The notes beneath the pieces are model-generated. The model ran no database searches and was not told the DNA's origin. It worked only from the letters and a program-made list of their open reading frames with translations. A stretch of 64,000 bases of DNA. Origin: a virus. This document shows positions 1 through 64,000 of this stretch, one piece after another. A program made the translations under genes and the position numbers. The stretch lies in the IMG/VR virus record IMGVR_UViG_3300028423_000904, positions 1 through 64,000 of that record, one strand, 5' to 3'. Position 1 is the stretch's first letter, and each line of letters begins with the position of its first letter.

Positions 1-1599
1 AGCACGGCTTTCAGATATCTAACAAGTGATGTCAAAGAACAAATTACAATTGAAGCCAGAACAGTTGGTGAATTTGTAAAAGAATTTGAAAGAAAATACA
101 ACGAATCATTGTTAAACGAATGGGCAGTTAATGCGAATGCTGGTGTTTACATTGATGAATACTATTTTGAATTTGACGAAACAACTGAAGACTGGGCTAA
201 CTGGAAATTTGAAATTCTGGATCAAGAATTTGAAGCAAGTGGTGCCAACTTTGTAGGAATTCCAGGACAAAATCCCAAACTACAAGTGACAGTCAATAAC
301 GGAACAAACATCATGAGTTTGTTTAGCCAGGTATTACAGCTCACGGCTGAATATAAGAAAATTCTATTAACTCAAGACCGTTATACAAAAACAGGAAAAC
401 AACGAACTGCTAGAAATAAACCAGAAGAAACAACTTCAGAAACTCTAGATGCATTTCCAACATTCTTTAAAATGATTCCCAGTGTTGAATATGGAAATTT
501 TGATCTTATTTCTAACAAGTATCAGAAATTGATCAAATTCAAGTTAAAAGCTTACGTGGTTACCGATGAAGTGATTGATGCAAACGCTTACCAATCCACT
601 GTTACAAATGAAAAAGCACAGGATAGTCGTGTTACTAATCTGATTGCAAATAATTTTTTAAGAAAGAAATATGATTATTATTATACAGGAAGAAATACCG
701 AAGTTATCGAATTTGATATAAAATTTGATTATGCGTATTACTATGCTGTTCCTTATGGTGATGGTTATTTTGGAGATCCAGAAACACAGAATCCACAATA
801 CTACAAAGATTTGGATGAACAGATTAGCAGAACAAGAAGAAAGATTGCAGATGCTAGGAAAAATGTCCGTGATGCAAAAAGAACACTGGACAGAACAACG
901 TATTCTGCAGGACCCGCGGCGCCTATAGAAATACGAAACACATTACAACAATTCAATGACGCTTTTAGTAATTTTGAAGACGTGATAGCTCAATCGCAGC
1001 AAGATCTGGTTGAACTCTATGATTATGCTCCGGGATCTATTGATCATCCTTTGCGATTTGTTCAAGATGTTGTTCCTGACGATGACATGCTTACGAGTGA
1101 TAATAACCGATACAGTGGAAATTTGAAATTTGGTGCAGTAAAAATGAATCTGGAAAATACCGCTGACCTTGTCAAGATTGAATTGGTAATACGCGGTGAT
1201 CCTTACTGGCTAGGGGTGCCAAACAGTTATATTAATAGCACAAGTGATGTGGATGAACTTGCTGACTTTGAAGCAGGGTCAGTGAATTTTTTCTTGAATG
1301 TGAATTTTCCGACACAAAATGAAGACCAAGACGGTAGAAGAAAGCCATCACCAGATTACCAACTTAGTGGTCTGTATACTGTGCGCAATGTAATTAATCG
1401 ATTTGAAAATGGACAATTTGTTCAATATTTGAGTGCGGTGCGTGACCTTGTTACTAATACATCAACAGTATATGAAAAACTATCTAACAATACTACCGTA
1501 AGAGATGCCTTGCAGAGAAGGGCAAGTTTTTCTAGAGAAGCACAGGATGCAGCACAGCGTTTCGAGGATTCTCGTCCAAATAACACAGGAAACAACTAA
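1..1599 (+). CDS. Virion structural protein, probably baseplate hub region (5' partial)
   Basis: The reading frame is open from base 1, so the gene begins upstream of the window; the TTG at 109 is internal and not a credible start. At least 532 residues are visible. The middle holds an aromatic stretch (YDYYYTGRNTEVIEFDIKF, nt about 670-730) of a kind I associate with hub or tail-tip proteins of T4-like phages, followed by a charged helical segment near nt 800-890 and a hydrophilic C-terminus. It overlaps the gp5 start by one base (taATG), so the two are translationally coupled. Its place before gp5 suggests a hub or central baseplate part. No enzyme motif is seen; the exact T4 counterpart is not identified. 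Confidence 0.7.
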   Translation, partial: STAFRYLTSDVKEQITIEARTVGEFVKEFERKYNESLLNEWAVNANAGVYIDEYYFEFDETTEDWANWKFEILDQEFEASGANFVGIPGQNPKLQVTVNNGTNIMSLFSQVLQLTAEYKKILLTQDRYTKTGKQRTARNKPEETTSETLDAFPTFFKMIPSVEYGNFDLISNKYQKLIKFKLKAYVVTDEVIDANAYQSTVTNEKAQDSRVTNLIANNFLRKKYDYYYTGRNTEVIEFDIKFDYAYYYAVPYGDGYFGDPETQNPQYYKDLDEQISRTRRKIADARKNVRDAKRTLDRTTYSAGPAAPIEIRNTLQQFNDAFSNFEDVIAQSQQDLVELYDYAPGSIDHPLRFVQDVVPDDDMLTSDNNRYSGNLKFGAVKMNLENTADLVKIELVIRGDPYWLGVPNSYINSTSDVDELADFEAGSVNFFLNVNFPTQNEDQDGRRKPSPDYQLSGLYTVRNVINRFENGQFVQYLSAVRDLVTNTSTVYEKLSNNTTVRDALQRRASFSREAQDAAQRFEDSRPNNTGNN

Positions 1600-3350
1600 T
1601 GAGTATCAATAGAAGCAGTGATACGTATAGTCGTAAAGTCAGGCCACAATACAATCAAAATGTGATGAATAAGGGTCTTAAAATTCCTGCAGGAATTTAT
1701 CGTGGCATTGTGGTTGATAACAAAGATCCTAGTAAAGAAGGTCGAGTAAAAGTTCAAATAATGAAATTTTATGGAACCTTTAATACTTCTGAAGAAACTT
1801 CGACCAATGTTGATCCTGAAAAATACCTTGGTGCAATGTGGTGCCGCACCACACTTCCTTTTGGTGGTGTAACACCTCCTGCAGAAGGTCCAAATGGAGG
1901 AATCAGTCAGAATCCATATGGGTTTGTTGGGCAACCACCAGAACTCAACAATGAAGTGATCGTAGCATTTAGTGGTGATACGCACAGTGGTATTGTTTTG
2001 GGAGTTTTGCTTGATCCAAAAACTTACAGCAATAGCAACGGACCAAGAACTCGTCAAACTGCGTCAGGAAAAACCACACTAGGACAAGAACAATCCAAAA
2101 CAATGGAGTCACCTGATCAGCCGCCTGATGAACACCCACAAGCCGCTGCTATTCGAAAACAAGGGTTAGAGCGGGACCGTATACGTGGTCAAAACTTCAG
2201 TTCTCCTACACGAGATCCTAGTTCGCGAACAATGGGTTTGTCAAGCCCAGCAGGGCACGCTATTATACTTGATGACGGAGATCTTGAAGATAGCGACAAC
2301 TTGCTCATGCGTATGCGCACAGCAGGTGGTGCGCAAATACTCATGGACGACACGAACGGTCTTACATATATCAATAACCGTGAAGGAAATGTATGGATTG
2401 AGATGAATCGTCATGGGGATATTGACATTTATGCCGGTAGCACGATTAATATCCATACACCAGGTGATATGAATTATCATTGTGGGGGTAGTTTTAATCT
2501 CCAAGCAAATGCAGATATCAATATGAAAGCTCTGGGATCTATCAAGATGCAAGCTACAGCTGGTCCTTTTGATATTACTTCAGGATCAAATTTGAATCTG
2601 ACAGCAGATGGCAATGGAAATCTTTCAATTGCTGGTAATTATCGTGAAACCGCTGCACGTATCGACATGAATGGTCCTGCGGCTGAAGTTGCGGCCCAGC
2701 CTGCTCCCAGTCAGCTCGCAGGCAATACAGGCGTCACAGAGAGCGTGTCACGCAGGGTTCCAGAAGCAGAGCCTTGGGCTGGACATTTGGATGTGAGTGT
2801 GCTTGACGAAGGCTCTGCTAGTGGTGCAGTTGCTCAAGGTGAAAACAATAGCTATTATTATGGGGCTCCGGTTGATCTATCAAGCTATAATGACCAGACT
2901 GGCGAATTTGACCTCAATGATTTCCCTGCATCACAGAGTGACTCACAATTCCTTACATTTTCTAGTAATGTGGATACCCGTATTGATCCTAAACTGATAT
3001 CAATGGTTGAAGAAGTTGCCCGAAGATTTGGAAGGCCTCTTACTGTCACATCAGGTTTCCGTTCTCCTAGCTACAATGCAAAAGTAGGCGGCGCAAAGAA
3101 ATCACAACACCAACTTGGTCACGCAGTTGACATTTCAGGAAACGGCCTATCAAATCAGGACCGGCTAGACTTGATCGCAATTGCAAGTGCAGTAGGAATT
3201 CGCGGTATTGGTGTTTACAATAGTGGAAGTATGCATTTTGATAATCGAGATGGAGCAAGAGCAGGCTGGGGAAGTGATTATACACGTAACAGTGTTCCAA
3301 GTTATGCAGTGAACACCATGAACAAACACCGTAGCGGAGGATTTGCATAA
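1599..3350 (+). CDS. 5: Baseplate hub / tail-tip protein gp5 with C-terminal M15 peptidase
   Basis: This is the cell-puncturing hub protein (583 aa). Residues about 32-150 form the gp5/VgrG-type OB-fold (GIYRGIVVDNKDPSKEGRV). Residues about 200-345 form the repetitive gp5/VgrG-like beta region. T4 gp5 carries a lysozyme between these parts; here none is present. Instead residues about 455-575 form an M15 (D-Ala-D-Ala carboxypeptidase-like) domain with the SxHxxGxAxD motif: S502, H504, G507, D511, and a later His546 in SMHFD as zinc ligand. The expected role is cutting peptide cross-links in the host wall during tail penetration. The start overlaps the previous stop, and the end overlaps the next start by one base. 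Confidence 0.9.
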   Translation: MSINRSSDTYSRKVRPQYNQNVMNKGLKIPAGIYRGIVVDNKDPSKEGRVKVQIMKFYGTFNTSEETSTNVDPEKYLGAMWCRTTLPFGGVTPPAEGPNGGISQNPYGFVGQPPELNNEVIVAFSGDTHSGIVLGVLLDPKTYSNSNGPRTRQTASGKTTLGQEQSKTMESPDQPPDEHPQAAAIRKQGLERDRIRGQNFSSPTRDPSSRTMGLSSPAGHAIILDDGDLEDSDNLLMRMRTAGGAQILMDDTNGLTYINNREGNVWIEMNRHGDIDIYAGSTINIHTPGDMNYHCGGSFNLQANADINMKALGSIKMQATAGPFDITSGSNLNLTADGNGNLSIAGNYRETAARIDMNGPAAEVAAQPAPSQLAGNTGVTESVSRRVPEAEPWAGHLDVSVLDEGSASGAVAQGENNSYYYGAPVDLSSYNDQTGEFDLNDFPASQSDSQFLTFSSNVDTRIDPKLISMVEEVARRFGRPLTVTSGFRSPSYNAKVGGAKKSQHQLGHAVDISGNGLSNQDRLDLIAIASAVGIRGIGVYNSGSMHFDNRDGARAGWGSDYTRNSVPSYAVNTMNKHRSGGFA

Positions 3351-4060
3351 TGTTAAGATTTGTTGATCCAGATAAGAGAATTCAATGGGACACATTCACT
3401 GTTCAGGATGATTATGCAGCAAAATTTCGTATTAATGTTGGTGTTGCAACTGTCAGTGAAGATATGCTCAATTTAATGCTAGGGTTTAAAACCTGGAGCG
3501 GTGTAAGATATCTTAATGACGATGGCGAATATGAGATTGGTTATGGTATTGGTGATCCTGACGATGTCCAAGGATACACCGAATCACAAGCATATTCTGA
3601 ATGGATTGGCTGGGTTAAAAATCGTCAAAAAATACTAAGAGCACAATTGCCGATTGTTGGAATAACACAAACGGCGTTTGATGCGCTATTAGGTCTTTAT
3701 CTTGGAACAGGGACCTGGAGAACAGTGCAGTCAAATGAGGGCACATATGACTTGGCTGACGCTGTAAAAAATGCCAATTGGCTACTAGCCGCAGACATTA
3801 TTTCACGTTGTAATATTGAACCAGAACAGCGCCGCGCCGAGGCTCGTGTCATGCAACTTGCAGACTATACCAGTTTCAAAACTAGAAGACAGCAATCAGT
3901 TCAGGGCGTTCTTGATTTGAGGAAAAAATACGTGGTTGGAATTGCAAATGATTTTGACAAGAAACAAGCAGAATTTGTTTATTACAGGCAATTGGGCGTT
4001 TTCTTGCCTGGTATGTCACAGTTGAGACAGCGTAGAGTTATAAATCAAGCACTCACATAA
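3350..4060 (+). CDS. GH24 lysozyme-like baseplate protein, catalytic Glu apparently lost
   Basis: This 236-aa protein has the layout of a T4-type (GH24) lysozyme: GFKTWSGVRYL at 45-55, then EIGYGIGD (62-69), GYTESQA (75-81) and ITQTAFDALLGLYLGTGTW (105-123). In active GH24 enzymes the first motif ends in FEG, with Glu as the acid; here the matching residues are WSG, with Ser50 in that place. I infer a structural, probably inactive lysozyme fold. Residues after about 185 form a charged tail. The gene sits between gp5 and gp25, where T4 has gp53, so it may serve as the gp53-position wedge protein, but I see no direct gp53 similarity. The SD GGAGG lies about 10 nt upstream, inside the gp5 gene. 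Confidence 0.7.
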   Translation: MLRFVDPDKRIQWDTFTVQDDYAAKFRINVGVATVSEDMLNLMLGFKTWSGVRYLNDDGEYEIGYGIGDPDDVQGYTESQAYSEWIGWVKNRQKILRAQLPIVGITQTAFDALLGLYLGTGTWRTVQSNEGTYDLADAVKNANWLLAADIISRCNIEPEQRRAEARVMQLADYTSFKTRRQQSVQGVLDLRKKYVVGIANDFDKKQAEFVYYRQLGVFLPGMSQLRQRRVINQALT

Positions 4061-4076
4061 ACTACGCAGATTTTCA

Positions 4077-4098
4077 TGCCATAAATATAGATATGGCA
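4077..4098 (+). promoter_or_regulatory. Hairpin over the gp25 start codon with embedded late box
   Basis: TGCCATA (4077-4083) and TATGGCA (4092-4098) are perfect 7-bp inverted repeats around an 8-nt loop. The ATG of gp25 (4093) is in the 3' arm. The late-type box ATAAATA (4081-4087) spans the end of the 5' arm and the loop. No SD is present. Read-through RNA from upstream would fold and hide the start; RNA begun at the late box would lack the 5' arm. Confidence 0.55.
4081..4087 (+). promoter_or_regulatory. Late promoter box ATAAATA, 5 nt before the gp25 ATG
   Basis: The box matches the core of the T4 late promoter (TATAAATA). With usual spacing transcription would begin at about the A of the ATG at 4093, giving a leaderless mRNA. 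The same 5-nt spacing recurs at 31451, 33299, 38460 and 43166. Confidence 0.5.
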
Positions 4099-4458
4099 AC
4101 ATTTATCGGCTTTTCAACATATGGCAAACGCACTGGCACCAGAGTTCTAGAAGATAAAGAACTTGCAAAACGTGATTTGCTGAATCATTTTTATACTCGC
4201 CGCGGCGAGCGTCTTGGTGAACCAGAATTTGGAAGTATTCTTCCTGAGCTAATTTTTGAACAATTTGAACAAGTCATTATTGATGCGGCTGATGATGATG
4301 TAAGAACAATTATCAACAGTGATCCGCGTTGGGATCTCGTTGATTACAGAATTAATATAGGTGAACAAAGTATTACTATAGAAGTTCAATTGCAATATAT
4401 TCCAGACTTGAGTGATGACACATTGAGGCTAGAATACAAGAACAACGAAGAGATTTAA
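4093..4458 (+). CDS. 25: Baseplate wedge protein gp25 (GPW/gp25 family)
   Basis: This 121-aa protein has the gp25/GpW family signature: KDLAKRDLLNHF-type helix (here ELAKRDLLNHFYTRRGERL, 23-41) and PEFGSILPELIFEQ. These features belong to the conserved wedge protein that links the inner baseplate to the sheath, with a fold related to the sheath handshake domain. Length is close to the T4 protein (132 aa). It is followed after 3 bases by gp6, its wedge partner. There is no SD; the start lies in a small hairpin 5 nt after a late box. Confidence 0.93.
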   Translation: MATFIGFSTYGKRTGTRVLEDKELAKRDLLNHFYTRRGERLGEPEFGSILPELIFEQFEQVIIDAADDDVRTIINSDPRWDLVDYRINIGEQSITIEVQLQYIPDLSDDTLRLEYKNNEEI

Positions 4459-4461
4459 TTT

Positions 4462-7400
4462 ATGGCACAAAGCGTACGTCAAAGAAACCTGTTTGCAGCA
4501 GAAGATTATCGTTTAGTTTACGATAGTTTCAAACAGGCAAACTTTCAAGCTTACGATTATGATACAATTCGCGGAGCGTTGGTTGATTACATTCAACAAC
4601 AATATCCGGAAAATTTTAACGATTGGTTACAGAGTTCAGAATTTGTTGCGCTGATTGAGACACTTTCATTCTTAGCGCATTCCTTAGCATTTAGAATCGA
4701 TCAAGCAGGACGTGAAAATTTTCTAAGCACCGCCGAACGCCGTGCCAGCGTTTTAAGGATTGCTGACTTTCTTGGATATACACCAACAAGACATCAACCA
4801 GCTCGAGGACAACTGAAAATTGTGAGTATTCGAACAACTCAAGATGTTTATGATATCAATGGTAGCAGCCTTAAAAACACCACTGTGGATTTCGAAGATG
4901 ATTATCAGAATTTTCTTTTGGTCATGAACGAAATACTCAACCCAACTAATAAATTTGGCCGTCCAACAAATTCTACACGCATTGGTAGTATAAAAAATGA
5001 CATTTACTCGACCAATATTTCTGGAAACCGTGAAGTCACATATCCTTTCAATGCAGAAATTAATGGTAATCGTAATTCATTTGAAATCCACGGCGTGGAA
5101 ATCAATACAACAAAAAACATTTTACAAGAATCAGAACCAGACCCTGCAGGAAGTTTTGATCTTGTCTACAAAAATGATGGTCAGGGATTAGGCAGTAACA
5201 ACACAGGATTTTTCGTAGGATTCAAACAAGGAACATTAAAATTTAATGACATTAATGCTGATCAGGCTGTAAGTGACTTGCTTGTAGACCTGAATGAAAC
5301 AAATGTTAATAACAGTGATGTATGGGTTCAAGAAATTAATTCAGCAGGAGAGGTTCAAGATTCATGGACTAAAGTTGATTCTAGTTTTGGTGCAAATACC
5401 ATATTCAATAATATACGTCAGGACAATCGAAAACTCTATACAGTAAAAACCTTGGATAATGACAATATTAATATCCAATTTGGTGATGGTGTTTTTGCAG
5501 AGATACCTCGCGGATTAATCCGTATCTGGTACCGCACTGGTGTAAACCAAACATACGCACTCTCGCCTGATGATGTTGGCACAGTTTCATTTGGTTTTGA
5601 TTACGAAGCAGCAGACGGAAATTCTTATTCTGTCACATTTGGTTGTGAACTCCAAGAACCAGTAACAAACGCAGCATCACGTGAGTCAGTATCAAGTATC
5701 AAGAAAAATGCAGGACGTGTTTTTGCATCACAAGATAGAATGATTACAGCCGGTGATTATTCTGTATTTCCGCTTACAGTGAGTGAAAATATTCGAAAAA
5801 TTAAAGCTGTAAATCGCACATATTCTGGCCATTCAAGATTTATAAAACCACAAGACCCTACAGCAACATACCAGAGTGTCGATATGGTTTCAGATGATGG
5901 ATATATCTTTACTCAGGGTGTAACATACAGGACATCACTTGATTTGCCTTCAACACTTGGTAGTGACCAGATTTACGAGCGTTACCTTGCAGATATAATT
6001 GAAAATCCAGAAGTTATCAATTTGTTTTATGACAAGTATAGCGAAACAGAAGTAGATTTTTCTACATCAACTGGAAGCTATGAATGGCAGCAAATCACGT
6101 CTGGCTATAGGGGGTCGACTGGATATTTTACTTTGAACGGTGTTATTCAAAAATCAGGTCAAAATGCAACAAATGATTTAAACCTTGCACGTCCGGGGTC
6201 AATTATTGAGTTTATCGAAGCACCATATAATGAAGGAACATTGGGCGAACCTGGTGATTCATTAACAATAGTAAATCAAGGTAGTGAGTTTACTTCTGCA
6301 CCAACTGTTACTATTCGTGGAACAGGCACGGGAGCAGAAGCAGTCGCTACTGTTTCTGGCGGTCAGCTTGCCAGCGTAACACTTACCAATGGTGGATCAG
6401 GATATCAGAATCCAGTTATCGTTGAAATTTCAGGAGGTAGTGGTATCAATGCAGAAGTGGTTGCAACAGCTACCACGGCAAAGAAAAGTTGGGCTCGTGT
6501 TGTTGACATTGTTAATGAAGGACAAGGCATCACAGACTCAAATGGTAATCCAACTGGATTAACAAGTCGGGGACAAGGGGCGATTGTTTTAAACAAAGCA
6601 ATTCCAAATACTGCACGAGTTTCCAGAATCTTCCCAGCATACAAAAATGTATTTTCAGAAGAAGAAAAAGAGGAAATACTTGAAGAAATTTCAAACTTTA
6701 ATACGTTTGGATTGCGTTATGATGAAAATGATAACAGATGGAAAATCATCCGTGCTGGTGATTTGCCTGAACCAGATGAAAACAGTCCGGACAATTTTAG
6801 TTTTGCTAATGCTGGGGATCGAACAAGCAATAACCTTGACCATAGTTGGATCGTTCGAGTAGATTACAGTTCTGACGCATGGTCATTTGTTTCACGTCGT
6901 TCAAGGATTGTGTTTGGTTCTGATGAAAGGATACGTTTCTACAATCAAAACGGACGCCGTCGGTTTAATGTTGAAACAAACAAGCCAGAAAGAGATCGTA
7001 TTATTGTGAGCAAGATCAATACACGACCAAATGGAAGTGTTTATCCGATTAGTGAAGATTTGCCATTTTATGCTTACAAGTATTACACTGAGTCAGATGG
7101 TTATACTGACGATCGTAAAGTTATCGTGACATTGGCAGATGTTGATAATGACAATTATCCAGACAACCCACTGGCTTTCAAAACGCTTAGTGGTGCAAAC
7201 ACCATATACCTGGACACAACAACACAGGATGGTTTTGAATACACAGTTCGTTCAGATTCAGGAACCGCAGTAACAGGACGCGAGGACTTGACTTTTACTT
7301 GGAAACGCATTTCTGAATCAAATTATCGTATTGATCCTAGCCTGTCAAATATTATTGATGTTTATGTTCTTAACCAGAATTATGACACTAAATATCGTGA

Positions 7401-7887
7401 ATGGATTGCTGATGATCGTATTTCTGGTAACCAGCCTAGCCCGCCTACAGAGGTGGAATTGGAAAAACAATTTACTAGCTTGGATTCCAAGAAAGCTATT
7501 AGTGATTCAATTGTATATCGGGCAGCTGAATACAAAGTTCTATTTGGTGAGCTAGCCGATGTTGAACTGCAAGGTAGGTTTAAAGTTGTGAAAGTTTCAG
7601 GAACTACACTAACTGATAATGAAATAAAATCAAGAGTGTTGGATGCTATCAAAGAATTCTTTGATATTGAAAATTGGGATTTTGGAGAAACTTTCTACTT
7701 CACTGAACTTTCAGCATATATTCACCAACAACTTCCTGGCGTTATCAGCAGCGTTGTGATTGTTCCAACGCAGAGCAATAGTGTTTTTGGAGACCTATTC
7801 CAGGTTATTCCGGAAAGCAACGAGCTATTCTTGCCTGACGTAACACTTGTCGATATTGATATTGTCGACTCACTAAACACAATTTAA
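4462..7887 (+). CDS. 6: Baseplate wedge protein gp6
   Basis: This is the main wedge protein, which forms the iris-like ring of the inner baseplate. The N-terminus has the gp6/gpJ pattern YPENFNDWLQSSEFVALIE, FRIDQAGRENFLSTAERR and ADFLGYTPTRHQPARG (residues about 52-115). At 1141 aa it is much longer than T4 gp6 (660 aa). The extra length includes a glycine-rich beta repeat at about 600-670 (GTGTGAEAVATVSGG ... NGGSGYQNPVIVEISGG), a type also present in the next gene. The C-terminus (about 1010-1141) looks like a conserved gp6 end. It follows gp25 closely and precedes the gp7-position gene by 9 bases. Confidence 0.92.
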   Translation: MAQSVRQRNLFAAEDYRLVYDSFKQANFQAYDYDTIRGALVDYIQQQYPENFNDWLQSSEFVALIETLSFLAHSLAFRIDQAGRENFLSTAERRASVLRIADFLGYTPTRHQPARGQLKIVSIRTTQDVYDINGSSLKNTTVDFEDDYQNFLLVMNEILNPTNKFGRPTNSTRIGSIKNDIYSTNISGNREVTYPFNAEINGNRNSFEIHGVEINTTKNILQESEPDPAGSFDLVYKNDGQGLGSNNTGFFVGFKQGTLKFNDINADQAVSDLLVDLNETNVNNSDVWVQEINSAGEVQDSWTKVDSSFGANTIFNNIRQDNRKLYTVKTLDNDNINIQFGDGVFAEIPRGLIRIWYRTGVNQTYALSPDDVGTVSFGFDYEAADGNSYSVTFGCELQEPVTNAASRESVSSIKKNAGRVFASQDRMITAGDYSVFPLTVSENIRKIKAVNRTYSGHSRFIKPQDPTATYQSVDMVSDDGYIFTQGVTYRTSLDLPSTLGSDQIYERYLADIIENPEVINLFYDKYSETEVDFSTSTGSYEWQQITSGYRGSTGYFTLNGVIQKSGQNATNDLNLARPGSIIEFIEAPYNEGTLGEPGDSLTIVNQGSEFTSAPTVTIRGTGTGAEAVATVSGGQLASVTLTNGGSGYQNPVIVEISGGSGINAEVVATATTAKKSWARVVDIVNEGQGITDSNGNPTGLTSRGQGAIVLNKAIPNTARVSRIFPAYKNVFSEEEKEEILEEISNFNTFGLRYDENDNRWKIIRAGDLPEPDENSPDNFSFANAGDRTSNNLDHSWIVRVDYSSDAWSFVSRRSRIVFGSDERIRFYNQNGRRRFNVETNKPERDRIIVSKINTRPNGSVYPISEDLPFYAYKYYTESDGYTDDRKVIVTLADVDNDNYPDNPLAFKTLSGANTIYLDTTTQDGFEYTVRSDSGTAVTGREDLTFTWKRISESNYRIDPSLSNIIDVYVLNQNYDTKYREWIADDRISGNQPSPPTEVELEKQFTSLDSKKAISDSIVYRAAEYKVLFGELADVELQGRFKVVKVSGTTLTDNEIKSRVLDAIKEFFDIENWDFGETFYFTELSAYIHQQLPGVISSVVIVPTQSNSVFGDLFQVIPESNELFLPDVTLVDIDIVDSLNTI

Positions 7888-7896
7888 GGTATATAA

Positions 7897-10800
7897 ATGT
7901 CTACAAACTATAGTGCCAAACCAACTGATGTAAAGAATTTCACAACTAGTGCAGAAGTCAATCTGCCACAAGATTTTCAAGACTATAGTGAATTTCTACC
8001 TCACATTAATCGCACAGAATCACTTCAGAGATTCTTTGGCGCTACAGTCAACCAACTGTTAAGCAGTGGCTCAACTCAAACAATCGATGCGTTCTGGGGT
8101 AGATTAAGTGGTCGAGACTATAATCCAGACCGTGATATTTTCAATCCTGAAACTAGTGCTGATCGTTTGAATTACCAGTTTCAGCCAGGCACAGTGTCCA
8201 AACTAGCAGGTGAACCACAACAAACTGTTTCTTATGTAAACTGGCTCAAGCGTTTGGAAAGCTTAGGCGCTGATCTAGACAACCATGACCGCGTATTCAG
8301 TGAACCAGGGTATGTTCTTGATCTGCCAATCAATACTGATATGTTTGTCAATTACGACAATTATTACTGGCTTGAAGGTGACATTCCACTGATTGAGATT
8401 GAAGCTACTGTTACTGATCCGATTGACATCGACGATATTGTTGCGGTTTCAGAATATACTACACCGACTCTTGGTAACTATAAAACTGTTGAATTTGTTA
8501 CAGGACTAAGAGTAAAATTCATAGGTGATTACGTTTCAAGCACTAGTGGTGATTACAGTGCAGACGCAATTTATTTTGTGGAAAATGTCGGAGATCGTGA
8601 CGGTATCAAACTTGTTGAAATTCAGGATGCAGCAGGGAATGACAGGTTTCCACGATATACTCCATATTACATTCAGCCGCGTGAAGGATGGGATACTGTA
8701 GATTGGGATACAACTCCCTGGGATGGTTTTGCTGATTTTGAAGAATATAATATTTCAACAACAGAAACACGAGAAGATCTTGCGCTAAACAAATCTTATA
8801 TTGTAATGGAACGATGGGCTGAAGACAAAAACCCATGGGCAAGAACCAATCGCTGGTTTTCAATTCATGCATTAAGAGTTGCAACAGAATATAATGAACT
8901 TGATCTCGAGGCATATCTGAATAATAAAACTCGTGCAAAGAGACCAATTGTTGAATTCCAAGCAAACATGGAGCTCTATAATACATGCTCAACATTTGTT
9001 GAAACAATTGATTATGTCATTAGTATTGAACAGCTAACAGAAATGCTTTCTGGCCGCGCTAATTTCTTTATTGATAGTGAAAACGCAATTCAGAATGGAG
9101 ACACTATTCTTGTTGCAAAAGACGAACCAGGAGGTATTGAACTTGTAGAATTTAACGAAGACTTTAACGATGACTTTGATGCTGGCGAATCAAGCGATGG
9201 GCCTTTCGGCACCTCATTCAGCAAAGCATTTAATATCGGTATTCAAAACATTTTCTACGAAGATTCTTTTACTATAACTGGAGTTGGATCATCAATCAGT
9301 ATTACGCCTTATAATTCCTATAATAATGATGAATATATTATTGTTAAAAAAGGAACGGAAAAGGGTAAAATTTATTGCTATGATAATGGGACCTGGTCTG
9401 AAGCACAAACAAAAGAAACTCGTGGTTCACATCCTCTGTTCAATTTGTATGATCAGGAAAAAACAGCTCTAGAAAGTTTTGACAATACTGATTTCCAAGG
9501 CGACAAAGTTTTTGGTTATAAAACAAGTTCTGCAGGAATTTATGATCGTGAATTGGGAATGAGTCCTGAATATACGAACGATGGTGTATTCGGTAACTTC
9601 CGATTTGAATGGACACTGACAAATAACAGATATAATCAGGACATTACTATTAACACAGCAGAGGAAATACGTGGTTTCTATTTCTGGAGAGACCGTGTTC
9701 GTGATGAATATTTTAATGGCTGGTCAAATATAAGAGGATCTCAGCGCGTCCCTCTAATACAGACACAAGTCTCAGATGGTGATAATCAGATTGAATTTGA
9801 ATTAGGCACAACTGAAATTGATCATACAACTGAGTATACTGTGAGCTTGGTGGACGGTGCATATCGTTGGTATGATCATAGCTACATTGATCGCACACCA
9901 ATTGGTTATGCCAATCCAGAATTTGTTTGGAAATATGACACAGAATATACTATTAACGACTTGATCAGTGTTCCTGCTGATAAGTTAGAGTTTGTTGATC
10001 CTTATGGCAACACAGACGCGAATATTACTGTTGCCACAGTTAGTGATGTTCTTAAGAAAGTCGAAATTTCCTCGTCATATGATTATGGTGTTGTTTTGTA
10101 TCGTATGCAAAGCGATCCAACAGTTTATGGAGAAATTCATCTTACTAATGAAAATCATGAACGAGTTCGTGTTTATAAGAATGGACAAATTTTGTCAATT
10201 GACGATGATTACACCATTAGCGGAACCACTCTATCAGTAACAGCGGATTGTCAGGAAGACGATGTTGTTGAACTAATGTATGTTGCTGATACTGATCTAG
10301 AAAATGTTGTTTATGACGTTGCACCAGTTCATTTCTACAACAATGAAAACAATCCGTTTACTGAAGCAGGTTATGATGATCTTATTAATCACCTCTCTCG
10401 CCAGCTTTCCGCAATGCCAGGGTTTGAAGGTGATATTTTTGGACTAAACAATTACCATAAAACATTGCGTTTGAATACATACGATGGTCTTATTCGTCAG
10501 CAAATTCATCGCACCAAATTGTTGCATTATCTACTCGATCAGGAAAATATTAATCCTATCCGTGCTCTCAAAACCAATGCAAAAGATTATGCAAACTTTA
10601 AGAAATACTTTAGAAATAAAATTCACCAGCTGTGGAAAACAGAAAGCTGGAACAGTGTTCGTGAATTGGTTGATCGAGCAATTTCAGATATCAATATTGG
10701 TAAAAATAATGATTTCAAATATGCACATTCTGACATGCTTTATGCATCGCAGTATAAGACGTTAACTTATGAAATCACAGATGCAACAACTACATTTGCA

Positions 10801-13800
10801 CTTCCTGAAGTGATTAACAATTATGGCGACACACAGAATCATATTCAGGCATGGATTAGAGACTATGATTATGATCTTGAAAAATATATAGAACGTCCTC
10901 TTGTCAAGGGCATCGATTATACAATTTCTGGTCCCAATCTTGTGTTGTCAACTGATAATGACATTGTGACAAATTCAGGAAGCATCGTTGTTTCTTCTGG
11001 CGAAACCGTTGTTACTGATTCATACTATACAGGGTCAGAAACATACCCAACCACACTGACAATTCGTTGGTATGATTATAACAAGAACAGTCATGTTCCG
11101 TTCAGTGCAGTTAAGCTAGGGTTCTTCCGTCCTACACAAGTTGAAGTTGTGGACGGAGAACTTATTGGTCACGATGGTTCACGTTATGAACTCACAGGAA
11201 GTGACCTAGTTGATATGGAGAGCAGCAACTTTGATGTTATAGCTGCCGCGTTGTGGGATTTTGAACTTCGTATCTACAATAACCTTGTTGATAAGCATTT
11301 TGTTGGAAATGACATGGGACAGGACATGATGGACTTCTATCCGAACCCAGTCAGTGAATTTGCTTATACAGTTGATGATATCAATATTAGATTGGATGAT
11401 TGGTATAACCGCTGGGCAATTGAAAATGGAATTAGTGAAATTGATAATATTCCATACTCTGCTGGTGACGAGTTTACATGGAATTATTCTACTGTGGGTC
11501 CTGAGCTAGGAAGTTGGCGTTCACTATATGTGTATAATTTTGGAACAGACCGTCCAGACACACACCCATGGGAAATGCTAGGCCACCGCGTAAAGCCAAC
11601 TTGGTGGGATGATACCTACTCGTGGGATGCAGGATCAAAGCGTGACGCCCTCTTAGAAGCTCTGAAATACGGCATCACAGGCAACAAGACATCTGCATCA
11701 TATGTTGATATCAGGTATGCACGTTCAAATTATGATTGGGATAATGATGTTCTTGTAACTGATGATGGCACAGCAACACTAAATGGACCTGTCACAGCTA
11801 ATGTCGTATCTTCACCTGCGAGCGTCGACGCTGCAAAAGATTTTGTTTTTGGAGATTGGAGTGAAGTTGAAAACCAGTGGAGGAAAACAAGCGAATACTT
11901 GTTCGCACTTGCAGAGGTATACTTGCAACTCAAGCCATACCGTGTTCATGAACTTTTTTGGAGACTGGATCAGTGGAATGTTAACCAATCAGTCACACAA
12001 GAGCAGTGGGTTGATCCTGACAGTTGCCAGAGAACACATTATATTGAGATGCATAATCAGCTTATTGAGGATGGCGTTCTAGCAAAAATTAAGGTTCTGG
12101 ATGGCGGGTTCAATTATAGCAGCCTGACATTTGATTTTACTCCTGACAAACTTTGCTATCGCAATGCAGATGCCGAAGCTTACACGGATAGTGGAAACGT
12201 AACAGGTGTTGCAGTTCTTGATCCTGGGCGCGGGTTCGAGAAAGATCCTGATGTAGAATTGATTGGGTCGAGTGGTTCTTCAGGTGTTGAGTTGGAATAC
12301 ACGATTGATCAAGAATTTGTAATCACCCGTCTGGGATATATCAGTCTTCCATCAGAAGAATTCCGTGTAAATGAACGTTATACAAATGATTTAACAGCTA
12401 CTCTGTCCAATCTGGATATCTCATATATGTTGCACGTTGGTGGTTACACCGACAAGAGAATACTTGATGTTCAAATTGATGGTGATTCGGATTCTGGATT
12501 GATTAATATTCCGCAGAATAGTTATAATATCCTTATTGATCGTAATGCGCCAAATCAAACATTGTTCTACTCAGGTGTGAAAATCGAAAAAGTTGAAGGC
12601 GAAGGTTATCGTGTTGAAGGTTATAATCTTGACAGTAAGTATTTCAATTATCTTCGTCCGTCAACAGCAGGTAAACAAACTTCTGTTCAGATTGGTAATA
12701 CGATGGTTACCAAGTATCTCAAATGGCATAATGAAATTGCACGTATACCATATCGAACAACATTTATCAAGCGTCAAGAGCTATATCAATTCTTGTTGGG
12801 TCTGGCAGAATATTACGAAACACAGGGATTTGCTGTTAGATCACAATGGGAAGCTGAAGCACGTGATGCAATTGAATGGGCTCTCAGTAATGACACGGAT
12901 CCGTTCTATGTTAATGGCATTGGTAGCGAGCTTGTTTTCAAGCAAGGAAGCACAGGTGTTGTGCAAACAATCGACGTCAATTACGATGGTGTAAACAATG
13001 TTCTAGACCACAACTATAAAGGAATTCGTCGTAATGATCTCCTTGTATTGCGCGACGAAAACCAGACTGAAATATCACTGAGAAATGGTGATGATCGAAT
13101 TTATGGTCTTGGTGTTCGTGTGGTAGAATTTGAACATATTATTGTTATCGACAATGTTACAGTGTTTAATGATCCTATATACCAGCCAGAATTGGGCCTA
13201 GGACAAAATCGTGTCCGTCTAGTTGGTGAAAGAACCAGGAATTGGAACGGACGAGTTGAAGCACCAGGATATATTGTTCAGGATCGCGGATTGGTTCTTA
13301 ATATTGAAAGCAGTGTTCGTGAACTAGAAACCGACTGGGTAACATCAGAAAGCAAGGCACTAGAACGTCTAACACGACAGACCATTGGTTTCAATGTCGG
13401 GTATAGTAAACCCACATACATGACCAATACCTTTGTTGGTGATCTTTCAGCATATCGTTTTGAAAAGGGTGAACGCAAATACCGAGGAACAGAATCTGCT
13501 ATTGAAGCAATGACTAGAAGTAAAAATGTTTTTGGTGCAGAATTTGAGCATGAATTATATGAAGAGTGGATGGTTCGTCTTGGTGATTACGGTGATGTTA
13601 GTGAGCGCAACCCTCTAAAATTTGCTGTTGATCCAGACAAAATCAAAAACGATCCACAGCATTTCCGATTCAATGAAATCTTTAGAAGTGATCGTAGTGA
13701 TGACCTAATCATTGATATCAATAAAGGCGGCAATGATGCGATCAGTGGAGATTTTAATTCACCATTTAGCATTTACAATGTTCTTCGCCAAGACAACACA

Positions 13801-16800
13801 AGCATTCAGGATCTTGAAGAATATCAGGAATTCACTCGTGATGCTGGGTTGCCACTTGTTAGTGAAATTGATTACTTCCTAGGAAGTATCGACGACATCG
13901 GAGACATCTATGACCCGACGCAGCCTTATGCATTGATTCCAAATTGGAGTGAAACCACTGCATATGTTCAGGGTGATGAAGTTCGTCGTTACGGCAAGGT
14001 TTACAGGCTAAAAATTGAGTCAACCGGACTGACCAATGTTCGTGATGATATTGTAGTTCGAGGAACTCAGGTGTTCCCGCAAATTGCAAATGGTGAAACA
14101 TTTATTGCAAATAATGAAACTGTAACATTCAGCAAGACCGAACAAAATGTCACATTTGATAACATCGTTCTAGATGGAACCGTTACAAATCCAACCGTTC
14201 CTTCAGGTTCAACTCTTGTTCTTGATGGCATTAATGTTAACTTTATCAAAACAGAAACCACAACAAATTACAGTGATATTTTGATTGAAGGGAATGTTAT
14301 TAATCCTACCATTGAGAATGGAGCCAGCCGAACAGTTACTATCAATTATGCAAACAATGCAACCAATCCTCTTACAACTGTAACAGTTGATTTCGACGAG
14401 CTTGATACTGAACTCACAATGCAGCAGATCTGGATTAATGCACTTGATACCGCAGGTGTTGGAGACCCAGTGAGCTTCACGAATGATCGTATATCTGCAT
14501 TGGCTGCACTACAAACAGCATATATCGGAGCAAATAACGTATCGGCCTGGGAATCATTTATCAATGATTATTTTGATTCAACAGCCAATCCTGATCTTTA
14601 TATCAATCCAGAGTTTTTAGGATCGCAGGTTCAAGCTAACCCAGGCGCAGCATGGGAGACACAAGCTAGAAACCTAATTGACCTTGATCTTGCTCTAATT
14701 GAAGAGTTATCTGGTAATACCTCGACTGAAGATCAATCATCAATAGTTAGTGGAACGCTTAATGACTCTGCACAGTTCAACAGTGATCGTGATGAAGCCA
14801 ACAACCTGTTAGATTATAATAACACAGCAAATGACGACAACCAAAATCTCCAGTCATTCCGCACTTTTGTTGAAACCAATGGTGGGACAACCATTGCTAG
14901 TGGTGTTGAAGTCACAGTTATCAATCCAAAAGAATATGTAATTGATGATCTTTCAGCAATCGTTACAAAAATTAACAATGCGTTGACCGCAGCTAGTGCC
15001 CCATCAGATATCAGTGCAGAAGCAACCGGTAGTGACACATTACTATTGAAGCGTGAAAACAACGAAGAAGGATACCGCTTGGGTGTTGAAGTAGACACCG
15101 ATCTTGGTTTTGTTGGCGCTGATAAAGATGTCGAAACACAGGGTTCAACAGTTACTGGGCCAGTCGATCTAACACTTACTGAAGCAGCCGTTGCTATTAA
15201 TAATGCAAGTGTTTCTGGAGTATCAGCACAAGTTAACACAAATGTTCTTCGTCTTGTAAGTGTAAATCAAACCCTCACTGTTGGAAGTGGATCAGCGAAC
15301 GATGATCTTGGATTTACCATTGGAACATACAATGCATCTTCAAACACAACTACCATTCCAGTTGATCTGTCAGTTGGTGATGTTGTGTCACAAATAAATG
15401 CAGCAAACATTGAAAACTTAACAGCAAGCCAGGTTGAAGGTGTGTTGCTCATTACATACATTGGTGAAACATTGGAAATTGGTGCAGGCACTGCCAATGC
15501 AGAACTTGGACTTGCACAAGATACATATGAATCACTAACCAACGAAGTCCAAAATGTATTCAATTCAGATGATTGGACTGTAGTACAAGAGCCTGCACAT
15601 TTTAATATCTGGACAATTGACAATATTGGTTCAGATCCGTTTGGATCAGCAGTTACAACAAATCGTTACGATGTATACCAGACTGTTGATTTTGATATTG
15701 GAATTCTTGAGGTCTGTGCAGGAAACGAGAGTGGCGACAATGCACTTGTAAAAACCGACACACCGCATACATTAAATGTTGGTGATTATTTCCTAATTGT
15801 TAATTCAACTTGTGTTCCAAGTGCAGACGGTATCCATCAAGTAACAGGTTTGTTAAATGACCAAGGCTTCTACTATGACCAGTATATTGATGAAAAAGGG
15901 TTTACTGGCAAAGTTATACCGTTGCGCTCAGTTCGTTTTGCTAGCAATGTTGAAGCGGAGCAGGCTCTTGAAAATTCTGATTATATACAGAGCACAAAAG
16001 GTCTACGCAATGGAGATTATGTATATGTTGATGACATAATCCAAAATGGCACATCTCAAGGAAAAGGTGCGGTGTATACCGTAGACAGAACATTCAGTGG
16101 CAATGGATTAAAATTAGTTCGTGAAGAAGTTGGTAAAACCAAGAATAATGAAATTAAAAATGGTGTTCTATACAGTGGCGAAACTGGAGAAACTCTAATT
16201 AGATTCGAAGTGTTTGATCCACTCAAAGGAATTATTCCTGGAATTGCTGATCGTGAAATCGACTTGCGTAGCGATGTTGATTTTGCAAATTATAATAACA
16301 GCACTGATCCAGACACAGACCTCAAAGAAGAAAATGCTTGGGGTGATAAGCAGGTAGGCACTGTATGGTGGGATTTGAGCAATGCAATCTATCTCAACTA
16401 CGACCAGAGCACACCAGAATATCGTCAGGAACATTGGGGCCAGTTGTTCCCAACTGGTTCAATTGACATTTATGAATGGACCAAGAGTCCTGTCACACCA
16501 GATCAGTATACTGGTGCAGTGCAAGCTGGAACAACTATAGATGGTATCGAATTAACTGGAATTCCGTATGGAATTCGTGATCAATTTGGCGAAATCCAGT
16601 ATAACTGGTGTGAAGAAGTAGAACTCAACCCTAATACAAATCAGGTAGAAACCTATTATTATTTCTGGGTTGGTAACAAAACAACCACACCAACACTAGA
16701 TCGTGAATACTCAGTGTTGCAACTAGAAGATATTATCTTGAATCCAACTTCGCAGCAAGTTGATTGGCTAGCGGCAACTAGTGAGAACACGTTGCTGGCA

Positions 16801-18999
16801 AGCAGTCTACGTAATGCAATTGGATATGATGATCTTGTAATGCTTGTTAATTTTGATCGTAATAGCAGTGACTATCACCAAGAATTTATACTATTGGCCG
16901 AAAATGATCCAAGCACTCAAATTCCAGAATGGCTGCATATCAGTCTACGAGATAGTCTTGCAGGATTTACACAAGCTAAAGGAACATACGAATACGAACA
17001 GTGGGATTCATCAGAAACATACGTGCCAGATGAAATTGTGAAAGGTTCTAGTGGCAATTACTTCCGTTGCCATACTGAATCAACCAATAATGATCCAGAT
17101 CTGGACACTGACAATGATTATTGGACACAACTTGAGTTCAACGAACTTAATCCGGATGGTGACTTTAACGGTGTGAACACAGTTGCAGTTAACGAACCTC
17201 AGATGATACCTGACTTGTCGTTGCATCCAATTGTTCGTTATGGTCTAGAAACTCGTCCACACCAAGCCTGGTTCCAGGATGTATCTGAAGCTCGACGAGT
17301 CCTTGTAGACAAATTAAATGATCAACTCGCTGATATCAATTTGATTGATAGTGATATTCCGTGGAGAGAAGAATTTGAACGTTCATTCTCCATTGGAGAT
17401 CTTGAATATGATATACGTGATTACTGGAATTTTATTGATTGGTCAGCAAGTGATTATATTTTTGATACCAGCACTGGTGATTATTTCTTTGAAACAGTGT
17501 CTCAATTGGGAAATGTGACACCATCCGAAGGTGAGATTGCACATATTGAAACTAGTTCTAATCCAGATGGACGTAGCCGCAAGCAAGTATTCAAATATAC
17601 AAATGGCGAATGGGTTCTTGTTTTCAAAGAAAAAGCAACAATCAAGTTCAATACCCTGCTATGGGACAATGATGCAAACAATGCTGGGTGGGACGTTGCT
17701 GGATGGGACACCACGCCTTGGGACCTTACACCTGCAAGTGTTGTTGTTGAAATATTTGAAAGCTTCTACAATAAGATTTGGATCGAAGAAAGAAACATTC
17801 TTTATACCGATGTCTGGTTCCACCTTGCCAAGCATGTTATGCATGAACAAGAAGAAGTTGATTGGATTTTCAAAACCAGCTACTTCAAGATGATTGCTGA
17901 AGATGAACTTGAAAAGAGATACAACAAATATTTCTCAGACAATGTAGAAGACTTCTTTGACTTTATTAATACGGTAAAGCCATTCCGTAGTAAACTACGT
18001 GAAAGCATTGTAAGAAAAACTACGGATGAAGAAATCACAATGAACATGCAAGACACACTCGAAGTGAGGGTGCAGACAAACGAACTGCTAACTGAATCAG
18101 ACAATACCGATGAACAAGAAGGCAAACGTATTGTAGATCCATTTACACGTTCATTCCGCCTAACAGTTGGCAAAGACGGAAATAACTATTCAAGTCAAAT
18201 TGTCGACGATCATAAAGTGTTGCTAGGTTTGAGTATCGGTCCAGATGACACCGTAATTCCATACCTCAATGTAGGAGATACTACCCTACCAAACAACTCA
18301 GGTGCAATATGGATTAATGGAGAACGAATCGAATACACATCCAAGACCTTGATTACAAGTTCTGGTATTGGTTCAGGATTTAGCAGCGGATTTAGTTCAG
18401 GATTTGGTGGTGTTACATTGCTTACAGGCATAACACGTGGCACACAAGGAACTCTTGCTCGTGCACATAGTTATGGTGATATCATTGAAGATGAAACAGG
18501 ATTTGAGTTGGTTGAAAATAACACATTGAGTGATTATGGAAATGACATTCTTGCAGCATGGAATGAAAGTGGTGATCACTTGCTTAGTGATACGAACTCA
18601 AACGCAAACGCGGTTACTATCAGAGGAACGACCCTTGCAATAACTGGTATTACACAAGCTGATCCAGCAGTGGTTACTGTAGCAGATACAAGCTCGCTAT
18701 CAACCGGTATGACTGTGGGTATTAAAGATGTTGTGGGCATGACAGAAGTGAATGATCGTGCATTCACAATTACAGTAATTGATGGCACTACATTCAGCCT
18801 AGATGACGTAGACTCTTCTGGTTACACCGCTTATACATCAGGTGGCGTAGTTGATAATGGTGACTTGTTTGGAACCATTGAGCCTTATGGTAGCATCTTG
18901 TATACTCAGTGGCTCACATTGTCAGAAACAAACGAAGCAATTTCCGAATTCCAGGACGAATTGCAGGAATTAATCGAGACCTATTATACTACAATCTAA
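7897..18999 (+). CDS. Giant baseplate wedge protein, gp7 position (3700 aa)
   Basis: One uninterrupted 11.1-kb frame. Its place directly after gp25-gp6 and its abundant Trp/Tyr suggest the gp7 role (wedge initiator; T4 gp7 is 1032 aa), greatly enlarged; this is by synteny. Visible parts: a WD-rich motif GWDTVDWDTTPWDG at about 263-277, copied at about 3264-3277; a glycine-rich repeat like that of gp6 (about 1400-1470); two CBM5/12-like segments (WSETTAYVQGDEVRRYGKVY, about 2016-2035; WDSSETYVPDEIVKGSSGNY, about 3037-3056); paired beta repeats (about 2070-2145); a flagellar-hook-like segment with two TVGSGSAN/EIGAGTAN units (about 2410-2545); and a Gly/Ser hinge SGFSSGFSSGFGG (about 3493-3505). 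SD AAGG precedes the ATG. Confidence 0.8.
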   Translation: MSTNYSAKPTDVKNFTTSAEVNLPQDFQDYSEFLPHINRTESLQRFFGATVNQLLSSGSTQTIDAFWGRLSGRDYNPDRDIFNPETSADRLNYQFQPGTVSKLAGEPQQTVSYVNWLKRLESLGADLDNHDRVFSEPGYVLDLPINTDMFVNYDNYYWLEGDIPLIEIEATVTDPIDIDDIVAVSEYTTPTLGNYKTVEFVTGLRVKFIGDYVSSTSGDYSADAIYFVENVGDRDGIKLVEIQDAAGNDRFPRYTPYYIQPREGWDTVDWDTTPWDGFADFEEYNISTTETREDLALNKSYIVMERWAEDKNPWARTNRWFSIHALRVATEYNELDLEAYLNNKTRAKRPIVEFQANMELYNTCSTFVETIDYVISIEQLTEMLSGRANFFIDSENAIQNGDTILVAKDEPGGIELVEFNEDFNDDFDAGESSDGPFGTSFSKAFNIGIQNIFYEDSFTITGVGSSISITPYNSYNNDEYIIVKKGTEKGKIYCYDNGTWSEAQTKETRGSHPLFNLYDQEKTALESFDNTDFQGDKVFGYKTSSAGIYDRELGMSPEYTNDGVFGNFRFEWTLTNNRYNQDITINTAEEIRGFYFWRDRVRDEYFNGWSNIRGSQRVPLIQTQVSDGDNQIEFELGTTEIDHTTEYTVSLVDGAYRWYDHSYIDRTPIGYANPEFVWKYDTEYTINDLISVPADKLEFVDPYGNTDANITVATVSDVLKKVEISSSYDYGVVLYRMQSDPTVYGEIHLTNENHERVRVYKNGQILSIDDDYTISGTTLSVTADCQEDDVVELMYVADTDLENVVYDVAPVHFYNNENNPFTEAGYDDLINHLSRQLSAMPGFEGDIFGLNNYHKTLRLNTYDGLIRQQIHRTKLLHYLLDQENINPIRALKTNAKDYANFKKYFRNKIHQLWKTESWNSVRELVDRAISDINIGKNNDFKYAHSDMLYASQYKTLTYEITDATTTFALPEVINNYGDTQNHIQAWIRDYDYDLEKYIERPLVKGIDYTISGPNLVLSTDNDIVTNSGSIVVSSGETVVTDSYYTGSETYPTTLTIRWYDYNKNSHVPFSAVKLGFFRPTQVEVVDGELIGHDGSRYELTGSDLVDMESSNFDVIAAALWDFELRIYNNLVDKHFVGNDMGQDMMDFYPNPVSEFAYTVDDINIRLDDWYNRWAIENGISEIDNIPYSAGDEFTWNYSTVGPELGSWRSLYVYNFGTDRPDTHPWEMLGHRVKPTWWDDTYSWDAGSKRDALLEALKYGITGNKTSASYVDIRYARSNYDWDNDVLVTDDGTATLNGPVTANVVSSPASVDAAKDFVFGDWSEVENQWRKTSEYLFALAEVYLQLKPYRVHELFWRLDQWNVNQSVTQEQWVDPDSCQRTHYIEMHNQLIEDGVLAKIKVLDGGFNYSSLTFDFTPDKLCYRNADAEAYTDSGNVTGVAVLDPGRGFEKDPDVELIGSSGSSGVELEYTIDQEFVITRLGYISLPSEEFRVNERYTNDLTATLSNLDISYMLHVGGYTDKRILDVQIDGDSDSGLINIPQNSYNILIDRNAPNQTLFYSGVKIEKVEGEGYRVEGYNLDSKYFNYLRPSTAGKQTSVQIGNTMVTKYLKWHNEIARIPYRTTFIKRQELYQFLLGLAEYYETQGFAVRSQWEAEARDAIEWALSNDTDPFYVNGIGSELVFKQGSTGVVQTIDVNYDGVNNVLDHNYKGIRRNDLLVLRDENQTEISLRNGDDRIYGLGVRVVEFEHIIVIDNVTVFNDPIYQPELGLGQNRVRLVGERTRNWNGRVEAPGYIVQDRGLVLNIESSVRELETDWVTSESKALERLTRQTIGFNVGYSKPTYMTNTFVGDLSAYRFEKGERKYRGTESAIEAMTRSKNVFGAEFEHELYEEWMVRLGDYGDVSERNPLKFAVDPDKIKNDPQHFRFNEIFRSDRSDDLIIDINKGGNDAISGDFNSPFSIYNVLRQDNTSIQDLEEYQEFTRDAGLPLVSEIDYFLGSIDDIGDIYDPTQPYALIPNWSETTAYVQGDEVRRYGKVYRLKIESTGLTNVRDDIVVRGTQVFPQIANGETFIANNETVTFSKTEQNVTFDNIVLDGTVTNPTVPSGSTLVLDGINVNFIKTETTTNYSDILIEGNVINPTIENGASRTVTINYANNATNPLTTVTVDFDELDTELTMQQIWINALDTAGVGDPVSFTNDRISALAALQTAYIGANNVSAWESFINDYFDSTANPDLYINPEFLGSQVQANPGAAWETQARNLIDLDLALIEELSGNTSTEDQSSIVSGTLNDSAQFNSDRDEANNLLDYNNTANDDNQNLQSFRTFVETNGGTTIASGVEVTVINPKEYVIDDLSAIVTKINNALTAASAPSDISAEATGSDTLLLKRENNEEGYRLGVEVDTDLGFVGADKDVETQGSTVTGPVDLTLTEAAVAINNASVSGVSAQVNTNVLRLVSVNQTLTVGSGSANDDLGFTIGTYNASSNTTTIPVDLSVGDVVSQINAANIENLTASQVEGVLLITYIGETLEIGAGTANAELGLAQDTYESLTNEVQNVFNSDDWTVVQEPAHFNIWTIDNIGSDPFGSAVTTNRYDVYQTVDFDIGILEVCAGNESGDNALVKTDTPHTLNVGDYFLIVNSTCVPSADGIHQVTGLLNDQGFYYDQYIDEKGFTGKVIPLRSVRFASNVEAEQALENSDYIQSTKGLRNGDYVYVDDIIQNGTSQGKGAVYTVDRTFSGNGLKLVREEVGKTKNNEIKNGVLYSGETGETLIRFEVFDPLKGIIPGIADREIDLRSDVDFANYNNSTDPDTDLKEENAWGDKQVGTVWWDLSNAIYLNYDQSTPEYRQEHWGQLFPTGSIDIYEWTKSPVTPDQYTGAVQAGTTIDGIELTGIPYGIRDQFGEIQYNWCEEVELNPNTNQVETYYYFWVGNKTTTPTLDREYSVLQLEDIILNPTSQQVDWLAATSENTLLASSLRNAIGYDDLVMLVNFDRNSSDYHQEFILLAENDPSTQIPEWLHISLRDSLAGFTQAKGTYEYEQWDSSETYVPDEIVKGSSGNYFRCHTESTNNDPDLDTDNDYWTQLEFNELNPDGDFNGVNTVAVNEPQMIPDLSLHPIVRYGLETRPHQAWFQDVSEARRVLVDKLNDQLADINLIDSDIPWREEFERSFSIGDLEYDIRDYWNFIDWSASDYIFDTSTGDYFFETVSQLGNVTPSEGEIAHIETSSNPDGRSRKQVFKYTNGEWVLVFKEKATIKFNTLLWDNDANNAGWDVAGWDTTPWDLTPASVVVEIFESFYNKIWIEERNILYTDVWFHLAKHVMHEQEEVDWIFKTSYFKMIAEDELEKRYNKYFSDNVEDFFDFINTVKPFRSKLRESIVRKTTDEEITMNMQDTLEVRVQTNELLTESDNTDEQEGKRIVDPFTRSFRLTVGKDGNNYSSQIVDDHKVLLGLSIGPDDTVIPYLNVGDTTLPNNSGAIWINGERIEYTSKTLITSSGIGSGFSSGFSSGFGGVTLLTGITRGTQGTLARAHSYGDIIEDETGFELVENNTLSDYGNDILAAWNESGDHLLSDTNSNANAVTIRGTTLAITGITQADPAVVTVADTSSLSTGMTVGIKDVVGMTEVNDRAFTITVIDGTTFSLDDVDSSGYTAYTSGGVVDNGDLFGTIEPYGSILYTQWLTLSETNEAISEFQDELQELIETYYTTI

Positions 19000-19006
19000 A
19001 TAAATA
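19000..19006 (+). promoter_or_regulatory. Late promoter box ATAAATA
   Basis: The box sits just after the giant gene's stop and 20 nt before the ATG at 19027, leaving room for the SD AGGA at 19017. It would give the small adhesin gene its own late transcript. Confidence 0.45.
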
Positions 19007-19026
19007 TCGTAAAGTCAGGAAAAAGC

Positions 19027-19554
19027 ATGGTAATAAACACAGTAAATCAGTTGGTTGAATTGTTAAACCAAGTTGACGTAGACGCAACTGTCTTGTCAAA
19101 CATCATTAATGACAGTCCACAAGAACAATCAAATGGCCCGCTGGCTGGTGTTGTTACAACAAGACTAGGTGCGAATGTCAAGAATATTCAAAAGGTTATT
19201 GAAGATGCCGAAGATACTATTGAAGCGGCAGCACTTGCTAGTATAAATGCACAAACTGGAACCTCGTATTCACTCACTCTTGACGACCGTAATGCAATAG
19301 TTACCATGGCAAATGCAAGCGCAAACACACTCACGATTGAACCAACATCAACCACTGCTTACCCTGCTGGTTTTACAGTTGAGGTTGTGCAATTGGATGA
19401 TGGTGTGACAACCATACAAGCAGGCCCGGGCGTAACATTAAATGGTGTTATAGCTGGTGGAGGCGACTTGACCGCGAAATATTCTGTTGTAAAGTTGCGT
19501 CATGTAGCAGCGGATATTTGGATTGTAGATGGAGCAATCGGGGCTATTGCTTGA
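19027..19554 (+). CDS. Small adhesin-like structural protein with a shuffled beta module
   Basis: This 175-aa protein has a helical N-terminal half (about 1-75) and a beta C-terminal module (about 76-175) that begins INAQTGTSYSLTLDDRNAI and ends DGAIGAIA. The same module makes up most of the minus-strand proteins at 53981-54424 and 58488-58874, tens of kilobases away. I infer a baseplate- or tail-attached accessory protein that carries an adhesin or tip domain. It converges on the Nudix gene, with a hairpin at the shared end. Confidence 0.65.
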   Translation: MVINTVNQLVELLNQVDVDATVLSNIINDSPQEQSNGPLAGVVTTRLGANVKNIQKVIEDAEDTIEAAALASINAQTGTSYSLTLDDRNAIVTMANASANTLTIEPTSTTAYPAGFTVEVVQLDDGVTTIQAGPGVTLNGVIAGGGDLTAKYSVVKLRHVAADIWIVDGAIGAIA

Positions 19555-19569
19555 CCTGATCAACAATAG
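19544..19569. terminator. Hairpin at the meeting point of two convergent genes
   Basis: CTATTG (19544-19549) with TTGA (19551-19554) pairs with TCAA (19560-19563) and CAATAG (19564-19569), a 10-bp stem with one bulged base and a 5-nt loop. It overlaps the stops of both convergent genes. On the plus strand a short T run follows. It may end transcription in both directions. Confidence 0.45.
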
Positions 19570-19972
19570 TCGTAATTTTACTCATAATACGCGGGTTTTG
19601 TAAAACCAATTTCGCGCCTGGGTGCAATGGGACTGGATAGCGGTCATAATTAACCCAGGCGTAACCTTCACTTTCCCCATTAATTTGAGGGACGAATTCA
19701 TCTGGTGTAGTGGCAAGGAATGTATCATATTCAAATGATTGATCATTGCTCACCATTTTATGTATAGGATAGAATTTTGTAATCTCTGGGAGGAAGCCTA
19801 GTTCTTCCTGAAGTTCTCGCTCTATAGTTTGAACAGGTAGTTCGTCAGCCTCACAGCCTCCACCCCAAAATCCCCAGTAATTTTTATTCTTACGGTCAGG
19901 TTTGCGCAGTTGCAATAACATACGTCCTGTCTTTTCGCTGAGTAAAATACAGCCACTTGCTTTGATTGTCAT
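19544..19972 (-). CDS. Nudix hydrolase
   Basis: The 142-aa product from this start has a complete Nudix box at about 38-60, GGCEADELPVQTIERELQEE followed by LGF, matching GX5EX7REUXEEXGU. Such enzymes hydrolyse nucleoside diphosphate derivatives (for example oxidised nucleotides, ADP-ribose, NAD or RNA caps); the substrate is not predictable here. The ATG at 19972 lies 10 nt after the gp15 stop with a GGAT SD. In-frame ATGs at 20026 and 20068 are possible but overlap gp15 by 44 and 86 bases. Co-orientation with gp14-gp15 implies late expression, unusual for a Nudix enzyme. Confidence 0.85.
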   Translation of the reverse strand: MTIKASGCILLSEKTGRMLLQLRKPDRKNKNYWGFWGGGCEADELPVQTIERELQEELGFLPEITKFYPIHKMVSNDQSFEYDTFLATTPDEFVPQINGESEGYAWVNYDRYPVPLHPGAKLVLQNPRIMSKITTIVDQVKQ

Positions 19973-19982
19973 TTTTGATCCG

Positions 19983-21335
19983 TTAAATGTATAGTCGCCA
20001 CCAACCTTCTCTATAAGTGCCCTCATATGAACTCTGCCACACTTCTGTGGTCCATTCAAATTGGTCACTAGTATATAGGTTGGTTACATACTCAGTTGTT
20101 CCGCTAGCACTTGCGTCAAAGCTAACGACCCATGATGATCCATTGTATTCGATAATATCATATTGATTAGCAACGATTGGACCCCAACCACCAGCGACTG
20201 GAACGTCATCTAGAATTAAATATCTGTCGCCAATTGAAGCTGGTGGTAGTGTTCCATCTCCCGGATAATTGTTGTTTGGATTAACAATATTGTTTACGCT
20301 ATTTAATGTATTTGAAGGAAGAGTATCTTGATCGATTGTGACAATTAGCTTTTGTGGATTATTGGGATCAATATCAAGTGTTCCAATAACATCATTGTCT
20401 GGATCAGTTACATCGTTTCCTTGTCTTAAGCGAATCTGGCTAATACCCGGGCGCAGTTCTCCATAATATTCAAATACATCTTCATTCCATGTTAGCACAC
20501 TACCATCGCCGCCCTGTGCATCACCAGAACGTGTTAATAGCAATGCCGAACCATTTTCATATCTGATCCAGTAATCTTCTAGTGTGGTTACGACAAAACT
20601 GCTTTCTGGTCCAGTAATTGTATCCACAGTCCAAGTTTCGAAGTCTTCGAGATCCAATGTATGTATTTGTGTAAGTATTGTTTGGATAATATTCATGCGC
20701 TGCACACGAACGGGCGGATTAATGAAGATGGGCATCTGGAATGTTAGTGTAGCAACATCGATTACAGTGTCGGTTCCAGTTGGAAGTGTTCGACTTGACC
20801 AATTGGTTCCGGTCATTTCACAATATGTAAGGCTTGACCAATCCAGGACATTCTGATTTGTGTGCAAATTGATACCAGGATTAAAAAGAACAAGGATCTG
20901 TTCAAGCAACTGTAATTTTTGATCAGTATTACTTGTCCAAACATCTACATTCATTGTGAGCAGGTATGGAACAGGCTGGTAACGTGTTACATCATAGCTT
21001 TGTCCTGGTTCGTCCACGTATCCATGCTTGTTTTCATCAAACTCTTTTTCAATAACTTGTAATGTTTCTTCGAATTGCGGATAACGGCGTAAATCCGCAT
21101 TCATTTCTAGATCGTTTACATAACAACTGATAAATGGTACCGTGTTAAGAGTATTTTCGGAATTTTCTTTAAGAATATGTCCAACTTGACGGCTCATATC
21201 GCCGTATCTAGCAGGGACCTGTTCGTAAATAGGATTTCCTTGTTGGTCAAATCCTTTCTGAACTGTGAATGATCCAAAGATGCGAACGAATTGCAGTAGG
21301 TATCGTCTAACTTGTCCGTCGTAAAAAAAGTTCAT
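19983..21335 (-). CDS. 15: Tail sheath stabiliser / tail completion protein gp15
   Basis: This 450-aa protein resembles T4 gp15, the ring that caps the tail and joins head to tail. It opens MNFFYDGQVRRYLLQFVRIF, like the FYNSSFRRY start of T4 gp15. It continues with YQPVPYLLTMNVDVWTSN and KLQLLEQILVLFNPGINLHT (about 125-165), matching the T4 region YNPSPIKMIYELSIFTRYED...VEQILPYFQP. T4 gp15 is 272 aa; the extra 170 or so residues form a beta-rich C-terminal extension after residue 260. It follows gp14 with an 8-base gap. Confidence 0.82.
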   Translation of the reverse strand: MNFFYDGQVRRYLLQFVRIFGSFTVQKGFDQQGNPIYEQVPARYGDMSRQVGHILKENSENTLNTVPFISCYVNDLEMNADLRRYPQFEETLQVIEKEFDENKHGYVDEPGQSYDVTRYQPVPYLLTMNVDVWTSNTDQKLQLLEQILVLFNPGINLHTNQNVLDWSSLTYCEMTGTNWSSRTLPTGTDTVIDVATLTFQMPIFINPPVRVQRMNIIQTILTQIHTLDLEDFETWTVDTITGPESSFVVTTLEDYWIRYENGSALLLTRSGDAQGGDGSVLTWNEDVFEYYGELRPGISQIRLRQGNDVTDPDNDVIGTLDIDPNNPQKLIVTIDQDTLPSNTLNSVNNIVNPNNNYPGDGTLPPASIGDRYLILDDVPVAGGWGPIVANQYDIIEYNGSSWVVSFDASASGTTEYVTNLYTSDQFEWTTEVWQSSYEGTYREGWWRLYI

Positions 21336-21343
21336 ACTATTAA

Positions 21344-22432
21344 TTATCCTCCGTAATCGTCGCTATATCCGTCTGTCCAGTCATCAACACTATTATCTGC
21401 ATCGAAATCAGGACGCGGCAAGATAGCATCCTTGATACTCTGGCGCTGATTGTATTCTTTTCCTTTTGCAACGCTTTCCTTTTCGTTATTAACAAATGTG
21501 CTTGCATTGAATGTGCGGTCACTCCAGGTGCGCTCATCAATATTATCATACAATCTTACCCACTTGGTGTCACGGTAAACAAACAATCTGTTTGGCTGGA
21601 AGTCTGTGCGTATGAAAAAATCGCCCTGGTTAGGTGAAGACGGAAAAGCATCTCCTGTTGTAATAGGCTCACCAGGATCCCATTCAGAACCATTTTGCTG
21701 CACGTAATTGTACAAGTGATCAGTCAAGTAATTAGCACCGCCAATTGGATCATTCTGCTCTGCGCTGTCAAGAACAGCATCGGTAATATCGAGTTCTTTT
21801 GAAAATGTGCTGAAGAGATTTTTCATACTGTCAGCATCACTTTCATTTCCAAGTATGTCGTCATATTCTTGACTATCAGTAATCGGTTCAAGCTTTACAC
21901 GCCAGATATGAGGCCACCATGTTGCACTGAAACCTTCTCCGCCACGATTTCCGTCACTCACAGCGTAAAATTTTGGTATTGGTGGAGTATCTGCATCTAA
22001 ACCATACTCATCGATAAGATGAGGCAATTCAATAACATCACCACTGATTAATTTGCGTCCCATTACTTCTACCATTTCATTGAGATGAAATGTCATATAC
22101 AGTGTGTCATTTGTCAAGAATAACCCAAACTGTGTAAGGTCAAAATCGTTGTCACTTACATTATATACGCCACGCAATTCATAAAGGTCTCGGTCGTATT
22201 TGCGATCACGATTTTCAAGAAATAATAAGTCCTGGATCGACGTCTCATTGATTCCCCCATCATTCTGATAGTCGGGCTGTGATGGATCATCATTATTTTG
22301 TCCATCCTCTGGCCCAACATATTTGTGGATTATCGCACCTGTTCCGCCAGCATGAAACTGTTCTCGTATAGTTCGGTCTAAGAAACGGTAATCGTTAGTC
22401 TTACCGGGCTTCCACATAGAAATTCTGGGCAT
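21344..22432 (-). CDS. 14: Neck protein gp14
   Basis: This 362-aa protein sits in the head-to-tail connector cluster, between gp13 (divergent) and gp15. The segment LTQFGLFLTNDTLYMTFHLN and LISGDVIELPHLIDEYG (about 98-145) resembles the gp14 pattern FGMQVQDEVTLSIN...EGDLIYFPMDNSLFEI. It has an acidic insert near 42-60 and a variable middle. T4 gp14 is 256 aa. The SD AAAGGAT precedes the ATG, and a late box lies 16 nt further upstream. Confidence 0.8.
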   Translation of the reverse strand: MPRISMWKPGKTNDYRFLDRTIREQFHAGGTGAIIHKYVGPEDGQNNDDPSQPDYQNDGGINETSIQDLLFLENRDRKYDRDLYELRGVYNVSDNDFDLTQFGLFLTNDTLYMTFHLNEMVEVMGRKLISGDVIELPHLIDEYGLDADTPPIPKFYAVSDGNRGGEGFSATWWPHIWRVKLEPITDSQEYDDILGNESDADSMKNLFSTFSKELDITDAVLDSAEQNDPIGGANYLTDHLYNYVQQNGSEWDPGEPITTGDAFPSSPNQGDFFIRTDFQPNRLFVYRDTKWVRLYDNIDERTWSDRTFNASTFVNNEKESVAKGKEYNQRQSIKDAILPRPDFDADNSVDDWTDGYSDDYGG

Positions 22433-22448
22433 GATACATCCTTTCAGA

Positions 22449-22455
22449 TATTTAT
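22449..22455 (-). promoter_or_regulatory. Late promoter box for gp14-gp15-Nudix
   Basis: On the minus strand this reads ATAAATA (GATAAATATCT context), 16 nt before the gp14 ATG at 22432, with an SD between. It is back to back with the plus-strand box at 22465. Confidence 0.6.
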
Positions 22456-22464
22456 CGTGTTAGG

Positions 22465-22471
22465 ATAAATA
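22465..22471 (+). promoter_or_regulatory. Late promoter box for gp13
   Basis: GATAAATACC context, 21 nt before the gp13 ATG at 22493, with CAGGAG as SD. With the box at 22449 it forms a compact divergent late promoter pair; the two boxes are 9 nt apart. Confidence 0.6.
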
Positions 22472-22492
22472 CCAGGAGAGCAGGAGCATACG

Positions 22493-23227
22493 ATGACAAC
22501 TCGCACTAAAATCCAAAAAGAAATTGAATTGCGTTTGGGTGGACAAATGACAGATGTCGAGCTCGATCCTGAACATTACGAGCTTGCTATAGACAAAGCA
22601 CTGGAAAAATTTAGACAGAGAAGCGAAAATTCTGTTGAGGAAGATTTCCATTTTTTCGAAGTTCAAACTGATCAGAACACGTATGTATTTCCAGATAATA
22701 TTATAGATGTCAAAGATTTGTATGGTAGGGTTTCTGGAACAACATCTACAGGTGTTGATTTTGAACCATTTGAAGCAAACTATTGGAACACCTTTCTTGC
22801 CAAAAACGGTGGTTCAGGGAGTCTTGCAATGTATGATTTTCTTGCACAGTATCATGAAACACTAGGTCGTTTGTTTGGCTCTGAATATGTGTTTACGTGG
22901 CGCCGCCAAACACATGAACTTTATCTACATCGTCGTCCTAGGTATCCTCGTCCAATTTATGCACATGTTTATAAGTATAGAACTGAAGATGATTTGTTTT
23001 CAGATCATATGACCATGCCATGGATCAAAGACTATGCCCTAGCTCAAAGCAAATTCATGTTGGGTGAAGCTCGTAGTAAGTTCGCAACCTATGCTGGACC
23101 ACAAGGCGGAACCACATTGAATGGCGATCAACTTAAAGCAGATGCACTTAATGAGATTGAAAGACTTGAAGAAGACATTAAACTCTACAAAGAAGGTTCA
23201 GCAGGTCTAGGAATTATCATAGGGTAA
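22493..23227 (+). CDS. 13: Neck protein gp13
   Basis: This 244-aa protein is a head-completion (neck) protein of the T4 gp13 type. Support: an N-terminal helix with EHYELAIDKALEKFRQRSEN, a beta middle, and the C-terminal MPWIKDYALAQSKFMLGEAR and SKFATYAGPQGG (about 175-205), which in connector proteins contacts the portal. It belongs with gp14 and gp15, which lie on the other strand and are expressed from the facing promoter. Confidence 0.85.
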   Translation: MTTRTKIQKEIELRLGGQMTDVELDPEHYELAIDKALEKFRQRSENSVEEDFHFFEVQTDQNTYVFPDNIIDVKDLYGRVSGTTSTGVDFEPFEANYWNTFLAKNGGSGSLAMYDFLAQYHETLGRLFGSEYVFTWRRQTHELYLHRRPRYPRPIYAHVYKYRTEDDLFSDHMTMPWIKDYALAQSKFMLGEARSKFATYAGPQGGTTLNGDQLKADALNEIERLEEDIKLYKEGSAGLGIIIG

Positions 23228-23232
23228 TCTAA

Positions 23233-23985
23233 ATGAAAGTTTCTGATATACTTGAACACAAAACCCGCCAAGGAAAAGAAATTAAATTTAAGAAAACACT
23301 AGATTCTGAAGATGAAAATCGTGGTTTTGTAGTGCACCAGCTTGATGCATTTGTGGATGGAGTTCATGCTGGTTATTTGAAAATTTCGTATATACCAAGT
23401 GAGCTATTCAAAAAGTATAATCCAACTATTTTTAATTGGATGGCAAATTTTAGTGGAAAAACAACAATTGTTCCTTTCGGTAAGGAAGCAGAACATTATA
23501 CAAATTTTACCAGAGAAGAAAAAACAAGGCTATTGAAATATTGGAGTGGATCAATAAGTGATCTAAATCGTGATTTTTCAGAATACAGTGATGAAGAGCT
23601 CACTAAAATTATTCAAGAACTTGAATCTCGTATTCTTAAAGGCAAAGATCAAGATATCAAGAATATAAAGAAAGACTATAACAAGTTTATCGATCATCAT
23701 GTTGATAAACCAAAAGTAGATTTTATCAATGTAAGAGAAAAGGATAGTTTCAATCGAAATTATCATGACGACGCCCAAGCAGATTTTAGACGTCAGGGTA
23801 TTGCTCTAGCACTTTATCAAGAAGGTTCTAAGTGGATGGACAACATGGGATTGCGGTTATATGCAAGCTCATTGCAACAGCCCGAGGCAAAAGCAGCCTG
23901 GGACAAGATGGAACGTTTAGGGTGGGTTGATCATGATGGCAACAGGTTATATCTTAACCCTCAAAAACTTCCAGAAAACAGTTGA
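23233..23985 (+). CDS. GNAT-like protein with unknown N-terminal domain
   Basis: This 250-aa product opens MKVSDILEHKTRQG. The C-terminal part (about 175-240) looks like a GNAT acetyltransferase core: DFRRQGIALALYQEGSKWMD fits the acetyl-CoA loop and helix (RxxGIA), followed by LRLYASSLQQPEAKAAWDKM and LGW as the usual end. A charged helical insertion (about 110-155) splits the fold. The role is unknown; it may be a virion-associated or host-modifying protein. It lies 5 nt after gp13. Its stop codon is inside the -35 box of the next promoter. Confidence 0.6.
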   Translation: MKVSDILEHKTRQGKEIKFKKTLDSEDENRGFVVHQLDAFVDGVHAGYLKISYIPSELFKKYNPTIFNWMANFSGKTTIVPFGKEAEHYTNFTREEKTRLLKYWSGSISDLNRDFSEYSDEELTKIIQELESRILKGKDQDIKNIKKDYNKFIDHHVDKPKVDFINVREKDSFNRNYHDDAQADFRRQGIALALYQEGSKWMDNMGLRLYASSLQQPEAKAAWDKMERLGWVDHDGNRLYLNPQKLPENS

Positions 23986-24010
23986 CATCTCCAAGACGTT
24001 TTACTATATT
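23982..24010 (+). promoter_or_regulatory. Early sigma70-type promoter
   Basis: TTGACA (23982-23987), 17-bp spacer, TATATT (24005-24010), both boxes near consensus. The start region carries TGTAAGCAACGGAG, shared with the promoters at 24525 and 43315. The -35 box overlaps the stop of the preceding gene. Confidence 0.85.
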
Positions 24011-24036
24011 AATCATGTAAGCAACGGAGAGATCCA

Positions 24037-24486
24037 ATGACTGCTCAACATGACCTTTTTGAAAGCCAAATTACTGATTCCCGTGACGCCCTGCGCTTTG
24101 TTTATGCTGGCCGCGCACTGTTCACTATTGTCAGCCGCAAAACCGGTCAACGGTTTACTTTCAAAGTCAATGCTCCGCATGATGACAAAGAGAGCCCTAT
24201 GCGTTTTGTCAAAGTCCTGAATGGCACTGATAATACCAGTGACTATCTTTACCTTGGTTTTTTGACCCTCAATCGCATGGGTAAACTTGCTGCCGGCAAA
24301 AAAGGCCGCGGCACTGCTCCTAGCTACCGTGCCCTGTCATGGACGCTTCGTCAGCTGGCAAAAGGCAAGATGCCTGAGGATCTTGAATTTCTTCACAGTG
24401 GTCGCTGCGGCGCTTGTGGTCGGACATTGACGGTTCCTGAAAGCATTAAGTCTGGTCTTGGTCCAGTGTGTGCAGGAAAAAGCTAA
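24037..24486 (+). CDS. Early protein with C-terminal zinc-ribbon (DUF6011-like)
   Basis: This 149-aa protein ends with CGACGRTLTVPESIKSGLGP and VC (about 127-147), a CxxC...C cluster typical of the DUF6011 type found in many phages and thought to bind zinc. The rest is a compact alpha/beta region with basic patches. It is the first gene behind a near-consensus host promoter, so it is likely made immediately after infection. Function unknown; a nucleic-acid or host-protein binding role is inference. Confidence 0.7.
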   Translation: MTAQHDLFESQITDSRDALRFVYAGRALFTIVSRKTGQRFTFKVNAPHDDKESPMRFVKVLNGTDNTSDYLYLGFLTLNRMGKLAAGKKGRGTAPSYRALSWTLRQLAKGKMPEDLEFLHSGRCGACGRTLTVPESIKSGLGPVCAGKS

Positions 24487-24524
24487 CATACTGAAATCAT
24501 TGTAAACAAACCAAGACATTTTGG

Positions 24525-24553
24525 TTGACTCTCGGTTGTTTATCGCTTATATT
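24525..24553 (+). promoter_or_regulatory. Early sigma70-type promoter
   Basis: TTGACT (24525-24530), 17-bp spacer, TATATT (24548-24553), followed by ATGTAAGCAACGAAGGAG, the shared leader with SD. It serves the gene at 24584 and probably the chain through 26404. Confidence 0.85.
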
Positions 24554-24583
24554 CATAATGTAAGCAACGAAGGAGACACTGAT

Positions 24584-24937
24584 ATGGACACCCAGAAGCA
24601 ACTTGACAAGGCCATCGACCAACTGGTTGAAGATATCAAAACTGATTATGCCAATTGGCACCTTGCCAATGGTCAGGAAATGAACAAGATTAAAGAAGAA
24701 ATGATTGAAAACTTCAATGAAAATATTCGTGTTCAGCTTGGCCGCAAATATATCAAAATCATCAGTGAAGGCGGTGTGTGGGGCTTTATTGTCGCTGCCG
24801 AAGACGACCGCAAATTCAAAGCTGGTGATATTCTGAAAGCTGCCGGATACAATGCTCCGGCCCGTAATGCTGCTCGTGGTAACGTTCTTGAGGGTGGTTA
24901 CACCATCAATTGGACTGGCCCGCTTTACCTGAAATGA
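24584..24937 (+). CDS. Small early protein, function unknown
   Basis: This 117-aa protein has an N-terminal helical half (to about 48), then a beta-rich half rich in Lys/Arg (IISEGGVWGFIVAAEDDRKF, GDILKAAGYNAPARNAARGN) ending GYTINWTGPLYLK. The ATG at 24584 is chosen because it follows the SD GAAGGAG; the frame is open upstream only into the promoter. It overlaps the next gene by ATGA. No family recognised; a DNA- or RNA-binding accessory is possible. Confidence 0.7.
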   Translation: MDTQKQLDKAIDQLVEDIKTDYANWHLANGQEMNKIKEEMIENFNENIRVQLGRKYIKIISEGGVWGFIVAAEDDRKFKAGDILKAAGYNAPARNAARGNVLEGGYTINWTGPLYLK

Positions 24938-25158
24938 AACAAAACGATACTCCTGAAATAACAACAAAGCGCGAGGAATGTCTGAGGCTGGTGCGTGAAT
25001 TGGAAAAGTGGGATGTTTATCCTTTTCGTAAAGATCGCATCAGCCTCGACAAACAGATTAAATATACACGAAATATTCGTAGGCTTGATGAAATTCATGC
25101 ACGTCTTGAAATGCTACTTAGCAAGGCAGTAATGGAGAAATTATCCAAGGGTGTCTGA
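24934..25158 (+). CDS. Small helical protein, member 1 of a tandem paralogous family
   Basis: A 74-aa helical protein. It shares a layout with the genes at 25340, 25594, 25851 and 26051: an N-terminal helix with a (V/L)xEL-E-W type end (here LRLVRELEKWDV), a middle with IDxI-like spacing, and a C-terminal helix ending AVMEKLSKGV. The start at 24934 is inside an ATGA overlap with the preceding stop. Function unknown; the chain is probably translated from one early mRNA. Confidence 0.65.
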   Translation: MKQNDTPEITTKREECLRLVRELEKWDVYPFRKDRISLDKQIKYTRNIRRLDEIHARLEMLLSKAVMEKLSKGV

Positions 25159-25159
25159 T

Positions 25160-25330
25160 ATGTCCAAATCAAAGAATCGCCGCCCTCAGCGCCCTAAAGA
25201 GCGCAATTTTTTTGCAAGGGCTGTTCGTGATCCTAACAGTCCCTTTCGGCCCAAGACTATCCCGGACAAACGAACTCGTCAAGAACAACGCAGACGAAAA
25301 CACAAAGGTCGTCTTGATGATGAAGAGTAG
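25160..25330 (+). CDS. Small very basic protein (56 aa)
   Basis: The frame reads MSKSKNRRPQRPKERNFFAR at the start and KRTRQEQRRRKHKGRLDDEE at the end. It is dominated by Arg and Lys with an acidic tip. It begins one base after the preceding stop and is followed 9 bases later by the next gene. Such composition suggests nucleic-acid binding, but no family is recognised. Coding density and tight spacing support it as a real gene. Confidence 0.6.
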   Translation: MSKSKNRRPQRPKERNFFARAVRDPNSPFRPKTIPDKRTRQEQRRRKHKGRLDDEE

Positions 25331-25339
25331 GTTAATGAA

Positions 25340-25597
25340 ATGAATACTGGTCAGGACCAAGCAGCAAAAGTAAGAAAATTGGTTGACGAAATTAGCCAAG
25401 AAGTCAATCATATTGACAACCGTAATCCGAATATCTATGCGAATTGCAAATTTAAAGGTGTTCTGTGTTTCCTCACAAGTGCACTATATGCAGAAGTTCA
25501 ACCAGGTAGCTTCTATGAAAGCTATACAATTGAAGCTCTAGAAAATTTTCTTGAAGAAATAAAGCAAGAAGAAATTATGGAAAAATTGAGATCATGA
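25340..25597 (+). CDS. Small helical protein, family member 2
   Basis: 85 aa. The N-terminal helix KVRKLVDEISQEVNHI and the C-terminus LENFLEEIKQEEIMEKLRS match the family layout; the middle contains two cysteines (NCKFKGVLCFLTSALYAEV). It overlaps the next gene by ATGA. Function unknown. Confidence 0.65.
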   Translation: MNTGQDQAAKVRKLVDEISQEVNHIDNRNPNIYANCKFKGVLCFLTSALYAEVQPGSFYESYTIEALENFLEEIKQEEIMEKLRS

Positions 25598-25851
25598 CGC
25601 AAGACGAACAAAATGCAATTGATCTTGAGCGTGTAAGATCGAAACGAGCCAGGGCCCTTACCGCCCTGGATGAATATATGAAATGGGTGTACCCTTCTCC
25701 TATGAGACTGAGTGAAGGTGTGCAGTGTCTACATAGCGTTTATAAACGCAATATTACGCACGGAACAGAGGATGATGTTGATCGCTTGATTAAGTGGTAT
25801 GAAGAAAGTAACGAAATGTCACTTTTTCAAAAGATAACAGAAGATTTATAA
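25594..25851 (+). CDS. Small helical protein, family member 3
   Basis: 85 aa: a charged N-terminal helix (LERVRSKRARALTALDEYMK followed by W), a middle with LHSVYKRNITHGTEDDVDRL, and the C-terminal MSLFQKITEDL, matching the (A/S)xxxxKI end of the family. The stop and the next start share one base (taATG). Function unknown. Confidence 0.65.
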   Translation: MTQDEQNAIDLERVRSKRARALTALDEYMKWVYPSPMRLSEGVQCLHSVYKRNITHGTEDDVDRLIKWYEESNEMSLFQKITEDL

Positions 25852-26054
25852 TGAATTCACGCATAAGAGAACTGAGAACACAGGCGTGTGAAAAGGTCAA
25901 TGAGCTTAGAGAATGGGACGGCATTGATAATGTTGATGCTGCCCAAATGCTTTATAATATTGATCAGATCGATTCTTTAGAGACTCTTGAAAAACTTGTT
26001 CAGGACCTGACTGATAATTGTCAAAAAGCAATGTTTAAAAAAATATCCAAATGA
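25851..26054 (+). CDS. Small helical protein, family member 4
   Basis: 67 aa and the clearest short form: RELRTQACEKVNELREWDGI, then AQMLYNIDQIDSLETLEKLV, then CQKAMFKKISK. The EL-EW element and the KAMFKKI end align by eye with KELEKW and KAVMEKL of member 1. It overlaps the next gene by ATGA. Confidence 0.65.
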   Translation: MNSRIRELRTQACEKVNELREWDGIDNVDAAQMLYNIDQIDSLETLEKLVQDLTDNCQKAMFKKISK

Positions 26055-26404
26055 TTGGAAAAATTGAACACAAGATACATTTGTTTTTGTATAGATATAT
26101 TCCCTTCTATCGTTATAATAGTGATAGAAGAAAAGCCTTCAAAGAAATTGAAAGGCTATGCAATGACTTGCAGGCATATTATTATCATAGAAGAAATGAC
26201 ACAAGATATTGTCACGGGATAGAACAAAAACTCGACACTGCAATTGAATGTTGGAGTAAGGTGAATGAAATACACGAAATTCGTCAACACTCTATACGTC
26301 TTTATTATGATACTAAAATCCTCGACGAATTAACAGGAATACAAAAAAGTCTAGAAGAAAGACTTGAAGAAGCCACAATGGAAAAAATGTTACAGAACCT
26401 CTAA
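26051..26404 (+). CDS. Small helical protein, family member 5 (longer)
   Basis: 117 aa. It carries an extra aromatic/hydrophobic N-terminus (LFLYRYIPFYRYNSDRR, about 11-27), then the family layout: AFKEIERLCNDLQAYYYHRR, a central segment, and LEERLEEATMEKMLQNL at the end. It is the last gene of the overlapping chain; a new promoter follows. Confidence 0.62.
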   Translation: MIGKIEHKIHLFLYRYIPFYRYNSDRRKAFKEIERLCNDLQAYYYHRRNDTRYCHGIEQKLDTAIECWSKVNEIHEIRQHSIRLYYDTKILDELTGIQKSLEERLEEATMEKMLQNL

Positions 26405-26411
26405 TAATGCA

Positions 26412-26440
26412 TTGATTTCAAAGTATAATTATGCTATATA
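26412..26440 (+). promoter_or_regulatory. Probable early promoter for the gp1 kinase
   Basis: TTGATT (26412-26417), 17-bp spacer, TATATA (26435-26440); a further TATAAT overlaps nearby at 26442. The SD CTGGAG precedes the ATG at 26463. It is weaker than the other early promoters and lacks the shared leader. Confidence 0.55.
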
Positions 26441-26462
26441 GTATAATGTATCTGGAGAAATC

Positions 26463-27089
26463 ATGAAAAGAAAAATTATCGGAATTTGTGGCTTTATTGG
26501 GTGTGGTAAAGGAACGGTTGGAGATATCCTCGAACAGGATTATGGGTTTACTAAGATTAGCTATGCTGATAAGCTCAAAGACACTGTCGCGACTATGTTC
26601 GATTGGGATCGTGATTCAATTGAAGGCAACACTGCTGAAAGTCGTGAATGGAGAGAAACACCTGATGAATTCTGGTCTAAAGAACTGGGATATGATTTTA
26701 CTCCACGTATGGCTATGCAGCGCATAGGCACTGATTGTATGCGTCAGGGCTTGGATCATCACGTTTGGGTTTTGTTTGTTAAAAAGAAACTTTTAGATAA
26801 TCCTGAAACAAATTTTGTGATACCAGATGTGAGATTTTTCAATGAAAGAGATCTCATACGCAATCTTAACGGACAAATATGGCGTGTAAAAAGAGGCCCA
26901 GACCCTGAATGGGTCAATAAAGCGATCTCTGATAATCGTTATGATACAGAATGGATGAAAGACCATCCAGAAATTCACGAAAGTGAATGGAGGTGGCTGG
27001 ATTATCCTACTGAATTTGACTTTAATATTACGAATGATGGCGGCATGAAAGAATTATACAAGCATGTCGAAAGAGCAATAAGAGATTAA
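26463..27089 (+). CDS. 1: Deoxynucleoside monophosphate kinase gp1
   Basis: This 208-aa enzyme phosphorylates dNMPs to dNDPs for phage DNA synthesis. It has the gp1-type P-loop GFIGCGKGT (10-18), then YADKLKDTVATMFDWDRD, REWRETPDEFW, and a conserved MAMQRIGTDCMRQGLDHHVW (about 80-99) followed by FVIPDVRFFNERDLI, a lid-like arginine segment. Length and motif order fit the T4 gp1 family. It stands alone behind its own promoter, followed by a hairpin. Confidence 0.88.
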   Translation: MKRKIIGICGFIGCGKGTVGDILEQDYGFTKISYADKLKDTVATMFDWDRDSIEGNTAESREWRETPDEFWSKELGYDFTPRMAMQRIGTDCMRQGLDHHVWVLFVKKKLLDNPETNFVIPDVRFFNERDLIRNLNGQIWRVKRGPDPEWVNKAISDNRYDTEWMKDHPEIHESEWRWLDYPTEFDFNITNDGGMKELYKHVERAIRD

Positions 27090-27092
27090 ATA

Positions 27093-27114
27093 CGTGGTTA
27101 TCCTCTTAACCACG
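27093..27114 (+). terminator. Hairpin after the gp1 kinase
   Basis: CGTGGTTA (27093-27100) and TAACCACG (27107-27114) form a perfect 8-bp stem with a 6-nt loop, 3 bases after the gp1 stop. No T run follows, so it may be a weak terminator or an RNA-stabilising end between early and late units. Confidence 0.5.
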
Positions 27115-27133
27115 CTAGATAAGTAGCCTCCAA

Positions 27134-27140
27134 ATAAATA
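27134..27140 (+). promoter_or_regulatory. Late promoter box for tail sheath
   Basis: ATAAATA in AAATAAATACTG context, 38 nt before the sheath ATG at 27179; the SD ACAGGAG lies between. Confidence 0.65.
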
Positions 27141-27178
27141 CTGTTAGAGCAGAATTTGGCTTTAACAGGAGATAATAC

Positions 27179-29638
27179 ATGGCTACTCTAGTATCACCAG
27201 GCGTTGACGTAACAGTTGTTGACGAAAGCGCATATGCTAGCCCAGGGGCTGGCACCATCCCACTCATTGTTGTTGCTACTGCGCAAGACAAGACTGATCC
27301 AACAGGAACAGAAACTGATGGCATTGCAAAATATACCAAATCAGCAAATGCTAACCTTGTCGTGCCGGTTACATCACAGCGTGAGCTAACACAATTTTTC
27401 GGAGACCCGACATTTGCATCAACTGAAGGTGCAGAAACAAGTGAATATGGTCTTCTCGCAGCATACAGCTATCTTGGACAGGGTTCACAGGCATATATTG
27501 TCCGTGCAGCAATTGACCTAAGCGAGCTTACAGCTACAGACACAATGCCAACTGGTCCAGCAAATGGTAACCAGATTTGGTTGGACACAGATGCTAGTTC
27601 ATTTGGTCTACACGTTTATGACTCATCGTCAGCAAGCTGGGTCTTGCAAGAAGTCACAGTTGAGGTTTCACTTTCAGCTTCAGCTGGTGAAATTTCAGAC
27701 CCAAGCAGTTATGCACCAACCGCATCAGCAGGAACCGCAGGAGACTTCCTGGTTGCTGTTCTAAGCGACGGAACCACTGGTTTTGTTCTTGGATATTTTT
27801 ATGATGATGGTGCTGCATGGCAGCCAGTAGAAGTTGGTGGTGAAGCAGCTCTAGCCGCAACCACTGTTACATATGATGCACATTACAACAGCCCTGCAAC
27901 ACCTGCAGGAGACGACATTTGGGTTAAAACAACTAGCCCAGGTAATGGTTTGAACTTGGTTGTTTACCAGTCAAATTCAAGCGGTGTGTTTGGATTGTTG
28001 GAAGTTGAAGGTGTTTCAAATGATGGCGGCACAACATATGTTGCGCAGGACGGAAGCAGCACAACTGACATCGTCAGCAGCATGGACGATAATAACATTG
28101 CTATCAATTTCACAGCAGCAAATGGCGGTGGAGAAATCCTACGCATTGAATCGAGCACTGCAACTTCACTAGATGAGGCAGTGTATGCTCAGGATGATGA
28201 ACCAACAGGCACAGCAACCGCTGGGACATATTGGTTTGACGATACAGCTACTGATCTTGATATTCTTATCAATACTGGATCAGACTGGGAACGTATTGAT
28301 GAAGCAAATATCACATTTTCAACAAGCGAGCCACTAACACCAAGTGATGATGATATCTGGATTGATACAGGAGCACCTGAATCAGAATATCCAAAACTTT
28401 ACCGTTATGACAGTGGTGCAAGCGCATGGTTGCTTTATGACAATACTGACCAGAGTACAGACCGTGGTGTCATCTTTGACGACTTTACTGTTGCAGATCG
28501 TAGCTCACTATCAAGTGGTGCAGTTACAGGTGCTAACTTGTTTGATAGTGCACCAGAAGCAGCACTATATCCAACAAACATGTTGGCAGTGAACATGGCA
28601 CACTCAAGCAACACCCTGCGTGTATGGACTGAAAGCATTTCAGTAAACAGTGGTGGCTCAACAGTTGATGGATGGGTTAATGCTGTGGCAAACAATGCAA
28701 ACGGTAGTGGTGTATTTGGTCGCCCTGCACAGCACAAGTTGGTTGCAACATCAATGCAGGCGGCGGTTTCAGGAAACGAAGACCTTCGCGATCCAAACCG
28801 TAACTTTACCCTGTTGTGTGCACCAAACTTCCCAGAGCTCACTGATGAGCTTGTAACACTCAACAGTGACCGTGGTGAAACAGCGTTTATCATTATTGAT
28901 GCACCAATGCGCCTAACACCAACAGAGGCAGTTTCATGGATCCAAGGCACTGGTGCAAGTGAAAATGGCGATGAAGGTCTTGTAACCAAGAATACCTACA
29001 GTGCTGTTTACTACCCTTCAGGACGTTCAACAACACCAGCTGGCGACACTGTTACCGTTCCAGCAAGTCATATGGTTCTTTACACATATGCTTATAACGA
29101 CAACATTAGTTATCCATGGTTTGCACCAGCAGGCCTAACACGTGGCGTTGTTCAAAACGGAAGCGCAGTAGGCTATATCACAACTGAAGAAGAGTTCAAA
29201 GCAATCAGCTTGAATCAGGGTCAAAGAGATTCAATGTATCTTAACAAACTTAACCCAATCACTCAGTTCCCACTTGAAGGTGTCGTGGTTTACGGTCAGA
29301 AGACCCTGCACCCAACATCAAGTGCACTTGACCGAGTAAATGTTGCTCGTCTTGTTGCTTACTTGCGTGAACGTTTTGACGAAATTGCTCGTCCGTTGCT
29401 TTTTGAACAGAATGACAAACTCACTCGTGATCGTGCAGTTCAGTTGTTCAATTCATTCCTCGCAGACCTACTTACCAAGCGAGCACTAACAGACTTTGCA
29501 GTGGTTTGTGATGAAAGCAACAACACACCAATTCGAATCGATAGAAATGAACTTTATATTGACGTTGCTATTGCTCCAACAAAAGCAGTTGAGTTCATTT
29601 ACATTCCGATCCGTATTGTTAACACTGGTGCCCTCTAA
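27179..29638 (+). CDS. 18: Tail sheath protein gp18
   Basis: This 819-aa protein is the contractile sheath subunit. The N-terminus MATLVSPGVDVTVVDES is the typical sheath start (SPGV motif) that forms the inter-subunit handshake. The C-terminal core includes AYNDNISYPWFAPAGLTRG (about 640-658), LNPITQFPLEGVVVYGQKTL and VNVARLVAYLRERFDEIARP (about 690-745), which are diagnostic for gp18. The middle (about 115-430) holds surface insertions with several GNQIWLDT-like repeats (for example TGPANGNQIWLDTDAS and LTPSDDDIWIDTGAP), making it longer than T4 gp18 (659 aa). A strong hairpin follows. Confidence 0.95.
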   Translation: MATLVSPGVDVTVVDESAYASPGAGTIPLIVVATAQDKTDPTGTETDGIAKYTKSANANLVVPVTSQRELTQFFGDPTFASTEGAETSEYGLLAAYSYLGQGSQAYIVRAAIDLSELTATDTMPTGPANGNQIWLDTDASSFGLHVYDSSSASWVLQEVTVEVSLSASAGEISDPSSYAPTASAGTAGDFLVAVLSDGTTGFVLGYFYDDGAAWQPVEVGGEAALAATTVTYDAHYNSPATPAGDDIWVKTTSPGNGLNLVVYQSNSSGVFGLLEVEGVSNDGGTTYVAQDGSSTTDIVSSMDDNNIAINFTAANGGGEILRIESSTATSLDEAVYAQDDEPTGTATAGTYWFDDTATDLDILINTGSDWERIDEANITFSTSEPLTPSDDDIWIDTGAPESEYPKLYRYDSGASAWLLYDNTDQSTDRGVIFDDFTVADRSSLSSGAVTGANLFDSAPEAALYPTNMLAVNMAHSSNTLRVWTESISVNSGGSTVDGWVNAVANNANGSGVFGRPAQHKLVATSMQAAVSGNEDLRDPNRNFTLLCAPNFPELTDELVTLNSDRGETAFIIIDAPMRLTPTEAVSWIQGTGASENGDEGLVTKNTYSAVYYPSGRSTTPAGDTVTVPASHMVLYTYAYNDNISYPWFAPAGLTRGVVQNGSAVGYITTEEEFKAISLNQGQRDSMYLNKLNPITQFPLEGVVVYGQKTLHPTSSALDRVNVARLVAYLRERFDEIARPLLFEQNDKLTRDRAVQLFNSFLADLLTKRALTDFAVVCDESNNTPIRIDRNELYIDVAIAPTKAVEFIYIPIRIVNTGAL

Positions 29639-29666
29639 GGCTAGTCAGAAAATTTAACTAAGTAAG

Positions 29667-29691
29667 GGGGCAGGACATAATGTTCTGCCCC
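29667..29691 (+). terminator. Terminator hairpin after the sheath gene
   Basis: GGGGCAGGACA and TGTTCTGCCCC form an 11-bp stem (one G-T pair) with a TAA loop, followed by a pyrimidine-rich TCTCACTC. The tube and sheath are abundant products, and a stop or attenuator here would set sheath apart from the membrane cassette. Confidence 0.65.
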
Positions 29692-29711
29692 TCTCACTCA
29701 AAGGATAAAAA

Positions 29712-30164
29712 ATGAACATGAGATTCTGGAAGTTCTGGACTGTTTTCGTTCTGGTGATTTTTTCACTAGTTACAGGACAGATTTATTTTGGTTTGTTTGA
29801 CCATATACTCGCGTATGACCAAACATATATTACATTCGTTAATATCGGTATATTGATACTTGCTCATTTAATGATGTTACGATTGCATTGGAAGAAAAAA
29901 TACGCAGAACAACATCATAGAATGTTGCATTACCTAGCAGACACTGTGATTGTTTTGGGTCTTATCGGAACCCTGATTGGATTTATTATCATTCTTTGGT
30001 CTGTATTTGGACCAGGTGTTGTAATTGATCCGACAAATGTATCGTTAATGACAGACATGATTTCTCAAGTTGCACAGGGTATGGGTGCAGCATTGATTAC
30101 GTCGCTTTCAGGTCTTATTAGTTCAGCTATTATTAGCCTTCAATTGGTATTTTTAGAAGAATGA
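29712..30164 (+). CDS. MotA/TolQ/ExbB-like membrane protein
   Basis: 150 aa with four predicted membrane segments (about 8-29, 39-60, 76-100, 116-147). The third carries VLGLIGTLIGFI (81-92) and the fourth QGMGAALITSLSGLISSAI (122-140), matching the channel-lining motifs of the MotA/TolQ/ExbB proton-channel family. These proteins form pentamers that use the proton motive force to move a partner; the partner candidate is the next gene, which overlaps by ATGA. It lacks the large cytoplasmic insert of ExbB/TolQ. The SD AAAGGAT is 8 nt from the first ATG. Family assignment is by motif; the role in a phage is unknown. Confidence 0.7.
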   Translation: MNMRFWKFWTVFVLVIFSLVTGQIYFGLFDHILAYDQTYITFVNIGILILAHLMMLRLHWKKKYAEQHHRMLHYLADTVIVLGLIGTLIGFIIILWSVFGPGVVIDPTNVSLMTDMISQVAQGMGAALITSLSGLISSAIISLQLVFLEE

Positions 30165-30757
30165 GAAATGTAGCATCACTATTTGCGTTCATTGATATGC
30201 TCTTTAATTTCTTATTGGGGTTCACCTCATTGTTGATTCTCTCTTTTTTGATAATCAACCCGCCTGGCGACGTAGGAAAGATTGATCCCCCAGTAAAATT
30301 AATGGCCACAATTGAATGGGACGATGAAAGTTTGGCTGATATAGATATATGGGTCAGAGGTTATGATGAAGAATGGGTTGGCTTTACAAATAAGGACGGT
30401 TCTTATGTTTCACTTGAACGTGATGACCGTGGACAACGCACTGACATTATAACTGTCAATGGTGAAGACCAAATAATCATGCGAAATTTTGAAATTATGA
30501 ATTTTACTGAATTACCAGCAGGAGAGTATTTTTTCAATATACATCACTACAGTAATGGTGGTGATCTAGAGAGCCCAGATGTTGAAGTGAAAGTAACAGT
30601 TACCAATATGGATCCACACGAGCTTATATTCCAAGACACAACGGTGTTGTCATTAAAAGAAGAAAAAACAGTTCTCTCATTTGTTGTTGATCATGAAGGT
30701 AAAATATCCGATATCCGGACCGATGTTAGACTGCCACATAAAGAAATTGGAAATTAA
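30161..30757 (+). CDS. ExbD/TolR/MotB-like protein with extracytoplasmic beta domain
   Basis: 198 aa. A single N-terminal membrane segment, LFAFIDMLFNFLLGFTSLLI and following (7-32), carries Asp12 in the place of the proton-carrying Asp of ExbD/TolR/MotB (compare PFIDVMLVLLIIFM). The remainder is predicted outside the membrane and is not the usual ExbD or OmpA-type domain: it reads TIEWDDESLADIDIWVRGYD (about 50-69), LPAGEYFFNIHHYSNGG and VEVKVTVTN, resembling beta-sandwich domains with a DxDLxV motif (DUF2135/YfaP-like). I infer a stator partner for the preceding protein with an unusual effector domain. Confidence 0.62.
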   Translation: MRNVASLFAFIDMLFNFLLGFTSLLILSFLIINPPGDVGKIDPPVKLMATIEWDDESLADIDIWVRGYDEEWVGFTNKDGSYVSLERDDRGQRTDIITVNGEDQIIMRNFEIMNFTELPAGEYFFNIHHYSNGGDLESPDVEVKVTVTNMDPHELIFQDTTVLSLKEEKTVLSFVVDHEGKISDIRTDVRLPHKEIGN

Positions 30758-30759
30758 TT

Positions 30760-31203
30760 ATGAATTTAATACTTTCTCTGGTCGTTTTATTTGCAATTAC
30801 GATAGCATTTTTGACATACCGTTCAGATTCTCATTGGTCATTGAAATCTGTTGTCCTTCCAATTTTTTTGATTATAGCGTTATTAGGATATGAACATTAT
30901 GTAGATCATTTAGGAAAGCCACTCCTTGAAAAGCCAAAGGGAGATTATGAATATCATCACCATGTTGTAACATCTGAGTCAAATATTATTGCTTGGGTAA
31001 GAAATCGCGACGGTGAGCATCGTTTATATAAATTTCCTTACAATCGAGAAGATGCCAAAAAACTCGAGAAAGCCAAGCAAGAGACAAAACGAACGGGCAA
31101 GCCCGTTCGTTTGAAATTCAAAATGGGTGAAATAAGTCGAGTGAAAGACTCTGAAGAATGGGATATGCTTCCAAACAACCCAGTCAAACAGCCTGAAAAT
31201 TAA
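30760..31203 (+). CDS. Third membrane protein of the ExbB/ExbD-like cassette
   Basis: 147 aa with two N-terminal membrane helices (about 2-20 and 30-47), then a soluble charged tail (about 50-147) containing YEYHHHVVTSESNIIAWVRN and a Lys-rich helix. It starts 2 bases after the ExbD-like gene, so it likely belongs to the same unit. No family recognised. Its 3' part contains a strong inverted repeat (31087-31112) that looks like a terminator for the opposite strand. Its last four bases overlap the convergent small membrane gene. Confidence 0.65.
   Translation: MNLILSLVVLFAITIAFLTYRSDSHWSLKSVVLPIFLIIALLGYEHYVDHLGKPLLEKPKGDYEYHHHVVTSESNIIAWVRNRDGEHRLYKFPYNREDAKKLEKAKQETKRTGKPVRLKFKMGEISRVKDSEEWDMLPNNPVKQPEN
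31087..31112 (-). terminator. Inverted repeat inside a plus-strand gene, likely terminator for the minus-strand gene
   Basis: AAACGAACGGGC (31087-31098) and GCCCGTTCGTTT (31101-31112) are perfect 12-bp complements. Read on the minus strand the stem is followed by TGTCTCTTG, about 90 nt past the stop of the small membrane gene. It is embedded in the C-terminal coding region of the convergent gene and may also act on plus-strand RNA. Confidence 0.5.
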
Positions 31204-31379
31204 GCAGCAGAGTTCTGCACATCGGCCATCATAACCGGCGCCAGCCAGGGCGCAACCGTAATAAGTGCACATACCAGAACAGTGCTAGCCACCATACTGG
31301 GAACCAAAAGAGTCTCGCCGTTATTGATAATCATCAAGCCAGCCGGCGAGATATTGACTTCAGTATCTTTGATCTTCAT
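31200..31379 (-). CDS. Small single-pass membrane protein, early
   Basis: 59 aa from the ATG at 31379, which follows the SD GGAG by 6 nt; an in-frame ATG at 31391 has no SD. A short beta-like N-terminus (KIKDTEVNISPAGLMIINNG) precedes one membrane helix, VPSMVASTVLVCALITVAP. It has its own near-consensus host promoter on the minus strand, so it is expressed early and against the late transcripts of the membrane cassette. Function unknown; an inner-membrane exclusion or regulatory peptide is possible. Confidence 0.65.
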   Translation of the reverse strand: MKIKDTEVNISPAGLMIINNGETLLVPSMVASTVLVCALITVAPWLAPVMMADVQNSAA

Positions 31380-31408
31380 GTTCATCTCCATGCTTGTGTT
31401 GTATTTAC

Positions 31409-31437
31409 AATATAAGGTAAGCTGTCTTGGTTGTCAA
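31409..31437 (-). promoter_or_regulatory. Early sigma70-type promoter on the minus strand
   Basis: On the minus strand: TTGACA (31437-31432), 17-bp spacer, TATATT (31414-31409). The RNA would lead into CATGGAG and the ATG at 31379. It lies back to back with the plus-strand late box at 31439. Confidence 0.82.
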
Positions 31438-31438
31438 G

Positions 31439-31445
31439 CTAAATA
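31439..31445 (+). promoter_or_regulatory. Variant late box CTAAATA, 5 nt before an ATG
   Basis: CTAAATA-ATAGC-ATG: the box differs from ATAAATA at its first base, but the spacing to the ATG at 31451 is the same 5 nt seen at four other genes. GCTA and TAGC also flank a 5-nt loop. No SD is present. Confidence 0.35.
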
Positions 31446-31450
31446 ATAGC

Positions 31451-31918
31451 ATGAGATGGTATCATTTAAATGAAGAATATGCAATCGATAATGTGGATGG
31501 TTGGGGCGCAGTCCCTAATAACCAGGAAGTAGATTATCTGGGATTGCGTGTTAAGATGACACCGCGAAATTTTATTAAATTGGCTGCACCACTAGGACAA
31601 GACCCTAGTGAAGAAATGATATCATACATTAAACAGAACAAACCAATTGGCGCTCCGTTTTTAATAGTTTCAATACCAGCCGAATGGGAAGATGGCGACT
31701 TTAGCGAGCCTGCTCGTATATTAGGGCATGAGGGACGGAATCGAATGACAACAATACAAGCGTTGCATGGTGATCATCCTCTTGAAGTTCATCTTTTCTT
31801 TACAGACGGTATGCGAGCACGTCATCTTACACCAGAAATGATAGAGAATATGAATTCTGGTATGGTTAAAGAAAAGTCTCGTCGAGTCATACCAGGCCCG
31901 CTGTTTAAGGCTGTATAA
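31451..31918 (+). CDS. Hypothetical protein with ParB/Srx-like segment
   Basis: 155 aa from the ATG at 31451; the longer GTG frame begins inside the opposite promoter. A central stretch, ARILGHEGRNRMTTIQALHG followed by DHPLEVHLFF (about 98-127), resembles the (G)HxGRxRxxA and V-V-hydrophobic pattern of ParB N-terminal (ParB/Srx) domains, some of which act as nucleases or CTPases. The N-terminus MRWYHLNEEYAIDNVDGWGA is not recognised. It lies between the membrane cassette and the tube gene. Function uncertain. Confidence 0.6.
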   Translation: MRWYHLNEEYAIDNVDGWGAVPNNQEVDYLGLRVKMTPRNFIKLAAPLGQDPSEEMISYIKQNKPIGAPFLIVSIPAEWEDGDFSEPARILGHEGRNRMTTIQALHGDHPLEVHLFFTDGMRARHLTPEMIENMNSGMVKEKSRRVIPGPLFKAV

Positions 31919-31936
31919 TTTTTTTTGTCAAGATCG

Positions 31937-31943
31937 ATAAATA
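31937..31943 (+). promoter_or_regulatory. Late promoter box for the tail tube
   Basis: GATAAATACTCATAACAG context, 34 nt before the tube ATG at 31978, with GAGGAG as SD between. A T-run (31919-31926) just upstream may mark the end of the previous transcript. Confidence 0.65.
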
Positions 31944-31977
31944 CTCATAACAGAGCGCATTATGAGGAGATAGACGA

Positions 31978-32580
31978 ATGGCAGTTCTTGATAAACTAAG
32001 TGTTCCAGTAAATGGAGAAACACAGGGCACACTGATGCCAAAGCTTCAGTATCGCTTCCGCGTCAACTTCATTAACATGGGACAAGGCGACACAAAAGTT
32101 GCAACCAATAACGTTGTCAGCGTCACACGTCCAAACGTTACACACGATGAAGTCCTAGTGGATACATACAATTCACGTATCTATCTAGCTGGTAAACATG
32201 CATGGGAGCCAGTTACTATTGAACTACGTGACGATATTACATCAGCAACCAGTGCATTGCTAGACCAGCAAGTTGCACGTCAAATCGACATGGCAAACCA
32301 GAGTTCACCACAAGCTGGTGTAAGCTATAAATTCCAGGTAGACATTGAAAACTTGAATGGTGCTAACCCAGATCCAGTCGTTCTTGATACTTGGAGACTG
32401 TATGGTTGCTATGTATCAAACCTAACATATAACGAGACAAACTACGGTTCAGGTGGTGAATACCAGACCATCTCAGTCCAACTTCGTTACGACAATGCTG
32501 CTCACGTTGTCGGTAGTGTTGATAACCTCAGCAACCCAACATTCTCAGCAAATCCAAACGAACAAGACGCAGCTAACTAA
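31978..32580 (+). CDS. 19: Tail tube protein gp19
   Basis: 200 aa, the inner tube subunit of the contractile tail. It follows the T4 gp19 layout: a basic N-terminal region ending YRFRVNFINMG, then VVSVTRPNVTHDEVLVDTYN, AGKHAWEPVTIELRDDI (about 75-91) and a C-terminal LYGCYVSNLTYNETNYGSGG with IQV-type strands. It lies between its own late promoter and a strong terminator, as expected for a very abundant protein. Confidence 0.92.
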   Translation: MAVLDKLSVPVNGETQGTLMPKLQYRFRVNFINMGQGDTKVATNNVVSVTRPNVTHDEVLVDTYNSRIYLAGKHAWEPVTIELRDDITSATSALLDQQVARQIDMANQSSPQAGVSYKFQVDIENLNGANPDPVVLDTWRLYGCYVSNLTYNETNYGSGGEYQTISVQLRYDNAAHVVGSVDNLSNPTFSANPNEQDAAN

Positions 32581-32591
32581 TAGCACAAATT

Positions 32592-32640
32592 AACCGGCTA
32601 GGATGATCTCAGATGAGCTGCCAATCCTAGCCGGTTTTTC
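32592..32640 (+). terminator. Intrinsic terminator after the tail tube gene
   Basis: AACCGGCTAGGAT (32592-32604) pairs with ATCCTAGCCGGTT (32624-32636), a perfect 13-bp stem with a 19-nt loop, followed by a T run. It is the strongest terminator in the window. Confidence 0.9.
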
Positions 32641-32652
32641 TAAGAGGTAAAA

Positions 32653-33282
32653 ATGGGTATTGTAAACTTTGCACAAAATACATTTAGAAGTGATAGTGAC
32701 CAAATTCTTGTACCAAGACAGAGGTTCAATTTCACGTTGGTTTTGGATATATTTGATCGCAACCCCGAAGTTTTTACCCGCGTTTCAAACGTAAGTGCAG
32801 CATCATATAATATCGATTCACAGTTAATGAATCAATACAACAAAAAACGAGTAGTACAAACTCGTCTGAATTATGAACCAATTCAGGTAGCATTTTACGA
32901 TACATTTGATAGCCAGTGGCATACAATCATGACTGAATATATGTCACATTACTACAATAACGGGGCTGGCGTCAACGTCAGAGAAAATCTTGAAGGATCC
33001 TCCACTGTTGATCCAAATTTTGAAACTGATCACGGATTCACCCCAAATGCCGATCGTTATTTCTTTCCTCAGATTCGTATTATCCAGAATGGACATCGCA
33101 ATAGCTATCGTGAAACTATATTAAAAAATCCACACATTACAAACATGCAAGGCGATACATTAGATTATTCAGACAGCCAGCCTGTAATGTATACAGTTTC
33201 ATTTCAACCAGAAAGTATTCAGACAAAAGAACATGCAGGGCAATTTGACTTACCATCATACCTTACAAGATCTGATTTCTGA
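32653..33282 (+). CDS. Tail tube-like protein (possible baseplate tube component)
   Basis: 209 aa. It has a tube-fold type sequence: QRFNFTLVLDIFDRN at the start, VSNVSAASYNIDSQLMNQYN, then KRVVQTRLNYEPIQVAFYDT (about 66-85) and a strand-rich C-terminus (VMYTVSFQPESIQ). The YNKK...L-YEPI-V-F-D element parallels the tube/gp54 element in which a conserved strand leads into I-ISF-MD. It may be a tube initiator or terminator (gp48/gp54/gp3 role) rather than a second major tube. It follows the tube gene and its terminator; SD AGAGG. Confidence 0.65.
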   Translation: MGIVNFAQNTFRSDSDQILVPRQRFNFTLVLDIFDRNPEVFTRVSNVSAASYNIDSQLMNQYNKKRVVQTRLNYEPIQVAFYDTFDSQWHTIMTEYMSHYYNNGAGVNVRENLEGSSTVDPNFETDHGFTPNADRYFFPQIRIIQNGHRNSYRETILKNPHITNMQGDTLDYSDSQPVMYTVSFQPESIQTKEHAGQFDLPSYLTRSDF

Positions 33283-33286
33283 CTGA

Positions 33287-33293
33287 ATAAATA
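33287..33293 (+). promoter_or_regulatory. Late promoter box ATAAATA, 5 nt before the gp4 ATG
   Basis: ATAAATA-AAATT-ATG. No SD is present before gp4, which supports a leaderless late mRNA from this box. Confidence 0.5.
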
Positions 33294-33298
33294 AAATT

Positions 33299-33775
33299 AT
33301 GTCGAGTTATCAGCAAGGAAATTATCAACCCAAGAATACTGAAAAATATCTTGGGAAGCATGTGCCCAAATATCGTTCAGGTTGGGAATTGCAATTTATG
33401 CGTATGTGCGACAATCATCCAAATGTTTTGGGATGGGCTAGCGAAAGCCATCGAATTCCATATATCAATCCTGTTACAGGAAAGCGCTCAACATATGTTC
33501 CGGATTTTTTTGTGATTTACGTTGATAAAGAAGGCAAGCGACATGCAGAAATGGTAGAAGTCAAACCCAGTAGTCATGTGGTTGGAAATGCAAAAGGTCA
33601 ATATGACAAGGCTATGGCAGTTGTTAATGAAGCAAAATGGAAATATGCGAGACAGTGGTGCCAGCAGCAGGGAATTGGATTTCGTATTATAACTGAAAAC
33701 GAAATATTTAACAAGCCACAAAAACCAAAAGCACGCCGTGGCCCAAGAAAAGTGGCTAAGAGGAAAAAAAGATGA
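33299..33775 (+). CDS. 4: Head completion protein gp4 (nuclease-like)
   Basis: 158 aa, closely following T4 gp4: QQGNYQPKNTEKYLGK (compare PQGKFIPKNPSKYVGD), then YRSGWELQFMRMCDNHPNVL, then AS...HRIPYINPVTGKRSTYVPDF and HAEMVEVKP. The PDF...D and E-VK residues (D77-region and EVK at about 88-90) are the PD-(D/E)xK nuclease signature. gp4 finishes the filled head before tail joining, probably trimming DNA. The C-terminus is strongly basic. It overlaps the next gene by ATGA. Confidence 0.93.
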   Translation: MSSYQQGNYQPKNTEKYLGKHVPKYRSGWELQFMRMCDNHPNVLGWASESHRIPYINPVTGKRSTYVPDFFVIYVDKEGKRHAEMVEVKPSSHVVGNAKGQYDKAMAVVNEAKWKYARQWCQQQGIGFRIITENEIFNKPQKPKARRGPRKVAKRKKR

Positions 33776-34149
33776 AAATACTAACATTTCTCTCGATGAT
33801 AACATTAGCAATGTTAGCAAGTAAACCAATCTTAGGGGCTGAGCGTGAAAGCTACTATTCAGGTTTGATTTGCGAACAAGAATATAATGGTTACGAACAA
33901 TCATTGCCTAGCGGCCTTCGCCCAGACTGTCAGACTCCATTCGTAATCATGGAATTTGATTGGGCTACACGATCAAAATCTTATCAGTGTATTGGGCAGT
34001 CATTAATTTATGCACAAGAATCCGGTCTGATTCCTGTTTGTATTTTACTCGCTAGAGATGATCAAGAACTTGAATTTGGTAACAGTTTGGATTTTTCAGA
34101 GTTTGGTATCATATTACACGTGATAGATACCAGACCATATGACCCATAA
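33772..34149 (+). CDS. Exported small protein with PD-(D/E)xK-like core
   Basis: 125 aa. An N-terminal signal peptide (MKILTFLSMITLAMLASKPI, cleavage probably after LGA at about 23) precedes a compact domain. RPDCQTPFVIMEFDWA (about 52-67) followed by SYQCIGQSLIYAQESG recalls a family of secreted endonuclease-like proteins with the pattern R-DC-T...(I)E-DFA-KW-EAIGQSL-Y. The Asp, Glu and the following helix fit a PD-(D/E)xK layout, but catalytic competence is uncertain. Export to the periplasm would place it at the cell surface late in infection. It overlaps gp4 by ATGA. Confidence 0.6.
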   Translation: MKILTFLSMITLAMLASKPILGAERESYYSGLICEQEYNGYEQSLPSGLRPDCQTPFVIMEFDWATRSKSYQCIGQSLIYAQESGLIPVCILLARDDQELEFGNSLDFSEFGIILHVIDTRPYDP

Positions 34150-34158
34150 GGAAATATC

Positions 34159-34680
34159 ATGACCAAGAAATTGGAAGAAGTTTTTAATTTACCCCCTATG
34201 GATCTTCCTAAAGATAAGGATGATACATCTGAATATTCTGAAGAAGAAATCCATGAAATCATGGAACGTGCAGATAAAATCGACGCTGCACTTCCACAAG
34301 TATCTGGTTTGGATAACATGGATGCAGATTATGATACATATGCAGATAAGGCCATATCAGCGTTTGATGATCTTGTAGATTTAAGTAAAAATGTTGAAGA
34401 TCGTCATGCTGCTGATATTGCCCAAGCAGCGAGTAGCATGTTAGGAAACGCTCTTACAGCAAAAACCAATAAAGCACAGAAGAAATTGGATATGGTAAAG
34501 CTTCAATTGCAAAAAGAAAAAATAGACCATGAAAAAGAAAAGCTTGCTTTCCAGAAAGAGCGTTATCTTAAAGATTATACCAGCGAAGATACTACTGAGA
34601 CAGAAGGAAGAGTAATTGCAACACGCAATGACATGCTAAATGAAATTCTCGAAGGTATGAAAAAAGACAATGACTCATAA
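34159..34680 (+). CDS. 16: Terminase small subunit gp16
   Basis: 173 aa. The layout fits T4 gp16: an acidic N-terminus starting MTKKLEEVFNLPPMDLPK, a central pair of helices (YDTYADKAISAFDDLVDLSK, then DIAQAASSMLGNALTAKTNK) that form the oligomerisation coil, and a long charged helix followed by RNDMLNEILEGMKKDNDS. It recognises phage DNA and stimulates the gp17 motor. gp17 lies 1.8 kb downstream, separated by three unknown genes. Confidence 0.75.
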   Translation: MTKKLEEVFNLPPMDLPKDKDDTSEYSEEEIHEIMERADKIDAALPQVSGLDNMDADYDTYADKAISAFDDLVDLSKNVEDRHAADIAQAASSMLGNALTAKTNKAQKKLDMVKLQLQKEKIDHEKEKLAFQKERYLKDYTSEDTTETEGRVIATRNDMLNEILEGMKKDNDS

Positions 34681-34683
34681 ATA
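34677..34683 (+). promoter_or_regulatory. Late promoter box before 34704
   Basis: ATAAATA overlaps the gp16 stop, in CATAAATACAG context. The ATG at 34704 is 20 nt away with GGGAG as SD. It probably feeds the gene set up to gp17. Confidence 0.5.
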
Positions 34684-34703
34684 CAGTATAATGGGAGACT
34701 CCT

Positions 34704-35213
34704 ATGGTTAAAGATTTAGGGCAATATTTGGCAGAAAACGAAGCGATTCACGAGTTTCGTGTAAAGGTCGCTACTGAACCAACTGATGAGCAGCTCGACG
34801 CGATGGAGTTGCACCTGAGAAAATATGACGGGTTTGATATTACCACACCCAAAAAAACAATTATTCAACGTAATCCACGAGATTTCCGTAGCATTGACGC
34901 CGCAGAAGTCTATATGATAGATTTCAAAACACGTCAACCAGCAAGTCCACATCTTCTACTTGCTGAACTATCGCAAAAAATGGGCATACATGAACGTTTT
35001 CTAATCGTTCGTAACAAATTAGAGCCTCTGCATGTTGAAGACGAATCAGAGGAAATGCCCGAAGAAGATTACCAGACACGCCTTACAGATGAAGATTATA
35101 GCGAAGTTGAAAATACGAAAGCTGAAGACTTTTATGGTGAAGACTTTAAAGAATCATTTCTTAAATCAATTGCAAAAGAGCGTGCAGATCATCTAAAAAA
35201 GGTAGAGGACTAA
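34704..35213 (+). CDS. Conserved-type phage protein between the terminase genes
   Basis: 169 aa. The N-terminal two thirds form an alpha/beta domain: FRVKVATEPTDEQLDAMELH, IIQRNPRDFRSIDAAEVYMI, QPASPHLLLAELSQKMGIHE. The C-terminal third is acidic. This pattern is familiar to me from proteins near the terminase of marine T4-like phages, but I know no assigned function. Its stop and the next start share an A (taATG). Confidence 0.65.
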   Translation: MVKDLGQYLAENEAIHEFRVKVATEPTDEQLDAMELHLRKYDGFDITTPKKTIIQRNPRDFRSIDAAEVYMIDFKTRQPASPHLLLAELSQKMGIHERFLIVRNKLEPLHVEDESEEMPEEDYQTRLTDEDYSEVENTKAEDFYGEDFKESFLKSIAKERADHLKKVED

Positions 35214-35932
35214 TGGATCAGAAAGAAATTGAAAGACTACGACGTCTTGCAGGGAACGAAATTGCTCCGGAGCAACCAGAAGATCGTTCACGCAAGAACA
35301 TGTATGAAATTCGTCAGACTCTTAACGAAGCTGCAAAGCCAGACTATGCTGACATTGATGGCGATGGCGACAAAAAAGAAACAATGAAGAAAGCTGCCAA
35401 GGACAAAGAAGAAGCTAAAGAATCAGTTGAGGAAGAGCTCGAAGAAGAAGTGGACGAGCTAGAAGAACTTCGTCAGCTTTCCGGTTTTCCAGTAAATGAA
35501 AAATCCGAGTCAAAATCACAGCAAAGAGCAGCAGGCATGGCACTATCCGCAAAACGTGGAGAAATGAAAGTATCAGAATTAAAAGGTGCTGCAAAAGAAA
35601 TGTATGATGGTATGAGTGAAAAAGAACTGGAAGATTTTGCAGAAACCAAGCATAAAGGACTTCCTGACAAAGTTGAAGAAACAGCCGACCCATACCAAAA
35701 CACAGGACATATCAAAGACGACGCAGAAATGATGCGCGAATGGTCTAATTCAGTTTACAAGCAATATGATGACCGTGGGCATTATCAGGAACAGCCAGAA
35801 GGCGAAATAGTTGATCTCAGTCTACGTCGTTATTTGAATGCTGAACCACAAAAGGTTCAACTTGAAGAAGATATTGAAGAAGATGATATGCTTCGTGAAT
35901 ATAAAGAATTTAAAGGAAAGAAAAATGACTGA
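35213..35932 (+). CDS. Acidic protein with DUF3008-like segment and LAG motif
   Basis: 239 aa, highly charged. It opens with ERLRRLAGNEIAPEQ, a LxxLAG motif repeated later as ELRQLSGFPVNE (about 83-94). YADIDGDGDKKETMKKAAKD (about 45-64) is a DxDGDGD calcium-loop-like element. SKSQQRAAGMALSAKRGEMK through AETKHKGLPDKV (about 100-151) matches DUF3008-like segments common in phage proteins near packaging and capsid genes. Mostly disordered by composition. Possibly an internal head or scaffold-associated protein; this is inference. Confidence 0.6.
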   Translation: MDQKEIERLRRLAGNEIAPEQPEDRSRKNMYEIRQTLNEAAKPDYADIDGDGDKKETMKKAAKDKEEAKESVEEELEEEVDELEELRQLSGFPVNEKSESKSQQRAAGMALSAKRGEMKVSELKGAAKEMYDGMSEKELEDFAETKHKGLPDKVEETADPYQNTGHIKDDAEMMREWSNSVYKQYDDRGHYQEQPEGEIVDLSLRRYLNAEPQKVQLEEDIEEDDMLREYKEFKGKKND

Positions 35933-36446
35933 TCTAAACCGTCTTCGTCATCTTGCAGGAATTTTGAATGAGAGCATAAATCCCGTACAAAAAGTTGACG
36001 GAAACTGGACTGATGGGACATACACGCATGGTGATCCGGTAGTTATTAATGGTCAGGGAATGAACCTTGAATGGGATCCTGAATCAGAATCATGGTGGGC
36101 AATCGGTGATGACGGTGACGAGATTGAATTTGATCCGGGTATGGAAGATCGTCATGATCCTCAATATAACCCATACGTGAAAAAAGAAGGTCTTGAAGAA
36201 GAATCCATAGAAGAAGATATGGAGCTCGAAGAAGAGACTGTTCGTAATCTAATGGCAAACGTTCAAGATATGGCCGAGCGTATTGAAAGCATTGCCAAAA
36301 AGAATGGTCGACTACATCAAGCTATAATAGATCTTGGCGGCGACGCAACACCACTTAAAGACCTAATACAAGCTGCTGATGATCTTTATCGTGCTAGTGA
36401 AGAAGTTGAATATAATGCTCTAGCTCATCGCACACCGCGTGAATAG
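35925..36446 (+). CDS. Acidic protein with LAG motif, upstream of gp17
   Basis: 173 aa from the ATG at 35925, chosen for the SD AAGGAAAG and its 8-base overlap with the previous stop; an upstream in-frame TTG would add an unlikely basic segment. It opens MTDLNRLRHLAGILNESINP, the same LRxLAG...NE motif as its neighbour. A Trp-rich beta segment (NLEWDPESESWWAIGDDGDE, about 47-66) precedes a helical acidic C-terminal half. Function unknown. Confidence 0.6.
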   Translation: MTDLNRLRHLAGILNESINPVQKVDGNWTDGTYTHGDPVVINGQGMNLEWDPESESWWAIGDDGDEIEFDPGMEDRHDPQYNPYVKKEGLEEESIEEDMELEEETVRNLMANVQDMAERIESIAKKNGRLHQAIIDLGGDATPLKDLIQAADDLYRASEEVEYNALAHRTPRE

Positions 36447-36455
36447 GAGTAATCA

Positions 36456-38015
36456 ATGAATACGGTCAATACAGACCTGATCAAGAAACCATACCAATCA
36501 GAAAAACTGACGAAAGAAGAATTAAGATCGCTTGCTCTTTCGTCATTTGATCCTCTGTATTTTATCCGTAATTTTTGTTATATTCAGCATCCTACAAAAG
36601 GACGTATGTCTTTTGACCTTTTTGATTATCAGGAAGGCTTGATAAATTCATACAATGATTACCGTTATTCTATCAGTCTTCTCTCACGCCAGACTGGTAA
36701 ATCAACATGTGCAGCCGCTTATCTACTGTGGTTTGCAATGTTTAAACCAGACAGCACAATCCTAATCGCAGCACACAAACGAGACGGCGCAAACGAAATC
36801 ATGACACGTTTGCGTTATATGTATGAGAGCTGCCCAGATCATGTCCGCGCAGGTGTAACAGCATATAATAAAGGTAGTGTTGAGTTTGATAACGGTAGTA
36901 AAATTATTGCACAAGCTACCACTGAAAATACCGGACGTGGTTTGTCACTTTCGCTAGTTTATTTGGACGAATTTGCATTCGTGCCGCCGCGCGTCGCACA
37001 GGAATTCTGGACCAGTATTTCACCTACATTGTCCACTGGTGGTAAATGTATTATTACATCTACACCCAACCAGGATGATGACCAATTTGCACAAATTTGG
37101 AAACAAGCTAACAAGCGTATTGACGAATACGGAAATGAAACAGACGTTGGTATCAACGGATTTCGACCATACTTGGTCACGTGGGAAGGACACCCGGACC
37201 GAGACCAGGAATGGGCAGATAACGAACGTGCCAAAATTGGCGAAGAAAGATTTCGACGTGAACACGAATGTGAATTTATTGCATTTGACGAAACACTGAT
37301 TAACAGCATGTTCCTTAGTGGCATGGATCTTGGAATGGAACCCATGCGCCGTAGTGGACAAGTGAGATGGTATGATCGTATCCAGGACGGACAAACCTAT
37401 ATTGTTGCTCTTGATCCAAGTCTAGGCACAGGTGGTGATCCATCTGCAATACAGGTTTATGCAATTCCAGGTATGCGCCAGATCGGCGAATGGCAACACA
37501 ACAAAACACCTGTTCAAGGTCAAATCAAGATCATGAAGGGTATATTAGAAGAACTAGAAGAACATGCTCCAAACAGTGAAATTTATTATAGTGTTGAAAA
37601 TAATACACTGGGTGAAGCTGCGATTGTTTCAATTGACGAAATGGGGGAAGAAAATATACCTGGTATATTCTTAAGCGAGCCCCGCCGCAAAGGCAATGTC
37701 AGAAGGTATCGCAGGGGGTTCAATACTACAAACTCAACTAAACTGTCTGCATGTGCAAAACTCAAACGTTGGATTGAAGAAGGCACAATGAAGATACGTA
37801 GTAAAAATCTCACACGTGAATTAAAAACATTTGTTGCTCGTGGTAATAGTTATGCAGCTAAAGATGGAGAAACCGACGATCTGGTAATGTCAAGTTTGCT
37901 CGCAGTTCGTATGGCAATGCAAGTTGCAAAATATGATGAAGAAACATTCAGTGATCTTAAAGATAGTTTTGATGATACAGAACTTCGTCGTCCAATGCCA
38001 GTAGGTTTCATATGA
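36456..38015 (+). CDS. 17: Terminase large subunit gp17
   Basis: 519 aa, the DNA-packaging motor and headful nuclease. The ATPase domain has Walker A SRQTGKST (77-84), Walker B VYLDEF (168-173) and the coupling motif TSTP (201-204). The RNase H-like nuclease domain has Asp320 in ALDPSLGTGGDPSA, Glu381 in YSVENNTLGEA and Asp474/475 in DGETDDLVMS, matching the T4 triad D401/E458/D542. It is shorter than T4 gp17 (610 aa), lacking part of the N-terminal and C-terminal extensions. SD AGGAG. It overlaps the next gene by ATGA. Confidence 0.97.
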   Translation: MNTVNTDLIKKPYQSEKLTKEELRSLALSSFDPLYFIRNFCYIQHPTKGRMSFDLFDYQEGLINSYNDYRYSISLLSRQTGKSTCAAAYLLWFAMFKPDSTILIAAHKRDGANEIMTRLRYMYESCPDHVRAGVTAYNKGSVEFDNGSKIIAQATTENTGRGLSLSLVYLDEFAFVPPRVAQEFWTSISPTLSTGGKCIITSTPNQDDDQFAQIWKQANKRIDEYGNETDVGINGFRPYLVTWEGHPDRDQEWADNERAKIGEERFRREHECEFIAFDETLINSMFLSGMDLGMEPMRRSGQVRWYDRIQDGQTYIVALDPSLGTGGDPSAIQVYAIPGMRQIGEWQHNKTPVQGQIKIMKGILEELEEHAPNSEIYYSVENNTLGEAAIVSIDEMGEENIPGIFLSEPRRKGNVRRYRRGFNTTNSTKLSACAKLKRWIEEGTMKIRSKNLTRELKTFVARGNSYAAKDGETDDLVMSSLLAVRMAMQVAKYDEETFSDLKDSFDDTELRRPMPVGFI

Positions 38016-38458
38016 GATACCGTCAGCTGATAGAAAGTCAGTCATTGGAAAAGCATACAATGTCTGGTGACGACATGGTACGATATATTATTAACCATGA
38101 AGATAAAAACTCAAATGTATTTGATCGTCTTAGATACCTTAATCCAAATGAAATGCAGAGAGAAATACATTTTTTCCATGCAGACCAAGGAAAGATTATA
38201 TCGAGTTTGGCCTTGCAATCCAATCCATATGATGATACTGAACTCTGGTTAAAACATGTTGTTGTTGATGAAGAATATCGCAACCGTGGTTTAGCGTCAG
38301 AACTTTATCAAATGGCTGTAGATTATGCTCGTAATCAGTCCAAGGCAATTAAACGCAGTAGTGCAACAGATATGGGACAAAAATACTTGTCACATGTTGT
38401 TGACCGTATTAAACGAAAAAACACAGATGTAGAAATACGCGATCAGGATAAATATTAA
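38012..38458 (+). CDS. GNAT-family acetyltransferase
   Basis: 148 aa. KHVVVDEEYRNRGLASELYQ (about 82-101) is the GNAT motif A: a beta strand followed by the acetyl-CoA pyrophosphate loop R-N-R-G-L-A. The N-terminus MRYRQLIESQSLEKH is a separate short leader, similar in style to the other GNAT-like gene at 23233. The acceptor is unknown. It overlaps gp17 by ATGA and so is made with the terminase. Confidence 0.78.
   Translation: MRYRQLIESQSLEKHTMSGDDMVRYIINHEDKNSNVFDRLRYLNPNEMQREIHFFHADQGKIISSLALQSNPYDDTELWLKHVVVDEEYRNRGLASELYQMAVDYARNQSKAIKRSSATDMGQKYLSHVVDRIKRKNTDVEIRDQDKY
38448..38454 (+). promoter_or_regulatory. Late promoter box ATAAATA, 5 nt before 38460
   Basis: ATAAATA-TTAAC-ATG. AGGA lies 11 nt before the ATG, too far for a good SD. 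Same geometry as gp25 and gp4. Confidence 0.5.
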
Positions 38459-38459
38459 C

Positions 38460-40019
38460 ATGACAAGCTCAATTGAACATATTTCACAACAGGTTTTCAA
38501 AATCTTAAAGGGTTTTGGACATGATATCGTTTTGTTTGATGAAGACGGACAAAAAACAGTAGATCCTGATGAAGCACGTAGATTTTATATTAAAAATCTC
38601 AAAGCAATGATTAATTTTGATGCTGATACAACCAACAATGACCTTACTATCAATCTTTCTAAAGGAACAGAGATTGACAACATCAAAAGTATGCTCAATT
38701 CTCTGCGTAAACTGTCAAGCCGTTATATTTTGAATTACACAGTCAAGACATTCGGAAAAACAATCGGACCAAAGGATTTTTCATTCATGGCGAAGAAAAA
38801 AGTAGACGAAAACAAAACAGTTAAAGAGTCAAGAAAGCTTAGACAACTTCCTGATATACCACAAGACGGAGACCAACTTCTTCTCAAAGGACAAGAAGCT
38901 TTTGATAAGATGTCTATGCTAAAAAGAAAAGGCTGGAAAGTAACCAATCAGGGCACGGCACCTGATGGAACAAAATACATGGTATTTCATTACAGCATGA
39001 AAAATCCTCCATCAAAATATGAAGCAGCTGAAAGCACAGTCAACGAAGGCTTTAGCGGCTGGCACGGGTCAGCTAAAAAGAGTATCAACGAGCTTGGTGA
39101 TGCAAGATTGGTTGTCAAGCATCGTCGCACCGTTGATGAAGAAAAGCGCGGCGCAAGAACACGTCAAATTGAAAGTATTTTTATCGAAAATTCAGAAGGT
39201 GAACGCTTCAAGTTTCCAAGCAAAAACATCACCGCAGCCAAGGCAATGGTTCGTCATGTTAAAGAAGGCGGAACACCATTTGATGAATTTGGGCAATATA
39301 TTTACGAAACCATGGAAGAGCTCAATCAGTTGAAGACATTCCAGCGTAAGAATCGCCGCAATGATTTCTTTGAAGATGCACAGATTGGAGAGGAAATTGG
39401 CGGACGTATCAATGAACTACGGTCCAATCTCAAGCAAATTTCAGGAGTTAAAGGATACGCATATCATTTTGAAAACTTTACCCGTGAAAATGCTGATGTA
39501 GATAAAGAAAAGCTTGACGAACTCAAGGATAGTGTTACTATCCAATACTTCGATGAGAGCATCTCAGACAGCCTTCCATATGTAGCAAAGGTGATTGAAA
39601 ACATGCGTGGACGTCAAGCGAAAGAAAATCACATTGTTGAACTTGCGCAGTATGTCATGAACAATAAAGATGACATTACAATGAGCCGTGAGATCGATAA
39701 TGACGATCCAGAAAATCCATCAACACGGAATTTCAAAGATCCTGCAACCGCAGTCTCAGCTTGGGTTAACTACCTTGCACCTATGGTAAAGGACGATAAA
39801 TTGTCCAATCTTATGATGCAAGCATCAGATTCGGTTTTTGAAGTTAGCACCAAACATATTAATATGGCAGCAGCCGCAATCAATGTTATTCGTAAGAATG
39901 CGAAGATTGATGAAGGTGCAGAAGAGATCAACGAACAAAAGCCATTATACGATGAAGAGATTTCATCCATTAATGAAACATTCAGCAAGTATGATATAAA
40001 GCATATCTTCCGCGGATAA
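38460..40019 (+). CDS. Large hypothetical protein, probably virion-associated
   Basis: 519 aa, soluble, with no recognised enzyme motif. Residues 1-105 form an alpha/beta domain ending YTVKTFGKTIGPKDFSFMAK. A linker contains ESRKLRQLPDIPQDG, close to the LRxLAG motif of neighbouring proteins. The middle (about 210-290) has ARLVVKHRRTVDEEKRGART, SEGERFKFPSKNITAAKAMV and GTPFDEFGQYIYETMEELNQ, a segment I associate with uncharacterised proteins of marine T4-like phages. The C-terminal half is helical. It is ended by a clear terminator. Confidence 0.7.
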   Translation: MTSSIEHISQQVFKILKGFGHDIVLFDEDGQKTVDPDEARRFYIKNLKAMINFDADTTNNDLTINLSKGTEIDNIKSMLNSLRKLSSRYILNYTVKTFGKTIGPKDFSFMAKKKVDENKTVKESRKLRQLPDIPQDGDQLLLKGQEAFDKMSMLKRKGWKVTNQGTAPDGTKYMVFHYSMKNPPSKYEAAESTVNEGFSGWHGSAKKSINELGDARLVVKHRRTVDEEKRGARTRQIESIFIENSEGERFKFPSKNITAAKAMVRHVKEGGTPFDEFGQYIYETMEELNQLKTFQRKNRRNDFFEDAQIGEEIGGRINELRSNLKQISGVKGYAYHFENFTRENADVDKEKLDELKDSVTIQYFDESISDSLPYVAKVIENMRGRQAKENHIVELAQYVMNNKDDITMSREIDNDDPENPSTRNFKDPATAVSAWVNYLAPMVKDDKLSNLMMQASDSVFEVSTKHINMAAAAINVIRKNAKIDEGAEEINEQKPLYDEEISSINETFSKYDIKHIFRG

Positions 40020-40048
40020 CAAGACGTATCGGATATAAAATTTATTAG

Positions 40049-40077
40049 AAGGGCGTTGAGTTTTCAGCGCCCTTTTT
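40049..40077 (+). terminator. Intrinsic terminator ending the late block
   Basis: GGGCGTTGA (40051-40059) pairs with TCAGCGCCC (40064-40072; one T-G pair), a 9-bp stem with a 4-nt loop, followed by TTTTT. Confidence 0.9.
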
Positions 40078-40078
40078 G

Positions 40079-40085
40079 ATAAATA
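40079..40085 (+). promoter_or_regulatory. Possible late promoter box upstream of gp32
   Basis: GATAAATA immediately after the terminator and 34 nt before the -35 box of the early promoter. It would allow gp32 to be transcribed late as well as early. Confidence 0.35.
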
Positions 40086-40112
40086 AAAATGAACAAGAAA
40101 TTCAATAAGTTG

Positions 40113-40141
40113 TTGACTTAGATGGGTTTATTGTTTATATT
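40113..40141 (+). promoter_or_regulatory. Early sigma70-type promoter for gp32
   Basis: TTGACT (40113-40118), 17-bp spacer, TATATT (40136-40141). The transcript has an 85-nt leader with structured and repeated elements before gp32. Confidence 0.85.
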
Positions 40142-40145
40142 CAAG

Positions 40146-40172
40146 ATGTTACACCAAAAGAATTGGTAACAT
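40146..40172 (+). promoter_or_regulatory. Leader hairpin of gp32 mRNA
   Basis: ATGTTAC (40146-40152) and GTAACAT (40166-40172) pair perfectly around a 13-nt loop in which CAA and TTG can extend the stem. It sits near the 5' end of the gp32 leader. T4 gp32 autoregulates by nucleating on a structured leader; this hairpin could have the same task. Inference. Confidence 0.5.
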
Positions 40173-40194
40173 GCTTGTCTCAGGCACAAACACA

Positions 40195-40214
40195 GGCTAA
40201 TATAGGCTAATATA
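40195..40214 (+). repeat. Tandem 10-bp repeat before the gp32 SD
   Basis: GGCTAATATA occurs twice in direct succession and is followed at once by GGAG, the SD of gp32. The AT-rich, unstructured repeat lies where a single-strand-binding protein would coat its own mRNA to block translation. Confidence 0.7.
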
Positions 40215-40226
40215 GGAGAAAACATT

Positions 40227-41231
40227 ATGGCTACACTAGCAGAAATCCGTGAGAAACTTCTCGCTCAAGAAAAGAAGAAGACACAAGGTGGCGGCGGTTT
40301 TGATAACGCCATTTACCCACACTGGAACACCCCCGAAAACGAAACAACAGTTGTGCGTTTCCTGCCAGATGGAGACGACAGCAACGATTTCTTCTGGCGC
40401 GAGCGTCAGATGATCAATCTGGAATTTAGCGGCATCAAAGGGCAGGACGAAGGCAAGCCTGTTACAGTTAAGGTTCCTTGCATTGAAATGTGGGAAGGAC
40501 AAAAGTGTCCAATCCACGAGGAAATCCGTCCATGGTTTAAAGACCCAAGCATGGAAGACATGGCCCGCAAATATTGGAAAAAGCGTTCATATCTTTTCCA
40601 AGGATTGGTTGTTAACAGCGCATTCACTGAGGAAGAGACTCCTGAGAATCCAATCCGTCGTTTTGTAATCAGCAAGCAGATTTACAACATTATTCAGAGT
40701 GCACTTATGGATCCAGATTTTGGTGACGTGTTGCCAACTGATTACGACGAAGGTGTAGACTTCCGCATTACCAAGACCAAGAAAGGTCAGTATGCAGATT
40801 ACACAACCAGTAACTGGGCACGTAAAGAACGCAGTCTTGATCAAGAAGAAAGAGACGCGATCGCAGAACATGGTCTGTTCAACCTATCTGACTTCCTGCC
40901 CAAGAAACCAACTCCAGAAGAGCTGGATATCATTTTCCAAATGTTTGAAGCCAGCGTAGATGGTGAGCTTTACGATCCTGAACGTTTCGCAGACTATTAC
41001 CGTCCATATGGTATGGACAAGCCAGATTCTGGTGCAAGTGATCGTTCAGCACACAAGAATGAAACACCAAAAGCAGAGCCTGCTAAAACTGAGAGCAGTG
41101 CAACATCTGAAGATAGTGAAGAAGATACTTCTGCCAAGCAGCCAGTGGAAACCCCAGAAGAATCATCTGGTGGTGGCACGGATGCAAAAGACATTCTTGC
41201 CAAGATCCGCGCTCGTAAAGAAGCCGGATAA
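40227..41231 (+). CDS. 32: Single-stranded DNA-binding protein gp32
   Basis: 334 aa, the replication and recombination SSB. The N-terminus is the short basic/helical cooperativity region. The core has TTVVRFLPDGDD (41-52) and a zinc site, VPCIEMWEGQKCPIH, with Cys85, Cys94 and His97 in the places of T4 Cys77, Cys87 and Cys90 (the last replaced by His). PNEK-like core segments YSLFQGLVVNSAF- and YADYTTSNWARKE-type follow. The C-terminus (about 275-334) is acidic and Ser/Thr-rich, the partner-binding tail. It has its own promoter and terminator. Confidence 0.93.
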   Translation: MATLAEIREKLLAQEKKKTQGGGGFDNAIYPHWNTPENETTVVRFLPDGDDSNDFFWRERQMINLEFSGIKGQDEGKPVTVKVPCIEMWEGQKCPIHEEIRPWFKDPSMEDMARKYWKKRSYLFQGLVVNSAFTEEETPENPIRRFVISKQIYNIIQSALMDPDFGDVLPTDYDEGVDFRITKTKKGQYADYTTSNWARKERSLDQEERDAIAEHGLFNLSDFLPKKPTPEELDIIFQMFEASVDGELYDPERFADYYRPYGMDKPDSGASDRSAHKNETPKAEPAKTESSATSEDSEEDTSAKQPVETPEESSGGGTDAKDILAKIRARKEAG

Positions 41232-41250
41232 TTTTTCACACTCAACTCAA

Positions 41251-41278
41251 GCCAGGCCCTTGGGGCCTGGCTCTTTTT
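41251..41278 (+). terminator. Intrinsic terminator after gp32
   Basis: GCCAGGCCC (41251-41259) pairs with GGGCCTGGC (41263-41271), a perfect 9-bp stem with a 3-nt loop, followed by TCTTTTT. Some read-through is probably needed to express uvsX, for which I see no separate strong promoter. Confidence 0.92.
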
Positions 41279-41298
41279 GCCCTTATTAAGGAGTTCTC

Positions 41299-42408
41299 AT
41301 GGCGAATAAACCCTTTGATGTTTCAAAATTTAGAAAATCAATCACGAAAAGTGTTACTGGACTCAGTGTGGGATTTCGTGACCCAGATACCTGGATCTCA
41401 ACAGGTAATTATACTCTCAATAAATTAATCAGTGATGATTTCCATAAAGGTGTTCCTCTTGGTAAAGTAACGATGTTCGCAGGCGAAAGCGGCGCCGGCA
41501 AAAGTTTTATTGCGGCTGGTAATCTAGTTCGTAATGCACAGGACCAGGGTATCTTTGTGGTATTGATTGACACTGAAAACGCACTAGACGAAGCTTGGTT
41601 GCAAGCACTCAATGTGGATACCAGCGAGGACAAAATACTCAAACTCAACATGGCAATGATTGACGATGTTGCCAAAGTTATCAATGACTTTGTCAAGGAC
41701 TATCGCAGCGAGTATGGCGCTCTTGATGAAGATGACCGCCCTAAAGTCCTGTTTGTTGTTGATAGCTTGGGCATGTTGCTGACACCTACTGATGTTGATC
41801 AGTTCAGCAAAGGTGATATGAAAGGCGACATGGGCCGCAAAGCACGACAACTCAAATCACTTGTAACCAATTGTGTAAACATGTTTGGTGATCTTAATAT
41901 CGGAATGGTGTGCACTAACCACACATATGCTAGCCAGGACATGTTTGATCCGGATCCAAAAATTTCAGGTGGTTCCGGAATGGTATATGCAGCTAGTATT
42001 GTTGTCGCCATGAAAAAGATGAAGCTTAAAGAAGATGCCGAAGGCAACAAATCTGGTGATGTTCATGGTATCCGTGCCGGCTGTAAAGTAGTCAAGTCAC
42101 GATACAGTAAACCATTTGAGAGTGTTCAGATCAAGATTCCTTGGGATACAGGCATGGATCCATACAGTGGATTGGTTGAATTTCTTGAAGCACAAAAGCT
42201 TCTTGTTAAAACAGGAAACAAGTTGGAGTATACGAGTCCGGAAACTGGTGAAGTGATCAAACAATTCCGCAAGGAATGGCAATCAAATAAAGATGGTTGC
42301 TTGGATCAAATCATGCAGGAATTCGGACATCATGATGTAATGTCTAAATTACATGAAGGTGTTGGAGAGCTAAATAGCTCAGAAGACGACGAATCTTCAG
42401 AAATTTAA
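41299..42408 (+). CDS. uvsX: UvsX recombinase (RecA-like)
   Basis: 369 aa. It catalyses strand exchange in phage recombination-dependent replication. Walker A is GESGAGKS (62-69); VLIDTENALDEAWL follows the catalytic Glu pattern; VLFVVDSLGMLL is Walker B; and GDMGRKARQLKSLVTNCVN with CTNHTYA matches the UvsX L1/L2 region. SD AAGGAG. It lies directly after gp32 and before UvsY, its loading factor, with one small gene between. Confidence 0.95.
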   Translation: MANKPFDVSKFRKSITKSVTGLSVGFRDPDTWISTGNYTLNKLISDDFHKGVPLGKVTMFAGESGAGKSFIAAGNLVRNAQDQGIFVVLIDTENALDEAWLQALNVDTSEDKILKLNMAMIDDVAKVINDFVKDYRSEYGALDEDDRPKVLFVVDSLGMLLTPTDVDQFSKGDMKGDMGRKARQLKSLVTNCVNMFGDLNIGMVCTNHTYASQDMFDPDPKISGGSGMVYAASIVVAMKKMKLKEDAEGNKSGDVHGIRAGCKVVKSRYSKPFESVQIKIPWDTGMDPYSGLVEFLEAQKLLVKTGNKLEYTSPETGEVIKQFRKEWQSNKDGCLDQIMQEFGHHDVMSKLHEGVGELNSSEDDESSEI

Positions 42409-42418
42409 GAGGATAATC

Positions 42419-42673
42419 ATGAAGTTACATGCAACTGAAGCAGTTGCGCTGGTTGAACTTTGGGCAGGGATTAAAAATTATGTTCCTGCCAAAGATCAGC
42501 GCAACTGTGCGGATCAATTCATCAATAATATTGACGAAGCAGGACTAGTTGATATAGGCATGGTAAGCCAGGATTTGTATGGCGTTTGTGAGACATTTGA
42601 TAAAGCATTACGCTCATACTGTCAGGAAAATGGCCTGGATGATGACATGGATTTAGAAGACTGGGATGAATAA
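42419..42673 (+). CDS. Small acidic protein between uvsX and uvsY
   Basis: 84 aa, helical, with an acidic C-terminus (DDDMDLEDWDE). It begins MKLHATEAVALVELWAGIKN. The SD AGAGGA is clear and the gene abuts uvsY (stop then ATG with no gap). A role in recombination is suggested by position only; no family identified. Confidence 0.7.
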   Translation: MKLHATEAVALVELWAGIKNYVPAKDQRNCADQFINNIDEAGLVDIGMVSQDLYGVCETFDKALRSYCQENGLDDDMDLEDWDE

Positions 42674-43135
42674 ATGGCCGGTTGGTATAACAAGGTTAAA
42701 GACAACCTTGGCAATGTAGTAAATGCAATAGATTATTACGAAGCAGAATTCGAGGAAGCCCGTAAAGAAACCAGTCTACATGGTAACCTTGAACGAAATA
42801 GCAGAGATCTTCCTGGGCTGGTCTCGTATCGATTTGGCCAGCTACAGGAAATCGAAGCTATTCTAGAATATCTCAACATTGAATTACGCAAGATACATCG
42901 CGCAAAATATCGCAAATACCTTGAGCATTATAATAGAGCGTTGAGCAGTCGAGATGCTGATAAGTTTGCTGAAGGCGATCAGGAATATATTGACATGGAG
43001 CATATTGTCAACGAGTTTGCCCTTGTGCGAAATAAATTTTTGTCTCTTATGAAAGGATTGGATGCAAAACAATTTCAAATCAATAATATCACGAAGTTGC
43101 GAACGGCTGGTCTTGAAAACATCCACTTAGACTAA
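42674..43135 (+). CDS. uvsY: UvsY recombination mediator
   Basis: 153 aa. UvsY helps UvsX replace gp32 on single-stranded DNA. The sequence has the family features: paired N-terminal helices with a conserved GNLERNSRDLPGLVSYRFGQ, then LQEIEAILEYLNIELRKIHR, then a KYRKYLEHYNRALSSRDADK segment and the C-terminal helix KQFQINNITKLRTAGLE, which forms the oligomer core. T4 UvsY is 137 aa. The uvsX-uvsY order supports it. Confidence 0.85.
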   Translation: MAGWYNKVKDNLGNVVNAIDYYEAEFEEARKETSLHGNLERNSRDLPGLVSYRFGQLQEIEAILEYLNIELRKIHRAKYRKYLEHYNRALSSRDADKFAEGDQEYIDMEHIVNEFALVRNKFLSLMKGLDAKQFQINNITKLRTAGLENIHLD

Positions 43136-43146
43136 GAACTACAGGT

Positions 43147-43174
43147 ATGGAGCATAAATAGATGTATGCTCCAT
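43147..43174 (+). promoter_or_regulatory. Hairpin with embedded late box at the GIY-YIG remnant
   Basis: ATGGAGCATA (43147-43156) and TATGCTCCAT (43165-43174) are perfect 10-bp complements around an 8-nt loop. The late box ATAAATA (43154-43160) spans the arm/loop border and the ATG (43166) is in the 3' arm, as at gp25. In T4, homing-endonuclease genes use this arrangement to block early translation. The stem is followed by TTTC and may also end the uvsY transcript. Confidence 0.65.
43154..43160 (+). promoter_or_regulatory. Late promoter box, 5 nt before the GIY-YIG ATG
   Basis: ATAAATA-GATGT-ATG. Same geometry as gp25, gp4 and 38460. Confidence 0.5.
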
Positions 43175-43303
43175 TTCATTTACAAAACTTCATCACCATC
43201 AGGAAAATACTACATCGGCCGTCATTCAACTACTGACCTGAATGACGGCTATTTAGGATCTGGAAAATGGATACGCCAGATGGAAGATATTTCACTAGAT
43301 TAA
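43166..43303 (+). pseudogene. Truncated GIY-YIG homing endonuclease
   Basis: 45 codons. The frame reads MLHFIYKTSSPSGKYYIGRH then STTDLNDGYLGSGKWI, an unmistakable N-terminus of phage GIY-YIG (Seg/I-TevI type) endonucleases, with the YIG motif and the following Arg-His. It stops after EDISLD, before the catalytic Glu and any DNA-binding region, so it lacks most of a normal length. The host-type promoter at 43315 begins 11 bases later, as though a deletion joined the two. Remnant of a homing gene between uvsY and the early module. Confidence 0.8.
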
Positions 43304-43314
43304 CAAAAAAGTGG

Positions 43315-43343
43315 TTGACTTACCAAGGCACTTTGCTTATATT
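43315..43343 (+). promoter_or_regulatory. Early sigma70-type promoter
   Basis: TTGACT (43315-43320), 17-bp spacer, TATATT (43338-43343), then CTGTAAGCAAAGGAG, the shared leader seen at 23982 and 24525. Confidence 0.85.
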
Positions 43344-43369
43344 GATACTGTAAGCAAAGGAGATACGAA

Positions 43370-43543
43370 ATGCAAGTTAAGGTTTTCATCCGCAAAGACA
43401 ACTGGACGCCCAGCAAGCCCTGGACTGCCGATCTTGAACTGGACGGTAACATGTTCCGGAGTTGGATTTCCAATCACAAGACCAAGAAGGCATTGCTTCA
43501 AGAAGTCACCGCTGTTGCTCCCAAAGCTGAGGTTATTGGTTAA
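43370..43543 (+). CDS. Small early protein (57 aa)
   Basis: The frame reads MQVKVFIRKDNWTPSKPWTA, then DLELDGNMFRSWISNHKTKK and ALLQEVTAVAPKAEVIG. It starts 9 nt after AAGGAG in the shared leader. It overlaps the next gene by one base (taATG). Short alpha/beta protein with no recognised family. Confidence 0.7.
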   Translation: MQVKVFIRKDNWTPSKPWTADLELDGNMFRSWISNHKTKKALLQEVTAVAPKAEVIG

Positions 43544-43794
43544 TGACTGCTATCATCGATTCCAACCGCTTCACCTACTCCAAAGAAACCCAGACGTTTG
43601 TCGTTGATCTGAGCGATGTTCAAGCCGAAGCCAATGAATATGGATTGGCTGTGTTTTGCATCCGCAGCACCCGCACTGGCGACATTCGACTGTTCAATTT
43701 CGAAGGTGTTGACTACGACCATGAAGGAGATGTTGCTGGTTATCGTTTTGTTAACGCCAGCCAAGGTCTCCGCGCCCTCCTCATCAACGACTAA
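43543..43794 (+). CDS. Small early protein (83 aa)
   Basis: Beta-rich sequence MTAIIDSNRFTYSKETQTFV through TRTGDIRLFNFEGVDYDHEG and FVNASQGLRALLIND. Coupled to the preceding small gene by a one-base overlap. Codon use is noticeably richer in G and C than the structural genes. Function unknown. Confidence 0.7.
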   Translation: MTAIIDSNRFTYSKETQTFVVDLSDVQAEANEYGLAVFCIRSTRTGDIRLFNFEGVDYDHEGDVAGYRFVNASQGLRALLIND

Positions 43795-43809
43795 TCAGGA
43801 GTCAAGATA

Positions 43810-44010
43810 ATGACGAAAGAAATCAAATATCACCAAGAACGTATTTCTGAAATCAAAGACCGCATTGCTGATAACCGGCGTGAGCTCGAAGAACTTAAAA
43901 ATTCCGATGCTCCTGGATATCTGATTCCTATGAAAGAGTTGGAAATAAAGGATAACACCAAAATCCTTCGCAAGCACGAGCGCCAGCTTAAAAAACTTCA
44001 AAACCAGTAA
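43810..44010 (+). CDS. Small coiled-coil early protein (66 aa)
   Basis: Almost entirely charged helix: QERISEIKDRIADNRRELEE, a short break at NSDAPGYLIP, then KELEIKDNTKILRKHERQLK. It is likely to form a helical hairpin or dimer. SD CAGGAG is 9 nt before the ATG. It is the last gene before the promoter at 44019. Confidence 0.65.
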   Translation: MTKEIKYHQERISEIKDRIADNRRELEELKNSDAPGYLIPMKELEIKDNTKILRKHERQLKKLQNQ

Positions 44011-44018
44011 TTTTTTGC

Positions 44019-44047
44019 TTGACGCGGCAAAGCGTCTTGCATATAGT
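44019..44047 (+). promoter_or_regulatory. Early sigma70-type promoter with inverted repeat in the spacer
   Basis: TTGACG (44019-44024), 17-bp spacer, TATAGT (44042-44047). GACGC (44021-44025) and GCGTC (44032-44036) form an inverted repeat between the boxes, a possible operator. The shared TGTAAGCAA leader is absent here. Confidence 0.8.
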
Positions 44048-44077
44048 GAACACACAAGACACAACAGAGGTTAGAAA

Positions 44078-44368
44078 ATGTCACTCACTGCCAAAGAAGT
44101 TCGTGAAATCCGCAGCATCCTTGAACGTTGCGATATGGAAGATCTGCGCCTTGTTCATCGGCTGATGAAAACCCGCCAGGATTCCATTGGTCGCATGAGC
44201 ATTGCTACTCTCCGCCGTGGCGCAAAAGTCAAATTCAAGCCCCGCAAGCGCGGCGGCTATGTTACCGGCGTTGTCGAAAAAGTCAACCAGAAAACTGTTA
44301 CCATTGGAAAGTGCTCGGATGGTAAAATTTGGCGTGTTCCGGGCACCATGCTCGAGGAGGATCAATAA
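44078..44368 (+). CDS. Small early protein with KOW/SH3-like C-terminus
   Basis: 96 aa. The N-terminal helices (VREIRSILERCDMEDLRLVH) are followed by a small basic beta domain: TLRRGAKVKFKPRKRGGYVT, GVVEKVNQKTVTIGK, typical of KOW/SH3-like barrels that bind RNA or the ribosome. SD AGAGG. The stop overlaps the next start by one base. A role as an early RNA-binding regulator is possible but unproven. Confidence 0.68.
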   Translation: MSLTAKEVREIRSILERCDMEDLRLVHRLMKTRQDSIGRMSIATLRRGAKVKFKPRKRGGYVTGVVEKVNQKTVTIGKCSDGKIWRVPGTMLEEDQ

Positions 44369-45135
44369 TGTTTTATCGTCCTACTGCTGAAACTTATCCG
44401 ATCATGGATGCAATGGCTGTTGCTGTTTCTGTGGATCGAGTCCAAGGCTTTGTCAAAAGCGGTCTTGGTTATTACGACAATGAACGTGATGTCAAAGTTG
44501 ACGACAACCGGACCATGGCTCTACGGACTCTCCGTGTCATGCATGGAAAAATGAATCGTCATGATTCGGATGGCAACGAACATTATGTTGTTGAGCCTAC
44601 TGATGAGGATCGAGCCAAAGCAAAGGAAATCATGGAATATTTTGACCAGATCTTGCTCATGGATAAAATGGGCGACAATTTGGTCAAGCAAGGCAAGAAT
44701 GGGGTCGTCAACAGCTACAATCTTGAACTTAGCCGCGTGTTTGACAAAGAAGATGTCGACGTGGGTAAAGAGCTTGCGATGATTGTGAGCCTTCCCAATA
44801 GTCGCCGCATTGCGACCAAGCGTGATGAGATGGATGCATTTTATGCAGAGCATCGTAATCGTGGCTATATCAGTGATGTCAAACAGCGTATCAAGGTTAC
44901 AGCCAATGTCGTAGATGTAAAATATATTCCGCGCCATTCCATTCACCTGGCAACCATTGTCACGCCGGAAGGCAAAGTCGGTAAATTCTTTATGAATGAC
45001 AAGATGAGCGACCTTGCCAAGTCGATTACTGGAACGGACGTCACGTTCGTTGGCACTGTTAAAAAGCAGGAAGTCAATGAACACACTGGTTGCCAGGAAA
45101 CGGTGTTCAATCGAGTGAAATTCCAAGACTCGTGA
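44368..45135 (+). CDS. Hypothetical early protein (255 aa)
   Basis: The ATG at 44368 overlaps the previous stop (taATG) and follows GAGGAG; the upstream in-frame extension is coding for the other gene. Residues 1-60 include MDAMAVAVSVDRVQGFVKSG; the centre (about 95-160) is helical; the C-terminal domain (about 170-255) is beta-rich with IKVTANVVDVKYIPRHSIHL, GKVGKFFMNDKMSDLAKSIT and TFVGTVKKQEVN, resembling an OB-like or nucleic-acid-binding barrel. No family recognised. A terminator follows. Confidence 0.68.
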   Translation: MFYRPTAETYPIMDAMAVAVSVDRVQGFVKSGLGYYDNERDVKVDDNRTMALRTLRVMHGKMNRHDSDGNEHYVVEPTDEDRAKAKEIMEYFDQILLMDKMGDNLVKQGKNGVVNSYNLELSRVFDKEDVDVGKELAMIVSLPNSRRIATKRDEMDAFYAEHRNRGYISDVKQRIKVTANVVDVKYIPRHSIHLATIVTPEGKVGKFFMNDKMSDLAKSITGTDVTFVGTVKKQEVNEHTGCQETVFNRVKFQDS

Positions 45136-45157
45136 ACAAATGAAAATGTCGTTGGTA

Positions 45158-45190
45158 TTAGCCCTGGGTAGTTCCCGGGGCTAACCTTTT
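45158..45190 (+). terminator. Intrinsic terminator
   Basis: TTAGCCCTGGG (45158-45168) pairs with CCCGGGGCTAA (45174-45184; one T-G pair), an 11-bp stem with a 5-nt loop, followed by CCTTTTG. Confidence 0.85.
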
Positions 45191-45232
45191 GAAATCGCTA
45201 GAAACAAAAATCCAAATTCGTCCTATGCTTTG

Positions 45233-45261
45233 TTGACTATGGTCTCTTTTGAAGCTATAGT
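45233..45261 (+). promoter_or_regulatory. Early sigma70-type promoter for the AAA+ gene
   Basis: TTGACT (45233-45238), 17-bp spacer, TATAGT (45256-45261). The leader has GGTAGGCAAAGACGAGGA, a relative of the shared TGTAAGCAA element. Confidence 0.85.
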
Positions 45262-45288
45262 GATAGGGTAGGCAAAGACGAGGACACA

Positions 45289-46320
45289 ATGACTGAAATT
45301 ATCGTTCGCAAAGGCACATACGCCCGGGAGCAAATCGAGAACAAGCGGTTCAAGATGCTTCTCAGCCCGCGCATGGGTAAGAAAGGCATGTATGTGACTG
45401 TTGATGGCAGCCCGCTAGGGTTTGATGGTCGCAAGATTCGTATCATGCTTGATCGTGAAGACGATGTTGTTCGCGCCGAAGGCGAAACAGAACCGCAAGT
45501 GGAAGAGACTCAGCCCGAGCCCGATGAATCAGACGATGAGATCATGGAACGGATGCGTCAGAAATTCCAGATTGTGGATGGTATGACGTTGGCCGCAATC
45601 CAGGGCAATGTTCGCAGCATGATTATTACTGGTCCTCCGGGTGTTGGCAAGAGCTTTGGTGTTGAAAACACCATTGAGAGCCTTGATGTTATGGTCAAGA
45701 TGGAGTTGCTTGATCCCAACACTGTGAATCTAGATGCACAGATGAACATGGAGAAGGTTGCTAGCGCCAGTCCGCTTGGTCTTTACCAGCTTTTGTATGA
45801 ATATCGCAAGCCGGGCTCGCTCCTGGTGCTGGACGACAGCGACAGCATCCTTTACGATGAAGCTTGTCTCAACATGCTTAAGGCTGTTACTGACTCGGGC
45901 AAGCATCGTCGACTAACCTGGCGCACCGAGAGCCGCGTTCTTGATGATAACGATATTCCGACGCAGTTTGAATTTGAAGGTGCTGTGATCTTTATCACCA
46001 ACCTTGATTTTGAAAACAGTCGTGGTAAGATCGGTGACCACCTCAGGGCAATCGTTTCGCGGTGCCACTACATTGATGTTGGCATTCACGACGTTCGGGA
46101 AAAATTCCTGCGTTGCAAGCAGATTATTCGTGATGGTATGCTTGACAAGTATGAATTTGAACCGTTTCAGGAGGCAGAAATCCTGAACTATATTGATAAA
46201 AACAAGCATAGGCTTCGTGAAATTAGCCTGCGTATGGTAACCAAGATTGCTGATCTGGTTCGTATGGATCCGGACGGTTGGCAGAATTACGCAGATAATA
46301 CTTGCCTTAAAGGCAAGTGA
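45289..46320 (+). CDS. AAA+ ATPase (MoxR-like layout)
   Basis: 343 aa. Residues 1-65 form a small basic beta domain, then an acidic linker (66-90). The ATPase core has Walker A GPPGVGKS (115-122), Walker B LLVLDDSD (178-185) and sensor-1 Asn in VIFITNLDF (about 233-241). The C-terminal helical lid includes NYIDKNKHRLREISLRMVTK. Asp-Asp replaces the usual Asp-Glu of Walker B, which may lower hydrolysis. It is expressed early and alone. It may remodel a host or phage complex; the partner is not evident. Confidence 0.85.
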   Translation: MTEIIVRKGTYAREQIENKRFKMLLSPRMGKKGMYVTVDGSPLGFDGRKIRIMLDREDDVVRAEGETEPQVEETQPEPDESDDEIMERMRQKFQIVDGMTLAAIQGNVRSMIITGPPGVGKSFGVENTIESLDVMVKMELLDPNTVNLDAQMNMEKVASASPLGLYQLLYEYRKPGSLLVLDDSDSILYDEACLNMLKAVTDSGKHRRLTWRTESRVLDDNDIPTQFEFEGAVIFITNLDFENSRGKIGDHLRAIVSRCHYIDVGIHDVREKFLRCKQIIRDGMLDKYEFEPFQEAEILNYIDKNKHRLREISLRMVTKIADLVRMDPDGWQNYADNTCLKGK

Positions 46321-46330
46321 TACACTCCTA

Positions 46331-46371
46331 GCCGCAGGTCAGTCTCGGGTTTGAAACCCGAGCTCTGCGGC
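46331..46371. terminator. Bidirectional terminator between the AAA+ gene and the fibre genes
   Basis: Nested inverted repeats: GCCGCAG (46331-46337) with CTGCGGC (46365-46371), enclosing the perfect CTCGGGTTT (46344-46352) and AAACCCGAG (46354-46362). It includes the end of the last minus-strand fibre gene. A further repeat, ACTTGCCTT/AAGGCAAGT (46300-46318), overlaps the AAA+ stop. Confidence 0.7.
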
Positions 46372-47319
46372 TTTAGCTTCTGAAATGGTCCAAGCTGAAC
46401 CTGTATCAGGATTGGTTGTAAATATTTCTTTAAATGGTTTTCGTACCATTTCAACGGTTTGATCAGAACCAAATCCGTCTGTGGTTCCAGAACGAACTAC
46501 GTGTCTTAGGTTCTTGCCCGCGTCGGCACCTTTAAAAGCTCTTACACTGCTACATACTGCTAACACGTCATACCCTGTATCAAAGTCTGTTGTAAGCGTG
46601 GGTTGGGTATATGTTTGTCGTTGTCCTGTGGTGTCTGACTCTACAAAGGTAGAATCGCTTACATCCACACTGTCAAATTGAGTATAGTCTCCACCTGCCC
46701 ACTCTGTATATGTTCCATCAGCCGCAGGCCATGTTTGGATGTATTGCATATCTAGGGTAGGCTCATCAGCAATGATGACGGCAGATTGGATACAGTATCC
46801 ACCGCCACCCCACGAGCCTACACGGAATTGTGTGGTTCCAGTGCGGGTGCCACTGGCCGAAGTATCACCACGGAAGTTATTTCCATACGGAGATCCATTC
46901 TTATACAGGTCTATTGCGCCATAGGTCGGATCAATCTTGAATCTAAAATCCCACCTTGCACGGCTTGTAAAGTTGCCGCCCCATGAACCCAGCAACTCAC
47001 GCCATGTAGATCCATCATACCAGTCAAAATCGATATTGGACCAGCTATTATAATTTTTGACCATACGAAAAATTGCATCTCCATTATCATCATATATAAC
47101 GATAATTGTTCCGCTAGCGTCGTCCTCTTGCATTCTCATGTAAAAGCTTACCCACACTTCTGATGTATTTGTCCAGGTCAAATACGCTAATGGTGATCTG
47201 TTACGAGTAATGAGTCCACGACGCACATATGGTGCTATACTGGTTGTGGTGTCGCCAGTTTGGTTGGGATCACCTTCATAAAACTCTGTTACACTTGTGC
47301 CGTATTGCAATATAGCCAT
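46339..47319 (-). CDS. Fibre/adhesin protein, paralogue A
   Basis: 326 aa. One of four related proteins (with 47329, 48322 and 52948). All begin M(A/S)xLxYxxSxxExYEG-like, contain SPLAYLTWTNTSEVWVSFYM, a RARWDFRFKID-type strand, MQYIQTWPAADGTYTEWAGG, a SVRAFKG segment and HVVRSGTTDGFGS, and end TWTISEAKAAELGFQTR-like. The alternating beta pattern in the first 180 residues suggests a concanavalin/LamG-like lectin fold. They are probably receptor-binding or accessory adhesins carried by the tail. SD AAGGAA. Confidence 0.7.
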   Translation of the reverse strand: MAILQYGTSVTEFYEGDPNQTGDTTTSIAPYVRRGLITRNRSPLAYLTWTNTSEVWVSFYMRMQEDDASGTIIVIYDDNGDAIFRMVKNYNSWSNIDFDWYDGSTWRELLGSWGGNFTSRARWDFRFKIDPTYGAIDLYKNGSPYGNNFRGDTSASGTRTGTTQFRVGSWGGGGYCIQSAVIIADEPTLDMQYIQTWPAADGTYTEWAGGDYTQFDSVDVSDSTFVESDTTGQRQTYTQPTLTTDFDTGYDVLAVCSSVRAFKGADAGKNLRHVVRSGTTDGFGSDQTVEMVRKPFKEIFTTNPDTGSAWTISEAKAAELGFQTRD

Positions 47320-47328
47320 GGTATTTCC

Positions 47329-48312
47329 TTATAGTCTAACCTGGAAACCCAATTCAGCATTTTTTGCATCAGCAAGTGTCCAAGCAACACCTGTGGCTGG
47401 GTCTGTTTCGAATATTTCTTTGAGTGGTTTTTTGACTAATGATACTGTTTGGTCTGAACCAAATCCGTCTGAGGTTCCTGAACGAACCATATGCCTGATA
47501 TTATTTCCAGAATCAGCGCCTTTGAATGTTCTAGTCGTCTGACATAGAGCAGAAACGTCATAACCAAAATCAAAATCAGTGGTGACAGTTGGCAAGGTAT
47601 ATGTGTATCTGTCTCCGTTATTTTGTCCTTCAATTAAATCAATATCATCTATACCCACTTCGTCAATTGCGGTGTAATCGCCACCTGCCCATTCAGTATA
47701 TGTTCCATCTGTTGCTGGCCAGGTTTGAAGGTAGTGCATATTTAATGTAGGCTCATCAGCAATGATAACGGCTGAAATAACATAATATCCTTCACCACCC
47801 CATGATCCGATTCGGAAGGAATTCAATCCAGATCGCGCCCCACCATTTGTGGTGTCTCCTGGACGATGGTCGACTTCAAGCCTGCCGTCTTTGTAGATAT
47901 CAAATGCACCATCAACTGCATCAATTTTGCATCTAAAATCCCAGCGCGTTCTAGTTTCATAACTACTATCACCCCAGCTGCTTTTGACATCAGTCCAAGA
48001 TGAACCATCATAATATTCAAAGTCAATATTACCAGTTGAATTCCAATTTTTTTGTAATCTGAAAAAAGGTGTGTCGTCATTAGCATAAACAACAACAAAG
48101 TCGCCATTGTTATCATCCAACCTACCACGTAAATAGAAGCTTACCCAAACTTCTGACGTGCTGGTCCAGTTTAGATAAGCAAGGGGCGAATTACTATATA
48201 TAACCGTACCACGTCTAACATATGGAGCATCACTTGTTGTAGTATCATTTGAAGAGTTGGGAATACCGTCATAAAATTCTGATACACTTGTGCCAAATTG
48301 TAAAATAGCCAT
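47329..48312 (-). CDS. Fibre/adhesin protein, paralogue B
   Basis: 327 aa. Shares all family segments with its neighbours: SPLAYLNWTSTSEVWVSFYL, RTRWDFRCKIDAVDGAFDIY, MHYLQTWPATDGTYTEWAGG, HMVRSGTSDGFGSDQ, and the end DAKNAELGFQVRL. The loops between strands, where binding would occur, differ most from paralogue A. SD AAGGAAAT precedes the ATG; genes A, B and C are spaced by 9 bases. Confidence 0.7.
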   Translation of the reverse strand: MAILQFGTSVSEFYDGIPNSSNDTTTSDAPYVRRGTVIYSNSPLAYLNWTSTSEVWVSFYLRGRLDDNNGDFVVVYANDDTPFFRLQKNWNSTGNIDFEYYDGSSWTDVKSSWGDSSYETRTRWDFRCKIDAVDGAFDIYKDGRLEVDHRPGDTTNGGARSGLNSFRIGSWGGEGYYVISAVIIADEPTLNMHYLQTWPATDGTYTEWAGGDYTAIDEVGIDDIDLIEGQNNGDRYTYTLPTVTTDFDFGYDVSALCQTTRTFKGADSGNNIRHMVRSGTSDGFGSDQTVSLVKKPLKEIFETDPATGVAWTLADAKNAELGFQVRL

Positions 48313-48321
48313 TTTATTTCC

Positions 48322-49311
48322 TTAAATTCTGATTTGAAACCCGAGCTCTGCGGCCTTGGCTTCTGATATTGTCCAAGGAGAACCAGTAGCAGGATTTACT
48401 GTGAATATTTGTTTGTATGGTTTCTTAATTAGAGATAGTTCTTCTTTTTGACTGAAATCATCCGTAGTTCCAGAACGTACCATGTGACGAAAATTTTTAC
48501 CATCAACGTTCTTTTTATCTGCTCTTACCGTTTGACATACTGCAACGACTTTGTGTCCGATATCGAAATTGTTTGTAAGTGTGGGCAAAGTGTATGTATA
48601 TCTGGTATCAGTGTCTTCTGATTTAAGAGAATCGGTATCATCAATACCAGTTTCGTCAATGGCTGTGAAATCTCCATTACCCCATTCAGTGTATGTTCCG
48701 TCAGCCGCAGGCCACGTTTGTAGGTATTGCATATTAAGCGTTGGTTCGTCTGCAACAATAAGAGCAGAAATCGTGTACCATCCTTCAGCACCTGCAAAGC
48801 TTCCGATCCGGAATGAATTAAGTCCAGTCCTTGCTCCGCCATTTGTTGTATCACCTGGTAAATATTCTGCATCAAGAAAACCGTTTTTGTAGATACTCAC
48901 TCCGCCATCAACCGCATCTACTTTGAAACGCATATCCCATCTCACAGTGGTATACCAGTTTGTATGACCCCAACTGCTTTTAAAATCTGTATAGCTGTTG
49001 CCATCATTATATTCAAAGTCAATATTGGTCACTGAGTTATTAACTTTTTCCATACGAAAGAATACACTATCGTCATCACCATAAACAACTACAATACTTC
49101 CGTAATTGTCATCAAGATAACCTCTCATGTAAAATGTAATCCATACTTCGGGTGTTGACTCCCAGTTAATGTATGCGAGTGGTGTGCTTCTATACATTAG
49201 TGTTGATTTTCGAGTATACGGAGCCTTGCCATTGTCATGATCAATTGCACCGCCTGTATCGTCACCCTCAAAAAATTCTGTAATACTGTTAGCATATTGA
49301 AGAATGGCCAT
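48322..49311 (-). CDS. Fibre/adhesin protein, paralogue C
   Basis: 329 aa with the same family plan (STPLAYINWESTPEVWITFY, VRWDMRFKVDAVDGGVSIYK, MQYLQTWPAADGTYTEWGNG, HMVRSGTTDDFSQ). Its last codons are nearly identical in DNA to those of paralogue A over about 45 bases, whereas the rest has diverged, which points to gene conversion at the 3' end. Confidence 0.7.
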   Translation of the reverse strand: MAILQYANSITEFFEGDDTGGAIDHDNGKAPYTRKSTLMYRSTPLAYINWESTPEVWITFYMRGYLDDNYGSIVVVYGDDDSVFFRMEKVNNSVTNIDFEYNDGNSYTDFKSSWGHTNWYTTVRWDMRFKVDAVDGGVSIYKNGFLDAEYLPGDTTNGGARTGLNSFRIGSFAGAEGWYTISALIVADEPTLNMQYLQTWPAADGTYTEWGNGDFTAIDETGIDDTDSLKSEDTDTRYTYTLPTLTNNFDIGHKVVAVCQTVRADKKNVDGKNFRHMVRSGTTDDFSQKEELSLIKKPYKQIFTVNPATGSPWTISEAKAAELGFQIRI

Positions 49312-49332
49312 GTCTTTATCCTTTACATGTAT

Positions 49333-51063
49333 TTACAAGGTTCCACTGTAAAGATCTGAAATTTCAGATCCGGTAAGTGGCCTTGCCCAGAGACGATATT
49401 GGTCAATCCAACCACTAAGTGGTTTGCTTGAAGTTCCCTGGTATGACCTTGGATGGTTACCAATGGTAATGTCACCACCAGCGGGGCGATTGTCTATGTC
49501 GGTTGATCCAACTTCAACATTATCCAGATAAATTTTGGTTATACCAGTATTTCCGCGTGTCACAACGACGTGATGCCATGTGTCTGCGGTAATGGTCCCA
49601 GTGCTAGAAACAGTTGTCCCGCCCTCTGAAACAAGCTCTAGGGTGTTGTCGCTGCGTATCTGCAAAACACGACCATTGTTAGAACCATTCTGGCTTGACC
49701 AGACGATCTGCTCCTGTCCTAAGCTTCCTGATGGTATTTTAACCCAAGTTGATGTAGCAAAAGTTTCACTTTCAACGAGAACATCAGACGATCCAGTCAA
49801 TTCTATATCACCCCCAGCAAAGAACATAGATCCATTATCGTTTACGCCTCGCTCGAACAGTGGATATTCCTCTCTTACATTTTCAGCACCTCCTACCCAT
49901 ACTGGACCAAATTTTGTGCCATTTGTTGCTGACCCTGAGTCATCTGTCACAGTGTCACCATATACAAGGAAATAATCAGTGAACACTGTGTCACGAGGAA
50001 CCGTTGTTTCATAATATGCAATCCATGCATCACCACCAAGGGCAGGTCCATCAAATACAGCATCACCATAGATACCGTTTAGGTCGTGTGGCCCTGACAC
50101 GGTCCCTGTTCCAGGATACAAATCAATAAAAGCATATGGTGTTGCGCCTGTGGCGACTAGTATGTTTTCTTCATTACTTCCAGTAAACCCACCCAAAACA
50201 TTTCGTCCTGTCCATTCATATCTGTCGCCATTTTTGGTAATCCATATTGGAATATCCACTGTGCTATCTGATGAAAAATCATAATCAAGACTTGGTGATG
50301 CTACAATGGCAACATCATTTGTTAAGTCAGAAACATCACTCGATGTAAGTTCTGTTCCAGTCCAAATTTTTAGATCCGTAATAATTTGCGAACCATAAGC
50401 AACACGATCGTTTGTGCCGTCACCACTTCCTTTGAGTGTTGCTCCAATCTCAAATTGTGCAGCTAGACCAGTATCAGGGTGTTGAGCACTGGAGAAGCTA
50501 TCAGTGCCCAAGAGAACGTCGTTGAAGTAGAATGAAACATTGTTGGAAGCATCTGCTGTTATAGTGTATCTACCACCATCGCCATGAGCTTGGTCAGCAT
50601 TTGCACCTGAAGGTGTTAGTTGTGATTCGGCTTGCCCTTCAGCCCCCACATACATTACCGGTTTTCCTGTTGTGCGGTCTACATCAAAACGCAAAACATC
50701 CCAATTTGAGGTTGCAGATGTATTTGCAAATGCACCCAAAATAACAGAGTTTTTGCTTGGGTCTTCTCCAGGGTAGATCACAGTTGAAATACTCCAGGCA
50801 GTATCTTTTGGCAATAGTGTCGAAAGACTGACAGGCACTTGCATATAATCATCAGTGCCATCATAATACAGTCCAGTGCTGAACAAGGTAGGTTTCACTT
50901 GTGAAGCGGAACCTGCTCTATTTGCTGTTAATAAATTGTCAGCACTGTTGGTTACTGAATCACCATCCGCCGAATCCAGTGACAAGATAAAAACTTCTTC
51001 ACTTCCAAAGCTTCTGTCACTGCCTGATATCAGACCGCCATCTTGTATCATTCCTGGTAGCAT
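49333..51063 (-). CDS. LamG-domain adhesin with two lectin-like domains
   Basis: 576 aa. Two concanavalin/LamG-like domains are visible: residues about 50-230 (FSTGLYYDGTDDYMQVPVSL ... GRYTITADASNNVSFYFNDV ... FEIGATLKGSGDG) and about 430-570 (TFATSTWVKIPSGSLG ... WHHVVVTRGNTGITKIYLDN ... GWIDQYRLWARPLTGSEISD). A middle domain (about 265-410) carries SAT/Trp motifs. Both LamG domains match the paired domains of the 1342-aa protein at 54460-58488. Carbohydrate binding at the host surface is likely. Confidence 0.75.
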   Translation of the reverse strand: MLPGMIQDGGLISGSDRSFGSEEVFILSLDSADGDSVTNSADNLLTANRAGSASQVKPTLFSTGLYYDGTDDYMQVPVSLSTLLPKDTAWSISTVIYPGEDPSKNSVILGAFANTSATSNWDVLRFDVDRTTGKPVMYVGAEGQAESQLTPSGANADQAHGDGGRYTITADASNNVSFYFNDVLLGTDSFSSAQHPDTGLAAQFEIGATLKGSGDGTNDRVAYGSQIITDLKIWTGTELTSSDVSDLTNDVAIVASPSLDYDFSSDSTVDIPIWITKNGDRYEWTGRNVLGGFTGSNEENILVATGATPYAFIDLYPGTGTVSGPHDLNGIYGDAVFDGPALGGDAWIAYYETTVPRDTVFTDYFLVYGDTVTDDSGSATNGTKFGPVWVGGAENVREEYPLFERGVNDNGSMFFAGGDIELTGSSDVLVESETFATSTWVKIPSGSLGQEQIVWSSQNGSNNGRVLQIRSDNTLELVSEGGTTVSSTGTITADTWHHVVVTRGNTGITKIYLDNVEVGSTDIDNRPAGGDITIGNHPRSYQGTSSKPLSGWIDQYRLWARPLTGSEISDLYSGTL

Positions 51064-51075
51064 ACGGTATTCCTT

Positions 51076-52905
51076 TTATGAACGTGGATGCGGAGTTCTT
51101 GGTGGATCAAACGCCGCCGTATAAACTGGTTCGCCTGAAGTAAGACGAACATCTGAAATATATCCATCATACGGCGCAGGGCTTATTCCGCGGCCAATCC
51201 AAATTTGTTCACTGTCACCACCAAAGTTAAATCCACTACTTGTAGTTTGAGCATCTACCTCTCCGTCAAAATAGAGTCGAATAGTTCCAGATTCTCTTAC
51301 AAGAGCAACGTGGTGCCATGTTTCGTCTGTTACTGCACTGTCAAATGTAATGTTTGGGCCGCCGTTGGTTTGCAGTCTGATTCGTCTTCCATTACCCTGG
51401 TCGATAAGCAATCTCCAAGTATTATTGTTAAAGAAGTTACTGTCATAATCACCTACAATTTGTGCAACACCTGATGTTGGTGCTGAGCTATCACGCCACA
51501 CCCAAGCTTCAATACACAGATCTCCATTTCCCAGATATTGAGCAGGAAGTGCACCTCCAGGAGTATAAACCCGTGAATCACTTCCTGCTGTGAAATTACC
51601 GCTCTGTGCATCAGATAGAAGGAATGGATCATCATTTGTATATGAGAACAACTGTGATGACATGCTGATACTGTTGTTACTATAATCAACGATATCACCA
51701 TCCATCGGAACCAAGAGCACAACATTACTAAATGTTGGCTGTGGTGGCTCTTCAGCACCTGGCTCAATTCCGGTAATCGCATTGATAAAGATACGATCAG
51801 AAGTAAGTGCCTTATAGAAAAGTAGATCTTCAGCATTTGCAGTGGTTGAAAGAACAGGAGGGTTTCCTGCTGCAAACTCATATCCATATCCGTATGTAAT
51901 AGTTCTGCTGCCTGTTCCGTCCTGAACAACACGTATATGTCCTGATTGACCTGGTTTTGCGTTTGATGGAGTTTCAAGTATACGATCGCCATCTAGTGTA
52001 ATTGTAAAGTTTATTCCTGAACTCAAATCAAACGGAATTAACCCGCTGACATCGCTGAGTGTTTTTTCTTCAACTGAAGTCCATAGTTGATCAGTGCTAA
52101 TCAATCTATCCGGGGTGTTGTCAAGATATTCGGCTTCTGTCGCTTCTGGCAAGTATGCAATACCAACCGTTCCGGAGGTGATGTCGTCACCTGAAACCGT
52201 TACACTGCCAGGAACATGTGTAATTGTAGCAACGCCGCCTACATCTGTTACTGTGATTTCTGCACCCACAAAATTAAGTGTGGAAGCTTCGGTAACAACG
52301 CCTGAGCCTTCTTCTTGAACATTTACACCTGATGTGAGATTGAGTATCGTATTGTTATTTGCGTCGATTGTCTTATTGGTAAGTGTTTGTGTATCAGTCG
52401 TGCCAACAATATTGCCTGTAACACCATGAACACCAGATGTGGGGTTATCAACTTCTGATCCGTGTGCAAGGTTGCTAATTGAATTGTTGTCAGCATCAAT
52501 TGTCTTGTTGGTAAGCGTTTGTGAATCTGACGTTCCAACTACATCGCCAGTTGGCACACTTTTACCACTGTCAATAATTGTTGAAGCGCCCCATTCAACG
52601 AAATTGCCTGAAGCACCAGAAGGAGTTTCGGTTTCGCCACCTACTTCGATCCACGTAGCAGCACCCGAAGCGTTGCCTGTGCAATAGTAAAGTTCATTCC
52701 CGTTCGTATCTAACCAAAAATCACCAATGTTATATGAGTCATCAGTTGCTAAAGGCGCCCTTGCAACAGTAGCGATAAATGAAACGCTGTCTGCAACGTT
52801 ATCTAGTTGTGTTCTTAAATCACCCGCATCAATTTCTCCCACACCGTTTGTGGGAAATAATGCATCAGTCTGATTTCTAAAACTATCTGGATTTAATTTG
52901 GCCAT
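51076..52905 (-). CDS. Tail fibre with shaft repeats and C-terminal LamG domain
   Basis: 609 aa. An N-terminal anchor (PTNGVGEIDAGDLRTQLDNV, about 19-38) is followed by a chitin-binding-like GDFWLDTNGNELYYCTGN, then shaft repeats of the SQTLTNKTIDADNNSISNL / TQTLTNKTIDANNNTILNL type (about 127-190), a middle beta domain (about 290-375), and a LamG lectin domain (about 395-600: GDLCIEAWVWRD, WHHVALVRESGTIRLYFDGE). TLTNKTI repeats are common in trimeric phage fibres. Late box and SD GGAGAGGA upstream. Confidence 0.8.
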   Translation of the reverse strand: MAKLNPDSFRNQTDALFPTNGVGEIDAGDLRTQLDNVADSVSFIATVARAPLATDDSYNIGDFWLDTNGNELYYCTGNASGAATWIEVGGETETPSGASGNFVEWGASTIIDSGKSVPTGDVVGTSDSQTLTNKTIDADNNSISNLAHGSEVDNPTSGVHGVTGNIVGTTDTQTLTNKTIDANNNTILNLTSGVNVQEEGSGVVTEASTLNFVGAEITVTDVGGVATITHVPGSVTVSGDDITSGTVGIAYLPEATEAEYLDNTPDRLISTDQLWTSVEEKTLSDVSGLIPFDLSSGINFTITLDGDRILETPSNAKPGQSGHIRVVQDGTGSRTITYGYGYEFAAGNPPVLSTTANAEDLLFYKALTSDRIFINAITGIEPGAEEPPQPTFSNVVLLVPMDGDIVDYSNNSISMSSQLFSYTNDDPFLLSDAQSGNFTAGSDSRVYTPGGALPAQYLGNGDLCIEAWVWRDSSAPTSGVAQIVGDYDSNFFNNNTWRLLIDQGNGRRIRLQTNGGPNITFDSAVTDETWHHVALVRESGTIRLYFDGEVDAQTTSSGFNFGGDSEQIWIGRGISPAPYDGYISDVRLTSGEPVYTAAFDPPRTPHPRS

Positions 52906-52926
52906 GCGTTGATCCTCTCCGTGTAA

Positions 52927-52933
52927 TATTTAT
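52927..52933 (-). promoter_or_regulatory. Late promoter box for 51076-52905
   Basis: ATAAATA on the minus strand (GATAAATATTAC context), 21 nt before the ATG at 52905. Confidence 0.55.
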
Positions 52934-52947
52934 CGGATCAAGCAAAA

Positions 52948-53946
52948 TTAAGTTTCACCCTTGATGCCAAATTCAGCGGCTTTCGCATCAGCGACTGTCC
53001 ATCCAAGTCCTGTACCAGGATCAGTTGTAAAAATTTCCTGGAAACCTTGTTTGGTTGTAGATATCGCTTGTTGAGCTCCTTCACCGTCGGTGGCATTTGA
53101 ACGTGTAATTAGTCGTATATTTCCGAGAGGAGAGTCAACTGAACCATTAAAGGCACGGGCCGTTACGCCCGTTCCAACAACCACATAACCACTATCAAAA
53201 TCTGTTGTTAGTGTTCCTGCGGTGAATGTAGAGCGATGCCCATTCGTTTGTGTAGAGATCGTATCAGAATCATCAAAACCGAGCTCATCAATACTTGTAT
53301 AATCGCCAGTCCAGTCGTTATATGTTCCATTGGCAGCTGGTTTGGTCTGAATGTAACGCATGTTCTGCGTAGGGCGTCCATCGGTCACCATGATTCCTGA
53401 ATAACGCCCACGCCCACCATTTGGATCCAATCGTGGGTTAAGAGCACCAATACCAAGAGATCCTACTCCTGTTCTGCCACTGGTTCCAATAGTATCCCCA
53501 CTGTAAGATGCATGTAATGATCCATTGTCATATACTTCGATGGCACCAGTTGTTCCGTTTATAAGAATACGAATATCAATTCGTAAACGAGTATTCATTG
53601 GTCTCCAAGTGCTAGAAAATGTGTTCCATGCAGCACCGTCGTAATAATCACAACGAATGTTTGAATCTGGGTCATATTTGTAGATACGGAAAAGAGCACC
53701 ACCACTATTGTCATAAACACTTATGATTGATCCATCAGTCCAGTAAACTTCAGGCATTCTAAAATCAAAAGCGATCCACGCTTCAGTTACCGGTGTCCAG
53801 CTTAAAATGCCTGTGGGGCTGTCTTTATTGGTTGCAATGCCTTCCTGACAGTATGGCGCAATATCTGTGGATGATGTGGTGGTCCCCGCATTTGCTGTGC
53901 CATCATAGATGTCATAAAATGTAGTTGCATAAGCGATTAGTGACAT
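52948..53946 (-). CDS. Fibre/adhesin protein, paralogue D
   Basis: 332 aa and the most divergent of the four-member family: SPTGILSWTPVTEAWIAFDF, LRIDIRILINGTTGAIEVYD, MRYIQTKPAANGTYNDWTGD, ITRSNATDGEGAQQ, and the end DAKAAEFGIKGET. It stands apart from A-C, separated by two LamG genes, and has its own late promoter. Confidence 0.7.
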   Translation of the reverse strand: MSLIAYATTFYDIYDGTANAGTTTSSTDIAPYCQEGIATNKDSPTGILSWTPVTEAWIAFDFRMPEVYWTDGSIISVYDNSGGALFRIYKYDPDSNIRCDYYDGAAWNTFSSTWRPMNTRLRIDIRILINGTTGAIEVYDNGSLHASYSGDTIGTSGRTGVGSLGIGALNPRLDPNGGRGRYSGIMVTDGRPTQNMRYIQTKPAANGTYNDWTGDYTSIDELGFDDSDTISTQTNGHRSTFTAGTLTTDFDSGYVVVGTGVTARAFNGSVDSPLGNIRLITRSNATDGEGAQQAISTTKQGFQEIFTTDPGTGLGWTVADAKAAEFGIKGET

Positions 53947-53970
53947 AACGGTTCCTTGAATTTTGTCATG

Positions 53971-53977
53971 TATTTAT
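53971..53977 (-). promoter_or_regulatory. Late promoter box for 52948-53946
   Basis: ATAAATA on the minus strand (AATAAATACATG context), 24 nt before the ATG at 53946; SD AAGGAAC between. Confidence 0.55.
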
Positions 53978-53980
53978 TGC

Positions 53981-54424
53981 TTAACCGACATCAGTATGTT
54001 TACCAACCATGTTCCATTTATCAGCGGAAATCTTGATAATACTAACTAAAGAATTTTGACCAAATAATGCCGCGGATCCAGCTGACACATTGTTAAGTGT
54101 TACACCTGTATCAGCTGAAACAGTTGTTAGTCCTGCACCGTCTTGGATTATGGTAACCACTGTGCCAATTGGAAAAGCAACACTTGCATTCGCTGGAATA
54201 GTGATTGTGTTTGCACTGGCATTATTCATAACAACAATATTGTTTAGATCAGAAAGCGCCAGCGTATAAGTGGCCCCAGTCTGTGTATTCACTGAATAGA
54301 CATGAATATCTGCAATTTCTTGCAGAGTTGTCTGGCGACTGTTCCCGCCCTGAACAATATGCACACTCTCTGTACCATCTAATGTGCCAGCATTTGTAAG
54401 ATCAGTGATTCCTTTATTGGTCAT
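53981..54424 (-). CDS. Small fibre protein: anchor domain plus shuffled beta module
   Basis: 147 aa in two parts. Residues 1-45 (GITDLTNAGTLDGTESVHIV, then QGGNSRQTTLQEIADI) match the N-terminus of the 590-aa fibre at 60971, and so look like a virion-attachment domain. Residues about 48-140 (NTQTGATYTLALSDLNNIVV ... NNASANTITIPANA ... TGVTLNNVSAG) match the module in 19027-19554 and 58488-58874. A clear case of domain recombination. Late box upstream. Confidence 0.75.
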   Translation of the reverse strand: MTNKGITDLTNAGTLDGTESVHIVQGGNSRQTTLQEIADIHVYSVNTQTGATYTLALSDLNNIVVMNNASANTITIPANASVAFPIGTVVTIIQDGAGLTTVSADTGVTLNNVSAGSAALFGQNSLVSIIKISADKWNMVGKHTDVG

Positions 54425-54443
54425 TGGATATCCTTGTTATGTA

Positions 54444-54450
54444 GTATTTA
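54444..54450 (-). promoter_or_regulatory. Late promoter box for 53981-54424
   Basis: ATAAATA on the minus strand (GAATAAATACTAC context), 19 nt before the ATG at 54424; SD AAGGAT between. Confidence 0.55.
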
Positions 54451-54459
54451 TTCTAAATC

Positions 54460-57400
54460 CTAGTCAGGAAGTTTTCTTGAAATATAGTTATAAACCCACT
54501 CTCTTTCAGAAGTTCTTAATACACGATCAATAAAGATTAAGTTATAAATTCGTCCGCCTGGTGACATTCCAAAACTTTTTGATGGTCTATCAAAAAATGT
54601 CATTGCTCCTGTTGCATTACTTGCAGATGGTGTAAATGTTGAATCACCTGAATATATGTTAAATTGATTTGAATTTAAATGATATTCAGGATTGAAACCT
54701 TCTTGGTAGTATCCTTGTATAACATAATTTGATGTTGTGTCTGAAATTGTGTCAGACGTATACACATTAAATGTAGGATTTCCACTTGATCCTGAACTAA
54801 CAAACCACCTCCAGGCATTATTTGAAGTTCCTGATCTATCTTCAATACCAAAACTTGATCCAATCTCTGCTGTTGCCCAATCACCAGTAGAAAATATAGT
54901 ACTAAGATTATTAGGATTTGTTGACCCGCTAGGACGTATTGCTGCTGCAAATTCACTACCTGTTCCGTCATGGAGGAAATTAAATGAACTGTTATCTCCT
55001 GTGATATTACTCATATCAGCCCCTCCCCCTGTTTCAAGCCAGTATTTTCCATCACTTATTTTTAAAAGAGGTTTATCAGTTCCAGCCGGCCCACTTTGCA
55101 TGTGGATCCCAGGAATCTCTTCAAGAGAAACATTATCCCATTCTACCCAAGCACCATTAGTAGACATATTGCCATTAGATAAAATAAAATTTCCTGTTGT
55201 TGTAGGAGTTATAATGTATATATATGTCCCGATGCTTAGTGTTCCGCTAGTATCAGTGCCTCCAAATAAAAATCTAAAATTTGTTCCTGTGCTAGCTGCC
55301 ACGATATCGAATTTAATAAGATATGGAACACCTATAGTTGGTGTAAAGTTGTCTAATATGGCATAACCGGCTGTTGCGTCTCCATTAGTAATTCGTAAAC
55401 GACCATTTTCTTGTGATAAGTTTGATGCGGCATCACCAGGAATCCAACCTGATGTATCTGTGTCAAATGTTCCATTTGTTATTAACTCACCACTCCAATC
55501 ATGTTGTTGTCCCTTATCAAGAATAATATGAACAGGATCATCATTTGCAGAAACTTGTGTTCTTGCACCCTGCGATCCTGTGAACATCGTGCTTGTATCA
55601 CTCGGGTCATACCATCTCATAACATCATTTGTGCTTAAAAGATTGTAAATTGTAATTGAAGTCCCTAGATTATAAAGATCTTTTACATCTGCAGGTGATA
55701 GTGCGTATTCATAGACACGAAAGTCGTCAATCCATCCTTGGAATTTTCGATCAAAAGTGGACTCGGGGGTATTGTCACCAATGGTTAAATCTGCTCCTGA
55801 TGGACGATCATCCATAAGAGTGTTTGAATCAATTTCCTGACCGTCAAGATAAAGTCGACCAGTTCCTCCGCGTTCTCTGACAAATACACAATGATACCAT
55901 TTGCTTCCTCCTATTGGGTAGTCAGTTGTATCAAGTAGCAATTGACTTGATCCATTAGCAACACCCTGTAAAGTGTTATCACTCTCAATACGTAATCCTC
56001 TGCCTGTTCCAACGCCGCTTTGTGTTGACCAAAGAAACTGTCTTCTATTTAACCCAGCAGGGTCTAACCAAAACCATAATGATACAGAGACATCACCACT
56101 TTCAAGTAATCCGGTGGTATTACTAATTTGAATATGACTTTCTGCTGTGTCTGATGCTCCGTTGAAATGCAATGCTCCTTGGCTATCTATACTCGTTGGA
56201 ATTGGGCTGTCTGGAATGATATCTGAAGCCATCCATAATGCTCCAGAAATTGTGCCATTTCTATTATTGCCAGAAACATCAGTAACAGTTGAACCAGTGT
56301 TATCGTCAAAATTCATTTCAAGGGCTGGTGTATATGGAACACCAGATCCTGATGAAAGGTCTGCTACTTCCTGGGCAGTGAATTCTGTTCCGTTGTAGAT
56401 TGCAAGGTGAGTGATAATTTGGCTTCCGTAGCTAACACCATCCGTACTGCCTCCGCCACCTCCATATGCAGTGGCACCAATTTCAAATTGATCTAATAGT
56501 CGTGTAGTTGGGTGATTAGCACTATCAAATGACCCAGTGCCTAATAATTCATTGCCATAATAGAAATTAATATTGTTCAATGCGTCGCAAGTAATAGTAT
56601 AACGTCCAGGATCTCCTCCCCAGTGTACGGTATTCCCTGATCCATCAATTGGAACAATCAATTCCTGTGCCTGTCCTTCACGAGCAATTAAGAATCTTGG
56701 CGCTCCTGAAGACGGATCGAAGTCAAAGCGAATAGCATCCCATAGAGCACCGGTTTGATTATATTGAGCGCCAAGTATAGTTCGATTACTAGCATCTACT
56801 GTATGACGAGGATAATATTCAAAAGTAACACTCCACGCAGTGTCTACAGGTATCAGTGTTGTTCCAAGATTAACTGGCACCCTTACATAATCATCTACCC
56901 CATCAAACCAAATACCATTTGTAAATGTTTCGGGAAATTCAATTTTTGACACATAACCGACACGTTCTGGTTGATATTCGTTATCAGATTCATTGATAAC
57001 CAATACATTATCTATATTTTGCATGTTCATGTAAATGGTGTAATCATTTATACCTATAGAACTTGCTTCAACAATGCCGCCGTCTGAAATATCACCAGCC
57101 CATTGTCTAATTACACGCATGGTTCCGTTAAAATCACCATTTGCTTGGCCACTTGTAGAACCTAGAGGAAATTCGCTGTTTGAAATTGACGGAAGTCCAG
57201 ATGATATAGCTGTTTCTGTAGATCCGTTGATTGAAGTATTGAGTTCGCTAGTTGTATTTCTCCATGCAACATTAAAGTCAGTAAAATAACCAGACTGTGG
57301 TCTAGCTGCGGGTGTATGTGTATAAACAGTTCCGCCTGCAACCAATTGTGTCTCCCAGGGAAGATCACCACCAAAATGTGTGCCTGTGTTTTCAGACCAA

Positions 57401-58488
57401 CGTATGAGGTATCTGTTATTATTATCTACCCCGTTATTCCAGCCAGTCAGGTAGTTTGTTGTGTCTCCACCTATGCCTGAAACATTGAGTTTACCATTAA
57501 ACGCAAAGCTGTATGCACTTGCTGAATATGTCATATCAGAAGCATTGATATAAAATGTTTCTGCCTCCAATGTGTTATATGTGGTTGATGGATTATCAAT
57601 ATAACTTGAGGGCGGGCGACTATGAGGTTCAATTTGAAAGAATCCACAATGTATTCCGGTACCAGCTGTTCCTGTATATGCAACTTCGCCATTTGTATTC
57701 GTTGTGGGTGTTCCTGAATCCACAAACATAAGACCAAATTTTTCACTGACAGTGGTAGAATCTTGATTCATCACAGCCCAAATTCGATACAGACCATTAC
57801 CAAAATCTTCTATTCCCGAACCACCCAAGGATATCCCTGTGGCATTTTCTTGTGTTACAACGCCTTCTTGGAGATCGTATGTAACTAACGCATAGTTGTT
57901 CCCACCTGCGTAAAGCCACCAAGCAACATATCTTTGATCAATATCTTTTACGAAACATGATAATGAATACCAACCAATAGGCCAGTTGTTGTCTCGTATT
58001 ACAACTCCCTTTTCTTCGTTGGTTGTATCAGTAATCGTCATGCGTGTCATACTGGCGTTACTGTCAGGACCAGTTGCGTCGTTTGCAGTTAGCGTGACGC
58101 TATCACCACGATAGATAGCCCACAATCCATCAGCAACACCAGCCACGGGATCATTTGAATATGGAACCTGGTTATTTGAATTTAATTCAAATAGCAAGCC
58201 TTCGTTGACCCATTCAGATCCGTTGTAAATGTAATGTGGGTATCTTGCTTCATTGGCAATTGCCGTTTGCATAATACCGTTTGCATCGAAATATGTGGCT
58301 GTGCTGTTTCTTGTAAAAACACACATGCTGGAAAAATCAGTATCTACGCCGTTTTCACGAAAATAATCGTTTTCAAAATCACAGACAGTGTCTGGTTCAA
58401 TACTATTTGCGGTGTAATCAACAACTACACCTCCATTTGTATTGCGTAGCGATACAGAATTGAGAATTCCAATTGCGGTTCCAAGCAT
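54460..58488 (-). CDS. Large multidomain tail adhesin (1342 aa)
   Basis: The largest minus-strand protein. Residues about 55-110 have the pattern VFTRNSTATYFDANGIMQTA, ANEARYPHYI, GLLFELN, common in phage receptor-binding proteins. A carbohydrate-module-like domain follows (about 115-310), then a LamG-like domain (about 320-480), a second pair of LamG domains (about 525-720 and 780-960: RQFLWSTQSGVGTGRGLRIE, WYHCVFVRERGGTGRLYLDG), a CBM-like domain (about 1030-1150), and a last lectin-like domain (about 1190-1340) ending RVLRTSEREWVYNYISRKLP. It shares domains with 49333-51063. The start overlaps the upstream stop (taATG). Confidence 0.8.
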   Translation of the reverse strand: MLGTAIGILNSVSLRNTNGGVVVDYTANSIEPDTVCDFENDYFRENGVDTDFSSMCVFTRNSTATYFDANGIMQTAIANEARYPHYIYNGSEWVNEGLLFELNSNNQVPYSNDPVAGVADGLWAIYRGDSVTLTANDATGPDSNASMTRMTITDTTNEEKGVVIRDNNWPIGWYSLSCFVKDIDQRYVAWWLYAGGNNYALVTYDLQEGVVTQENATGISLGGSGIEDFGNGLYRIWAVMNQDSTTVSEKFGLMFVDSGTPTTNTNGEVAYTGTAGTGIHCGFFQIEPHSRPPSSYIDNPSTTYNTLEAETFYINASDMTYSASAYSFAFNGKLNVSGIGGDTTNYLTGWNNGVDNNNRYLIRWSENTGTHFGGDLPWETQLVAGGTVYTHTPAARPQSGYFTDFNVAWRNTTSELNTSINGSTETAISSGLPSISNSEFPLGSTSGQANGDFNGTMRVIRQWAGDISDGGIVEASSIGINDYTIYMNMQNIDNVLVINESDNEYQPERVGYVSKIEFPETFTNGIWFDGVDDYVRVPVNLGTTLIPVDTAWSVTFEYYPRHTVDASNRTILGAQYNQTGALWDAIRFDFDPSSGAPRFLIAREGQAQELIVPIDGSGNTVHWGGDPGRYTITCDALNNINFYYGNELLGTGSFDSANHPTTRLLDQFEIGATAYGGGGGSTDGVSYGSQIITHLAIYNGTEFTAQEVADLSSGSGVPYTPALEMNFDDNTGSTVTDVSGNNRNGTISGALWMASDIIPDSPIPTSIDSQGALHFNGASDTAESHIQISNTTGLLESGDVSVSLWFWLDPAGLNRRQFLWSTQSGVGTGRGLRIESDNTLQGVANGSSQLLLDTTDYPIGGSKWYHCVFVRERGGTGRLYLDGQEIDSNTLMDDRPSGADLTIGDNTPESTFDRKFQGWIDDFRVYEYALSPADVKDLYNLGTSITIYNLLSTNDVMRWYDPSDTSTMFTGSQGARTQVSANDDPVHIILDKGQQHDWSGELITNGTFDTDTSGWIPGDAASNLSQENGRLRITNGDATAGYAILDNFTPTIGVPYLIKFDIVAASTGTNFRFLFGGTDTSGTLSIGTYIYIITPTTTGNFILSNGNMSTNGAWVEWDNVSLEEIPGIHMQSGPAGTDKPLLKISDGKYWLETGGGADMSNITGDNSSFNFLHDGTGSEFAAAIRPSGSTNPNNLSTIFSTGDWATAEIGSSFGIEDRSGTSNNAWRWFVSSGSSGNPTFNVYTSDTISDTTSNYVIQGYYQEGFNPEYHLNSNQFNIYSGDSTFTPSASNATGAMTFFDRPSKSFGMSPGGRIYNLIFIDRVLRTSEREWVYNYISRKLPD

Positions 58489-58874
58489 TAAGCGATTGCT
58501 CCGATTTCACCAGAAATAATCCATGAGTCAGTTCCGGTTTTGATCAAGCTTGCTGCTTTATATTGTCCAGAAATATCTCCACCTCCGGCACTGACACCGT
58601 TTACAGTAACACCAGTATCTCCTGTAACAGAAGTTGTGCCGGCACCGATTTGATATATCACAACTACACTTCCAACATCAAATGCCACTGCGCTATTTGC
58701 TGGTATTGTAACAGTATTTGCACTTGCATTGTTCATCGTTACAACCTGACCGCGATCAGAAAGTGCCAGTGTATAAGTGGTTCCGGTTTGAGCATTCAAA
58801 CTAGCTGTTTCAATAACACTTTCGTCGATTTCAGCACTGTTGAGAAATGTATTTTCTGTTGACGATACTGGCAT
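58488..58874 (-). CDS. Small fibre-tip protein made of the shuffled beta module
   Basis: 128 aa: a short N-terminus (MPVSSTENTFLNSAEIDESV) and one copy of the module SLNAQTGTTYTLALSDRGQV ... NNASANTVTIPAN ... TGVTVNGVSAGGGDI ... SGEIGAIA. The terminal GEIGAIA matches the end of 19027-19554 (GAIGAIA). Coupled to the 1342-aa gene by a one-base overlap, so it may act as its anchor, cap or trimeriser. Confidence 0.7.
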   Translation of the reverse strand: MPVSSTENTFLNSAEIDESVIETASLNAQTGTTYTLALSDRGQVVTMNNASANTVTIPANSAVAFDVGSVVVIYQIGAGTTSVTGDTGVTVNGVSAGGGDISGQYKAASLIKTGTDSWIISGEIGAIA

Positions 58875-58883
58875 TGTAATTCC

Positions 58884-59234
58884 TTATTTGAGGAGGTCGT
58901 CGAGAGTGATCTTGACAAGCTCTTCTGGTGTTTTTGCATTGTCGATTGCAGCATGTTTAGTAGCATCACGCAATTTTTGTTTCTTTTCAACAATTGGCTT
59001 GGTATCCTGTCCTTGCTCCATTGCTTTGAAGTAATCAACATCTAGCTGCTTTAATTCAGGCTCACGTGCCTGACGTATTTCATTTCTCTTGATTTCTTTT
59101 GCTTTATCCATATCGACTTCAATCAAATCATCATTAAATTTCCAAGCATTACGAAACGCTCGACCCGATGTTGGAAGTTTCATTGATGAAACTTGACGTG
59201 TCTCTCCATGGATATTAATATAAGTTTCACTCAT
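58884..59234 (-). CDS. Tail assembly chaperone-like protein
   Basis: 116 aa. LPTSGRAFRNAWKFNDDLIE (about 20-39) followed by VDMDKAKEIKRNEIRQARE, LKQLDVDYFKAMEQGQDTKP and KKQKLRDATKHAAIDNAKTP fits the phage tail-assembly chaperone pattern (Pfam Phage_tail_APC type): (D/G)R-FR-AW, then a helix with I-R-AR-x-L, LD-x-F, and QxLRD. Likely aids folding or joining of the fibre proteins encoded around it. It overlaps the upstream gene by ATGA. Confidence 0.72.
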   Translation of the reverse strand: MSETYINIHGETRQVSSMKLPTSGRAFRNAWKFNDDLIEVDMDKAKEIKRNEIRQAREPELKQLDVDYFKAMEQGQDTKPIVEKKQKLRDATKHAAIDNAKTPEELVKITLDDLLK

Positions 59235-59836
59235 TGTAATTCTCCTTGATCAACCTGCTGATCTTGTTTGATTTTCCAAGCATTGCGGTAGGTCCTGTCA
59301 GTAGGGATTGCATGCCTAGGAACAATTTTTAAAATTTCTCTATTGCCTTTATAGTCTTTCCACACTCGATCAGGAATATCTTTCATGATTAGATATTCTA
59401 TTGCCTCTTCTTCAGTCATGGCCCGCATAGGAGGTGTGTTGTGAAGTAAATGGCCTCGTGTATGGTGTTTAAAATTAGAATGTGCTTCGTCTTCTTTGAG
59501 TGCCCAGTAGACTTCTACGGGTGGCAGGATACCACCATGTGTAGCCATACCGAGCCAAGTGGGTGACGGGACAGTAACCTTGGCAGGCGCATCCAGATCG
59601 TCCGGATCTTCCCAGATGATCGCATATTGAGACTGAGGAAGATTTTTGCGAAAATTTTTAAAAACAGCTTCACGCTCGTAAAGACGAAAGAATGTGAAGT
59701 CTATGTCATAAACTGTTATTCTAGACCAATCACCGTCTACATCATCCTTGTCAAAACCCGCAGACATACGTAGTCTTTGATCAAAGCTGTATTTCTGCCA
59801 AGGAAGTATGTTGTTATCTTTTCTATAATTTGTCAT
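59231..59836 (-). CDS. Fibre-associated protein with RNAWK end
   Basis: 201 aa. The N-terminal 160 residues are not recognised (KYSFDQRLRMSAGFDKDDVD, FRKNLPQSQYAIIWEDPDDL, TVPSPTWLGMATHGGILPPV). The C-terminus AIPTDRTYRNAWKIKQDQQV repeats the TDR-(Y/F)RNAWK motif that opens the chaperone of the next gene, as if the two were once one protein or shared a motif by recombination. ATGA overlaps at both ends tie it to neighbours. Confidence 0.65.
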   Translation of the reverse strand: MTNYRKDNNILPWQKYSFDQRLRMSAGFDKDDVDGDWSRITVYDIDFTFFRLYEREAVFKNFRKNLPQSQYAIIWEDPDDLDAPAKVTVPSPTWLGMATHGGILPPVEVYWALKEDEAHSNFKHHTRGHLLHNTPPMRAMTEEEAIEYLIMKDIPDRVWKDYKGNREILKIVPRHAIPTDRTYRNAWKIKQDQQVDQGELQ

Positions 59837-60201
59837 GCGAGGACTCCTGCTCGAAAGCTATTTGCTCTATCATCGTCGTTGTTAGTCCCAGACATGTTTG
59901 AAATGCGCCAATCAATATCACCAGTAGTATACGGAGTTTGAGAATCATCGTTGAACATATTTCCACCATTACCGGATACAAGCCCGCAAGTTTCAGGCTC
60001 AGTTTCTAAGAAATTGTTAGTGTGGCTTTCAGTAAAAAGACCTGTGCCGTTGTCAGTTATACTAGTATTATTATATGAATGAATAATTGTTTGTGTGGCG
60101 AGATTAGCATGAAGAGAAGATTTCATTGTTCCATGAATGACAGCAGACGCAGGGACGCTATCGGTGCCATCACTATAATTTTCCACATTTAATGTGCTCA
60201 T
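59833..60201 (-). CDS. Small fibre protein 1 of a three-gene set
   Basis: 122 aa opening MSTLNVENYSDGTDSVPASA. It shares with the next two genes the start MS(T/E)(L/I)xVxN, a strand pair SYNNTSITDNGTGLFTESHT, and a C-terminus ending in GxLA (here AGVLA). The pattern D-Y-N-SS-TD-GTG-x-F is common in short fibre or spike proteins of marine phages. ATGA overlaps on both sides. Confidence 0.65.
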   Translation of the reverse strand: MSTLNVENYSDGTDSVPASAVIHGTMKSSLHANLATQTIIHSYNNTSITDNGTGLFTESHTNNFLETEPETCGLVSGNGGNMFNDDSQTPYTTGDIDWRISNMSGTNNDDDRANSFRAGVLA

Positions 60202-60569
60202 GCGAGTGTGCCCTTATTTGCGAAGTGCGCATAATCAAGATCAATTGCAGCCCCGCCGTTATCATCATTTGCTGCCAACCTGAAGCCGCTTGAGGTGGGA
60301 GCCGTGCCAACACCGTTTGATATTAACGGGTCTGCTCCCACCACGCCTCCACCAAGTAAGATTGCATAGTTTGCATTGGCCATGCTGTTTGTGAACGAAA
60401 AATCATACCTTCCTGTTCCGCCATCAGTCACAGAACTGACGTTGTAGCTATCTCTCAGGCTAATTGTCCCCGTTCCGTTAAGGTTAGCCCAAGCCTTCGC
60501 AATCCCCTCGATCCCGAAGCTGGTGCCACCTGCGCTTGGCGTGAAGTTGTCAACTGCTAATGTGCTCAT
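60198..60569 (-). CDS. Small fibre protein 2 of a three-gene set
   Basis: 123 aa from the ATG at 60569, which lies in an ATGA overlap with the upstream stop and gives the same MSTLAVDNF start as gene 1; an upstream in-frame ATG adds nine residues. IAKAWANLNGTGTISLRDSY, NVSSVTDGGTGRYDFSFTNS and ANYAILLGGG are typical of a widespread phage fibre domain. Ends NKGTLA. Confidence 0.68.
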   Translation of the reverse strand: MSTLAVDNFTPSAGGTSFGIEGIAKAWANLNGTGTISLRDSYNVSSVTDGGTGRYDFSFTNSMANANYAILLGGGVVGADPLISNGVGTAPTSSGFRLAANDDNGGAAIDLDYAHFANKGTLA

Positions 60570-60961
60570 GCTAGGTCTCCCCACATAGTTGCCCACATTT
60601 CTTGAGCGTCAAAGTCTGCTCCATTGTCTGTGGCTTGTGTAATCATAGAAATTTCTGAAGTAAGCTTATTTGTCATTGGACCAGAGCTAGTGTCAGATAA
60701 GGGATGGTGGTTAGCTGATATTCCATCACTAAACGGGGCAGTGCTATTCACCGCATAAGTGACCGCGTTAAAATTATTCGTGAAAGACGGAGTAATCTTA
60801 CCTGCGGCATCGTCAGTAAAACTAGAGATATTTAAATCTACGTCAATTGCCACATTAACTTGGTCTATAGTATACCAAGCCTTAGACGCACTCTGCCCCG
60901 TAAGCGTAACAGGCCCCGTGCCCGCTGTATTGCTGATTGTTGTTGCTCTTATTTCACTCAT
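60566..60961 (-). CDS. Small fibre protein 3 of a three-gene set
   Basis: 131 aa. ASKAWYTIDQVNVAIDVDLN, ISSFTDDAAGKITPSFTNNF and AVTYAVNSTAPF align with the KAW...SSVTDGGTGRYDFSFTN...YA pattern of gene 2. Ends MWGDLA. SD AGAGATG precedes the ATG. First of a chain of five ATGA-coupled genes. Confidence 0.68.
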   Translation of the reverse strand: MSEIRATTISNTAGTGPVTLTGQSASKAWYTIDQVNVAIDVDLNISSFTDDAAGKITPSFTNNFNAVTYAVNSTAPFSDGISANHHPLSDTSSGPMTNKLTSEISMITQATDNGADFDAQEMWATMWGDLA

Positions 60962-60970
60962 TTCATCTCT

Positions 60971-62743
60971 TTAAATGATGCGTAGATTACCACCAGATTG
61001 CACTGTAAGTGTTACACCAGTTGCGACTGTTAATGGTCCTGTGCAACTTGCGTTTTCTGTGCTGCCTATGGTTGTATCAGTATTTAGTGTTTGTTCATTA
61101 ACACGGAAAATGTCACCTGCGCCGTTTGTCACGTCACCAGTGGTGCCATTTTCACCTTTGAAAAGTCCTGCTCCACTGCTTACATTACCAAATGCAGTGT
61201 CAATACCTTTAAGATGTGCTGCAAGGTCATCCACATCACTGGCTTCTGAGATACTTGAATCTGGCGTGTAGTTTGCAGGATCCCACGTAATTGGAATCTG
61301 GTCACCATCTATAGAATCTACATTGATTAAGCCGGTTACATTGTAACGATATACTGTGATGTCTACTGCATCAAATGTACCTGATTCCACGAAAAATTGA
61401 ACTGCATCATAAACAGTGGCCGAATCAATTATACCATTAAGAACCCGTGAACGATCACTACCAGTTGCACTTGAAGATTCAAATTTTGTATAATTGGTTT
61501 CTTTTGCACCAACAAATTTCAAATGTCCGTAATGACTGCTCGTTGCGGCAGCACTACCAAAATAAAGTTGTGTGTCTGTATTTGCATATGTATTGTCAGC
61601 GACGTTCATTAATTTGTATACAGAACCAGTTTCCAGTGTCGCACCTCCGTCTGCAGATACTCTTGCAAGAACGTTTTCACTGGCTGTTGATGAAAGACTG
61701 TTGACTACGATTTCACAAACATCATAACCGCTTATATCAATATTTAATTGTGTGTCACCTGTTTCAAGATCAGCAGGTGCATAGGTATCGACTTGGATGC
61801 CGTTTGTAGTGTATACATTTACGGAACGATATTTGTAAACGGTGATATCAACTACATCAAAACTACCAGTGGGGAGGTAAAATTGTAGCGTGTCATATAC
61901 ATCAGAAGTTTCAACTGAACCGTCACGTAACACGCTGGTAGAAGTCGCAGTTCCTGTAGAAGTTTTATATACTGTTACGTCTGATTTCCCGTGTCCTGTG
62001 AGTGTAATTATGCCACTAAGGCTATTAAAGGTATCAACCGAACCAAAAAATACACTGTCTCCATCATTTTGACTTGATGCTGAATCGGTAATAAATTGGT
62101 TACGGTAAACATTACCGCTCTCAACAGTGCTTCCTCCGTCTGTTGAAAGCCTCCATCTTGGTCTTTCAGACGTATCTGAAGAAATATCTGATACTGCAAT
62201 TACTACTGAATCCGAATCAGACAAATCAATATTTAAATTACCACTGACATCAACATCTGACAACGTATATGTTTCAACTGTCATATAGGGTTGTGTTGCA
62301 GGCCCTGAACTACCACCACCTGCTGTTAATAGCGCAGTATCAATACCTTTGAGATGAGCAGCGAGGTCGTCAATATCACTGGCTTCTGCAATGCTTGAAT
62401 CTGGCGTGTAATTTGCAGGATCCCAGGTAATTGGAATAATATCACCGTCCAGCGTATCTTCACTAACTGTGGCATTGCCAATTGCAGTGTCAATACCTTT
62501 AAGATGTGCTGCAAGGTCATCTACATCACTGGCTTCTGCGATACTTGAATCTGGTGTGTAATTTGCAGGATCCCAACTGATTGTAAGAACATCACCGTCA
62601 AGCGTTGTGACGTCAACAGAGCTCAGGTCGGCAATATCTTGAGTTGTGGTTTTTCTACTATTTCCAGTTTGCACAATATAAACATTTTCTGTTCCTGAAA
62701 GTGCACTGGCATCAGTAAGTTCGGTAATTTTCTTATCAGCCAT
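60971..62743 (-). CDS. Repeat-built tail fibre (590 aa)
   Basis: Begins with an attachment-type domain (KITELTDASALSGTENVYIV, then QTGNSRKTTTQDIADL) shared with 53981-54424. Three copies of a spacer repeat, (I)TWDPANYTPDSSIAEASD then DLAAHLKGIDTA, lie at about 55-90, 100-137 and 478-515. Between them are two copies of a roughly 150-residue beta domain (about 150-300 and 310-465), each ending YD(T/A)-Q-F ... DITVYKYR-like. A C-terminal beta strand stack follows (TTIGSTENASCTGPLTVATG). The same domains form the next gene. Late box TATAAATA upstream. Confidence 0.78.
   Translation of the reverse strand: MADKKITELTDASALSGTENVYIVQTGNSRKTTTQDIADLSSVDVTTLDGDVLTISWDPANYTPDSSIAEASDVDDLAAHLKGIDTAIGNATVSEDTLDGDIIPITWDPANYTPDSSIAEASDIDDLAAHLKGIDTALLTAGGGSSGPATQPYMTVETYTLSDVDVSGNLNIDLSDSDSVVIAVSDISSDTSERPRWRLSTDGGSTVESGNVYRNQFITDSASSQNDGDSVFFGSVDTFNSLSGIITLTGHGKSDVTVYKTSTGTATSTSVLRDGSVETSDVYDTLQFYLPTGSFDVVDITVYKYRSVNVYTTNGIQVDTYAPADLETGDTQLNIDISGYDVCEIVVNSLSSTASENVLARVSADGGATLETGSVYKLMNVADNTYANTDTQLYFGSAAATSSHYGHLKFVGAKETNYTKFESSSATGSDRSRVLNGIIDSATVYDAVQFFVESGTFDAVDITVYRYNVTGLINVDSIDGDQIPITWDPANYTPDSSISEASDVDDLAAHLKGIDTAFGNVSSGAGLFKGENGTTGDVTNGAGDIFRVNEQTLNTDTTIGSTENASCTGPLTVATGVTLTVQSGGNLRII
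61198..61321 (-). repeat. Fibre spacer repeat, copy 1
   Basis: Encodes ITWDPANYTPDSSISEASD then DLAAHLKGIDTA. Related copies are at about 62338, 62488 and 63277; copies 1 and 3 share long identical stretches. Confidence 0.75.
62338..62460 (-). repeat. Fibre spacer repeat, copy 2
   Basis: Second copy of the DLAAHLKGID repeat, within the same gene as copies 1 and 3, about 150 bases from copy 3. Confidence 0.75.
62488..62607 (-). repeat. Fibre spacer repeat, copy 3
   Basis: Third copy, in tandem with copy 2 near the N-terminus of the 590-aa fibre. Confidence 0.75.
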
Positions 62744-62764
62744 GTTGTGAATTCCTATTTCTAA

Positions 62765-62771
62765 TATTTAT
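62765..62771 (-). promoter_or_regulatory. Late promoter box for 60971-62743 and the genes after it
   Basis: On the minus strand the context is CATATAAATATTAG, a full match to the T4 late TATAAATA, 21 nt before the ATG at 62743. Confidence 0.62.
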
Positions 62772-62789
62772 ATGTGTAATCTGGAAATA

Positions 62790-64000
62790 TTACTTCAACC
62801 CGTATATCACCATTGTTCCGCCTGTTGCGGCATTTCCATTTTCTGAGTATGCTCTGAGATGACTTACTGCGCTGGTTGTTGCTGATAGATAGCCATATTG
62901 ACTTGATCCGCCTGTTGATGTTCCATAGTTTCCCTGATAGAAAACATTCAAACCACCCTGATTCAAATTGAAAATATCAGTGATACCAAATGTTGTGGTT
63001 GTATTTGATGTGGTTATAGGTATACCATCTAGCGCCGTGTTGCTTGAAAATCCATCGTTCCATCTGTGGCTTTCATATGTAGATGTTGAATAAAATGTGG
63101 AGCCATTATCATCTGACAGACGCAATCTCACACCACTAGAGGTTCCAAAGGTCGAATCAATTACTATAACTTTTGCTGAAATGTATCCTGTGAGATCCAC
63201 ATCAATTTCATTTCCTGTGTCAAGGGTTTGTACGGAAAGATCATAACTGCCGATCAATTCAAGTGATGAAGAAAGAGCACTATCAATGCCCTTGAGGTGC
63301 GCGGCAAGATCATCCGCATCATCCGCTTCAGATATGCTTGAGTCTGGTGTATAATTTGTAGGGTTCCAGGATACAGGAATTTTATCGCCATCGACTCCAT
63401 CAATGTTGATGTTGCCACTTACATTATAACGATACACCGTTATGTCGACGCCATCAAAAGCACCAGTGTCAGCATATATATTTAGAGTATCATATACGTC
63501 AGTAGTCGGGACTACCCCTTCGCGTATATAAACCGAACCTCCTGAATCTTCAGATGCTGCGCATCGATAATAAGTGTGGTTTGGAGAATTGTGTCCGGTA
63601 ATTTTGATATGTCCGATATAGCTGTTTGAAACATCTTGGTTTCCAAAAAAATCGTTTGCTACATTATTAAAATAGATTTCCCCAGTTGCATTGAGTGCCC
63701 ATCTTTTGTGGTTCGTTGAATTAAAAGTTGATCCGCCATCGGTTGAAAATCTAAATTCTGCTTTGTCGGCAAGTGTATTTGATATTTGACTAACAACAAC
63801 TTCAGCAACATCATAACCTCCTAGATCTATGTTTAATTCCGTATTGGAGTTTACAAGATCTGACAAGCCATATGTTGTAACTTGCATCCCATCTGTAGTA
63901 TAAACCACTGAAGAACTGTATTTGTAAACTGTGATATCAACAGCGTCAAAATTTGCAGTTCCGGGCTGAACTTGTAGCGTATTATAAACAGTATTGTTAT
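62790..64000 (-). CDS. Repeat-built tail fibre (5' partial, runs off the window)
   Basis: The frame is open to the window edge; upstream of the GTG at 63908 it continues as ...FDAVDITVYKYSSS, part of the same beta domain as in the 590-aa fibre, so the true start is outside. At least 403 residues: end of one domain, a full domain (about nt 63430-63900), one DLAAHLKGIDSA repeat, and a C-terminal domain (SYDLSVQTLDTGNEIDVDLT ... YLSATTSAVSHLRAYSENGN ... MVIYGLK). Ends 20 bases upstream of the late box of the next gene. Confidence 0.78.
   Translation of the reverse strand, partial: NNTVYNTLQVQPGTANFDAVDITVYKYSSSVVYTTDGMQVTTYGLSDLVNSNTELNIDLGGYDVAEVVVSQISNTLADKAEFRFSTDGGSTFNSTNHKRWALNATGEIYFNNVANDFFGNQDVSNSYIGHIKITGHNSPNHTYYRCAASEDSGGSVYIREGVVPTTDVYDTLNIYADTGAFDGVDITVYRYNVSGNINIDGVDGDKIPVSWNPTNYTPDSSISEADDADDLAAHLKGIDSALSSSLELIGSYDLSVQTLDTGNEIDVDLTGYISAKVIVIDSTFGTSSGVRLRLSDDNGSTFYSTSTYESHRWNDGFSSNTALDGIPITTSNTTTTFGITDIFNLNQGGLNVFYQGNYGTSTGGSSQYGYLSATTSAVSHLRAYSENGNAATGGTMVIYGLK
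63277..63411 (-). repeat. Fibre spacer repeat, copy 4
   Basis: Encodes VSWNPTNYTPDSSISEADD then DLAAHLKGIDSA in the partial fibre gene; more diverged than copies 1-3. Confidence 0.7.

Follow-up and report, generated by a model that had tools for sequence, protein, structure and literature searches.

A C-terminal helix motif common to small proteins of an accessory cassette in a T4-like myovirus

Introduction

T4-like phages carry early accessory cassettes ('morons'), sets of variable small genes that have a sigma-70-type promoter to themselves and occupy one fixed position, with conserved late genes on either side. A run of short, mostly overlapping genes in viral DNA from IMG/VR raises the question of what the products of such a cassette have in common, and what the common part would do. 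The original prediction took five of these genes as one helical family that arose by serial duplication behind a single early promoter and adapts rapidly against host targets. Here we compare the locus with its relatives in other viral contigs, and find that only three of the five proteins resemble each other over almost their full length, while a short C-terminal motif is present in all five.

Results

The cassette occupies a fixed site

The window analysed here is a stretch of 64,000 nt from a 91,539-bp IMG/VR viral contig. Its genes for tail sheath, tail tube, head–tail adaptor and terminase indicate a T4-like myovirus, and the nearest named phages for sheath and terminase are Pseudomonas phage PA5oct and its kin, at 46–55% identity. 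The small genes lie between the head–tail adaptor gene (22493–23227) and the deoxynucleoside monophosphate (dNMP) kinase and tail sheath genes (26463–29638). Same-site relatives were found in viral contigs with a sheath identity of at least 68%, and all of those that have both flanking genes carry cassette genes, over 2.0–3.8 kb. At sheath identities of 60% or less, the adaptor–kinase gap is 38–116 nt or about 500–800 nt, with no cassette gene inside. The site is thus empty in more distant phages, and the block is a site-specific accessory cassette.

All six frames first noted between 24934 and 26404 (five small genes and a basic one) are correct in their lengths and junctions, but the chain does not begin at 24934 as had been proposed: its true start is upstream, at g0 (24037) or gA (24584), with a 4-nt overlap between gA and g1 (Table 1). 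From the stop of gA (24937) through g6, the junctions are −4, +1, +9, −4, −1 and −4, mostly ATGA or TAATG overlaps. The genes of the block that lack the C-terminal motif described below are found mainly upstream of g2. The likeness to DUF7230 (Pfam PF23876) concerns g2 only, covers residues 13–51 with an E-value of 5.5e-4, which is under the curated cut-off, and is seen in three of ten orthologues. We also considered g2 as ArfA-like from its K/R-rich C-terminus, as seen by eye, and rejected this, as the g2 profile retrieved no ribosome-bound ArfA chain in the PDB. Weaker relatives of g2 (38–43%) occur in other viral contigs, where the neighbours are different.

Table 1. Features of the cassette and its borders (positions in the window)
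Feature	Position	Strand	Remarks
T4-type late promoter element (ATAAATAC)	22465..22472	+	before head–tail adaptor gene; left border context
P1, sigma-70-like (TTGACA-17-TATATT), then GTAAGCAACGGAG	23982..24010	+	
g0	24037..24486	+	149 aa; DUF6011 C-terminal Cys motif; accessory block; without C-terminal helix motif
P2, sigma-70-like (TTGACT-17-TATATT)	24525..24553	+	within conserved block TTGAC(A/T)...CTTATATT-N6-GTAAGCAA
gA	24584..24937	+	117 aa; weak DUF7717 / phrog_5014 match; conserved, first in chain
g1	24934..25158	+	74 aa; paralogue family A (KRxxxxxLLxEFxxW helix + C-terminal helix)
g1 C-terminal motif AVMEKL	25126..25143	+	
g2	25160..25330	+	56 aa, very basic, pI 11.7; weak DUF7230 match; without motif
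g3	25340..25597	+	85 aa; family B; three helices predicted
g3 C-terminal motif EIMEKL	25571..25588	+	
g4	25594..25851	+	85 aa; family A; three helices predicted
g4 C-terminal motif SLFQKI	25819..25836	+	
g5	25851..26054	+	67 aa; family A; divergent copy, this contig only
g5 C-terminal motif AMFKKI	26028..26045	+	
g6	26051..26404	+	117 aa; relative is L127:5246-5623
g6 C-terminal motif ATMEKM	26372..26389	+	
dNMP kinase	26463..27089	+	right border of cassette
T4-type late promoter element (ATAAATAC)	27134..27141	+	before tail sheath gene

The cassette has its own host-type promoters

The proposal of one strong promoter holds for P2, but a second one, P1, had been missed; both are good sigma-70-type sequences with 17-nt spacers. 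They belong to a block with the consensus TTGACAAACCAAGGCACTTTGCTTATATT-N6-GTAAGCAAAGGAG, which recurs in relatives at the cassette and at other loci, so that the cassette has its own sigma-70-type promoter, conserved in relatives, as an early accessory cassette does. T4-type late elements (ATAAATA) precede the adaptor (22465), sheath (27134), tube (31937) and fibre genes. With sigma-70 promoters on the cassette and late elements at the flanking genes, the locus reads as a host-promoter cassette between late transcription units, and its promoters would fit early expression. The same block is present at another locus of the contig (43315–43360, plus strand), and it often overlaps a reading frame coding for (V)DxPRHFAYI. 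On the minus strand, four predicted genes have TATAAATA exactly 29 nt upstream (contig positions 62772, 64483, 67053 and 68133), and these sites are predicted T4-type late promoters.

Three of the five genes are paralogues

Pairwise similarity of the cassette proteins is marginal, and profiles are needed. We compared profiles by hhalign, with reversed profiles and 40 column shuffles as controls. Over almost the full length, the probabilities were 92.7% for g4–g1, 88.4% for g4–g5 and 78.4% for g1–g5, against at most 1.2% for reversed profiles and 2.9–29% for the best of the 40 shuffles. When the last 14 residues were cut, these values became 65.7%, 15.7% and 45.7%, respectively. In contrast, g3 aligned with g4 over the last 17 residues only (24%) and g6 with g1 over the last 27 only (43%), and without their C-terminal 14 residues neither g3 nor g6 matched anything within the cassette (0.2–2.3%). 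The profiles thus indicate that g1, g4 and g5 (family A) are true paralogues, whereas the one-family claim does not extend to g3 and g6. The proposed EL-EW element follows the same division, being present in g1 (RELEKW) and g5 (NELREW) and degenerate in g4 (DEYMKW), but absent from g3 and g6. Against shuffled sequences, g6 and its relative L127:5246–5623 gave z = 10, and 4.2 without the C-terminus.

In the tree, g1 from seven phages forms one clade (97/94) apart from g4, with the deeper fork unsettled, and g5 is a lone long branch. As the g1 clade is common to related phages, the g1/g4 split is old and not a recent duplication in this phage. Duplication and divergence are therefore upheld for g1, g4 and g5 but not for g3 and g6, and their recency fails at least for the g1/g4 split. 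Tandem diverged copies of family A, 28–39% identical, are also found in L008, L015 and L118.

The C-terminal motif extends beyond family A

As had been predicted from an AxMEK(L/I)-like ending, all five genes end in [hydrophobic][MLF]xK[LMI], 3–5 residues before the stop, a loose pattern that also fits 2 of the contig's 97 other genes. Because this pattern was drawn up with the five genes already in view, a matrix built without them is the fairer test. We trained a matrix on family A only and scored it against 801 non-cassette genes in nine genomes. g3, g6 and most other non-family members outscored all 801 background genes, with most cassette members between 15 and 37 and the two weakest at 10.8 and 11.8. 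Five of the tested proteins gave no decision (two cysteine-rich ones, L017_178, L140_2034 and L143_4870), and for the three cysteine-rich members 0, 5 and 165 of the 801 background genes scored as high. The nearest non-cassette gene was G002:58427–58792 alone, which adjoins a cassette. Judged by these scores, the motif extends beyond family A to g3, g6 and others, which is our main finding.

The consensus, hydrophobic-acidic-x4-A-[LV]-M-x-K-L-[SE]-x(1-5)-COOH, describes a strictly C-terminal amphipathic helix, and in a gene-by-gene walk through 18 phages it ends 47 of the 51 genes that lie between the stop of g2 and the start of the kinase gene. Among 54 distinct cases, numbered from the motif lysine, L, I or M stands at −11 in 44, E or D at −10 in 34, A at −4 in 23, L, V or M at −3 in 44, M at −2 in 36, K at 0 in 52 and L at +1 in 46. 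The lysine lies 3–7 residues from the C-terminus, with a single exception at 14. Without their last 15 residues, the motif proteins form at least six sequence clusters, with some singletons besides. Families A (g1/g4/g5) and B (g3) are two of the clusters; the others include a cysteine-rich family (L002, L005, L140), a small family called CEFM and a group from L017, L140 and L143, and g6 is among the singletons. Tandem HRTDGPA-repeat proteins adjoin the cassette in some relatives (L014:1707–2283 and L141:1982–3063) and have a separate ending, EEKVMxKLxYG. Those of L014, L137 and L141, which end in EEKVMMKLKYG, fit the loose pattern but scored only 0.9 with the matrix, and were dropped.

Predicted structures and a common origin

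The helical plan that the original prediction gave to all five proteins is borne out in the two that were modelled. AlphaFold2 predicts three helices for g4 (residues 3–32, 41–56 and 59–84; pLDDT 91.8) and for g3 (3–28, 34–51 and 58–84; pLDDT 94.8), and both models place the motif at the end of their third helix. Neither model had a significant Foldseek match, and the two lists had no common target. The top PDB matches of the g4 model were PezA/epsilon antitoxins, which are three-helix bundles; these were not significant (E 0.57–1.5, TM about 0.4, 11–17% identity), no adjacent toxin gene was recognised, and we do not regard g4 as an antitoxin of this kind.

These models bear on the possibility that all five genes come from one three-helix gene by serial duplication, with the C-terminal helix as the slowest-changing part of one fold. 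The full-length paralogy of g1, g4 and g5, the tandem family A copies in other phages, and the long–short–long arrangement confidently predicted for both g3 and g4 are what such a history would leave. In g3 and g6, the shared helix could be the last recognisable part of a very distant homology, given the three-helix plan common to g3 and g4, and the conserved helix could also be a structural part of a bundle. However, the failure of g3 and g6 to match anything in the cassette without their last 14 residues, and the disjoint Foldseek lists, speak against one origin, as does the motif at the end of a cysteine-rich protein (L140:2321–2569) and of other unrelated-looking proteins. On balance, we consider descent of all five from one gene rather unlikely.

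The motif is conserved as protein

The 3′ ends might be conserved as DNA or RNA, for instance because they hold the ribosome-binding site of the overlapping next gene or serve it as a recombination joint, and the peptide would then be a by-product. Most junctions do overlap, by 4–17 nt, and several g3 ends share AAGTTGGAATCATGA with the cysteine-rich L140 gene, which is in g3's place before g4, so that 3′-end recombination is possible at those genes. Elsewhere, however, codons vary freely while the residues are kept, and the motif leucine is encoded by all six leucine codons. The motif also persists in genes that have no overlapping downstream start, including last genes that end 32–90 nt before the kinase. 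As the codons vary and the motif does not depend on an overlapping start, it is kept as protein, by selection at the protein level; codon diversity largely refutes the explanation at the DNA level, to which we give hardly any credence.

In the close trio of relatives, whole-gene omega was 0.3–0.46 for g1, g3 and g4, with one exception of 0.12, and 0.07–0.09 for g2, the most conserved gene of the cassette; g3 and g4 change fastest. Values of 0.07–0.46 mean that these are real genes under purifying selection. The idea of rapid adaptation gains mildly from the difference between 0.3–0.46 and the values of g2, but there is no sign of positive selection, which we rejected for the cassette genes at a whole-gene omega of 0.12–0.46.

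Searches for function

g1 and g3–g6 gave no convincing match in Pfam, PHROGs, PADLOC, the PDB or the named phages of INPHARED; in particular, none of them matched the sequence of a described anti-defence or inhibitor family there. Weak single matches, such as that between g1 and a model of a type II restriction enzyme (E 0.006), were not credited. The g3 and g4 family profiles found nothing in the PDB, and no relative was found by searching INPHARED with g4 of L110 and g2 and g3 of L137, nor by comparing the canonical g4 (L110) with GTDB species genomes. A scan of viral contigs with the g6 sequence was likewise without a match.

Other genes of the contig and its relatives

Just after the tail sheath, two overlapping genes lie at 29712–30757 (plus strand). 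The first, conserved in relatives at 53–67% identity, encodes a MotA/TolQ/ExbB-family protein (PF01618, E 4.7e-6, over the cut-off) with weak ZorA matches. The product of the second opens with one membrane segment, containing AFIDMLFNFL, that by eye resembles MotB/ExbD N-termini; a phage-encoded stator-like pair, if true, would be unusual. In the window, the gene for the large subunit of terminase (36456–38015) is intact, but in two relatives (G001, 47898–50916; G002, 39376–42945) it is split near residue 272 by about 1.5–2 kb, a candidate intron or intein. Three adjacent similar genes of about 330 aa lie at 46339–49311 and a fourth at 52948–53946, all on the minus strand; the one scanned (46339–47319) matches phrog_6368, and these genes are probably fibre-associated.

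Discussion

The evidence describes an accessory cassette inserted between the adaptor and dNMP kinase/sheath genes, with host-type promoters that would drive it separately. At its core is a translationally coupled run of genes whose products differ in their N-terminal bodies, which are interchangeable: g1, g4 and g5 have that of helical family A, g3 that of family B and g6 one of its own, and relatives add the cysteine-rich family and others. We propose that the common C-terminal helix may act as a docking element for one partner, a phage or a host protein; the variable body would do the specific job and the helix would bring each product to that partner, possibly early and against the host. 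A docking element on interchangeable accessory proteins is the reading we prefer, with confidence evenly balanced. More tentatively, and with some doubt, the cassette may be a plug-in tag system, in which unrelated small effectors reach a common partner and new ones come to work by gaining the tail within one operon site.

The partner could instead be another member of the cassette. If the C-terminal helices bind each other, the coupled genes would form one hetero-oligomeric complex with a varying outer surface, a model consistent with the tight translational coupling, with the conserved hydrophobic row and acidic stretch of the amphipathic helix, and with the co-occurrence of g3 and g4 in most phages. 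However, a phage may have anything from 1 to 5 members, and of differing kinds, unlike a complex of fixed stoichiometry, and we judge such a complex unlikely.

The T4 internal proteins IPI–IPIII are small, dispensable and highly diverse, and have one short capsid targeting sequence in common (PMC3012670, PMC9026906). In the cassette, too, a short terminal sequence is the main link between small and diverse phage proteins, and this motif might accordingly be a virion-packaging tag that takes the proteins into the head, to be ejected into the host. The pattern of diverse, small, dispensable proteins with only a short terminal sequence in common (PMC3012670, PMC9026906) is in line with packaging, as are the location of the cassette within the late region and the T4-type prohead protease that four relatives have. 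In T4, however, basic proteins carry the sequence at their N-terminus, whereas here it is C-terminal and the carriers are mostly acidic (median pI 5.2). A gp21-like [LI]xE site precedes the motif in 18 of 46 cases against 11.3 expected, and the host-type promoters argue against purely late use. As every member has the element at its C-terminus and not in the defining N-terminal position, we do not file the cassette with the T4 internal proteins, and regard packaging as very unlikely.

Another parallel is with the 'morons' of T4-like phages, as here too there are own sigma-70-type promoters and a site that is empty in other phages. The difference is the C-terminal helix shared throughout this cassette; we know of no such helix in accessory cassettes of T4-like phages, and a brief literature search returned no similar case. 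If the preferred reading is true, a docking element would mirror, at the C-terminus, the T4 idea of capsid targeting. Phage accessory genes are mostly single unknowns, and a short element common to otherwise different neighbours would let these be approached together: once the partner of the tail is found, the job of the whole cassette would become testable. Phages without annotated function could also be searched with the tail for further members.

What the first reader, a model, noticed from the sequence alone, without database searches (positions are those of the whole stretch)
29712..31203. Phage-encoded ExbB/ExbD-like (MotA/TolQ-type) membrane cassette between sheath and tube genes
Seen: a four-helix protein with VLGLIGTLIGFI and GMGAALITSLSGL, then an ATGA-coupled protein with one helix carrying Asp12 in the ExbD/TolR position, then a third membrane protein 2 bases later. 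Known: MotA/TolQ/ExbB pentamers with MotB/TolR/ExbD dimers are proton-driven motors; the Zorya defence system uses such a pair. Inference: the phage makes a small proton-driven machine during late infection, with an effector domain that is neither OmpA-like nor ExbD-like. Possible roles are envelope disruption for lysis, blocking of superinfection, or energising DNA entry or release. I know of no described phage system of this form.
Basis: partly seen in the sequence, partly recalled or inferred. Interest (0 to 1): 0.88.

Follow-up and report, generated by a model that had tools for sequence, protein, structure and literature searches.

The report
Phage-carried three-gene proton motor module
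Many viruses of one large group of bacteria carry a conserved three-gene set whose core resembles the proton-driven motors bacteria use to pull on their outer shell, often next to cell-bursting genes or a secreted protease; the same set also exists in ordinary bacteria, and I found no earlier description of it.

Summary
Observation confirmed. Gene A (29712-30164) passes Pfam's MotA/TolQ/ExbB cut-off. Gene B (30161-30757) is one helix carrying Asp12 plus a periplasmic beta-sandwich unlike ExbD or OmpA. Gene C (30760-31203) has two helices and a small outer domain.

The trio is not peculiar to this phage. A-B-C recurs in order across about 240 partly redundant loci: rhizobial phages, environmental viral contigs and bacterial chromosomes (63 of 385 sampled Alphaproteobacteria carry B). 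Asp12 is kept in 72 of 73 aligned B proteins. The B tree needs at least three moves between cells and phages. Twelve other contigs share the sheath-trio position; elsewhere it differs.

In 16-3-like phages the trio follows endolysin, spanin and secreted-protease genes; in two large contigs endolysin-Rz-Rz1; in marine phages it often lies between a secreted ClpP-like protease and a SbmA/BacA transporter.

Best reading: a trans-envelope, proton-driven machine of the 5:2 motor kind with a new force-bearing domain and third subunit, used by phages on the host envelope with a periplasmic protease, probably to weaken it before lysis. Motor action and role are inferred; no complex was modelled, and no paper describing it was found.

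The parts
29712..30164 (+). gene A: MotA/TolQ/ExbB-family channel subunit, 150 aa, four predicted TM helices, cytoplasmic loop only about 19 aa
   Evidence: Pfam PF01618 26.8 bits > 22.9; profile of 56 relatives hits TolQ, ExbB, MotA, PomA and ZorA structures; G83, G86 and G134 invariant in 56/56
30161..30757 (+). gene B: single-TM axle-like subunit with a periplasmic beta-sandwich, 198 aa, ATGA-coupled to A
   Evidence: AlphaFold2 model pLDDT 91.2: helix 2-32 then about ten strands; homologues in every trio locus
30194..30196 (+). codon of Asp12 in B's helix, at the ExbD/TolR/MotB proton-carrying position
   Evidence: D in 71/73 aligned rows; in one further row (L133) it is displaced by the alignment; one row (L108) has Ala
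30338..30493 (+). acidic motif block of B (D60, D62, R87-D88-D89-G91, E111), invariant; perhaps a Ca2+ site
   Evidence: invariant in 73/73; the Ca2+ idea rests on weak likeness to 2LGE, to a subtilisin beta domain and to DUF2135
30760..31203 (+). gene C: third subunit, two N-terminal TM helices and a small periplasmic alpha/beta domain
   Evidence: present directly after B in 133 of the first 140 loci; model pLDDT 84.6; no convincing solved-structure match
29666..29692 (+). 12-bp hairpin between sheath stop and gene A (no T run), possible processing or termination element
   Evidence: fold z-score -3.7 for 29640-29725
29700..29705 (+). AAAGGA ribosome-binding-site-like sequence before gene A
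   Evidence: sequence

Best explanation
SHOWN by computation: A, B and C are a conserved three-gene unit shared by phages and bacteria, mainly of Alphaproteobacteria. A belongs to the MotA/TolQ/ExbB channel superfamily. B is a one-helix partner with a near-invariant Asp near the start of its helix and a periplasmic beta-sandwich. C is a third membrane protein with a small periplasmic domain. INFERRED from the superfamily: five A subunits surround a dimer of B helices; protons passing the Asp turn or shift the dimer, and its beta-sandwiches, probably with C, transmit force or movement through the periplasm to an outer-envelope partner (in one cellular clade perhaps the lipoprotein encoded directly after C). 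INFERRED for phages: unrelated phages took up the unit several times and use it late in infection, with a phage-encoded periplasmic protease, to loosen or strip outer-envelope proteins while the membrane is still energised, so that endolysin and spanins can finish lysis quickly.
For: Family of A. Asp of B. Fold of B. Order A-B-C: A in 138 and C directly downstream in 133 of 140 loci; 16 of 20 further genome regions with B hold all three; 80 further viral loci all hold at least two of the three in order and 71 hold A-B-C. Several transfers between cells and phages: at least 3 forced, 5 minimal. Envelope partner in cells: lipoprotein gene directly after C in seven loci of one clade. Lysis and protease neighbours: 16-3 has endolysin, Rz-like spanin, trypsin-like protease, A, B, C; a trypsin-like protease upstream at 35 of 57 phage loci; endolysin or Rz relatives upstream at 23 loci; endolysin, 3TM holin and lipoprotein protease before A in L106; endolysin, Rz, Rz1, A, B, C in L229/L230; a different, ClpP-like secreted protease just before A in 42 of 62 loci of another lineage.
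Against: No complex was modelled. Holins collapse the proton gradient, so a proton motor could only act before triggering. In Pootjesviridae the trio lies among replication and transcription genes, and in the window's clade inside the tail module, not beside lysis genes. The window's 91.5-kb record has no trypsin-like protease, though it may be a fragment. Trypsin_2 domains also occur in rhizobial phages without B. Cells keep the trio without lysis genes, so its basic activity is not lysis.
Confidence: 0.45

Rival explanations
1. Superinfection exclusion or receptor stripping: the motor and periplasmic protease remodel outer-membrane proteins so that no second phage can adsorb or inject.
For: Many carriers are temperate-type phages; in 16-3 the cluster lies just after immX; TonB/Tol-type motors are known entry routes for some phages (established knowledge; PMC10424213). 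A protease plus an envelope motor fits receptor removal.
Against: Neighbours are lysis genes rather than repressor-linked cargo; also found in large, probably lytic phages, where exclusion matters less.
Confidence: 0.2
2. Envelope maintenance: the phage brings its own Tol-like device to keep the outer membrane intact while host synthesis stops, delaying premature lysis.
For: Bacteria keep the same trio as a stand-alone operon with no conserved neighbour family; Pootjesviridae place it with replication and transcription genes.
Against: Does not explain the repeated pairing with secreted proteases and lysis genes.
Confidence: 0.15
3. Harvest of envelope protein: a periplasmic protease digests host proteins, the motor helps pull them loose, and a SbmA/BacA importer brings peptides in to feed phage synthesis.
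For: The marine cassette is secreted ClpP-like protease - A - B - C - SbmA/BacA, often followed by a second ClpP-like gene.
Against: Only one lineage has the importer (33 of 53 loci with enough sequence); other phages have only the protease or neither.
Confidence: 0.1
4. Decoy or inhibitor of host 5:2 motors (Zorya, Tol, Ton): phage A/B poison the host complexes.
For: A resembles ZorA weakly and keeps the channel core.
Against: B's own periplasmic domain and C are conserved throughout, and bacteria keep the intact trio as well; a decoy would not need them.
Confidence: 0.05
5. A passive membrane assembly with no proton-driven motion.
For: The loop between helices 2 and 3 of phage A is reduced to 12-52 residues against 40-60 in cells; no biochemical data.
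Against: Asp12, the Gly-rich motifs and the hydroxyl positions of the channel are conserved across great distances.
Confidence: 0.05

Closest known systems
TolQ-TolR / ExbB-ExbD (Tol-Pal and Ton energisers)
   Same: A's profile hits TolQ (E 3e-5) and ExbB (7e-4), with GLIGT and T-x-x-G aligned to TolQ's channel motifs; B has a single helix with Asp near its start.
   Different: A has four predicted helices and a tiny cytoplasmic loop; B's periplasmic domain is a beta-sandwich with no match to ExbD; C shows no relation to TolA/TonB at the sensitivity used; genomes with the trio have at least three other MotA_ExbB genes.
MotA-MotB / PomA-PomB (flagellar stator)
   Same: Four-helix topology; the PomA match spans almost the whole profile.
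   Different: No OmpA-like peptidoglycan-binding domain in B; no torque-generating cytoplasmic domain in A.
Zorya ZorA-ZorB (anti-phage defence)
   Same: Weak ZorA hits confined to the channel core (E 1e-4; 8qyh).
   Different: No long ZorA tail, B not matched by any PADLOC model, no cytosolic Zor partners seen; carried by phages.
Phage lysis clusters with spanins (16-3-type)
   Same: The trio stands just after endolysin, spanin and secreted protease genes in several phages.
   Different: Known spanins act without ion-driven motors (established knowledge); no described lysis cassette with a MotA/ExbB-type channel was found.

Membership tests
MotA/TolQ/ExbB proton channel family (PF01618) | profile score above the curated cut-off | tested here: met
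   26.8 bits vs 22.9 for the window's A; 53/56 relatives match at E <= 0.01
MotA/TolQ/ExbB proton channel family (PF01618) | channel-lining motifs of the last two helices | tested here: met
   GLIGT...G and T/S-x-x-G aligned to TolQ GLFGTVWG and ATAIG; window has Ser131 where 53/56 have Thr
MotA/TolQ/ExbB proton channel family (PF01618) | pentamer around two one-helix partners | not testable with these tools
   no multimer prediction available
ExbD/TolR | helix Asp near its start | tested here: met
   72 of 73
ExbD/TolR | ExbD-type periplasmic domain | tested here: not met
   no Pfam match to ExbD; no ExbD/TolR chain in sequence or fold searches
MotB/ZorB | OmpA-like peptidoglycan-binding domain | tested here: not met
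   no OmpA match
Zorya system | ZorA with long cytoplasmic tail, ZorB and cytosolic effectors | tested here: not met
   A is 150 aa; B and C match no PADLOC model
Tol-Pal system | TolA, TolB and Pal with TolQR | tested here: not met
   C matches no solved TolA; the neighbours scanned in the window match no Tol genes
Phage lysis cassette | gene located with endolysin, holin or spanin | tested here: inconclusive
   met in 16-3-like phages and L229/L230, not met in the window and Pootjesviridae

The most novel reading that the evidence does not exclude
Phages of Alphaproteobacteria encode an undescribed proton-driven trans-envelope motor that works with a phage-encoded periplasmic protease to dismantle the host's outer envelope before lysis; in marine phages a peptide importer is added. 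Bacteria use the same motor for a still unknown task of their own.
Probability: 0.35. Interest if true: 0.92.

Novelty: new variant of a known kind. Interest (0 to 1): 0.78.

Why it matters
Proton-driven 5:2 motors are known from flagella, Ton/Tol, gliding and the Zorya defence. A version carried by hundreds of phage contigs, with a new force-bearing domain and a new third subunit, would be, as far as I could find, the first such motor described on the virus side. Its pairing with two unrelated kinds of secreted protease makes a concrete, testable claim about how phages of Alphaproteobacteria deal with the outer envelope. The cellular copies mark an uncharacterised envelope machine in a large bacterial class, open to direct knock-out tests in Azospirillum or Tistrella, and phage 16-3 offers a genetic system.

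Tried and rejected
Fold matches for B and C in solved structures: none convincing (no E <= 0.001). Whole-family alignment A1 as scan query: too divergent. Common neighbour family around cellular trios: none. Exclusive link of trypsin-like protease and trio: rejected, since phiM9, Phosso and Atu_ph07 have such a domain without B. Promoter-like sites around the trio: no more than expected by chance. Trio in the window's sheath relatives Phosso and Atu_ph07: absent; other small genes occupy the gap after the sheath there. Relatives of the small minus-strand ORF after C: none found. PHROG matches for A, B and C of 16-3 and P10VF: none.

Full report
WHAT IS THERE. The window is bases 1-64000 of a 91,539-base virus record, a myovirus whose sheath resembles those of PA5oct, CBB, Phosso and Atu_ph07. 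Gene A, 150 aa, passes the Pfam cut-off for MotA/TolQ/ExbB. Gene B overlaps it by ATGA and has one helix with Asp12 and a large outer domain. Gene C starts two bases after B and has two helices. From charges, both ends of C should face the periplasm (inference).

THE TRIO IS REAL AND CONSERVED. B finds 27 Rhizobium and Sinorhizobium phage records, and the neighbours of fitting size in seven of them proved to be A and C. A megaplasmid of Azospirillum has the same order with the same ATGA overlap, among metabolic and housekeeping genes. Scans of bacterial genomes and IMG/VR gave 80 and 49 loci. With models built from these alignments, A stands upstream in 138 and C directly downstream in 133 of 140 loci; the two loci without A begin at a contig end, and a small group (L097, L098, L100, L101) has no C downstream. 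These loci include near-duplicates. Of 385 sampled Alphaproteobacteria, 63 have B; 16 of 20 extracted regions have all three genes, including several genomes of about 1.4 Mb. A scan with the window's own clade returned 184 viral matches. Of the 80 loci then examined (78 new, two), 71 have A-B-C; 11 have the sheath before the trio, ten of them with the tube after it. With L002 this makes twelve contigs with the window's arrangement, some near-duplicates; L172 and L138 are the same contig.

WHAT THE PROTEINS ARE. 53 of 56 A proteins match MotA_ExbB. A profile of A finds TolQ, ExbB, MotA, PomA and ZorA among solved structures, aligning GLIGT with TolQ GLFGT and T-L-x-G with TolQ T-A-I-G. G83, G86 and G134 never vary; the window has Ser131 where 53 have Thr. 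The loop between helices 2 and 3 is 12-52 residues in phages and 40-60 in cells (19 in the window), so phage versions are very small. In B, Asp12 is kept in 72 of 73 after correcting one misaligned row. B's model is confident (pLDDT 91.2): one helix, then about ten strands. It matches no ExbD or OmpA domain. Weak likenesses point to calcium-binding beta-sandwiches: 2LGE, a subtilisin beta domain, DUF2135; with the invariant D60, D62, D88, D89 and E111 this suggests a metal site (inference). C has a moderately confident model and no convincing solved relative.

HISTORY. A tree of B needs five changes between phage and cell, three of them forced by well supported branches (a quick tree with several long branches). 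The window clade (window, L002, L138, L139) stands apart from the 16-3-like phages and the Pootjesviridae. Phages therefore seem to have exchanged the unit with cells more than once. The trio is absent from two sheath relatives tested.

NEIGHBOURS. In cells no neighbour family recurs, but one clade has a lipoprotein gene directly after C (seven loci), which suggests an outer-membrane partner. Five genomes with the trio each have three or more other MotA_ExbB genes, so it is not their Tol or Ton system. In phages the picture differs. At 35 of 57 loci a secreted trypsin-like protease stands upstream, in several cases with a lipoprotein-type signal (by eye). In 16-3 the order is endolysin, Rz-like spanin, protease, A, B, C; in L106 it is endolysin, 3TM holin, a small membrane protein, lipoprotein protease, A, B, C. 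Endolysin or Rz relatives were found upstream at 23 loci. RHph_TM3_3_14B repeats the pattern with lysozyme, endopeptidase and an SGNH hydrolase. L229 and L230, from another lineage, have endolysin, an acyl-carrier-like protein, Rz, overlapping Rz1, then A-B-C (these genes named by eye). In a large marine group a different secreted protease, ClpP-like with a C-x-S-A-C motif in all 47 copies, stands near the start of A in 42 of 62 loci, and a SbmA/BacA transporter after C in 33 of 53. Of ten phages without an adjacent trypsin-like protease (L138 left aside), five have one elsewhere in the genome, but so do phages without the trio.

HOW IT MOST LIKELY WORKS. Shown: a conserved channel subunit, a conserved Asp-bearing helix partner and a conserved third subunit. 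Inferred: a 5:2 proton-driven motor whose B domains and C act in the periplasm on an outer-envelope target. For phages, repeated pairing with two unrelated secreted protease types and with lysis genes argues for work on the host envelope. I favour weakening before lysis (about 0.45 overall; nearer 0.85 for the three-gene motor-type unit itself). A motor driven by the membrane gradient would have to act before the holin opens. Superinfection exclusion, maintenance and peptide harvest remain open.

STATUS. No paper in the searched library describes a phage-encoded MotA/ExbB-type unit; a 2025 survey of this superfamily (PMC12505986) mentions phages only for Zorya defence, and the paper on AP-16-3 (PMC10460002) does not discuss these genes under the terms searched. 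The library lacks most subscription journals and preprints, so earlier notice cannot be excluded. Filed as a new variant of a known kind: the engine is of a known type; the outer domain, the third subunit and the viral setting are new.

Noticed in passing
window 31200-31391 (-), 31409-31437, 31087-31112: A 63-aa minus-strand ORF with a C-terminal hydrophobic helix converges on gene C; it has an 11-of-12 sigma-70-like promoter upstream and a strong hairpin with a T-rich tail inside C's coding region as possible terminator. No relatives found.
   Followed up: partly
L201, L205, L219 and others: Marine phage contigs carry a SbmA/BacA-family transporter directly after gene C; INPHARED phages show only four hits, which look like bacterial DNA.
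   Followed up: partly
L148-L154, directly after C: A lipoprotein family (YFPL..G..W.Y) follows the cellular trio in one clade and is itself present in further copies in L149 and L150.
   Followed up: partly
L229:5351-5569, L230:5323-5535: An acyl-carrier-protein-like gene sits between endolysin and Rz/Rz1 in two large phage contigs, just before the trio.
   Followed up: no
L143:4991-6251: Two B genes in tandem without A or C in a bacterial genome that has a complete trio elsewhere.
   Followed up: no
L108:5424-5996: A B protein lacking the helix Asp (Ala instead) although A and C are present.
   Followed up: no
L143, L144, L147, L155: Some cellular trios lie near genes that look by eye like PQQ-type dehydrogenase or beta-propeller genes.
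   Followed up: no
L094:4932-5297: A 122-aa protein with a CCxEHD motif, reminiscent of phospholipase A2, directly before the trio in a 360-kb phage contig; no Pfam match.
   Followed up: partly
L032: A contig filed as a Gemmatimonadaceae MAG has an endolysin-like gene near the trio and may be phage DNA.
   Followed up: no
window 33772-34149: A small protein with a signal peptide just after the head-closure gene; no family match.
   Followed up: no
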